Assembly (NCBI GenBank): GCA_902596165.1
Contig: CACJSU010000005.1
Span: forward strand, 1 to 34,606
Direction: 5' to 3'
Origin: an uncultured SAR86 cluster bacterium
Lineage (GTDB): Bacteria; Pseudomonadota; Gammaproteobacteria; Magnimaribacterales; D2472
DNA: 34,606 nucleotides
The first letter of the stretch is position 1. Each line of letters opens with the position of its first letter. A model generated the notes under the pieces. The model saw only the letters and a program-made list of their open reading frames with translations. It searched no databases and had not been told where the DNA came from. This document shows positions 1 through 34,606 of the stretch, in pieces. Position numbers and translations under genes: made by a program.

Positions 1-2411
1 ATGTTCCGGTTGGGCCTGGCAGGGGGTCGGGAGCTGGATCCTTGGTTGCCTTTGCTCTGGGAATAACAGCACTAGACCCAATTGAGCACAATCTTCTTTT
101 TGAAAGGTTTATTAACCCCGAGAGAATATCCATGCCAGATTTTGATATTGATTTCTGCATGGATAAAAGAGATTTGGTAATAGATTATGTTGGGCAGAAG
201 TATGGGAAATCTGCTGTATCTCAGATTGCAACATTCGGCACCATGGCTGCACGAGCTGTAGTAAGAGATGTGGCAAGAGCATTAGGCAAACCTTATGCTT
301 TGGGTGATCGAATCTCAAAAATGATTCCATTTATTCCCGGTATGACTCTTGAGAAAGCTATAAGCTCTCAGCCAATATTTAAGAAAATGATTCAGGATGA
401 GGAGGAGGTTTCTGAGATCATAGATTTAGCATATAAACTTGAGGGAATCGCAAGAAATGTCGGAAAACATGCAGGGGGAATAGTAATAGCTCCAGGATCA
501 ATTTCAGATTTTTGTCCTACATACTTTGATCCCCAGTCTGATTCCTTGATGACTCAATTTGATAAAGATGATGTTGAGACTATTGGATTGGTAAAATTTG
601 ATTTCCTGGGTCTTAGAACTCTGACGGTAATAGACCGGGCAGTAAAAACGATTAATGAATCTCTAAATGAAAAAAATGAGAAGCCCCTAGATCTTAATAT
701 CCTTACCTTAGATGACCCTAAGGTTTTTGAATTGCTAGCTTCTGGAAGAACTACAGCTGTATTCCAGCTTGAATCAACTGGTATGCGGGAGTTAATTCGT
801 AGACTCAAGCCAACTAAATTTGAAGAGATAGTGGCTTTGCTAGCTTTATACAGGCCTGGCCCTCTTGAATCAGGCATGCATGATGAATTTGTTGATCGCA
901 AGCATGGAAAAAGTAAGGTGACTTTCCCTCATGAATTACTTGCACCGGTATTATCAGAGACATATGGGGTTATTTTGTATCAAGAGCAGGTAATGCAAGC
1001 TGCGCAGGTTTTAGCGGGCTATTCTCTCGGTCAAGCTGACATCTTAAGAAGAGCGATGGGCAAGAAAAAAGTTGAAGAGATGGAGCAGCAAAGACAAATT
1101 TTTGTTGATGGCTGCGCTCAAAATGAAATTAAAAAAGCGACTGCTGAGAAAATTTTTGATCTCATAGAAAAATTTGCTGGCTACGGATTCAATAAATCTC
1201 ATTCCGCAGCTTATGCAATGCTCTCATACCAAACAGCATATTTAAAAACATATTTTCCTGAGCATTTTATGGCAGCCGTCTTATCTACTGAATTAGGTAA
1301 CACCGATAAGATCAATACTCTGATCAATGAATGCAAAGAGATGAAGATTAAGGTATTAACCCCTGATATTAAAACTAGTAACAAACATTTTAATGTTAAT
1401 TCAGATCTTCATATTAAGTATGGTTTGGGCGCAATTAAAGGTGTGGCAGATTCTTTTATCGATCACGTAATTGAGGTTAGAAAAAACCATTCATTTAAAG
1501 ATCTTTTTGATTTAACAAAAAAAGTAAACATTCGGTTGGGCGGCAAAAAATCTATTGAGGCATTGACCAAAGCAGGTGCTTTTGATGAATTAGCTCCCTC
1601 AAGATCTGTAGCGCTTGCCTGCATGGAAGATATGCTAAGGGAAGGTCAAAAGAACAGTGCTCAAATGGCCGGCACTTCAGATCTTTTTGCTTCCATGGAA
1701 CAAACATTCGATCCTTATGAGAAATATATAAATGTTAAAGATTTATCAAAGGAAGATTTGCTTAATCATGAAAGAGATGCTCTTGGTTATTACTTTTCAG
1801 GTCATCCAGTAATTGCAATTGAGGGCATAGTTAAAAATCTACGATCACATACTATTGGTGAAGTCACCGATGATATTGGAAGGGCAAAAATAGTTGGATT
1901 GCTTAATTCATATAGGCAAATTAGAGATCGCTCAAACAAACAAATTGCTTTTATTAGTTTTGATGATGGCACTGGCACTATGGAAGGCACAATTAGTACC
2001 GATGTATTGGAGAAACATCATCTGTTGCTGAAGACAAACTCTATTCTCATTTTCGCTGGCTCAGTTGAGATTGATGATTATAAATCAAAAGAATTGAGCC
2101 GAAGAATGTATAAGATGAAGGTAGGGTCTGTGACCTCACTTGAGTCACAAATGAGCCAAGGCAACAAATCTATTATGATTGACCTAAGAAACGTATCAAA
2201 TGACTCTATTCAATCAAATATGGCAAGTTTAAAAAATTTGAATGGAGATTTTTGGAAGCATGGAAACTGTAAAATACATTTAAAAATTCTTCATCAGGAC
2301 TCTGAGGCTATAATAGAGCTTGGAGATGAATTTAAACTTATGCCTTCAACTGAAAACATCAAAATACTCAAGGATATGTTTGGTGATGAAGCTATTAAAT
2401 TAAATAAATGA
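1..2411 (+). CDS. dnaE: DNA polymerase III alpha subunit, C-terminal part (5' end outside window)
   Basis: Catalytic subunit of the replicative DNA polymerase. The frame is already open at base 3 and reads [13 protein letters not shown] before the first internal ATG/TTG codons, so the gene begins upstream of the window and about 803 residues of a usual ~1160 are visible. Visible parts: the palm motif PDFDIDF, with the two metal-binding Asp at about residues 48 and 50 of the fragment, then [11 protein letters not shown] carrying the third catalytic Asp, then the fingers region ([19 protein letters not shown] and [14 protein letters not shown]), the helix-hairpin-helix region and an OB-fold-like segment near the end. 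The N-terminal PHP domain is missing only because of the window edge. Its stop overlaps the accA start as ATGA, implying translational coupling; dnaE-accA is the usual gammaproteobacterial order. Identification is firm. Confidence 0.97.
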
Positions 2412-3352
2412 GTATTAATATTTTAGAGTTCGAAAAACCAATTGCAGAAGTTGCAGAGAAGATAGCAGCCTTACAATTAGCAGCTTCAGATAATCCAGAG
2501 CTTTTGCCTCAGATAGATAAATTAAAATCTGAACAAGCTGCATTGACGAAGAAAATTTATTCCAAGTTATCTACTTGGCAAAAAGTCCAAGTTGCTCGTC
2601 ATCCAAATAGACCTCATACCCTTGATTTCATTGAAAGAATTTTTGAGGAGTTTGAAGAATTGCATGGAGACCGTCAATTTGGTGATGATGCCTCTTTGGT
2701 TGGAGGGATTGCAAAATTAGAGGGCATGCCTGTAATGATTATTGGGCATGAGAAGGGTAAAGATACTGATGAAAAAGTTAAAAGAAATTTTGGGATGCCA
2801 CAGCCAGAAGGTTACAGAAAAGCAAAAAGGCTTATGCAGTTAGCTGAACGATTTAACATGCCGGTCATTACCTTTATTGATACTGCTGGAGCCTACCCGG
2901 GTGTAGAGGGTGAAGAGAGAGGTCAAAGTGAGGCAATCGCAAGAAATTTAGCAGTAATGTCTAGTCTAAAAACTAAAATACTTGTTGTAGTTTCAGGCGA
3001 AGGGGGTTCTGGGGGAGCTCTGGCTTTGGGCATCGGTGATCATGTTGCAATTTTAGAATATGGAACTTATTCAGTTGCATCCCCTGAAGCTTGCGCTTCA
3101 ATAGTTTGGAGAGAATCAGATAAAGCTCCAGAGGCTGCAGAGGCTATGAAAGTTGGAGCAAATGATTTAAAAAAAATAGGTATAGTTGATGAAATTATTG
3201 TTGAGCCGATCGGAGGAGCGCATCAAGACTATGATACTATTTCAGCAAGCATTAAATCATCTTTGCTAACAAATTTAGCAGAGCTATCTAAATTTTCTCA
3301 AGAGGAGTTACTTCAAAGACGCTATCAGCGCCTGCTTAAAATTGGTGCCTGA
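2408..3352 (+). CDS. accA: Acetyl-CoA carboxylase carboxyltransferase subunit alpha
   Basis: The alpha subunit works with AccD to move the carboxyl group from biotin to acetyl-CoA, making malonyl-CoA for fatty acid synthesis in the cytoplasm. The 314-residue product matches the usual length (~319). It has the N-terminal helical part ([17 protein letters not shown]), the region [27 protein letters not shown], and the crotonase-like core with the glycine-rich [15 protein letters not shown] near residue 200, followed by [14 protein letters not shown]. The start ATG overlaps the dnaE stop by four bases (ATGA), which fixes the start. tilS follows after two bases, so dnaE, accA and tilS are likely co-transcribed. 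Confidence 0.97.
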
Positions 3353-3354
3353 TT

Positions 3355-4320
3355 TTGTTTGATTTAGAAGATTTTTTTGATTTAGTTGATTCCAGTAAAA
3401 ACATAACTGTTGGATTTAGCGGCGGAGGAGACTCCTCTGCACTTTTGCATTTTTGTCATAAACTTAACCAACAGCGACTTTTGCAAGGTAATCTCTCTGC
3501 AATTCATATCAATCATTCATTAAATAAAGATTCAGATCAGTGGGAAGATCACTGCAAAATATTCTGTGAGGAAAGAGGTATTGACTTTCATAGCTATCAA
3601 GTAAAGATACATTCAAAAAAGTCAGGACTTGAATCAGCCGCAAGAAATGCAAGGTACAAAATTTTTAAAGAAGCAATGCAATTTAATGATCAATTGTTAT
3701 TGGCTCATCATGCAGATGATGTGGCTGAAACCATTTTATTTAGACTATTTAGAGGAACTGGACTTGACGGACTTCAAGGGCCACTAAAAAAACGTGCTTT
3801 AGGAGAGGGAGTAATTTTAAGACCCTTGCTTGACTATACTAAATCTGATCTCGTTAAATATTTGTCCATTAACAATATCAACTTTATCTCTGATAGCTCT
3901 AACTTTGAAGACAATCAGGACCGCAATTTTATTCGCAATGAAATTCTCAAGATGGCTGCAAATCGTTGGCCTAATGCAAGTAGAAAAATTCAACAAACAG
4001 CTGATTTAGTTTCAAAGCAAAAAAAAGTTCATGATTTTTTGCTAGATCAGCAGTTTGGAGAAAATATTAGAGGCCTTAAATTACATAGAAAGTTCCTGCT
4101 TGATCTAGATGAAGATAGCTGTAAAGAAGTGATCAGATATTGGATAAAAACTAATAATGTGGCTATGCCAAATAAAAAAATAATTGGTGAAATTTTAAAA
4201 GCGTTTATTTATTCTAATCCTAGTGCAAGAACACAAGTGAATTGGTCGAGAGCAGACAATGATCAAAATAGTGCTTTTTTAACTTTTAGTGATGGTGATT
4301 TGATCTTAAATAAGAAATAA
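3355..4320 (+). CDS. tilS: tRNA(Ile)-lysidine synthetase, short form
   Basis: TilS uses ATP and lysine to modify the wobble cytidine of tRNA-Ile (CAU) so that it reads AUA. The PP-loop SGGGDSS lies at about residues 22-28, followed by the family motifs HINHSLNKDSDQWE, AARNARYKIF, LLLAHHADDVAETILFRLFRGTGLDG and DSSNFEDNQDRNFIRNEIL. The product has 321 residues against ~430 in E. coli. The N-terminal catalytic domain and part of the central helical domain are present, but the C-terminal tRNA-binding domain seems to be missing or strongly reduced. Short forms are known in other bacteria. The start is a TTG two bases after the accA stop; no ATG comes early enough to include the PP-loop. The gene ends in a clear stop codon. 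Confidence 0.93.
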   Translation: MFDLEDFFDLVDSSKNITVGFSGGGDSSALLHFCHKLNQQRLLQGNLSAIHINHSLNKDSDQWEDHCKIFCEERGIDFHSYQVKIHSKKSGLESAARNARYKIFKEAMQFNDQLLLAHHADDVAETILFRLFRGTGLDGLQGPLKKRALGEGVILRPLLDYTKSDLVKYLSINNINFISDSSNFEDNQDRNFIRNEILKMAANRWPNASRKIQQTADLVSKQKKVHDFLLDQQFGENIRGLKLHRKFLLDLDEDSCKEVIRYWIKTNNVAMPNKKIIGEILKAFIYSNPSARTQVNWSRADNDQNSAFLTFSDGDLILNKK

Positions 4321-4341
4321 TCAATTAATTCGGAGAAAAAT

Positions 4342-5115
4342 ATGAGTTATGAAACTTTAAGCCTAGCTATTGAAAATAGGGTAGCAACTATAACTATTAA
4401 TCGTCCAAAAATGATGAATGCTTTTAATGAGCAGCTTATTTGGGATATGGGGAATGCAACTGAGCAAGTTAAAAATGATTCTCAGGTTAGAGTGTTGGTT
4501 ATAACTGGAGAGGGTAGAGGATTTTCTGCTGGTGCTGATTTAACTGAAAGAGAGGCTTCATGGTCAGATACAAAGGATGCATTGTTGAGAGGCTATCATC
4601 CTTTTTTAAAGAATATAATTGAAATGCCAAAACCAGTTATTGGTTCAATTAATGGAGCTGCTGCTGGTATTGGAGCTGCATTGGCTATGGCATGTGATTT
4701 AAGAATCATGGCTAAAGATGCATACATCATGTCAGTTTTTAGCAATATTGCATTAGTGCCAGATGGCGGACTTAGTTTTCTTTTAACAAGAGCTATTGGT
4801 TATGGGCGAGCTTTAGAATATGCAATTGAAGCAAAGAAAATATCTTCAGCTGATTGTTTAAATATGGGCATCGCTAATAAAGTGGTGGAACTAGATCAAT
4901 TAGTATCTGAAACAAAAAAATGGGCAGAGCATTTATCCAAGAGATCTCCGCAAGCATTATCACTAACTAAAAAATTGATGAATGATTCGATGACTCAGTC
5001 ATATGATGAAACCTTTAAAGCTGAAGCAGAAGCTCAAAATAATATCTTTGGATCTGACGAGAATATGGAAGGGGTGAAAGCTTTCTTGGAAAAGCGAGAG
5101 CCAGATTTTAAGTAA
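4342..5115 (+). CDS. Enoyl-CoA hydratase/isomerase family protein, PaaG-like
   Basis: A 257-residue crotonase-fold protein acting on an acyl-CoA. The oxyanion-hole segments are visible: FSAGADL near residue 65 and NGAAAGIGAALAMACDLR near residue 110. By alignment to rat enoyl-CoA hydratase, neither catalytic Glu is kept: the Glu144 position is Ala and the Glu164 position is Phe. Instead the segment FSNIALVPDGG carries an Asp after LVP, as in PaaG-type isomerases. An isomerase or other crotonase reaction is therefore more likely than plain hydration; the substrate is not known. GGAG at 4332-4335, six bases before the ATG, supports the start. The gene may be the last of the dnaE operon. Its 3' end overlaps the convergent leuA by eight bases. 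Confidence 0.9.
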   Translation: MSYETLSLAIENRVATITINRPKMMNAFNEQLIWDMGNATEQVKNDSQVRVLVITGEGRGFSAGADLTEREASWSDTKDALLRGYHPFLKNIIEMPKPVIGSINGAAAGIGAALAMACDLRIMAKDAYIMSVFSNIALVPDGGLSFLLTRAIGYGRALEYAIEAKKISSADCLNMGIANKVVELDQLVSETKKWAEHLSKRSPQALSLTKKLMNDSMTQSYDETFKAEAEAQNNIFGSDENMEGVKAFLEKREPDFK

Positions 5116-6781
5116 TTAGTTTATTTAATCCAGCGATAATGGCCTGAAAAGAAGCCTTCACAGTATTTCCATCAATTCCAGCACCCCATTCATTTTTTCC
5201 TGCTAGAGTTAATTCAATGAATGCAGCTGCCTTTGCATCTGCGCCTGAGGTAACAGAATGCTGATGATAATCAGACACAGAAATTGATGATGAGAAATGA
5301 TCATTTACAGCAGATACAAAAGCTTCAATAGGGCCTCCACCAATTCCTGTAAGATTCACCTCATTATTTTTATCTTTTAATGTTATTTCTACTTGATCAG
5401 AGGTATTGCCCGAGGAATCTTCCGAGGAAGATAAGGCATAGTTAATCAGTTCAAGTTGTCCCTCAACTGCAATATAGTTTTTTTCAAAGACTTTCCATAT
5501 ATCCCTAGACATAACCTCTTTTCCAGTTTCATCAGCAACCTTTTGTACTTTTTCACTTAAATTAATCTGTAATCTTCGCGGAAGAGATACCCCATGATCT
5601 TTTTCAAGAATGAATGCTATTCCCCCTTTGCCTGATTGAGAGTTTATTCTTACAACTGCTTCGTATGACCTGCCAAGATCTGCAGGATCAATAGGCAGAT
5701 AGGGGACTTCCCATTCAGGTTTATTTGATTTTTCTAACGCGCTCAAGCCCTTCTTGATTGCATCTTGATGCGATCCCGAAAAGGCGGTAAATACTAGATC
5801 ACCTGCGTAAGGATGTCTTGGATGAACCGGAAGTTGATTGCAGTATTCAACTTCCCTTATAACTGCATTAATATCAGAGAAATCAAGCTCTGGGTCAATT
5901 CCCTGAGTAAGCAAGTTTAGAGCAATAGTAACAATATCAACATTACCAGTTCTTTCTCCATTTCCAAATAAAGTACCTTCAACCCTGTCAGCTCCAGCCA
6001 TTAAACCAAACTCGGAGGCTGCAACAGCAGTACCGCGATCATTATGCGGATGCAATGAGAGGGTAATATTTTTTCGATTGATTAAATTTGTATTCATCCA
6101 TTCTATTTGATCGCCATAAACATTTGGTGTCGCCATTTCTACAGTTGCAGGAAGATTGATAATAATTTTTTCAGAAGAAACGTCTTTAAGAATGTCCACT
6201 ACGGCATCACAAACCTCAGCAGCATAATCAAGTTCTGTCCCGGTGAAGCTCTCCGGAGAGTATTCAAAAGACCATTTTGTTTCAGGATTTTCTAATGCAA
6301 GCTTCTTTACTAGCATTGCTCCATCAGTGGCTATCTTCTTAATGCCTTCTTTATCTTGATCAAAGACCACTTTTCTTTGAAGGGTGGAGGTAGAATTATA
6401 AAAATGAACAATAGCTTGAGAGGCTCCTTGCAGTGATTCAAAGGTTCTTTCAATGATATGATCACGTGCTTGAGTGAGTACTTGTATTGTGACATCTGAA
6501 GGAATCTGTTTTTCTTCTATTAGCCATCTTACAAACTCAAAATCTGTTTCAGATGCTGCCGGAAACCCTACTTCAATTTCTTTGAATCCAAGATCACATA
6601 GAAGTTTAAACATTCGCTTTTTCCTCTCGTGACCCATAGGTTCGATGAGAGCTTGATTTCCATCACGCAGATCGACAGAACACCATCTTGGCGCTGATTG
6701 AATTACCTGATTTGGCCAAGATCGTCCCTCTAGAGGAATAGGCTCAAAAGGTTTGTATTTTTTAATTAAATCTTTCATCAT
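5108..6781 (-). CDS. leuA: 2-isopropylmalate synthase (long type)
   Basis: First committed enzyme of leucine synthesis: it condenses 2-oxoisovalerate with acetyl-CoA to give 2-isopropylmalate. The 557-residue product has the length of the long LeuA type seen in Pseudomonas and actinobacteria. The TIM-barrel carries the signature CSVDLRDGNQAL near residue 34, EIEVGFPAASETDFEF, and the metal-binding LSLHPHNDRGTAVAASE near residue 240. The C-terminal part from about residue 420 is the LeuA dimer (leucine feedback) domain, with ELINYALSSS and GIGGGPIEAFVSAVN. No leuB, leuC or leuD gene lies beside it. It is divergent from the holD-like gene with only about ten bases between starts, so the two promoters must overlap the neighbouring coding regions. 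Confidence 0.96.
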   Translation of the reverse strand: MMKDLIKKYKPFEPIPLEGRSWPNQVIQSAPRWCSVDLRDGNQALIEPMGHERKKRMFKLLCDLGFKEIEVGFPAASETDFEFVRWLIEEKQIPSDVTIQVLTQARDHIIERTFESLQGASQAIVHFYNSTSTLQRKVVFDQDKEGIKKIATDGAMLVKKLALENPETKWSFEYSPESFTGTELDYAAEVCDAVVDILKDVSSEKIIINLPATVEMATPNVYGDQIEWMNTNLINRKNITLSLHPHNDRGTAVAASEFGLMAGADRVEGTLFGNGERTGNVDIVTIALNLLTQGIDPELDFSDINAVIREVEYCNQLPVHPRHPYAGDLVFTAFSGSHQDAIKKGLSALEKSNKPEWEVPYLPIDPADLGRSYEAVVRINSQSGKGGIAFILEKDHGVSLPRRLQINLSEKVQKVADETGKEVMSRDIWKVFEKNYIAVEGQLELINYALSSSEDSSGNTSDQVEITLKDKNNEVNLTGIGGGPIEAFVSAVNDHFSSSISVSDYHQHSVTSGADAKAAAFIELTLAGKNEWGAGIDGNTVKASFQAIIAGLNKLIT

Positions 6782-6791
6782 TGCTTTTGTG

Positions 6792-7226
6792 ATGCTATCA
6801 AATAAATCTCAATATATTCTCTCTAAAATTGGTATTCCTTTATATGCGGATACAAATAACCTCGCTGTCAGTGATGAAATTGATATCCACTTCTTCCAAA
6901 AGGACAATATTCTAACATTACATGCAAATTCTGTAGATGAATACTCAGAAAAAGAGGTAAAGTTACTTGAAGCTATTATTGCCGCAATTCATGGAACCAA
7001 GCAACCAGCCTCAAGAGGTGCTATCTCATCCTCTTCTCAAGATCCTATTGATATAACAAGTTTTCATGATACCGCCAAACTTAAAGCGACCTTAGTTTTT
7101 TTTGATCCAAAGAATCTTTTTGATGACTTAAATTTAATTATTTCGCCATCATTAAAAGCAATGTTAACTAACCCAAACCTAAAAAAAGATCTTTGGAGTA
7201 AACTGAAGCCCTTGCAGTCAGCTTAA
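6792..7226 (+). CDS. holD: Probable DNA polymerase III psi subunit
   Basis: Psi binds chi (HolC) and links the clamp loader to single-strand binding protein. The 144-residue product is short and divergent. Its N-terminus (YILSKIGIPLY) resembles the QLQQLGI segment of E. coli psi. The C-terminus (ISPSLKAMLTNPNLKKDLW) lines up with the conserved psi segment VASPALTDLRANPTARAALW. It directly precedes rimI, and holD-rimI is the gene pair found in E. coli and many relatives. I chose the ATG at 6792; an in-frame ATG at 6753 would lie inside leuA and adds a hydrophobic stretch not expected in psi, while a GTG at 6789 is possible. The similarity is weak, so the call rests jointly on the C-terminal motif and gene order. 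Confidence 0.72.
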   Translation: MLSNKSQYILSKIGIPLYADTNNLAVSDEIDIHFFQKDNILTLHANSVDEYSEKEVKLLEAIIAAIHGTKQPASRGAISSSSQDPIDITSFHDTAKLKATLVFFDPKNLFDDLNLIISPSLKAMLTNPNLKKDLWSKLKPLQSA

Positions 7227-7667
7227 ATGACCATTTCATACAGGCCAGCCAGTTCAGATGATGTTTCTGCAATTCTAGAAATTGAAAATAAGACTAACCA
7301 GATGCCGTGGACAGAGGCTCAATTTATATCTTCCATGGAAGTTGGTCATTTTTCGGTGGTACTCCATGAAAAAAATAATATTCAAGGGTTTGCCATTTAT
7401 TCACCAATAGTTCCCGAATCGCATTTATTAAATATTGCCATTCATCCAACTCATCAAGGGAAGGGATTGGGAGACAAGCTACTGCAACAAGTTATTATTC
7501 AGAATAAAATAATGGGAGTTCAAGTTATATCTCTTGAGGTTAGGGTCTCCAATCTTCCGGCGATAAAGCTATATGAAAAAAGAGGATTTCTAAAAGATGC
7601 CATTCGACCTAACTATTACAGCGGTCCACCAAAAGAAGATGCTTTGTTGATGAGTTTAAAAATTTAG
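7227..7667 (+). CDS. rimI: Ribosomal protein S18-alanine N-acetyltransferase
   Basis: GNAT-fold enzyme that acetylates the N-terminal alanine of ribosomal protein S18. The 146-residue product has YRPASSDDVSAILEIENKTNQMPW at the N-terminus, the acetyl-CoA loop HPTHQGKGLGDKLLQQ (Q/RxxGxG/A type) near residue 75, LEVRVSNLPAIKLYEKRGF near 110, and the RimI-type ending RPNYYSGPPKEDALLMSL. The ATG comes immediately after the holD-like stop with no gap, so the two are translationally linked. It ends one base before the convergent glutathione peroxidase gene, leaving no room for a separate terminator. Confidence 0.92.
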   Translation: MTISYRPASSDDVSAILEIENKTNQMPWTEAQFISSMEVGHFSVVLHEKNNIQGFAIYSPIVPESHLLNIAIHPTHQGKGLGDKLLQQVIIQNKIMGVQVISLEVRVSNLPAIKLYEKRGFLKDAIRPNYYSGPPKEDALLMSLKI

Positions 7668-7668
7668 T

Positions 7669-8148
7669 TTATAAAATTTTTTGTAATTCAGGCTCTATAG
7701 CTGATTGGCCATCTTTAGGAGCAAATCTTTTGACTACCTGACCATCTTTATTAACAAGGAATTTGGTGAAATTCCATTTCACAGCCTCGGTACCAAGAAT
7801 TCCTGGAGATTCATGCTTAAGGTATTTAAATAGAGGGCTGGCATTTGCACCATTAACCTCAATCTTGTCAAACATTTTAAATGAAACATTAAATGTAAGA
7901 TCACAAAACGATTGGATCTCTTCATTGGTTCCAGATTCCTGGGCACCAAATTGGTTACACGGAAAACCTAGAACCTCAAAATCTTGATCTTGATATTTCT
8001 CATATAAATGTTGAAGATCTTTGTATTGAGGCGTAAATCCACATTTACTTGCTACATTGACTATTAATAATGTTTTTCCTTTGTAGTCACTTAAATCCAC
8101 TGAGTTTAATTCAATGTCTTTAACACTTATGTTGTATAACTCACTCAT
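7669..8148 (-). CDS. Glutathione peroxidase family protein (thiol peroxidase)
   Basis: Thioredoxin-fold peroxidase that reduces hydrogen peroxide or lipid hydroperoxides. The 159-residue product has the signature NVASKCGFTPQY with the peroxidatic Cys (Cys instead of selenocysteine) near residue 35, LGFPCNQFGAQESG with a second Cys and the conserved Gln near residue 75, and the WNFTKFLV motif near residue 124, which supplies the Trp and Asn of the catalytic tetrad. As in most bacterial homologues, thioredoxin may be the true electron donor. Start chosen at the ATG at 8148 because AGGAG lies at 8155-8159, six bases upstream; a TTG one codon earlier is less likely. BtuE-like. Divergent from the ElaA fusion gene. 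Confidence 0.94.
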   Translation of the reverse strand: MSELYNISVKDIELNSVDLSDYKGKTLLIVNVASKCGFTPQYKDLQHLYEKYQDQDFEVLGFPCNQFGAQESGTNEEIQSFCDLTFNVSFKMFDKIEVNGANASPLFKYLKHESPGILGTEAVKWNFTKFLVNKDGQVVKRFAPKDGQSAIEPELQKIL

Positions 8149-8193
8149 CAAGAACTCCTAATTTTGAATTTAGATTATACGGAATAAAACAAA

Positions 8194-8199
8194 TATAAT
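8194..8199 (+). promoter_or_regulatory. -10 box placed for a leaderless transcript of the ElaA-fusion gene
   Basis: A perfect TATAAT ends six bases before the ATG at 8206, so the expected transcription start is the A of the start codon. No Shine-Dalgarno sequence is seen upstream of the ATG, which fits. No good -35 box lies at 16-18 bases (TAGATT at 8171 is only a weak match). The same geometry occurs at astA. Confidence 0.5.
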
Positions 8200-8205
8200 C
8201 ATCGA

Positions 8206-9507
8206 ATGGAAACTAAATGGAAGTCATTTTCAGCCCTGACAAAGGATGAGCTATATTCGCTACTTAATCTTCGTCAGCAAGTTTTTGTTGTTGAGCAAGA
8301 CTGTCCATTCATCGACGCTGATTTTAAAGATCAAGATTGCGATCACTTGCTTGCATATCAAAATAATGAGTTGGTGGGTTACCTCAGAGTTGCAAAACCT
8401 GGTAAAAGATATGAAGGCCCTGAAATAGGCAGAGTATTAACAGCTGAAAAAATTAGAAGACAGGGTGCAGGAAAAGTTCTTACACAAGAAGCTATTGAGT
8501 TTTGTGCTTCTAAATATCCAAATCAAGAGATCGGTCTATCTGCGCAGTATAGGCTAACAAATTTTTATGAAAGTTTTGGGTTTGCTTCTCAAGGAGAGGT
8601 TTATCTAGAGGATGATATTGAGCATATTAAGATGACTTTGATTCCCCAGCCAAATTCAAAAAATATTTTTCAGTGGAGACTTCCAATTCACCCCTTGTTC
8701 CTTTTAGGAGGGATCATCTCTGTTGGGATTATAGGTTCAAGCTTCATTAAAGAAGTTGATGTCTCGCAGCTTAATTGGGTAGCGAAAATTGATGATAGAG
8801 CAATTTCAAAAGAAAAATATGAGATCTATTTAGAATCAATTGCTCAATCAAGAAAAACTGGATTAATTGAGTCAGATCCAGACAATATCCTAGAACGAAT
8901 GATTGATGAGGAATTATTGATCCAGCGAGGCATTGATCTTGGAATGATTGAAAATGATTCTGAAATTAGAAGTTCCATCATTCAAAAAATGATTGGCTCT
9001 ATTATTGCTGAGACAAATGATTTACGTATTTCAAGGCAAGACCTTGAAGGTTTCTATTCTTCAAATAAGGACTTATTCACTCCGAGTCCTAAGTTGCAAC
9101 TTCTAAAGTTAAGCTTTGATGGTAATAAAAAGGTTGCAGGTGAACGCGCTCGAGATTTATTGATTCAAGGCAATCTTGCTGATGCAAAATCACTCGCTGA
9201 AAATGAAGTGATCAGTCTGCCAAATGTTTTGTTGCCAGCAATGAAGATAAGGGAATATATTGGACCTTCTCTTACTCAGCTGGCATTGAGCTTAGAAGAA
9301 GGTGAGGTGAGTGAGTTGATAGAGCTAGATGGAAGTTTTCATCTCCTTGTACCGCTGCAAAAAATCATCTCGAGCGCTCCTGAGTTTAATAATGTCTATC
9401 AGGAAGTTGAGTCTGAATTTATTCGATTCAAAGGAGAGGAGTTGTTAGATGAATATTTAGAAGATCTTAGAAATTGGTATGACGTTGTTAAGGCAAATGA
9501 CCTCTAA
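8206..9507 (+). CDS. Fusion protein: ElaA-like GNAT acetyltransferase + membrane anchor + SurA/PpiC-like foldase domain
   Basis: One open frame of 433 residues joins two normally separate proteins. Residues 1-147 match ElaA, a small GNAT protein: LLNLRQQVFVVEQDCPF, EIGRVLTAEKIRRQGAGKVL, GLSAQYRLTNFYESFGF and EVYLEDDIEHIKM. Residues about 163-181 form a membrane helix. Residues 190-290 look like the helical SurA_N-type chaperone segment (VAKIDDRAISKEKYEIYLE, LERMIDEELLIQRGIDLGM), and 293-388 like a degenerate parvulin (rotamase) domain, with a C-terminal helix. Topology would place the acetyltransferase in the cytoplasm and the foldase part in the periplasm. No stop and no convincing internal start lies at the junction. 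It overlaps the HupE/UreJ-like gene by 11 bases, suggesting its periplasmic part assists that protein. Proline-isomerase activity is uncertain. Confidence 0.82.
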   Translation: METKWKSFSALTKDELYSLLNLRQQVFVVEQDCPFIDADFKDQDCDHLLAYQNNELVGYLRVAKPGKRYEGPEIGRVLTAEKIRRQGAGKVLTQEAIEFCASKYPNQEIGLSAQYRLTNFYESFGFASQGEVYLEDDIEHIKMTLIPQPNSKNIFQWRLPIHPLFLLGGIISVGIIGSSFIKEVDVSQLNWVAKIDDRAISKEKYEIYLESIAQSRKTGLIESDPDNILERMIDEELLIQRGIDLGMIENDSEIRSSIIQKMIGSIIAETNDLRISRQDLEGFYSSNKDLFTPSPKLQLLKLSFDGNKKVAGERARDLLIQGNLADAKSLAENEVISLPNVLLPAMKIREYIGPSLTQLALSLEEGEVSELIELDGSFHLLVPLQKIISSAPEFNNVYQEVESEFIRFKGEELLDEYLEDLRNWYDVVKANDL

Positions 9508-10684
9508 AAAATTTTTACTTTTCTTTCTCATCCAGCTTTTCTTGCCACTGGAGGCTCATAATCGTAGCGAGTCTTATTCCAAGTTTCAGTTTCTTAACCT
9601 TGAAAGTGGAGTTGAGGTTAAGATCACTGGAACAATTAAGCGGGGTATTTTTGAAGCCTTAAACCCAGGTATAAAATTTCAATCATATGAAGATTTTATA
9701 AATTATTTGAGCGATGCAATTTTCCTTGGAGATGCATGCAAGCTAAATCAGCCAGTAGAGTTTAATGAAAACAATGCGGCTGGCGTTTTAAAATTTTATT
9801 GGGACTTTCAGTGCTCAACCTTGCCATCCCATGTCTCAATTTCTTTATTTCAAGACCTAGGCGTTACTCATACTCATATTGCTCGGGGGGTTATAGATGG
9901 CGAAACCATTCCTGAATTTATGTTCGCAAGTCAAGCTGATCTTTGGCAGATCAACTCTTTATCTCAATCTAACAGAAATCAAAGCTCCTATTGGGGCTAT
10001 TTAATTTCAGGTATCGAGCATATCCTGAGTGGCTGGGATCATCTAGCATTTTTACTTGGCCTCATTCTTTTATTTCAAGGTAGAAATCTTGTCATAGCAA
10101 TTACTGGATTTACTATTGGACACAGCTTAACCCTTGGTCTTGGAGCTATGAATGTTCTGAGAGTGCACTCAGAAATGGTTGAGATTTTAATAGGGTTTTC
10201 AATATTGCTTTTAGCTGTTGAAAAATTTTTTAAGCATCATTATGAATTTGATAAGGGGATTAAATATTTCATATTTGGCTCTGTCGTATTATCTCCATTG
10301 GCGATATTTGGAGTCTTAGAGCCTTTATTAATATTAGGCTTAGCATTATTTTTGACAGTCTATTTAAGCCTAACGCATCATTATTCCTCCTCATGGATAC
10401 CATTGATGATCACCGTATTTTTTGGATTAATTCATGGGCTTGGATTTGCTTCCTCAATTGCAGAAGTAGGTATCCCTCAAGATAGATTGTGGCAAATAAT
10501 CTTAAGTTTTAATCTTGGGGTTGAGTTGGGTCAATTAGCTGTAGCTTTTGCAATACTTGGATTGTTCGCATTAGCAAAACATTATTTTTCTCAATCTTAT
10601 TATGGCTCTATTCATAATTTTACCGGTGCTGTAGTATTTTCTATGGGAACTTTTTGGTTTGTTACCAGGGCTATGGGAATATGA
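9497..10684 (+). CDS. HupE/UreJ-like membrane protein with periplasmic N-terminal domain
   Basis: The 395-residue product begins with a signal peptide (MTSKKFLLFFLIQLFLPLEA), followed by a ~140-residue non-membrane domain and then a C-terminal block of about six to seven membrane helices of the HupE/UreJ_2 type. The histidine motifs typical of the family are present: GIEHILSGWDHLAFL near residue 168, FTIGHSLTLGL near residue 205, and FGLIHGLGFASS near residue 320. HupE and UreJ are linked to nickel or cobalt uptake, but this extended form is of unknown substrate; no hydrogenase or urease gene is near. I chose the ATG at 9497, since it gives a clean signal peptide; the ATG at 9479 would add six residues. 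Its stop overlaps the next start as ATGA. Confidence 0.85.
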   Translation: MTSKKFLLFFLIQLFLPLEAHNRSESYSKFQFLNLESGVEVKITGTIKRGIFEALNPGIKFQSYEDFINYLSDAIFLGDACKLNQPVEFNENNAAGVLKFYWDFQCSTLPSHVSISLFQDLGVTHTHIARGVIDGETIPEFMFASQADLWQINSLSQSNRNQSSYWGYLISGIEHILSGWDHLAFLLGLILLFQGRNLVIAITGFTIGHSLTLGLGAMNVLRVHSEMVEILIGFSILLLAVEKFFKHHYEFDKGIKYFIFGSVVLSPLAIFGVLEPLLILGLALFLTVYLSLTHHYSSSWIPLMITVFFGLIHGLGFASSIAEVGIPQDRLWQIILSFNLGVELGQLAVAFAILGLFALAKHYFSQSYYGSIHNFTGAVVFSMGTFWFVTRAMGI

Positions 10685-11550
10685 AATTTGCAATACCTCT
10701 ATCAATGTTACCAATGGATGAAATAAAATCATTGGGTATAGCCGCTGATGAGATTGGGTATGATTTTCTTGCTGTCTCAGATCATTTAATTCATCCAGAA
10801 AATTTTTCAGTTCCTTATCCATACACGGATGATGGAAGTGTTAGGTGGGAACAGGGCACTGATTGGCCAGACCCCATAAATTCATTATCTTTTCTTGCTG
10901 GAGCTACAAAAAATATTAGATTCTATACCAGTGTCTATGTTCTTCCGGCTAGAAATCCACTCAGAGTAGCCAAAGAAGTATCCACTCTCGATGCAGTTTC
11001 TAATGGGAGGTTTGACTTAGGAATAGGTATGGGATGGATGCCAGAAGAATTTGAAGCAGGCGGCCAAGAGTTCCAGCGCAGAGGAGCCCGAGCTGATGAA
11101 ATGCTTGAAATTATGAAGTTGCTTTGGTCGGGAGAAATGGTTGAGTTTAAAGGCCAGTTTTTTAATTTTAAGAAATTAGAGATGCTGCCTGCACCAAAAA
11201 CAAATATTCCTATCTATGTTGGCGGTTTTTCAGAGCCAGCTTTGAACAGAGCAGCAAGACATGATGGCTGGATTTCAGATATGCACAGTTTGAGTGAGCT
11301 CGAAGCTTTGATGGCAAAATTAAATGAAAAAAGACAAAAGCTACCCCCCAAAGAAAATTATGAATTTATTTGCTTCAGTTGCTGGGATGCTTTTAGCCTT
11401 GAAGGTTTTGGGCAAATGAAAGATTTAGGTGTGACGACCATGACAACATACCCTTGGATGCTCTATGGGACTATGAATGATGCTCCATTGGATCAAAAGA
11501 TTGAAGGCATGGAAAAATTTTATAATGAGATTGTTTGTAAACTGAAATAA
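10681..11550 (+). CDS. Luciferase-like (LLM) flavin-dependent oxidoreductase, Rv2161c-like
   Basis: A 289-residue TIM-barrel oxidoreductase of the bacterial luciferase superfamily. Visible motifs: YDFLAVSDHLIHPENF near residue 25, ARNPLRVAKEVSTLDAVSNGRFDLGIGMGW at 95-125, RGARADEMLEIMKLLWSGE near 140, and PAPKTNIPIYVGGFSEPALNRAARHDGW near 180. It resembles the subfamily annotated as F420-dependent in actinobacteria, but F420 use in a gammaproteobacterium is doubtful and FMN is more likely. The start is the ATG that overlaps the preceding stop as ATGA; an earlier in-frame start at 10654 would lie inside the HupE-like gene. Substrate unknown. It is the third gene of a tightly packed operon. Confidence 0.88.
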   Translation: MKFAIPLSMLPMDEIKSLGIAADEIGYDFLAVSDHLIHPENFSVPYPYTDDGSVRWEQGTDWPDPINSLSFLAGATKNIRFYTSVYVLPARNPLRVAKEVSTLDAVSNGRFDLGIGMGWMPEEFEAGGQEFQRRGARADEMLEIMKLLWSGEMVEFKGQFFNFKKLEMLPAPKTNIPIYVGGFSEPALNRAARHDGWISDMHSLSELEALMAKLNEKRQKLPPKENYEFICFSCWDAFSLEGFGQMKDLGVTTMTTYPWMLYGTMNDAPLDQKIEGMEKFYNEIVCKLK

Positions 11551-11592
11551 TAGTTGATCCAGTTCTAATCACCACTCCCTATAGCCTATAGT

Positions 11593-11601
11593 TGTTATAA
11601 T
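11593..11601 (+). promoter_or_regulatory. Extended -10 promoter of the ast operon, placed for a leaderless transcript
   Basis: TATAAT at 11596-11601 is preceded by TG at 11593-11594, one base away, which makes an extended -10 element (TGnTATAAT) that can work without a -35 box; none is seen. Six bases separate it from the astA ATG at 11608, so transcription should start at the A of the start codon. There is no Shine-Dalgarno sequence in the short gap after the previous gene. Confidence 0.6.
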
Positions 11602-11607
11602 GACTTT

Positions 11608-12613
11608 ATGAAGGTTGTACGACTTGTAAAAAATTCAGATTTTAAAAGTGTTGAGCATTTAGTTAAGCATTCTGGCAAAGGCATGACCACCATGCCAAAA
11701 ACATACAAAGAGATTAAAGAAAGAATTGCCTGGTCAGAAAAATCTCGAAATAAAAAAACTAAGAAACCAAATCAAGATAGTTATTTGTTCGTGCTCGAAG
11801 ACAATGGCCGCATAGTTGGGTTGTCAGCTATATATACCTCTGTATCTTTGAAGAAGCCTTCAGTTTTTTTTTAAGAAGTCTATTTCACAGCTTGAATCTA
11901 AATCCCTCAATTTCACGAAGGACTTAGATGTGCTTTCTCTTCACCTTTGCAAGGATCCATATTCCGAACTAGGAACTTTATTTCTGAAGCCAGCTTTTAG
12001 GGGGAAGGGGCGAGGCTCACTTCTTTCTTTTTCTAGATTCATTTTTATGTCAGCTCATCCTCAGCGTTTTGACCCAAAACTATTCGTTGAAATCAGAGGA
12101 TTTAAAAATACCAAAGACGAGTCTTATTTTTGGAATTCATTTAGTAAAACTTTTTTTAATCTTGATTTTTTTAAAGCCGATGAAATTAGCTACATAGATA
12201 ACCATTTTATTATGGAATCCATTCCCAAGTATCCTTTTATCATCGAGCATATGCCAAAAAAAGTACAAAGAGTTATTGGCAAACCCCATCCCAATGCCAT
12301 GCCCGCATATTCATTGCTTAGAAAACAAAACTTCAGACCCAATGGTTTGATTGACGTTTTAGATGGAGGGCCATGCTTGGAGGCAAAAATTAAAGACATC
12401 CCTTTAGTTAAATCTGCGAAGTTATATCCTATTGTGATCAAAAGAAATATTAATTTTGATTGTTTTGGTTTTATCTCAAATCCATCCATTGAGTCTTTTG
12501 CCGTGGTCAAAGAAAATTATGCTTTTGATAAAGATAAAACGGAGCTTTTCATCTCAGCCAAAGTAGCAAAAGCTTTGAATTTAAAGTCAGGCTCCCTAGC
12601 GCAGGTCAACTAA
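11608..12613 (+). pseudogene. astA: Arginine N-succinyltransferase, reading frame broken in a T9 run
   Basis: AstA is the first enzyme of arginine breakdown by the succinyl (AST) pathway: arginine plus succinyl-CoA. The gene is in two frames. The first part (11608-11874, 88 residues) has MKVVRLVKNSDF, HSGKGMTTMP and YLFVLEDNGRIVGLSAIY and stops just after nine T at 11864-11872. The rest continues in the next frame from 11873 and has YSELGTLFLKPAFRGKGRG, LLSFSRFIFMSAHPQRF, NGLIDVLDGGPCLEAKI and the AstA C-terminus. With eight T the frame would be open for 334 residues, close to the usual ~340. All conserved AstA blocks are otherwise intact, so the break is either recent, an assembly error, or bypassed by slippage. 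Its stop overlaps the astD start (TAATG). Confidence 0.88.
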
Positions 12614-14022
12614 TGCTTTACCTACAAAATCAATGGTCCTTGGGTAAAGGCAAGCCATTTAAATCCATGAACCCTTTGACGGGTGAGTTAGTTTGGGAGG
12701 GTAATTTTGCCAATGTATCTCAACTTAATGCAGCAATGAGTGCTGCATACAAGAGTCATGATGGATGGTCGACTGAGTCGATTCAAACAAGAATAACAAT
12801 TATTAGAAAATTTTATGCTTTGCTTGAAAAGAATAAGTTGCCAATGACTAAGCTTATTTCAACAGAAACTGGTAAAACTCATGCTGATGCTGCTTCTGAG
12901 GTTGCTGCAACTTTGGCCAAGCTTAATAATTCAATTCTTGCCTATAAAAAACGCACAGGTTCTGAAAGAAATTCTCTCGGCGTTATGCAGACAAGTCTTC
13001 AACATGCATCCCATGGCGTCATGTCGGTTGTGGGACCATTCAACTTCCCATTACATTTACCAAATGGGCACATCACTCCAGCACTTATTGCTGGAAATAC
13101 GATTGTTTATAAGCCAAGCGAGTCTACTCCTATGGTTGCAGAGTACATGATGATGCTATGGGATAACGCCGGATTACCTTCTGGTGTGATTAATATGATT
13201 CATGGAGGCAAAGACATAGTCCAAGGTCTTTGCAAGCATCCTCTCAACAAGGGATTGCTTTTCACTGGCAGCTACAAAGTTGGCAAACAACTTAATAAAA
13301 TCATGGCTAATTACCCAGAGAAAATCCTTGCATTAGAATTAGGGGGCAACAATCCATTAGTGGTTTGGTCGACTCAAAAAATTAATGCCGCAGTAGATCT
13401 TATTTTTGAATCTGCATTTATTTCTTCAGGTCAGCGTTGTACTTGTGCTCGTCGCCTAATTCTTCCCAATACTAATAATGGCAAGAAAATCTTAGCTAAA
13501 TTGAAGCAGAGGATTCAATCGCTTTCATATTCAGATAAATCAGATCTTTACTACGGCCCATTAATATCACCCAAAGCCACTGAAGGATTTTTAATATTTC
13601 AGGATAAGCTAATTAAGCTGGGTGCTAAATCCATCCTTAAGGCGAGAAAAGTTCGAGGTTCATTTAACTTGGTCACGCCCAGTCTGATCAATATTACCGG
13701 CATGAAAAAATCTTATGATGAAGAAAACTTTGGCCCAATGCTGCAGGTGTATTTTGCAGATACCTTTGATGATGCTGTGGTAGAGGCAAATAATACAAAA
13801 TATGGTTTGGCAGCAGGGCTTATTTCTGACAATGAGAAATTATTTGAAGTATTTTCACAAAAAATTAATGCAGGCATCATTAACTTTAATTCGACCACTA
13901 CGGGCGCATCAGGAGCCTTTCCATTTGGCGGTATAGGTAGAAGTGGCAACCTTAGACCGGCAGGTTTTTATGCTGCAGATTATTGCGCATGGCCGAAAGC
14001 ATCAATTATCAAAAAACTATAG
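12613..14022 (+). CDS. astD: N-succinylglutamate 5-semialdehyde dehydrogenase
   Basis: NAD-dependent aldehyde dehydrogenase that oxidises succinylglutamate semialdehyde to succinylglutamate, the fourth AST step. The 469-residue product carries the AstD-specific GPFNFPLHLPNGHITPALIAGN near residue 140, the catalytic Glu in LALELGGNNPLV near 240, the catalytic Cys in SSGQRCTCARRL near 276, and the C-terminal PFGGIGRSGNLRPAGFYAADYCAWP, which separates AstD from other aldehyde dehydrogenases. Its ATG overlaps the astA stop by one base, so translation depends on ribosomes finishing astA; the upstream frameshift could therefore lower its expression. astB starts right after its stop. Confidence 0.95.
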   Translation: MLYLQNQWSLGKGKPFKSMNPLTGELVWEGNFANVSQLNAAMSAAYKSHDGWSTESIQTRITIIRKFYALLEKNKLPMTKLISTETGKTHADAASEVAATLAKLNNSILAYKKRTGSERNSLGVMQTSLQHASHGVMSVVGPFNFPLHLPNGHITPALIAGNTIVYKPSESTPMVAEYMMMLWDNAGLPSGVINMIHGGKDIVQGLCKHPLNKGLLFTGSYKVGKQLNKIMANYPEKILALELGGNNPLVVWSTQKINAAVDLIFESAFISSGQRCTCARRLILPNTNNGKKILAKLKQRIQSLSYSDKSDLYYGPLISPKATEGFLIFQDKLIKLGAKSILKARKVRGSFNLVTPSLINITGMKKSYDEENFGPMLQVYFADTFDDAVVEANNTKYGLAAGLISDNEKLFEVFSQKINAGIINFNSTTTGASGAFPFGGIGRSGNLRPAGFYAADYCAWPKASIIKKL

Positions 14023-15348
14023 ATGACTTATTCGGGGGAGATTAATTTTGACGGTTTAATTGGGCCGACTCACAACTATGCTGGCTTATCACAAGGTAAT
14101 TTAGCCTCACAAAAACATCTCAATCAAACTTCAAACCCTCAAGCTGCGGCGTTGCAGGGACTCGATAAAATGAGGCTCGTTATGGACCAAGGGATTCCCC
14201 AGGGATTTTTCTTGCCTCATGAGCGCCCACACTTAAAGACTCTTAGAGCTCTTGGATTTGGCGGTACAGATGAAGAGGTAATTAATCGAGTGGCTAAACA
14301 AAATCCAGCTTTATTAAAAAATATTTATTCTGCCTCATCAATGTGGGCAGCCAATGCAGCAACTTTTTCTCCCAGTATTGATAGCTATGACCAAAACATT
14401 CATATCACTCCAGCTAATTTAAATTCCATGTTTCACCGTTCCATTGAACATGAATTTACAAAGACTCAATTAGAACTTATCTTTCAGGGAGTTGCTCAGG
14501 TGCACGAACCTATTAAAAATATCTCAGGATATGGTGATGAAGGTGCTGCAAATCATTTGAGAGTGAGTGCTCAGCATCTGAAACCAGGCTTTCAGATTTT
14601 TGTCTATGGAAGCTCTTCATTTGAAGCTCATCAGGGAGTCATTGCTCGCCAATCAGAAGAAATTTCTCAAGCGGTTTCAACTAAACATCAACTTGATCCT
14701 GATAGAGTGTTGTTTTTAAAACAAAACGAACAAGCAATTAATTCAGGCAGTTTTCATAATGACATTGTGAGTCTTGCAAATGAAGAGGTCTTTATTTTCC
14801 ATCAAGAAGCATTTGCAGACAGGGTCGAATTAGAAAGAGTATTGCACCACCTTAAGGACCATGTAAAAGGCTTTCATCCTATTGAAATTCTATCTGAAGA
14901 TATTTCTCTCGATGACCTTGTTTCAAGTTATTTGCTTAACTCGCAATTAATTACCGTTAAGAATAATGAGATGATGATGCTGCTGCCTGAAGAAGTTGAA
15001 AATCATCCAAATTGCATGCGATGGCTGGAAGAAATTCAATCTTCATCACCCCTAAAGCATATTGAATTTGTTGATATTCGTCAAAGCATGATGAATGGAG
15101 GTGGCCCAGCCTGCTTAAGATTTAAAACCGTAGTAAACAATGATGAGTTTGACCATATCAATAAAAAATTTTTGCTAAGTCCAAAAAAACTTATGGATCT
15201 AAGATCGCTGATCAGTAAATATTATCGGGATAAACTTAACCCAGAAGATTTATTAGATATTAAGTTGATGCAAGAGTCCTATACATTTTTAGACGAATTA
15301 ACTCAATTATTAGATTTAGGTACTATCTACAATTTCCAAAAAAATTAA
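14023..15348 (+). CDS. astB: N-succinylarginine dihydrolase
   Basis: Second AST enzyme: it converts succinylarginine to succinylornithine, CO2 and two ammonia. The 441-residue product matches the family length (~445). Motifs: the N-terminal EINFDGLIGPTHNYAGLSQGN and NPQAAALQGLDKM, GDEGAANHLR with the catalytic Glu near residue 173, SFHNDIVSLANE with the catalytic His near 247, and MMNGGGPACLRFK with the nucleophile Cys near 364. The ATG follows the astD stop with no gap. Gene order here is astA-astD-astB; astC (transaminase) and astE (deacylase) are not in the window and must lie elsewhere or be replaced. A 65-bp gap without a clear terminator follows. Confidence 0.96.
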   Translation: MTYSGEINFDGLIGPTHNYAGLSQGNLASQKHLNQTSNPQAAALQGLDKMRLVMDQGIPQGFFLPHERPHLKTLRALGFGGTDEEVINRVAKQNPALLKNIYSASSMWAANAATFSPSIDSYDQNIHITPANLNSMFHRSIEHEFTKTQLELIFQGVAQVHEPIKNISGYGDEGAANHLRVSAQHLKPGFQIFVYGSSSFEAHQGVIARQSEEISQAVSTKHQLDPDRVLFLKQNEQAINSGSFHNDIVSLANEEVFIFHQEAFADRVELERVLHHLKDHVKGFHPIEILSEDISLDDLVSSYLLNSQLITVKNNEMMMLLPEEVENHPNCMRWLEEIQSSSPLKHIEFVDIRQSMMNGGGPACLRFKTVVNNDEFDHINKKFLLSPKKLMDLRSLISKYYRDKLNPEDLLDIKLMQESYTFLDELTQLLDLGTIYNFQKN

Positions 15349-15413
15349 ATTTAGATTAATGTATTTGATAGAATCATTCTGAAATCAAACAAATTAGTAC
15401 ACAGCAATAATCA

Positions 15414-16952
15414 ATGAATATAGGCATATTAATTACTGATCAATCCAAAGATGAATATATTGATGAATTCATTGAATGGTGTGACTCTCAGGAATTTTTT
15501 AAGTGCAATTTGATTTTATACTCAATTCCTACAAAGCTATCTGTAAAAAATCTAGTTCCAATTTATTTATGGAAACTTATTAATTTTTTTGAAGTTTGGC
15601 TTAGCGTGCCTGGAAAAACCTCTTCTAAGAATCTTATACTAAAAAACAAAGATATAAAAAATATTAATGATCATAATTTAGATTTGTTCATAGCCTTCAG
15701 TTTTCATGAAAGTTTTAAGACTCTTTCGGAATTCTCTACTCATGGCCTTTTATTTTTTCACTCAGATGTAAATTTAAAAAATAAGATAGGCCCTCTAGGT
15801 TTTAGTGAAGTTCTTTCAAAAAAAAGCAACTCAGGATTTTCTATTATTCATTTTTCTAAAAAAGATCAAATTTTCCATCTTATGTTTGAAGGATATTTCC
15901 CAACTTTTAAATCTTTTTTTAAAAATATCAGATCCATTAATCAAAGAAAAATTTTTTATCTTCAAAATACCTTGCAGAAATTAATAAAATCTAATTTTGA
16001 TCTTCAGAATGCTAAGCAGCTCAGTCATGTATTAAAAGATCCTGATTATCCTTCGCTAAAAAAGCAAATTGAGTATCTTTATCATTTATTAGAATCAGCT
16101 ATTAGATCTGCTAAGAGTAAATATGTTTATTCTAAGTCAGTAGTATTTCAAGTTTTTTTTACAAAAAACAATTGGCAAAAAATTAAAGACGTAAATTTAG
16201 TGCCAATTGAAAATCCTACTGATGGATACTTTGCTGATCCTTTTTTAATAGAGCATGAGAACAACACATATTGCTTTATGGAAAATTTTAATTATGAAAC
16301 CCAAAAGGGTTCTATAGCAGCATGTATATTGAAAGATAACAGCTATAAGATTTTAGGTAATATCTTAGAGGAAAACTTCCATCTATCTTTCCCGTATTTA
16401 TTTAAGTTTAATTCTAAAATATATATGATCCCTGAATCTTGCGGAAACAGGGATATACGAATTTATGAGTGCAAATCTTTTCCTGATCAATGGAGCCTAA
16501 AAAAAGTTATTTTTAATGATATAAAGGCGGTTGATTCAATGATTTTCCCATTTGATGATAAGTGGTGGCTCTTTACTAATGTTAATCCAAATAATACAAG
16601 CGATAGATGTTCAGAGTTGTTAATTTTTTATTCAGATGATCCTATTAATGGGATTTGGTCAGCCCATGAGCTTAATCCTGTGATTGTAAATTCTAGCAAT
16701 GGAAGGAATGGCGGGCTTTTAAATCATAATGGCAATTTGTTTAGAGTTTCTCAAAAACAAGGATATGGGGAGTATGGCGTAGGTTTCGAGATAAACAAAA
16801 TTATTGCTTTAGATGAAAATATTTACCTTGAACAAGTGATCCAAGATCAAAATGAACCAATTTTCTCTGAAATGATAAATTCTCATCATTTGCACTCGAA
16901 CAACAAATATAGTGTTCTTGATAGATGGAGCTATAAAAAAATTATTAATTAA
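15414..16952 (+). CDS. Two-part protein: formyltransferase-like N-terminus + GINT1-like beta-propeller
   Basis: A 512-residue protein. Residues about 265-510 carry the repeats of a family of bacterial and plant proteins related to the N-terminal domain of the plant glycosyltransferase GINT1, a five-bladed propeller: GYFADPFLIEHENNTYCFMENF, FHLSFPYLFKFNSKIYMIPES, RIYECKSFPDQWSLKKV, VDSMIFPFDDKWWLFTN and GRNGGLLNHNGNLFRVSQ. The N-terminal part (MNIGILITD; FHSDVNLKNKIGPLGFSEVL near residue 115) may be a distant formyltransferase-like fold, as seen in related proteins. There is no signal peptide. Coding is richer in A/T runs and Lys/Asn/Phe than in its neighbours, as in glycan genes that move between strains. 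A role in surface polysaccharide or glycolipid synthesis is an inference from the family; the reaction is unknown. Confidence 0.7.
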   Translation: MNIGILITDQSKDEYIDEFIEWCDSQEFFKCNLILYSIPTKLSVKNLVPIYLWKLINFFEVWLSVPGKTSSKNLILKNKDIKNINDHNLDLFIAFSFHESFKTLSEFSTHGLLFFHSDVNLKNKIGPLGFSEVLSKKSNSGFSIIHFSKKDQIFHLMFEGYFPTFKSFFKNIRSINQRKIFYLQNTLQKLIKSNFDLQNAKQLSHVLKDPDYPSLKKQIEYLYHLLESAIRSAKSKYVYSKSVVFQVFFTKNNWQKIKDVNLVPIENPTDGYFADPFLIEHENNTYCFMENFNYETQKGSIAACILKDNSYKILGNILEENFHLSFPYLFKFNSKIYMIPESCGNRDIRIYECKSFPDQWSLKKVIFNDIKAVDSMIFPFDDKWWLFTNVNPNNTSDRCSELLIFYSDDPINGIWSAHELNPVIVNSSNGRNGGLLNHNGNLFRVSQKQGYGEYGVGFEINKIIALDENIYLEQVIQDQNEPIFSEMINSHHLHSNNKYSVLDRWSYKKIIN

Positions 16953-16960
16953 GGAGTTTT

Positions 16961-17614
16961 ATGAAAGTATCAGATGCAGTAGAGCAAAGAAGTTCAATTA
17001 GAGCTTTTTTAGATAGATCAGTAGAAAATTCATTAATTGAAAACTTACTTCAAAAATCATCAAGAGCGGCATCGGGAGGTAATTTGCAGCCATGGAAAGT
17101 TTATGTAATTAATAACTCTGCAATGAATGATTTTCTTGAATTTCAAACAAATTGGACCGAGCCTGAGGTTCCAGCTTACGATATTTATCCTCCAAAACTA
17201 AAAGAGCCCTATAGGACATCTAGGTACGAGCTAGGCGAACAAATGTATGAACTGTTGGGTATAGGAAGAGATAATAAAGATGCAAGACTGGCACAAGTTA
17301 TGCAGAACTTTAGATTCTTTGGAGCGCCCTGTGCTTTTTTCTGCTATGTTGATCGACAAATGGGCCCTCCTCAATGGTCTGATTTAGGAATGTTTTTACA
17401 AACTTTTATGTTATTGGCTAAAGAAGCTGGGTTAGACACTTGTGCTCAAGAGGCTTGGTCAGTGAAGCATGATAGTGTTTCTAAGTTTGTAAAAGCTGAA
17501 GATAGCGACATATTATTTTGCGGTATGGCAATAGGGTATAGAGATGAAAGTGCTGCAGTTAACTCATTAAAGTCAGAAAGAAGGCCGCTAAAAGAATGGG
17601 CTAAATTTTTATAA
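16961..17614 (+). CDS. Nitroreductase family FMN-dependent oxidoreductase
   Basis: A 217-residue NAD(P)H:FMN oxidoreductase. The phosphate-binding start RSSIRAFLDRSV at residue 10, SRAASGGNLQPWKVYVI at 35, the middle segment MGPPQWSDLGMFLQTFMLLAKEAGLDTCAQEAW at 130-160, and the C-terminal GMAIGY are family marks. The natural substrate cannot be told; such enzymes reduce nitro-aromatics, quinones or enones. AAGGAG just before the ATG (16952-16957) supports the start. The gene follows the beta-propeller gene by eight bases and precedes tadA by 16, so the three may share a transcript although their functions are unrelated. Confidence 0.9.
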   Translation: MKVSDAVEQRSSIRAFLDRSVENSLIENLLQKSSRAASGGNLQPWKVYVINNSAMNDFLEFQTNWTEPEVPAYDIYPPKLKEPYRTSRYELGEQMYELLGIGRDNKDARLAQVMQNFRFFGAPCAFFCYVDRQMGPPQWSDLGMFLQTFMLLAKEAGLDTCAQEAWSVKHDSVSKFVKAEDSDILFCGMAIGYRDESAAVNSLKSERRPLKEWAKFL

Positions 17615-17630
17615 GAAACACCTAATTAAC

Positions 17631-18107
17631 TTGTCGACAGTCAATAAGAATATTAATCACTTCATGACTGAAGCTATGAATATGGCAAAGTTAGCATTCA
17701 ATAATGATGAGGTGCCAGTAGGTGCAATTGTTGTAAATAATGGAAAAATTATTGGGAGAGGCTTCAATCAAGTAGTAGCAAAAAATTCAGTTTCATCTCA
17801 TGCAGAAATAAATGCAATTAATGAAGCAAGTCAATTTATAAAAAATTATCGATTAATAGGGTGTGATATCTTCGTGACTTTAGAGCCTTGTCATATGTGT
17901 GCAAAAGCAATAGTAGATTCCAGAATAGATACTTTATATTTTGGTGCAAACGAACCAAAAACAGGCGCAATTGAATCAATCGATCAATTTCTTGATAGAG
18001 ACGACCTTAATCACAAAGTTCTTTATAGTGGGGGACATATGAAGCAGCAATCATCCAATCTTCTTAAAAAATTTTTTCAATCTAAGAGATTACAGCAATC
18101 TTCCTGA
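17631..18107 (+). CDS. tadA: tRNA-specific adenosine deaminase
   Basis: TadA converts adenosine 34 of tRNA-Arg (ACG) to inosine. The 158-residue product has EVPVGAIVVNNGKIIGRGFN near residue 27, the zinc and catalytic motif HAEINAI (His ligand and proton-shuttle Glu) near 57, and PCHMCAKAIVDSRI (two Cys ligands) near 87, then FGANEPKTGA. The likely start is a TTG at 17631, since the segment INHFMTEAMNMAKLAF then aligns with the E. coli N-terminus; an ATG at 17664 would cut off part of the first helix. It ends three bases from the convergent xthA gene. Confidence 0.94.
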   Translation: MSTVNKNINHFMTEAMNMAKLAFNNDEVPVGAIVVNNGKIIGRGFNQVVAKNSVSSHAEINAINEASQFIKNYRLIGCDIFVTLEPCHMCAKAIVDSRIDTLYFGANEPKTGAIESIDQFLDRDDLNHKVLYSGGHMKQQSSNLLKKFFQSKRLQQSS

Positions 18108-18110
18108 GTA

Positions 18111-18920
18111 TTATTTTAATTCTAGCCAAATTGGACAATGATCTGATGGTTTTTCCATTGCCCTAGCAGAATAGTCTATTCCTGTATTTGCCATTGCATG
18201 CTCTAAATTTTCTGATAATAGTATGTGATCAATTCTTAATCCTCTTTTAGGGTCATCATCAAACATTTTTGAGCGGTAATCGAACCATGAATAAATTGAT
18301 CCCTCATCAGGATTTTGTATTCTCCATGAATCTATAAAACCTAAGTCTCTAATTTTATTCCACATTTCTATTTCTTCTGGAAGAAATGCTGTTTTCCCAT
18401 CTCGCAACCATCTCTTTACATTTTGTTCGCCTATTCCAATATCTAATTGTGTAGGAGCAACATTAAAGTCCCCCATTACAATCAAATTCTCTTCAACTTT
18501 TTTAAGTTTTTTGATGTGATTTTCCAGGTCATCATAAAATTTTATTTTTTTTGGAAATTTTGTTTCATGTGATCTATTTTCTCCTTGAGGAAAATAGCCA
18601 TTCATAATGATAATTTTTTTTCTTTTCCATTTAAAAGTAGCCTGAATAAATCTTTTTTGGTCTTCCTCTGAATCACCTACAAAGCCTTTTTGAACATTCT
18701 CAGGCTTTTTTTTGCTTAGAATTGCCACCCCATAGTGACCTTTTTGTCCCCAAAATTCTGGGTGATATCCAATTTCTTTGATCTCATCAATTGGAAACTC
18801 AGGATCATTTACTTTAGTTTCTTGTATTCCAATTACATCGGGATCGATGGTATCTCTAAGATGAATAAGTTGGTGGGGGCGAGCTCTTATGCTATTTATA
18901 TTAAAAGATACAATTTTCAT
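18111..18920 (-). CDS. xthA: Exodeoxyribonuclease III
   Basis: AP endonuclease and 3'-5' exonuclease of base excision repair. The 269-residue product is collinear with E. coli XthA: KIVSFNINSIRARPHQL with the metal-binding Asn at the start, IGIQETKV with the metal-binding Glu near residue 34, NGYFPQGENRSHETKF near 107, GDFNVAPTQLDIGIG near 150, LRIDHILLS near 228 and the final EKPSDHCPIWLEL with the catalytic Asp-His. It is the downstream gene to the protease on the same strand, separated by three bases. Confidence 0.97.
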   Translation of the reverse strand: MKIVSFNINSIRARPHQLIHLRDTIDPDVIGIQETKVNDPEFPIDEIKEIGYHPEFWGQKGHYGVAILSKKKPENVQKGFVGDSEEDQKRFIQATFKWKRKKIIIMNGYFPQGENRSHETKFPKKIKFYDDLENHIKKLKKVEENLIVMGDFNVAPTQLDIGIGEQNVKRWLRDGKTAFLPEEIEMWNKIRDLGFIDSWRIQNPDEGSIYSWFDYRSKMFDDDPKRGLRIDHILLSENLEHAMANTGIDYSARAMEKPSDHCPIWLELK

Positions 18921-18923
18921 ATT

Positions 18924-21041
18924 TTATGCAGCTTTAGATAGGAAAATATTTTGATTAAATATTGTATAGTCTGAAAGTATTTGCATGCCTTCGTTTAGGA
19001 GATAATCATTATCAACGTCTATCTCATGATCATTTTTACTGTCTTCATCCTCTTTGGCATCATTATAATCCTCCATGTCCTCGAACGAACTAAAAGTTTC
19101 TAAATTAAGAGAGGCTCGTCTCTTATTTTCTATCTCTAAAGCCCATGATTGTCTTTCTTCTTTTTCAATTTTTCTATTTTTTAAGTTTAAAGAAATAACT
19201 TCTTTATTTTTTTGGATTTCATATCTTTTTCTTATATCAAGGATATATTGTAAGTTAGGACTTTGGTTTACTCTTGTTAAATGTTCATCATTTAATTTGG
19301 AGATCAAGGATGACCCCATAGAAAATTTCTTAAAACGCACTGGTTTGATTTCATCCCATGGAAGAGCTGTATCGTATGAACTTTCACCAATTTCTTCAAT
19401 ATCCCAGGTGCTTGGTAATGTAATATCAGGATGTATGCCTTTGCTTTGCATCCCAGCTCCAGTAATTCTATAAAACTTTGATTCAGTAATTTTGATTTGC
19501 CCTGAGCTCAAATTATCTAATTTTTGAACAGTCCCTTTCCCAAATGTTTTTTGTCCTATGATTATCCCCCTTTGATAATCTTGAATAGCTCCTGCAAAAA
19601 TTTCTGATGCAGAAGCAGAATATCTATCAACCATAACTGCCATTGGCTTTTTCCAAATTTGCTTAGCCCTAGCATCTCCCCAAGGTCTTACGCTTCCATT
19701 GCTTTCTTTTACTTGCAATGTTGCTCCAGAGGAAACAAACAATCCAGTTAATTTATTTGCCTCAAAAAGGGAGCCACCAGAATTACCCCTGAGATCAATC
19801 AAAACAGCATCAACCCTCTGATCAGTAAATTTTCGAAGTATGGTTTCAACATCTTTTGAGCTGCTTCTAAAATCAGGCTCTCTATTTCGCCATGCTTTGA
19901 AATCTATATAAAAGGTAGGTAAATCTATTATACCAACCTTTATTGTTTCCAAATTTCTTTGAATTTCAATTATCCTAGATTTTGCTGCTTGTTCCTCAAG
20001 TTTCACCTCTTCACGAGTAATTGTTACAAATTTCCTTTCACTAAAATCCTCTGTTTTTCCTGGAATAAGCTCTAACTCTACTTTAGTGCCGGCTTTACCT
20101 CGAATTAATTGAACCACTTCATCTATTCTCCATCCCACAACATCAGTTGGAGTTGAATTCGATTCTTCAACTTGAGATATCTTAACTATTTTGTCATCTG
20201 GATTAATTTTTCCTGTTTTTTCCGCTGGACCCCCAGGTACAACGCTCACTATGGTTGGATAATCATCCTCTGTTGTAAGCAAAGCTCCAATTCCCTCAAG
20301 CTTTAAACTCATTGCCATTTCAAAATCCTCAGCTGATTTGGGAGAGAAGTATGAAGAATGTGGATCAAAATAAGACGTCAAATTATTCATAGAAATTGAA
20401 AAGACATCTTCCTCATTTCTCTGAGATATTCTGCGAAGTCTATTTTTGTACCTTTTCACAATAGTTTCTGTAGCTTCGTCTAAATCTTTATTGGCAAGCA
20501 TGGATGTTAAAACATCATTTTTTGCTAGTCTTTTCCATGCTTTCTTAAGTTCAAATTTGCTCTTCTGCCATTTTTTTTGCTCACCATCAATCAAGATGAT
20601 TTCTTCTTTTGTGAAATCAAAATTCTTTTTAGTAACTTCTCTGAGTTGATAGTTAGTTGCCTCAATTAACCGGTTAAAGTAAAGATTTATAAATTCAAAC
20701 TTAGACTTTAAGTCTATAGAGCAAAGAGAGGATTTTGAGAATTTTTTTTGATAACTAGTTGGATTATCAGATTGAAAAAATTTTCTTTTAAATGAGAGCA
20801 TTTCATTTTTCGTGAAATATATTTTTTGTGAATCCAGCTGATTCACTAACGCATCAAATATCTCAGAATTAATCGAGCTCAAGTCCTTATCATTAAAAAA
20901 ATGTTCGCTGGTCATCTTTTTATAAATTTCCTGGCACAGCTCTTGTTTTTCCTCCGATACAGTTATATTGATCTTTGCACCAACGCCAATGCTAAGCAAA
21001 AGTATTGCAATGAAGCTAAAAGCTTTTTTCTGTTTAAACAA
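18924..21041 (-). CDS. prc: C-terminal processing (tail-specific) protease, S41 family
   Basis: Periplasmic protease that trims C-termini of exported proteins. The 705-residue product starts with a signal peptide (FKQKKAFSFIAILLLSIGVGA), then an N-terminal helical domain, a PDZ domain from about residue 245 (LKLEGIGALLTTEDDYPTIVSVVPGGPAEKTG), the S41 core with LIDLRGNSGGSLFEA near 420, the catalytic Ser in RYSASASEIFAGAI near 478 and the catalytic Lys in IIGQKTFGKGTVQ near 503, and a C-terminal DUF3340-type helical region rich in charged residues. Length is close to E. coli Prc (~680). The start codon is TTG; no ATG would preserve the signal peptide. Divergent from the DsbA-like gene with 25 bases between. 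Confidence 0.94.
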   Translation of the reverse strand: MFKQKKAFSFIAILLLSIGVGAKINITVSEEKQELCQEIYKKMTSEHFFNDKDLSSINSEIFDALVNQLDSQKIYFTKNEMLSFKRKFFQSDNPTSYQKKFSKSSLCSIDLKSKFEFINLYFNRLIEATNYQLREVTKKNFDFTKEEIILIDGEQKKWQKSKFELKKAWKRLAKNDVLTSMLANKDLDEATETIVKRYKNRLRRISQRNEEDVFSISMNNLTSYFDPHSSYFSPKSAEDFEMAMSLKLEGIGALLTTEDDYPTIVSVVPGGPAEKTGKINPDDKIVKISQVEESNSTPTDVVGWRIDEVVQLIRGKAGTKVELELIPGKTEDFSERKFVTITREEVKLEEQAAKSRIIEIQRNLETIKVGIIDLPTFYIDFKAWRNREPDFRSSSKDVETILRKFTDQRVDAVLIDLRGNSGGSLFEANKLTGLFVSSGATLQVKESNGSVRPWGDARAKQIWKKPMAVMVDRYSASASEIFAGAIQDYQRGIIIGQKTFGKGTVQKLDNLSSGQIKITESKFYRITGAGMQSKGIHPDITLPSTWDIEEIGESSYDTALPWDEIKPVRFKKFSMGSSLISKLNDEHLTRVNQSPNLQYILDIRKRYEIQKNKEVISLNLKNRKIEKEERQSWALEIENKRRASLNLETFSSFEDMEDYNDAKEDEDSKNDHEIDVDNDYLLNEGMQILSDYTIFNQNIFLSKAA

Positions 21042-21066
21042 GATAATTAATTTACAATATTTATTA

Positions 21067-21681
21067 ATGATGAAAGCTAACTATATAGAATTTTACTTTG
21101 ACTGTTCAAGCCCTTGGACATATTTAGCATTTGCCGAAATTGTATCATTTTCAGAAAGACATGAGCTAGATATAGACTGGAAGCCAGTGCTGGTTGGAGG
21201 AGTTTTTAATACAGTTAATCAAGATGTATATGAGTTTAGAAAAAAACCTAATCCTTTAAAGCTCAACTACTCAAATGATGACTTGCATTTATGGTCAAAG
21301 GTAAGAGGAATTAGCATTAGCTTTCCCGAAGTTTTCCCAGTTAATTCAGTAAAAGCAATGCGTGGTTGCTTGTATGCTAACAAAGAAAATCAATTGGTTG
21401 AGTTTGCTGACAATGTGTTTCAAGCTTATTGGAGTGTAGGTAAAGATATCAGCCAGGAAGACTTATTGGTCGAGATTGCTGAGAATTCAAATTTAGATAC
21501 TGAAGAGTTTAAAAAATTTATAGCTTCGCAAGAGGCCAAAGATCTATTGATCAAAAATACTGATGAGTTAATTGAGCGCGGAGGTTTTGGTTCGCCAACT
21601 TTTTTTTATAAAGAAAAAATGTTTTTTGGAAATGATCGCTTGCATCTTTTAGAAGAAGCAATTTCAAAAAATTTAATTTAA
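21067..21681 (+). CDS. DsbA-family / 2-hydroxychromene-2-carboxylate isomerase-like protein
   Basis: A 204-residue thioredoxin-fold protein of the kappa-GST/HCCA isomerase group. The N-terminus IEFYFDCSSPWTYLAF has Ser-Ser-Pro in place of a CxxC motif, so it is a glutathione-dependent isomerase or transferase rather than a disulfide oxidase. Further marks are WKPVLVGGVFN near residue 40, FPVNSVKAMRGCLYA near 95, and the GGFGSPTFFYKEKMFFGNDRLHLLEEAI ending typical of HCCA isomerases. True 2-hydroxychromene activity (naphthalene pathway) is not implied. The start is one of two adjacent ATG codons (21067, 21070). A TACAAT box lies eight bases before the first. The 3' end overlaps the convergent acyl-CoA dehydrogenase gene by four bases. 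Confidence 0.86.
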   Translation: MMKANYIEFYFDCSSPWTYLAFAEIVSFSERHELDIDWKPVLVGGVFNTVNQDVYEFRKKPNPLKLNYSNDDLHLWSKVRGISISFPEVFPVNSVKAMRGCLYANKENQLVEFADNVFQAYWSVGKDISQEDLLVEIAENSNLDTEEFKKFIASQEAKDLLIKNTDELIERGGFGSPTFFYKEKMFFGNDRLHLLEEAISKNLI

Positions 21682-22763
21682 ACCTGCGTTTTATATGCTT
21701 CTTCTCGAACAAGTTCTGGGCTACCAAGAATTTGACGATTTAACCCAATTCGTTTGAACCAGTAATGCAGGCCAAGCAAGTCTGTAAAACCCATGCCACC
21801 ATGAACCTCTGTGGCTTTCTTCGCTATACCTTTGGCCATTTCGGAGACATGTGCTTTTGCATGACAAGCCATTAATCTCGCCTCAGCAGGAGAATGGTCG
21901 TGGCAATGCGCAGCGTGCCAAACTAATGCGTAGCAGGGCTCCAAGTCAGCAGCCATCTCTGCACACATATGTTTTACAGCCTGAAATGATCCAATTGCTC
22001 TGCCAAACTGTTTTCGCTCCTTAGCATAATCAACTGCCTTATCTATCATGGTCTGTGAAGCGCCAAGAGAATCTGCAGCAAGCATAATCCTACCAGCATC
22101 AATTGCTTGATTGATTGGGTTTATTGAATCAGAAGAATTTTCTAGCAGTTCTGCTTCCAAGTTTTTGCAAATCACTTCTGAATATTGTCTGGTTTTATCA
22201 ACTGTGGTTAGTTTGACTATTTCTATGTTTGAAGATTTTGCATCTACAACAAATATCTGACCTTTTTCATCTGCAAGTAATAAATGAGTTGCATCATTAG
22301 CATCGAGCACAAACATAGCTCTTCCATTTAAAGAATGGTCCGAAAACGTTATTCCAGCATCATTTCTTTTACCGATGAATTCAGTAAAACCAACTCCAAA
22401 TCGATATTCATTGGTGGCAATTTTAGAAAGATAATTTTCTTGCTGAGTTTTGCTACCTGCGTGCTTAATAGCTGTCGGCGCCATAACATAGGGTGCAATA
22501 AATGGAATAGGGCCAACACCACCTCCTAAAGCTTCTGAGACGACAGCGGCAAAGAGCAAATCCAAGCCTAGGCCACCAAATTCTTCTGGAATTAAGAGCG
22601 CATTTATTCCTAGATTAAGCAAACCTTGATGAATTTCTGCAGAAAGGTTCTTTTCATCACCGTTAGCAATATGCTTAATATTATCTATCGTGGCATACTC
22701 TTCTAGATATTTTCTTACATTGTCCTGAAAAAAAGATTGTTCTTCTGATAAACCAAAATACAT
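21678..22763 (-). CDS. Acyl-CoA dehydrogenase-like protein, probable non-catalytic partner subunit
   Basis: A 361-residue acyl-CoA dehydrogenase (ACAD) fold: N-terminal helices (MYFGLSEEQSFFQDNVRKYL), LGINALLIPEEFGGLGLDLL near residue 55, and the C-terminal FAD-binding DYAKERKQFGRAIGSFQAVKHMCAEMA near 240 and EVHGGMGFTDLLGLHYWFKR near 325. Neither known catalytic Glu position is filled: the IVD-type site reads AGRIM (Arg), the GFTWE-type position is Leu, and no YEGT motif exists. Such proteins pair with a second ACAD in heterotetramers, for example in mycobacterial cholesterol side-chain breakdown. The upstream neighbour, one base away, is the likely partner. Last gene of the operon. Confidence 0.85.
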   Translation of the reverse strand: MYFGLSEEQSFFQDNVRKYLEEYATIDNIKHIANGDEKNLSAEIHQGLLNLGINALLIPEEFGGLGLDLLFAAVVSEALGGGVGPIPFIAPYVMAPTAIKHAGSKTQQENYLSKIATNEYRFGVGFTEFIGKRNDAGITFSDHSLNGRAMFVLDANDATHLLLADEKGQIFVVDAKSSNIEIVKLTTVDKTRQYSEVICKNLEAELLENSSDSINPINQAIDAGRIMLAADSLGASQTMIDKAVDYAKERKQFGRAIGSFQAVKHMCAEMAADLEPCYALVWHAAHCHDHSPAEARLMACHAKAHVSEMAKGIAKKATEVHGGMGFTDLLGLHYWFKRIGLNRQILGSPELVREEAYKTQV

Positions 22764-22764
22764 T

Positions 22765-23988
22765 TTATGCTCCCTCTACTTTTGGTTCTTTAGGCATGCC
22801 TAGACCTCGTTCGGCAATGATATTCTTTTGAATTTGACTGGTACCTCCGCCGATAATCAGGCCAAGAAAATACATGTATATGAATTGCCAGGTGCCATCA
22901 TTTTTAAGATGTGGGCTATTTTCATACAAGGTTCCAATTTCACCCATCACATCAATGGCAAGGCCTTCTAGCTCATGTCTTAGTTCTGTTCCAGTAAGTT
23001 TTTGAATCATCTTACCTATCTTGACATCAGCTCCAGGATTTAGCTTGGCTGATAGCAGTCTTAATGCATGAGATTGCTGGGCTAAAACTTTGCCTTGAAT
23101 TTGCATCAATCGATCTCTATAAATTGGGTGCTCAATTAATGGCTTGCCATCTAGTGTTTCTTCTTTCATAAGATGCATAAGCATATTTACTCTATTCATG
23201 GTTGCATCTGGTGGAGCCAAGGAGCCTCTTTCATGACCTAAAGTTGCATTTGCAACAGCCCAGCCTTCACCTCTTTTACCCACAATATTGCTGGCTGGAA
23301 TTTTTACATCTGTAAAAAAGACCTCATTAAATCCAGCCTTTAAAGTCATATCTACCAGGGGTCTAATTTCAATGCCTGGAGTATCCATTGGGATCAATAA
23401 GTAGCTTATTCCAGCGTGTTTTGGTGCATCTGGCTCTGTTCTAACAAGACAAAAGCACATTTGTGAGTATTGGGCGGTACTGGTCCAAATTTTTTGACCA
23501 TTGATCACCCATTCATCACCAACCAACTCTCCCTTAGTTTGTAAGCTTGCCAGATCACTCCCCGCATTTGGCTCAGAATAACCTTGGCACCAAATCATTT
23601 CTCCATGGAGTGTGGGCTTGATATAAGCTTCCTTTTGTTCCTTGGTACCCATCTCTAATAATGTTGGAACCAACATATCAATTCCCTGGCCACCCATGGG
23701 ACCCGGCGTATTAGATTTTGAGAACTCTGCAGCAATAATTCTGCTTTTTAGGATATCTGCTTCACCGCCATATCCTCCGTATTCTTTTGGAACTGAGCGT
23801 GCAAAATAACCATTCTCAATTAAGGTTTTTTGCCATTCAGACCTAGACATTTTAGGTCCACCAGATCCTCCTGAACTTCCCAGTGGATTATTAGAACCAT
23901 CTGTGAAAGATAGTCCTTCATATTTTTTACAAAAGCTTTGAACCTCTTTGGTAAATTCTTGATACTCTGGTCCGTATTCTAAATCCAT
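22765..23988 (-). CDS. Acyl-CoA dehydrogenase, probable catalytic subunit of a heteromeric pair
   Basis: FAD-dependent enzyme that introduces the alpha,beta double bond into an acyl-CoA. The 407-residue product shows WCQGYSEPNAGSDLASLQTKGELVGDEWVINGQKIWTS at 133-170 (FAD and substrate site), FNEVFFTDVKIPASNIVG near 220, and the C-terminal GGGTSQIQKNIIAERGLGMP. The usual EGT Glu is Gly here (GGGT). Glu253 in GHERGS sits where isovaleryl-CoA and long-chain dehydrogenases carry their base, so the protein is probably catalytic, in the style of ChsE1-type subunits. AAGGAAG lies shortly before the ATG. It is followed by the shorter ACAD-like partner after one base. Confidence 0.9.
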   Translation of the reverse strand: MDLEYGPEYQEFTKEVQSFCKKYEGLSFTDGSNNPLGSSGGSGGPKMSRSEWQKTLIENGYFARSVPKEYGGYGGEADILKSRIIAAEFSKSNTPGPMGGQGIDMLVPTLLEMGTKEQKEAYIKPTLHGEMIWCQGYSEPNAGSDLASLQTKGELVGDEWVINGQKIWTSTAQYSQMCFCLVRTEPDAPKHAGISYLLIPMDTPGIEIRPLVDMTLKAGFNEVFFTDVKIPASNIVGKRGEGWAVANATLGHERGSLAPPDATMNRVNMLMHLMKEETLDGKPLIEHPIYRDRLMQIQGKVLAQQSHALRLLSAKLNPGADVKIGKMIQKLTGTELRHELEGLAIDVMGEIGTLYENSPHLKNDGTWQFIYMYFLGLIIGGGTSQIQKNIIAERGLGMPKEPKVEGA

Positions 23989-24001
23989 AAATCTTCCTTA
24001 T

Positions 24002-24793
24002 TTATTTCCAATTTGGTTTTCTTTTTTCTAAAAACGCAGCAATACCTTCCTTAGCATCATCACCTTCAAAACATTTAGCAATTTGTTTTTGTAAATATGG
24101 AAGAGCCTCATCAAATTCCAAAGCGTCTTGTTTCTCATATGCTTCTAGACCAAATTGCATGGTTCCTGGGGCTAGACTAGCTAGTTCTTCAGCTAGCTCG
24201 CTAACTCTTTTATCCAGCTCATTAGCCGCAACAGACTCATTGATTAACCCCCATATCTCAGCTTTATTGGCATCAATGGGCTGACCACGCATAATAAAAT
24301 CAAGCCCAGCTCTTTTAGGCATGACTCTGAACAACCCAGCCATGACCATAAAAGGCCACAGGCCTCTGTGTATCTCAGGCGCTGAAAACTTTGCAGTATC
24401 AACTGCTATGGCATGAGTTGCATTGGTTAAAATCAACAAGGCCCCAGCCAAGACAGAGCCTTGAATTTTGCATATTACTGGTTTGTGCAGTCTTCTTAGG
24501 GAAAAACTGATGTCATCTGCCCCCTCTAATTTTGGGACATTAGACTCTTCTTTTGCTCTTCGTAGATCAGCTCCAGCACAAAAAATATCTCCCTCAGCAT
24601 CAATCACAACAACCCTAATTTCTCTTTCTTGTTTGGCGTAAGCTAAAGCATAATTTAGCTCGTTTACCATCACATTGTTTAATGCATTTTTTTTCTCAGG
24701 TCGATTTAATGTGATGGTTAAAATATTATTTTTAATATTAATTTTCGTTGCTTGAAAGTCCAAACCCTCTAAAGATAATTTATCTATGCTCAT
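24002..24793 (-). CDS. Enoyl-CoA hydratase/isomerase family protein of the carboxylase operon
   Basis: A 263-residue crotonase. The first oxyanion segment is FCAGADLRRA near residue 71; the second, GSVLAGALLILTNATHA near 110, is unusual and has Leu at the Glu144 position of rat hydratase, while the second catalytic Glu is kept in FSAPEIHRGLWPF near residue 140. A single Glu is typical of glutaconyl-CoA-type hydratases such as LiuC and AtuE. Beside an acyl-CoA carboxylase, hydration of a carboxylated beta-methyl enoyl-CoA is the most likely role, but this is inferred. The ATG overlaps the stop of the AtuA-like gene (ATGA), so expression is coupled. Confidence 0.87.
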   Translation of the reverse strand: MSIDKLSLEGLDFQATKINIKNNILTITLNRPEKKNALNNVMVNELNYALAYAKQEREIRVVVIDAEGDIFCAGADLRRAKEESNVPKLEGADDISFSLRRLHKPVICKIQGSVLAGALLILTNATHAIAVDTAKFSAPEIHRGLWPFMVMAGLFRVMPKRAGLDFIMRGQPIDANKAEIWGLINESVAANELDKRVSELAEELASLAPGTMQFGLEAYEKQDALEFDEALPYLQKQIAKCFEGDDAKEGIAAFLEKRKPNWK

Positions 24794-26565
24794 ATGTTTT
24801 CCTCAAATAAAGATTTAGGGATATCCGCATACTTAGCTCTTAAGTATTCCCCGAGAGATTTAGCTTGACCATCTTTCCTGGTATTAGAAGAAACTCCATC
24901 TTCTAATATGTCATGGATATAAAAATTGAGTGAAAGTATATTTGGTAGCTCATATCTGTCTATTTCAAATTCTCTTAAGTCAGGCATCAATTCTTTGATT
25001 TTTTCGACTGTTAGAAAATTATTTAAAAAAGAGAATGCATTCTCACTTTTTGCCCATACACCGATATTCGCACAACCACCTTTATCGCCAGATCTGGCTC
25101 CAAAAAGCTCTCCTAGAGGTTTGTTGGTGGTTTTACCTGATGGAGGAGGGGGTATTTCAATTGGTTGTTTTTGATAATAAGTTTCTTCTAAATCCAATTG
25201 ATTGGTTGGTATGACATCAATTTCTTTGCCATTAATATGAACAATTTCTTTTATATGCTTGCTATCTATCAAAGCCGGCCAGTAGACTAAAACAGGTCCT
25301 CCTGATCTCACTCCGCCTCCAGTAAAAAATCCTGGATAATTAGCTAAAGCTAGTTCTATCATCTTTGCTGTAAACATTCTGCCAACCAAATCCGGATCTT
25401 TTGATTTTACCGAAATCCTCAAAGAGGCCATGGCTTCTTCATTAGAATTTGGATCTTTTTTGTCTGTTCTATCTAATAAAATTGAAACTTCATCAAATTG
25501 TTCTTTGCCTCCAACAGAGTTAAAGAGTGCATCAGTGATAATTTGAGCTTTTTCTTCAATATCTATGCCCGTAAGAATAAATTCCATGCCATTTCTATAT
25601 CCACCAGCAAGATTAATACAAACTTTATGAGTATTGGTTGGAGAGCTTCCTCTGCATCCAGATACATAGACTCTGTCTTTGGAAACTTCCTCAATATTCA
25701 AGGTATCAAAATGAGCTATGACATCTGGGTTTAAGTATGCGGGAGCACTAATTTCATACAAAAGCTGTGCAGTTACAGTTCCAGTAGATACCAAGCCGCC
25801 AGTACCAGGATGCTTGGTAATGTAAAAACTTCCATCGTTTTTGATTTCAGCTATTGGATAGCCCACATTATCAAAGCTTGGCACCTCTTTAAAAAAAGAA
25901 TAGTTTCCACCAGTTGCTTGGCAACCACATTCAATGATATGCCCAGCTGCTAATGCACCAGCCAATGCATCATAATCATCTCTCTTCCAATTAAATTTCC
26001 ATGCTGCTGGACCAATGACTACTGCAGCATCCGTCACCCTTGGGCATACAACAATATCAGCGCCTTCATCCAATGCCTCTTTAATTCCCCAGGCTCCAAG
26101 ATAAGCATTTGCTGTGAGTGTTTGACATCCTGATTTATCAATCGGAATATTTTTATCAATGTTAAGAAATGATTCTCCTTCATTTTTTAAGGAGTCCATT
26201 CTTGGCATTAAATCATCGCCAGTTATGTAAGCAACTTTGAGAGAAATATTTAGCTCATCTAAGATTTTCTCTATTTCATTAGCCATAGAAGAGGGGTTCA
26301 AGCCACCCGCATTTGTAACAATTTTAATATTTTGTTCTTTACATGACTTAGCTACTGCTTTCACTTGTTTAAGAAAAGTACCCACGTATCCCTTATCCTC
26401 TCCGCGCTGCATCCTTTGATTAAAAAGAATTGTCATGGTGAGTTCTGCTAAATAGTCTCCAGTCAGTACATCTATAGGTCCTCCATCCACCATCTCTTTA
26501 GCAGCAGATAATTTATCTCCGTAATAGCCGCTACAATTTGCAATTCTTATAATTTCTTCGCTCAA
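24790..26565 (-). CDS. AtuA-like protein (DUF1446 domain plus C-terminal AtuA domain)
   Basis: A 591-residue protein matching AtuA of the acyclic terpene utilisation cluster, which has about the same length. The DUF1446 domain covers roughly residues 5-450: IRIANCSGYYGDKLSAAKEMV, IDVLTGDYLAELTM, IVTNAGGLNPSSMANEI, DIVVCPRVTDAAVVIGPAAW, TGGNYSFF, HPGTGGLVSTGTVTAQLLYEI, FFTGGGVRSGGPVLVYWP. The C-terminal part from about 480 has LGELFGARSGDKGGCANIGVWAK. The biochemical role of AtuA is unknown; it is required for growth on citronellol in Pseudomonas, and the family occurs with acyl-CoA carboxylases. The start overlaps the TetR stop by ATGA. The protein is the strongest pointer to a terpene-like or other branched substrate for this operon. 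Confidence 0.9.
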   Translation of the reverse strand: MSEEIIRIANCSGYYGDKLSAAKEMVDGGPIDVLTGDYLAELTMTILFNQRMQRGEDKGYVGTFLKQVKAVAKSCKEQNIKIVTNAGGLNPSSMANEIEKILDELNISLKVAYITGDDLMPRMDSLKNEGESFLNIDKNIPIDKSGCQTLTANAYLGAWGIKEALDEGADIVVCPRVTDAAVVIGPAAWKFNWKRDDYDALAGALAAGHIIECGCQATGGNYSFFKEVPSFDNVGYPIAEIKNDGSFYITKHPGTGGLVSTGTVTAQLLYEISAPAYLNPDVIAHFDTLNIEEVSKDRVYVSGCRGSSPTNTHKVCINLAGGYRNGMEFILTGIDIEEKAQIITDALFNSVGGKEQFDEVSILLDRTDKKDPNSNEEAMASLRISVKSKDPDLVGRMFTAKMIELALANYPGFFTGGGVRSGGPVLVYWPALIDSKHIKEIVHINGKEIDVIPTNQLDLEETYYQKQPIEIPPPPSGKTTNKPLGELFGARSGDKGGCANIGVWAKSENAFSFLNNFLTVEKIKELMPDLREFEIDRYELPNILSLNFYIHDILEDGVSSNTRKDGQAKSLGEYLRAKYADIPKSLFEENI

Positions 26566-27164
26566 GATTTCTCCATTTTGATGCCATCAATAATGATTTT
26601 TGTTAAAAAATTACTAGTTTCTTCAGGAGTTTGGTGTAAATCTTTCAAGAGTTTCTTAGATTGAAAATATCTTCCCAGACCTCCCAAAAGTAATGCAGTT
26701 GCCTGAGTATCAATCTCTTTGATCTCATTTTTAATTCTTGCTTCATCTAAAAGATTTTTTATTAGGTCAGTTATGTATTGTTCATGATAGTCCACCATTG
26801 CCTTAGATGAATTTAAACTACTAAGAGATAGCGTGAATCTTTCAAATCTTGGCCCAACTGCTTGATTAGCGACAGTCAAAAAACTTTCTAATTTTTTTAT
26901 TGGAGATGAATGAGCATTCATTGCATCTATAGCTATCTTGCCGTGTTTTTTTAGTACCCTATCAACGGTTGTTACTATTAATTCCTCTTTGCTTGGTGCA
27001 ATTTCATATAGAGTCCTTAGTGAAATTTTCAACTGTTTTGCTAGATCAGACATTGTTGAAAATGATTTTCCTTTATCAAGCATGCTTTCTAGTTCGTCCA
27101 TAACCTCAAGATGACGCTTTCCAAGTTGAGGCGACTGTTTTGAAAGGACAGCGTGAGATTTCAT
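26562..27164 (-). CDS. TetR-family transcriptional regulator inside the carboxylase operon
   Basis: A 200-residue regulator. The N-terminal helix-turn-helix is FSTMSDLAKQLKISLRTLYEIAPSKEELIV, about residues 33-62 (TetR type, ending in the usual Y..x.SKEEL). The C-terminal helical ligand domain carries a hydrophobic core (ATALLLGGLGRYFQ near 165). I chose the ATG at 27164, one base after the biotin carboxylase stop; a start at 27212 would put 17 residues inside the upstream gene. The stop overlaps the AtuA-like start. As part of the operon it would regulate itself. The 26-bp inverted repeat before the operon is a candidate operator, and an acyl-CoA intermediate a likely inducer; both are inferences. 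Confidence 0.86.
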   Translation of the reverse strand: MKSHAVLSKQSPQLGKRHLEVMDELESMLDKGKSFSTMSDLAKQLKISLRTLYEIAPSKEELIVTTVDRVLKKHGKIAIDAMNAHSSPIKKLESFLTVANQAVGPRFERFTLSLSSLNSSKAMVDYHEQYITDLIKNLLDEARIKNEIKEIDTQATALLLGGLGRYFQSKKLLKDLHQTPEETSNFLTKIIIDGIKMEKS

Positions 27165-27165
27165 A

Positions 27166-29085
27166 TTATTGTTCAAGAACGAGAAGGGTAGCACCGTTAT
27201 CAACTTGATCATTCAGATGAATCATTACTTTGGCTATCTTGCCTGTCTCAGTTGCTTTAATTGAATGCTCCATTTTCATAGCCTCAATAATTACCAAAGT
27301 ATCACCAGCTTTTACTTTACTGCCTTTTTTGACTTTCACATCAATAACTTTTCCAGGCATTGGAGCTATCAATCCCCCCTCAGGGATGTCATTACCTGGT
27401 TCTATAAACCTAGGTAGAACAGATGCATTAATGTCTCCAAATGGCATATTTATAACGATCTCACTGCCTGCCTCAGTTATGTGAGCATAAAATCTGTGAG
27501 AGTCTATCTGTATATCAATGCCAAAACTATCGCAATGGTAAATTTTACAAATGGAGCCCATAACTTCATAAAAATTATCTTTATTTAATTTATACTTTAC
27601 TTCGATCTCATCTTGCACAAAAAGTAACTTAACCCTTTGAAGCGGCATTCTTCCATTGGTCCAGTTTCCAGGCATAAAACCTGTAACAGGGTCAGAGACT
27701 CTATTTTGTTGCGCTAGCCATAAAGCAATTGCTGTCGATGTTTGATGAAGTTCATTTACAGAAAGATTTTTTTTCGTTTCTAAAGCTTCACGCTCAACAA
27801 AGTCTGTTGTTGTATTTCCGTTTAAGAAACTTTCATTTCTTAAGCAAGAAATTAAAAATTGACGATTTGTTACCACACCTCCCATGTGAGCTTTTTCAAG
27901 TCCGCGTGCCAGTTTATTTGCGGCATCAATTCTATTAGGAGCCCAAGAAATAACTTTAGACAACATGGGATCAAAATCTGTTCCAATAACACTACCTTCT
28001 TCCACGCCTGAATCCCATCTTACCTCTGAAGCTAGGCTAGTATCATATGCGTGTAGGGTTCCAATTTCAGGTAAAAAGTTATTTCCAGGATCCTCAGCAT
28101 ACAATCTTGCTTCAATTGCATGTCCATGCCAGTCAATATCATCTTGAGCAAACTCAAGCTCATCTCCTCTCGCTATCTTGATTTGCTCAGCAACCAAATC
28201 TATTCCTGTAACTTCTTCTGTAACTGGGTGCTCAACTTGCAGTCTAGTATTTACCTCTAAAAACCAGAATTCATCTGTTTTATCGTCAAACAAAAATTCA
28301 ACAGTTCCTGCAGAGCAGTATTTAATTTTTTTAGCTAACTTAATAGCTGCTTTACCCATCTCCTCCCTTAAGAAGGGATCAATTCTTGGGGAAGGCGACT
28401 CCTCAATAATTTTTTGATGCCTTCTTTGTATGGAGCATTCACGTTCTCCTAAATGAACAACATTGCCATGTTCATCACCTAAGATTTGTATTTCAATATG
28501 ACGTGATTTTTCTACATATCTTTCTATAAAAATTCTGTCATCACCAAAACCTGAAAGAGCTTCTCTTTTGGCACTTACGATTGAATCTTTTAATTCACTT
28601 TCTTTTTCAACAATTCGCATTCCTTTACCACCACCTCCAGCAGCAGCTTTGATTAAGATCGGGTAACCAATCTTTTTGACATCTTTAGTATTTGAGGTCA
28701 TCGGTAGGGTGGGAACCCCAGATTTTTCTGCTATTTCTTTAGCTTTTAATTTATCACCCATCACTTTGATTACATGGGGGGATGGGCCGATCCAAATTAA
28801 TTTATTGCTTTTAACTTTTCTAGCAAAGGCTGCATTTTCTGATAAAAAACCATATCCTGGATGGATTGCTTCTGCTCCAGATTGTTTAGCTGCATCAATA
28901 ATGGCAGAGCCATCCATATAGCTAGAAGATAACTTTATAGCTTCATCAGCCATCTTTACAAATGGAGCATCCTTATCAGCATCAACAAAAACAGCTACAC
29001 ATTTAATACCCATAAATTGAGCGGTTTGCATGATTCGACAGGCAATCTCTCCACGATTAGCAACAAGAATTGAATTAAATCTCAT
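27166..29085 (-). CDS. Acyl-CoA carboxylase, biotin carboxylase / biotin carrier subunit
   Basis: The 639-residue alpha subunit of a methylcrotonyl- or geranyl-CoA type carboxylase. It holds the biotin carboxylase domain (ILVANRGEIACRIMQTA at the start, AAAGGGGKGMRI at about 148-158 for ATP, ERECSIQRRHQKIIEESP near 215, FLEVNTRLQVEHPVTE near 270), a linker domain, and the C-terminal biotinyl domain with EAMKM at 601-605; Lys604 carries biotin. This domain order is shared by MccA/LiuD, AtuF and PccA, so sequence motifs alone do not give the substrate. The ATG overlaps the carboxyltransferase stop (ATGA), consistent with equal production of the two subunits. Confidence 0.95.
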   Translation of the reverse strand: MRFNSILVANRGEIACRIMQTAQFMGIKCVAVFVDADKDAPFVKMADEAIKLSSSYMDGSAIIDAAKQSGAEAIHPGYGFLSENAAFARKVKSNKLIWIGPSPHVIKVMGDKLKAKEIAEKSGVPTLPMTSNTKDVKKIGYPILIKAAAGGGGKGMRIVEKESELKDSIVSAKREALSGFGDDRIFIERYVEKSRHIEIQILGDEHGNVVHLGERECSIQRRHQKIIEESPSPRIDPFLREEMGKAAIKLAKKIKYCSAGTVEFLFDDKTDEFWFLEVNTRLQVEHPVTEEVTGIDLVAEQIKIARGDELEFAQDDIDWHGHAIEARLYAEDPGNNFLPEIGTLHAYDTSLASEVRWDSGVEEGSVIGTDFDPMLSKVISWAPNRIDAANKLARGLEKAHMGGVVTNRQFLISCLRNESFLNGNTTTDFVEREALETKKNLSVNELHQTSTAIALWLAQQNRVSDPVTGFMPGNWTNGRMPLQRVKLLFVQDEIEVKYKLNKDNFYEVMGSICKIYHCDSFGIDIQIDSHRFYAHITEAGSEIVINMPFGDINASVLPRFIEPGNDIPEGGLIAPMPGKVIDVKVKKGSKVKAGDTLVIIEAMKMEHSIKATETGKIAKVMIHLNDQVDNGATLLVLEQ

Positions 29086-30740
29086 AATCTAAATACTCCA
29101 TATTCTTTAGCTCCATCAATTGAAGAGTTAGAAACTATAGATAGGCAAAATCCAATTACACTTCTTGTATCTCTTGGGTCAATGATGCCATCATCAGTAA
29201 CCATACTGCTTGCAACCAGCCCCTCTGACATCTGGTCTGACATTTGTTCGACCATCTTTACGATTTCAGCATCTTGTTTTTCATCAAATTTTTCACCTTT
29301 TCGTTTAGCTTGACCTCTTCGCACAATAGACATTACTCCAGCAATCTGCTTAGAACCCATAACAGCAATTTTTGCTGTGGGCCAGAGGAAGGTGAATCTG
29401 TTGTTATATGCTCTCCCTGACATAGCATATGTACCTGCCCCAAATGATGCCCCAATAATAATTGTGATATGAGGAACATTAGAGTTAGACACTGCATTAA
29501 TAAGCTGAGACCCTTTTTTGATAATAGCTTGTCTTTCGAAATCCTTGCCTACCAAAAACCCTGTGACATTTTGAAGAAAAATTAATGGAATATTTCGTTT
29601 ATTACATAATTGGATAAAGGTTGCAGCTTTTTCAGCACTTTCTGGGTAGATGGGCCCATTATTTCCTAATATGCCTACTGGATATCCATGAAGCATTGAC
29701 CATCCACAAACCATAGTCTTGCCATATAGCGGCTTATATTCTTCAAATCTCGATCCATCAACAATTCGACCAATCACTTCCCTAATATCAAGCGGACTTT
29801 TAAGTTCTTCGTCAACAAGACCTAATAATTCTTCTTGAGATAAACTTGGGCTGTCAGCATCAGGGAGGGGAGAAGGGCCTTCTTTTATCCAGTGTAAATG
29901 TGATACAACATTTCTGCATAATCTCAAGGCATCCATTTCATCTTCAGCTAAATAGTCTGAGAGGCCTGAAACTTCCGAATGCATCTTTGCACCACCTAAG
30001 GTCTCATCATCTGATACTTCACCAGTTGCCATTTTGACTAAAGGAGGTCCTGCAAGGAATACTTTGGCTTGATCTTTAACAAAGATATTGTAATCAGACA
30101 TGCCTGGTTGATATGCGCCACCGGCAGTTGATGAGCCGAAAACAATTGATATTACTGGGATACGCATTTTAGAAAGTTCTGTTAGATCATAAAAATATCT
30201 TCCAGTTGCTGCAAAATGAGTATGACCTATGGTGGGTGCGATTGAAGGTTGATCTCCTTTCTTGCCGGTACCCATTCGAAGATCTCCTCCTGCAGATTCA
30301 ACAAAATTAATATACGGAAGACGATTATCTCTAGCGATTTCCATTGCTCTGTTCCATTTTTCTCCGACATAAACCGTCATAGCACCAGCTAAAACTGAAG
30401 GATCATTAGCAAAGATTACACATTCAGTGCCAGCAACAATTCCAATTCCAGCTACACATCCGCCTCCCACAGTAAAGTCTGTTCCGTAGGCAGCAAATGG
30501 AGCAATCTCGAGGAAGGGTGTATCAGGATCAAGTAAATTAAAGACCCTTTCCCTTACAGGCATTTTGCCTCGCTTTGCTAATCTTTCGTGATGATAGGCA
30601 CCGCCTCCCAATTCAGCCTTGTCTAAAAGCTCATCAAGAAAATTTATTTTCTTTAACATCACATTTTTGTTATGAATAAATTCATCAGAATTGATGTCAA
30701 TGTTTGTTTTAATTTCGGGAGCTATGTTTTTTCTAAGCAT
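29082..30740 (-). CDS. Acyl-CoA carboxylase, carboxyltransferase subunit (AtuC/LiuB-like)
   Basis: The 552-residue beta subunit transfers CO2 from biotin to the acyl-CoA. Visible: the N-terminal YHHERLAKRGKMPVRERV, the first oxyanion segment GSSTAGGAYQPGMSDYN near residue 205, FLAGPPLVKMATGEVSDDETLGGAKMHS near 232, NNGPIYPESAEKAATFIQLCNKRNIPLIFLQNVTGFLVG at 355-395, and the second oxyanion segment GASFGAGTYAMSGRAYN near 430. The DDETLGGA(K/E)MH..SGLSDY pattern resembles AtuC-like and related carboxylases at least as much as classical methylcrotonyl-CoA carboxylase. Lack of nearby HMG-CoA lyase and isovaleryl-CoA dehydrogenase argues against simple leucine catabolism. First gene of the seven-gene operon; its ATG is 51 bp from the nearest arm-bearing region of the divergent promoter. 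Confidence 0.94.
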   Translation of the reverse strand: MLRKNIAPEIKTNIDINSDEFIHNKNVMLKKINFLDELLDKAELGGGAYHHERLAKRGKMPVRERVFNLLDPDTPFLEIAPFAAYGTDFTVGGGCVAGIGIVAGTECVIFANDPSVLAGAMTVYVGEKWNRAMEIARDNRLPYINFVESAGGDLRMGTGKKGDQPSIAPTIGHTHFAATGRYFYDLTELSKMRIPVISIVFGSSTAGGAYQPGMSDYNIFVKDQAKVFLAGPPLVKMATGEVSDDETLGGAKMHSEVSGLSDYLAEDEMDALRLCRNVVSHLHWIKEGPSPLPDADSPSLSQEELLGLVDEELKSPLDIREVIGRIVDGSRFEEYKPLYGKTMVCGWSMLHGYPVGILGNNGPIYPESAEKAATFIQLCNKRNIPLIFLQNVTGFLVGKDFERQAIIKKGSQLINAVSNSNVPHITIIIGASFGAGTYAMSGRAYNNRFTFLWPTAKIAVMGSKQIAGVMSIVRRGQAKRKGEKFDEKQDAEIVKMVEQMSDQMSEGLVASSMVTDDGIIDPRDTRSVIGFCLSIVSNSSIDGAKEYGVFRL

Positions 30741-30748
30741 TTCTATTT

Positions 30749-30754
30749 AATATA
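30749..30754 (-). promoter_or_regulatory. Putative -10 box of the carboxylase operon
   Basis: Read on the minus strand the hexamer is TATATT, eight bases before the carboxyltransferase ATG at 30740. This would give a nearly leaderless transcript, in line with the lack of a Shine-Dalgarno sequence. The inverted repeat at 30762-30787 would cover its -35 region. Weak on its own. Confidence 0.3.
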
Positions 30755-30761
30755 ATTGAGT

Positions 30762-30787
30762 GGTAATATAATATACAAATAATTACC
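30762..30787. promoter_or_regulatory. Candidate operator: inverted repeat GGTAAT-N14-ATTACC (site 1)
   Basis: Arms GGTAAT (30762-30767) and ATTACC (30782-30787) are perfect inverted copies; the flanking T and A at 30761 and 30788 extend them to seven bases. The spacer is 14 bases. The site lies in the only regulatory space between the divergent carboxylase operon and GST gene. It overlaps a TATAAT (30767-30772) pointing toward GST and the likely -35 of the operon. An inverted repeat with the same arms and spacing is found at 32618-32643. Confidence 0.65.
30767..30772 (+). promoter_or_regulatory. -10 box of the GST gene
   Basis: Perfect TATAAT lying inside the inverted repeat. The start of transcription would be near 30779, giving a ~60-base leader that contains the GAGGAG ribosome site at 30828-30833. 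No good -35 box is seen at 17 bases. Confidence 0.45.
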
Positions 30788-30839
30788 ATTTTTGAAATTA
30801 ATTTTAAAAATCATGGTTTTTCTTTCTGAGGAGAAAATA

Positions 30840-31463
30840 ATGAGCATCAAAATTTATAGTTGCAATGATTCTAGAGGCGTTAGGCCGATGTGGACTGCAG
30901 AGGAAATGGGATTAAGTTATGAGACTGAAATGATGCCATTCCCACCAAGGTTTCTGCACAAGGAATACATGGATGTAAATATTCTTGGCACTATTCCGTA
31001 CCTTGTAGATGGCGAGGTAGAAATGACAGAATCAGTTGCCATGTGCCAATATCTAGTGGAAAAATATGGCCCCACAGATTTGCGTGTTAACAGTGATGAG
31101 GCTGACTATCATCATTATTTAAATTGGCTTGCTCACTCTGATGCAACTTTAACCTTTCCTCAAACTGTAGTACTGAGATATACCCTTCAAGAGATAGGTG
31201 TTGCCGATAAAGCAGCAGAAGGATATCGAAGATGGTTTGTTGCTAGACTAAAGTTGCTTGAGCAAACTTTGGAATCAAGAGAATACTTGTGTTCAAATAG
31301 ATTTACCATTGCAGATATATGTGTGAGTTATGCAATATATTTAGCTAAGTCACTTCAAATAGAGGAGGCATTTAAGCCTAATATCAAACGTTGGACAGAT
31401 ATGCTTTTTGATAGAGATGGATTTAAAAGAGCTGTATCTATTCGATATGCCGAACCTGAATAA
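30840..31463 (+). CDS. Glutathione S-transferase family protein
   Basis: A 207-residue cytosolic GST. The N-terminal thioredoxin-like domain (IKIYSCNDSRGVRPMWTAEEMGLSYE) contains the cis-Pro segment NILGTIPYLVDGEVEMTESVAMCQYL with the Glu-Ser pair that binds the glutathione gamma-glutamyl end. The C-terminal helical domain has the N-capping box FTIADICVSYAIYL near residue 165. The active residue is likely Ser11 or Cys7 near the first strand, but this is uncertain. GAGGAG at 30828-30833, six bases before the ATG at 30840, decides the start against an earlier ATG at 30792. It shares its promoter region with the divergent carboxylase operon and abuts the convergent nitronate monooxygenase gene with no gap. 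Confidence 0.9.
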   Translation: MSIKIYSCNDSRGVRPMWTAEEMGLSYETEMMPFPPRFLHKEYMDVNILGTIPYLVDGEVEMTESVAMCQYLVEKYGPTDLRVNSDEADYHHYLNWLAHSDATLTFPQTVVLRYTLQEIGVADKAAEGYRRWFVARLKLLEQTLESREYLCSNRFTIADICVSYAIYLAKSLQIEEAFKPNIKRWTDMLFDRDGFKRAVSIRYAEPE

Positions 31464-32603
31464 TTAATCGCCAACAAAATTAGCTAATCTTTCATAGGCG
31501 TCAATAAAATCCTCTTTAAATTCTTGGACAACATCGCTTGCTGAAATTGTCTGATTCATCAATCCTACACCTTGACCCACCCAGTAAGTCGAAAGCTCTT
31601 TTGCACCTTCATGGCCACCTTCTGCTAATTTATTAACTTTTGCTAAAGCTGGCTCTGCCACCATGGGTTGAAGAGGCAATGGAAGTGGCTCAGGAGCTCC
31701 ATCTGCTTCCCATGCTTTTGTCCATTCAGATACAAGCTGTCTTGAGTGCTTTCCTGTTCTGCTTCTTGATCTAGTTGTTTGACTTGAAGTTGCAGCTACC
31801 ATTTTCTCTTTAATCACCGGCGGCACTTCAGACTCAGCAGTTGTTAACCATACAGATCCACACCATGCACCTGATGCTCCCATGCTCATTGCAGCTGCCA
31901 TCTGTCTTCCAGTTGCGATTCCTCCTGCGGCAAGAATTGGAACATCGCCATAGGGCTGAATAGCTTTATGAACTTCAGGGATTAAGACCATGGTTGAAAC
32001 GCTGCCACAATGTCCGCCGGCTTCTGTACCTGAAACAACCAAAATATCTACACCTGCTTTTACTTGATTGATCGCGTGTTGTGCTGTGCCTAAAAGAGCA
32101 GCAACTTTTACGTCATTGTCTTTTCCCATTTGCACCATCCAGTCAGGTGGAACGCCTAATGCATTTGCAATTATTTTAATTGGGTGACTGAATGCAACAT
32201 CCAGCAAAGCTTTTGCACCATCTGCCTTAGTATTTTCAGCCATGTAAGTTGCAGCCGGTTTGATTGTTCTTAATTCATCAGCTTCAATATCATGCTTTTC
32301 TAAAACATCTGCCCTAAAATCTGCATATTCTTGCGGTATCATTGAGGTTAATTTCTCAGCATCAAATTTTTGATTTTGATCTGCCATTTTATTAGGGATT
32401 AAAACATCTACACCATAAGGCAGCCCATCTATATGTTCATCAATCCACTTTAGTTCTTCCTCTAGCTGCTCAGGGGTCATTCCAACAGCTCCTAAAACTC
32501 CACATCCTCCAGCTTTTGAGACTGCTACAACCACATCTCTACAGTGTGTAAATGCAACCAGGGGGAATTCAATATCAAGAAGTTCGCAAATTTTTGAGTT
32601 CAT
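31464..32603 (-). CDS. Nitronate monooxygenase family (2-nitropropane dioxygenase-like) flavoprotein
   Basis: A 379-residue FMN-dependent TIM-barrel protein. Marks: the N-terminal ICELLDIEFPLVAFTHCRDVVVAVSKAGGCGVLGA, the FMN-phosphate segment DILVVSGTEAGGHCGSVSTMVLIPEV near residue 195, VPILAAGGIATGRQMAAAMSMGASGAWCGSVWLTTAES near 230, and an extended C-terminus. Members oxidise alkyl nitronates, but many family proteins act as enoyl reductases or have unknown substrates, so the name is a family label. AGGA at 32610-32613, six bases before the ATG, supports the start. Shares a divergent promoter region with the luciferase-like gene; that region carries the second copy of the inverted repeat. 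Confidence 0.88.
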   Translation of the reverse strand: MNSKICELLDIEFPLVAFTHCRDVVVAVSKAGGCGVLGAVGMTPEQLEEELKWIDEHIDGLPYGVDVLIPNKMADQNQKFDAEKLTSMIPQEYADFRADVLEKHDIEADELRTIKPAATYMAENTKADGAKALLDVAFSHPIKIIANALGVPPDWMVQMGKDNDVKVAALLGTAQHAINQVKAGVDILVVSGTEAGGHCGSVSTMVLIPEVHKAIQPYGDVPILAAGGIATGRQMAAAMSMGASGAWCGSVWLTTAESEVPPVIKEKMVAATSSQTTRSRSRTGKHSRQLVSEWTKAWEADGAPEPLPLPLQPMVAEPALAKVNKLAEGGHEGAKELSTYWVGQGVGLMNQTISASDVVQEFKEDFIDAYERLANFVGD

Positions 32604-32617
32604 TATTATTCCTAATA

Positions 32618-32643
32618 GGTAATAGACTGATTTTTATATTACC
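32618..32643. promoter_or_regulatory. Candidate operator: inverted repeat GGTAAT-N14-ATTACC (site 2)
   Basis: Arms GGTAAT at 32618-32623 and ATTACC at 32638-32643 with a 14-base spacer, the same arms and spacing as at 30762-30787; the spacer sequences differ. On the minus strand a TATAAA (32633-32638) inside the site could be the -10 box of the nitronate monooxygenase gene, with a short leader that keeps its AGGA site. Binding here would block that promoter and could also affect the luciferase-like gene 67 bases to the right. Confidence 0.65.
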
Positions 32644-32709
32644 ACTCGGGATACACAAAATGGAATACATCCATCATAATCATTCATGATTAAGTAAAAA
32701 TAATTCAAT

Positions 32710-33726
32710 ATGAAAAAAATTAAAGTCGACTGCTCGATGATTACACGAGATCCAGCTGAGGCTTCAAAAGTTAGCAAAAACCTTGAGGATCTTGGATACG
32801 ATGGAGCATACACATTTGAGGGGCCGCATGAGCCATTCCTTCCTCTTGCAGCAGCCGCTCTGGCAACAGAAAAATTAGAACTTTCAACTTCAATTGCTGT
32901 AGCATTTTCTAGAAATCCCATGACATTGGCTAATATAGGATACGATCTGCAATTGATGTCCAAAGGGAGGTTTACTCTTGGTTTGGGCTCTCAAATAAAA
33001 CCTCATATTGAGAAGAGATACTCCATGCCCTGGTCCTCACCTGCAAAACGTATGAAAGAAATGGTTGGTGCCATCAAGGCCATATGGAGATGCTGGCACG
33101 AAGGGAAAGATTTAGATTTTAGAGGAGAATTTTATAAGCATACATTGATGACTCCTTTTTTTAATCCAGGAGAAAACCCATTTGGTCTTCCAAAAATATA
33201 TGTTGCAGGCGTAGGCCCACTGATGACTCAAGCTGCAGCTGAATCTGGCGATGGGTTTATTGTGCATCCTTTTCATACAACCAAGTTTCTTGAAAATATT
33301 ACTTTGCCATCCGTGAAAAAAGGTCTTGAATTGTCAGAAACTCAAGAATTCGATTTCTCTGTGGGTGTTATGGTTGCAACGGGAACAACCGATGAAGAAA
33401 TTACTAAAGCAAGGGATGCTTGCAAGGCACAAATTGGATTTTATGGTTCTACTCCTGCCTATAAAATAGTTTTAGAGCAACATGGCTGGGAAAGTATTCA
33501 GCCAGAGCTTAATAGCCTGACTAAAAAAGGATTATGGCAAGATATTCCAAATCTAATTTCAGATGAAATCTTAGAAAACATCGCCGTGACTGGAACCCCA
33601 GATGAAGTTTCAAACATCATTTTTGATCGATATGGTTCTATTGCTTCAAGAATAGCCCCTTCAATCTTCTCAGGGGATCCTCAGGCAACCAAAGCATTAA
33701 TTACCTCACTAAAAGAAAAATTATGA
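32710..33726 (+). CDS. Luciferase-like (LLM) flavin-dependent oxidoreductase
   Basis: A 338-residue TIM-barrel protein resembling the subgroup annotated as F420-dependent (TIGR03617-like). Motifs: IKVDCSMITRDPAEA at the start, LGYDGAYTFEGPHEPFLPLAAAA near residue 30, STSIAVAFSRNPMTLANIGYDLQLMSKGRFTLGLGSQIKPHIEKR at 58-102, and LPKIYVAGVGPLMTQAAAESGDGF near 160. Cofactor may be FMN or F420; no F420 synthesis gene is visible here. It belongs to a different subgroup from the LLM gene at 10681. No clear Shine-Dalgarno is seen. The stop overlaps the nagZ start (ATGA). The shared operator-like repeat upstream links it to the carboxylase operon. Confidence 0.88.
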   Translation: MKKIKVDCSMITRDPAEASKVSKNLEDLGYDGAYTFEGPHEPFLPLAAAALATEKLELSTSIAVAFSRNPMTLANIGYDLQLMSKGRFTLGLGSQIKPHIEKRYSMPWSSPAKRMKEMVGAIKAIWRCWHEGKDLDFRGEFYKHTLMTPFFNPGENPFGLPKIYVAGVGPLMTQAAAESGDGFIVHPFHTTKFLENITLPSVKKGLELSETQEFDFSVGVMVATGTTDEEITKARDACKAQIGFYGSTPAYKIVLEQHGWESIQPELNSLTKKGLWQDIPNLISDEILENIAVTGTPDEVSNIIFDRYGSIASRIAPSIFSGDPQATKALITSLKEKL

Positions 33727-34606
33727 GCAAATCTTTTCTTGGGAGGCTAATGCTCGATCTGGATGGAACCTCGCTTACTCGAGAAGAAAATAAATTACTG
33801 CTTAATCCACATGTAGGGGGCGTGATTTTATTTGCAAGAAATATCTCTTCAAGAGATCAAGTTCAAGAGTTATGTGGAGCAATAAGAAAGATCAATCCCA
33901 AGCTGCTTATTGCAGTAGATCAAGAGGGGGGAAGGGTTCAGCGTTTAAAAGAAGGCTATACAATTTTACCGACTATGCAAAAACTAGCTGCATTTTTAAA
34001 TTCAGATAGTGATAAAAACCTTCCTTTTGCAACCGATTTAGGTTGGCTAATGGCCTCAGAGGTGATTGCATCAGGACTAGATATTAGTTTTGCACCTGTG
34101 TTAGATCTAGATGATTCTAGAAGCTCTATTATTGGTGATAGATCAATAGGTGATAATCCAGACAAGGTTATTGCTATTGCAAGCGCCTTTATTCAAGGTA
34201 TGAATCAAGCTGGAATGCAGGCTACTGGTAAGCATTTTCCAGGACATGGCGGTATCTTTGCTGATAGCCATCTAACTTTTTCTCAAGATACTAGATCTTT
34301 ATCAGAACTAGAGAGTCATGACTTGCGTCCCTTTGATGCTTTAAAGCTTCAACTTGGTGGGATAATGACGGCTCACATATCTTTTTCAAGTATTGATAAA
34401 GAAATAGCAACCTTTTCAAAATTTTGGCTGCAAGATGTTTTAAGAAATAAAATGGAATTTACTGGAACAATCTTTAGTGATGACCTCTCAATGAAGGGCT
34501 CAGATTATGTGGGAGGCATTGAAGCCAAAGTGGGTAAAGCATTAGAGAGCGGTTGTAATATGGTATTGGTTTGCAATGATAGACCTGCAGCTTTAGATGC
34601 AATCAA
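33723..34606 (+). CDS. nagZ: Beta-N-acetylhexosaminidase, partial at window end
   Basis: NagZ (glycoside hydrolase family 3) removes GlcNAc from anhydromuropeptides in cell-wall recycling in the cytoplasm. About 294 of ~340 residues are in the window, with no stop before the end. Motifs: MLDLDGTSLTREE at the start, HVGGVILFARNI near residue 30, LIAVDQEGGRVQRLK near 62, the catalytic GKHFPGHGGIFADSHL with the acid/base His and Asp near 175, GGIMTAHISF near 217, and the nucleophile Asp in IFSDDLSMKG near 253. The ATG at 33723 overlaps the stop of the LLM gene by four bases, so nagZ is translationally coupled to an unrelated oxidoreductase gene. Confidence 0.96.
   Translation, partial: MSKSFLGRLMLDLDGTSLTREENKLLLNPHVGGVILFARNISSRDQVQELCGAIRKINPKLLIAVDQEGGRVQRLKEGYTILPTMQKLAAFLNSDSDKNLPFATDLGWLMASEVIASGLDISFAPVLDLDDSRSSIIGDRSIGDNPDKVIAIASAFIQGMNQAGMQATGKHFPGHGGIFADSHLTFSQDTRSLSELESHDLRPFDALKLQLGGIMTAHISFSSIDKEIATFSKFWLQDVLRNKMEFTGTIFSDDLSMKGSDYVGGIEAKVGKALESGCNMVLVCNDRPAALDAI

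Follow-up and report, generated by a model that had tools for sequence, protein, structure and literature searches.

A 26-bp inverted repeat, GGTAAT-N14-ATTACC, that stands in two divergent intergenic regions of an uncultured SAR86 cluster bacterium is, to judge from comparison of related genomes, very probably the operator of a TetR-family repressor encoded in the carboxylase operon next to the first copy, the second copy probably being a weaker operator found within one genus. Bacteria of the SAR86 cluster are numerous in ocean surface waters but mostly uncultured, so that their gene control must be read from sequence. The window, meaning the whole stretch of 34,606 nucleotides that was analysed (contig CACJSU010000005.1, positions 1 to 34,606), carries Site 1 between the gene for a carboxyltransferase subunit (CT) and a glutathione S-transferase gene (GST), and Site 2 between genes for a nitronate monooxygenase-like protein (NMO) and a luciferase-like monooxygenase (LLM), as listed in Table 1.

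Table 1. Candidate operators and neighbouring genes, with positions in the window.
Feature	Position	Strand	Evidence or remark
Site 1	30761..30788	.	28-bp TGGTAAT-N14-ATTACCA between CT and divergent GST genes; candidate operator
Site 2	32618..32643	.	second 26-bp copy; NMO start codon 14 bp downstream, LLM start codon 66 bp
CT, carboxyltransferase subunit, operon gene 1	29082..30740	-	PF01039, E 1.4e-125
BC, biotin carboxylase subunit with biotin carrier domain	27166..29085	-	PF02786, PF00289, PF02785, PF00364
TetR-family regulator, operon gene 3, proposed binder of both sites	26562..27212	-	TetR_N 21.1 bits; fold matches
AtuA-family protein	24790..26565	-	PF07287, 535.8 bits
Enoyl-CoA hydratase	24002..24793	-	PF00378
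ACADl, acyl-CoA dehydrogenase, larger subunit-like	22765..23988	-	acyl-CoA dehydrogenase Pfam domains
Acyl-CoA dehydrogenase, smaller subunit-like, final operon gene	21678..22763	-	acyl-CoA dehydrogenase Pfam domains
GST, glutathione S-transferase, divergent from CT over Site 1	30840..31463	+	GST_N, GST_C
NMO, nitronate monooxygenase-like, immediately downstream of Site 2	31464..32603	-	PF03060
LLM, luciferase-like monooxygenase, divergent from NMO over Site 2	32710..33726	+	TIGR03617, 434 bits, above cut-off

The operon runs from CT through BC, the TetR gene, the AtuA-family gene and the enoyl-CoA hydratase to two acyl-CoA dehydrogenases, and so holds an Atu-type gene set (PF07287, PF01039, PF02786, PF00378 and PF00441). 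We take AtuA, a two-subunit biotin carboxylase, a hydratase and an acyl-CoA dehydrogenase to be the make-up of an Atu (acyclic terpene utilisation) cluster. Against the gamma-carboxygeranoyl-CoA hydratase equivalog NF004227 the operon hydratase scored 122 bits, far below the cut-off of 426; the substrate may be an acyclic terpene, a sterol side chain or another branched acid. Two adjoining acyl-CoA dehydrogenase-like genes, named by eye from their translations, were seen a few kb past the window end (L306, 2873-5204), and paralogues of the operon acyl-CoA dehydrogenases, 29-36% identical, lie beyond LLM in several relatives.

The sequence-only reading of this DNA had reported two repeats with identical arms, identical spacing and unlike spacers. 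Both were recovered as exact copies (30762-30787 and 32618-32643) with the same 6-bp arms, N14 and differing spacers, in divergent intergenic regions that it had put near 100 bp and that measure 99 bp (Site 1, CT/GST) and 106 bp (Site 2, NMO/LLM). Neither the window nor the source genome (1,450,324 bases in 26 contigs, 86.6% complete) has any other perfect match; base composition predicts about 0.004 perfect matches per window and 0.16 per genome. In first-order Markov simulations of both intergenic regions (n = 20,000), 39 had any shared 6-bp repeat of equal spacing (0-30), and in none of these did the arm contain at least two G/C. The expectation that such a pair would hardly arise twice by chance was borne out by these figures, and in the whole-genome search copies did not turn up at random places. 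When one mismatch was permitted, the pattern was no commoner in the source genome than its reversed control (4 vs 6), and the two extra places lay within open reading frames. A relaxed 16-base pattern with up to three mismatches gave 14 places vs 8 for the reversed control, with perfect six-base arms at Sites 1 and 2 and at none of the other 12, and the idea of further targets in the genome was dropped.

At Site 1 the palindrome extends to 28 bp with an outer T and A (30761-30788). Among 81 distinct operon sites, all carry the outer T (81/81) and 80/81 carry the outer A, and the two bases just inside the CT-side arm are likewise invariant; the six-base arms are invariant among these sites because the collection used the perfect pattern, while the outer and inner flanking bases formed no part of it. 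Site 2, read towards NMO, has the outer T and lacks the outer A. The spacing is also constant: in 831,733 fetched bases, from loci mostly picked by TetR and in a few cases by the pattern itself, N14 accounted for 86 matches, as against 2 for the remaining spacings from 4 to 24 combined.

Conservation of the arms among relatives, on which the sequence-only reading had staked its proposal, was full at Site 1. We fetched 92 stretches, mostly chosen by TetR and a few by the pattern (93 loci with the window); the CT start lay on the contig in 80 of the 93, and a perfect repeat stood no more than 140 nt upstream of it in 74 of those 80. The six exceptions comprise three loci of genus g7 from genomes with no detected TetR gene, two of genus g14 with one arm mismatch, and genome G036, in which the repeat stands before an NMO-like gene that heads the operon. 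In a wider set of 105 loci, 83 had the CT start, BC and AtuA on one contig and 22 were not evaluable. A perfect repeat was found upstream of CT in 77 of the 80 evaluable TetR-positive loci, the remaining three having it before an operon-heading NMO-like gene (one locus) or with one mismatch (two loci), and in 0 of the 3 evaluable TetR-negative loci. Relatives are not independent samples, and all of these comparative counts are to be read in that light. The same operon and a perfect repeat were present in all nine loci whose titles do not name SAR86 (one Woeseia sp. and eight titled only as gammaproteobacteria). These nine form one group in the CT tree (support 99/96) apart from 20 SAR86 rows, and from titles and tree together they would lie outside SAR86, although some SAR86 records are also titled only as gammaproteobacteria.

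In two of the loci not titled SAR86 (L255, 1520-2320; L257, 1212-2027) the place of GST as divergent partner of CT is taken by a mycothiol maleylpyruvate isomerase-like protein, a hint that one step may depend on a thiol, and in L295 (genome G167, 1841-3026) the gene divergent from CT over the repeat is flavin monooxygenase-like. Locus L155 comes from a family-f1 genome (G091), and in the tree its CT falls with the f2 type (100/100), which suggests an exchange of the operon, repeat included, between SAR86 families. Locus L093 (genome G022, 959-8192) is a mosaic in which LLM, NMO and GST are 95-97% identical to those of the window and CT, BC and TetR are 45-68% identical; the break in identity falls near the Site 1 promoter, and both repeats are perfect.

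Across the 107 genomes of the window's family, the TetR gene was found in 77 (in two as fragments only) and the repeat in 76, vs 22 for the reversed control, and the two occurred together in 71. In all six genomes with TetR only, the contig stops before the CT start. Of five genomes with the repeat only, two have contigs that stop inside BC, before the TetR position, and the other three have in common one 26-mer within an open reading frame. Among the 30 genomes without TetR, 19 gave no CT match at E up to 1e-100, two are those whose contigs stop inside BC, and nine keep CT with its start region. None of these nine (eight of genus g7 and G032) has the repeat, the best places having 4-5 mismatches; in the three that were read throughout, AtuA follows immediately on BC, the TetR gene is missing from its place between the two, and the divergent GST gene is still present. 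Five further g8 genomes retain both TetR gene and repeat, and G032 groups in the CT tree with g8, apart from two g7 rows, so at least two separate joint losses took place. In f3 and f4, SAR86 families of the window's order, which had no TetR hit, the repeat was matched in 1 of 61 genomes vs 15 of 61 for the reversed control. We regard joint loss as the strongest evidence that the TetR protein would be what reads the repeat, and that the two are kept and lost together makes this protein very probably an autoregulating repressor of the carboxylase operon.

The match of the TetR protein to TetR_N (PF00440; 21.1 bits, E 2.6e-4) falls under the gathering cut-off of 24, and no NCBIfam model scored above cut-off. 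Its predicted structure (pLDDT 80, pTM 0.75) is almost entirely helical and shows the all-helical TetR fold with a ligand domain, residues 1-27 having pLDDT below 50. Foldseek returned 955 matches at E up to 10, 189 of them at E up to 0.001; the best 50 of the 955 had 12-20% identity and query TM-scores of 0.47-0.67, and were TetR-family by title or titled merely as regulators, which we take to be TetR-family as well. Proteins 34-84% identical to the TetR of the window, aligned over their full length, keep the recognition-helix region SLRTLY, with one change, T to D, in a TetR paralogue of genome G187; a tally of SLRTLY over 80 distinct segments is partly circular, the collecting pattern having fixed part of the motif. 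The best-matching relative locus has a TetR 100% identical to that of the window. As listed, the TetR gene overlaps BC at its start; the true start may be Met17 (27164), which agrees better with the alignment and with the low confidence of residues 1-27.

In the order, 93 perfect sites were found in 82 of 203 genomes. The reversed control was found in 40 of the 203, so a lone match means little, and position and linkage to TetR carry the argument. The operon accounts for 77 of the 93 sites (74, together with those of G036 and G167 and one of G169) and NMO-LLM for nine. Two more (G036 and G169) stand upstream of relatives of ACADl, 70% identical to that of the window and each with its own repeat, on a contig other than that of CT; in the 14 kb of the G036 operon contig that were read, no acyl-CoA dehydrogenase relative was found downstream of the hydratase. 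One site, in G187, stands 24 bp before a TonB-receptor gene, after which come the TetR paralogue and a beta-lactamase-fold hydrolase, and four are within other open reading frames. The pattern is thus rare by chance, and nearly all copies are where a regulator would be expected to act. The G187 paralogue (L180, 835-5323) has 34% identity, and the repeat precedes the TonB-receptor/serine-hydrolase operon to which it belongs. A sample of 369 genomes of the class was also searched, from which the nine loci not titled SAR86 are absent, having come from a separate contig search. TetR at E up to 1e-25 was found in 2 of the 369, both of the window's family, and the extended pattern in six vs three for the reversed control, one of the six being an operon site and two overlapping open reading frames; a class-wide spread of TetR and pattern is not seen in this sample.

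Site 2 is confined to genus g1, where it was followed in 18 loci including the window. Nine are perfect, and three each have one, two and three mismatches; the three with three mismatches belong to one subclade, and their right arm is ruined. Mean variation within the genus was 0.083 in the arms, 0.060 in the adjoining 40 bp and 0.135 in the spacer, the arms being no less variable than the neighbouring flank. A block upstream of NMO (32649-32672 of the window; GGATGTATTCCATTTTGTGTATCC on the minus strand) is imperfectly palindromic, and the flank that holds it is conserved across the genus at least as well as Site 2. Between GST and LLM in genus g8, four of whose five loci were tested, no equivalent of Site 2 was found (5 mismatches at best). 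Across the 18 loci of genus g1, nagZ adjoins LLM in 13, has diverged strongly in one and could not be located in four, and LLM-nagZ as a stable regulated pair was rejected. Arm conservation, full at Site 1, is partial here, and we conclude that Site 2 is probably real but unstable and limited to one genus. The single circuit that the sequence-only reading had drawn around the operon, GST, NMO and LLM-nagZ holds in part: the operon very probably belongs to it, NMO is a likely target within the genus, with an operator that comes and goes, and GST is a likely one by its position only; control of LLM by TetR is uncertain, and nagZ, for which no support was found, is a bystander.

The restriction of Site 2 to genus g1, the arm mismatches in half of its loci and the ruined arm in three of them would also suit a reading in which Site 1 alone works and the copy at Site 2 is in decay or arose by accident, leaving NMO and LLM outside the circuit. 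The arms are not better conserved than the flank, and NMO orthologues examined outside g1 and g8 (61-69% identical) have no upstream repeat, with 3-5 mismatches at best. A perfect match is nevertheless expected by chance at so low a rate per genome, and yet it stands just upstream of NMO in nine (closely related) genomes. In the nine imperfect loci, moreover, the arms are changed less than the spacers (18/108 vs 34/126), as they are in the three with the most spacer changes (4/36 vs 21/42). NMO is also joined to the operator elsewhere: in genus g8 an NMO 91-92% identical is placed directly over the operon's own repeat and shares it, and in G036 the NMO-like gene (32%) leads the operon downstream of the repeat. 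We judge an idle Site 2 unlikely, if worth keeping in mind, and prefer to see it as a second, weaker operator.

The targets of a TetR protein need not lie in its own operon, and a regulator encoded elsewhere might bind the repeat while this TetR protein acts at another site. The repeat and the TetR gene are, however, missing together where CT persists, they occur together in the nine further gammaproteobacterial loci, and the repeat accompanies the TetR paralogue in G187, which leaves this alternative very improbable. Still less credit is due to the idea that back-to-back promoters or an RNA hairpin gave rise to the symmetry, with no protein site: AT-rich, -10-like sequences do lie within the repeat, yet its spacing is constant, its outer T and A are near-invariant with neither in the search pattern, and in genomes without the TetR gene the arms are gone even though CT remains, as does the divergent GST in all three genomes that were read throughout. 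A shared operator read by the operon's own TetR protein, as the sequence-only reading had proposed, is supported by conservation, by joint loss and by copies before pathway genes outside the operon.

The core of the Site 1 repeat lies 21 bp before the CT start codon, over a -10-like sequence, as would be expected for a repressor. The promoter search gave two weak matches at Site 1 vs 1.6 in shuffles, and at Site 2 a single match (LLM, 32652-32680; 1.3 in shuffles) outside the repeat; the claimed overlap with -10 boxes is plausible at Site 1, the matches at both sites being no better than shuffles. In the mechanism that we propose, TetR without inducer would bind TGGTAAT-N14-ATTACCA over the CT promoter start region and block the operon and probably the divergent GST gene; with the TetR gene within the operon, the loop would be autoregulatory. 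Release would come from a metabolite of the pathway, a CoA thioester being the likeliest, and in genus g1 the weaker second operator upstream of NMO would add NMO, and perhaps LLM, to the set. Comparison of genomes gives the sites, their conservation and their linkage with the TetR gene and with pathway genes; from these we infer binding, repression, inducer and dimer number.

Each site would likely hold two TetR dimers. QacR places two dimers on one operator, and it is among the fold matches of the SAR86 protein. The arm centres are 20 bp, about 68 angstrom, apart, which is too wide for one ordinary TetR dimer; two dimers per operator are therefore likelier than one, judged here from the 20-bp arm spacing only. 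A report on DarR gives its dimer helices as 39-41 angstrom apart when DNA-bound or DNA-ready, describes a wide or overlapping palindrome read by a pair of dimers, and states that several TetR-family proteins bind DNA as dimer pairs (PMC10636190).

Acyl-CoA-type TetR regulators, namely KstR2, FadR of Bacillus, PfmR, AibR and the Clostridium perfringens protein 6azh, are among the closest folds, and 6azh and KstR are also among the closest solved structures by sequence. Regulators of this type control CoA-ester metabolism, which suggests a CoA ester as inducer of the SAR86 protein; their operators presumably differ from TGGTAAT-N14-ATTACCA. The nearest functional parallel, likened by gene content and function and not by sequence, would be AtuR/RdmA of Pseudomonas. 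Both are TetR proteins with an atu-type cluster, AtuA, carboxylase, hydratase and acyl-CoA dehydrogenase genes being common to the Pseudomonas cluster and the SAR86 operon. A published description presents AtuR/RdmA as a TetR repressor of the atu or dmg cluster with inverted repeats in the promoter region, and AtuR as divergent from atuA and binding a pair of 13-bp repeats spaced 40 bp apart, AGCAAGCGCTTGG and CCAAGCGCTTGCT (PMC9973270). Unlike AtuR as described there, the SAR86 TetR gene lies inside the operon, between BC and AtuA on the same strand, and in place of AGCAAGCGCTTGG and CCAAGCGCTTGCT the putative operator is one 28-bp TGGTAAT palindrome.

A literature search for the motif, for TetR in SAR86 and for this cluster found no description among the papers listed. 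The kind of switch is ordinary and already known; this regulon is newly recognised. We give about even chances to a broader interpretation, in which an undescribed TetR subfamily, with two stacked dimers on a 28-bp operator whose arms are two helix turns apart, would govern an Atu-type pathway of branched acyl-CoA carboxylation across uncultured marine gammaproteobacteria, the regulon following the pathway as a departing acyl-CoA dehydrogenase pair or a recruited NMO gains copies of the operator. For SAR86, the analysis yields a well-supported candidate operator, a named regulator and a defined set of targets. The regulon groups GST, NMO, paired acyl-CoA dehydrogenases and, in one relative, a TonB receptor next to a TetR paralogue, genes that may act on the same substrate.
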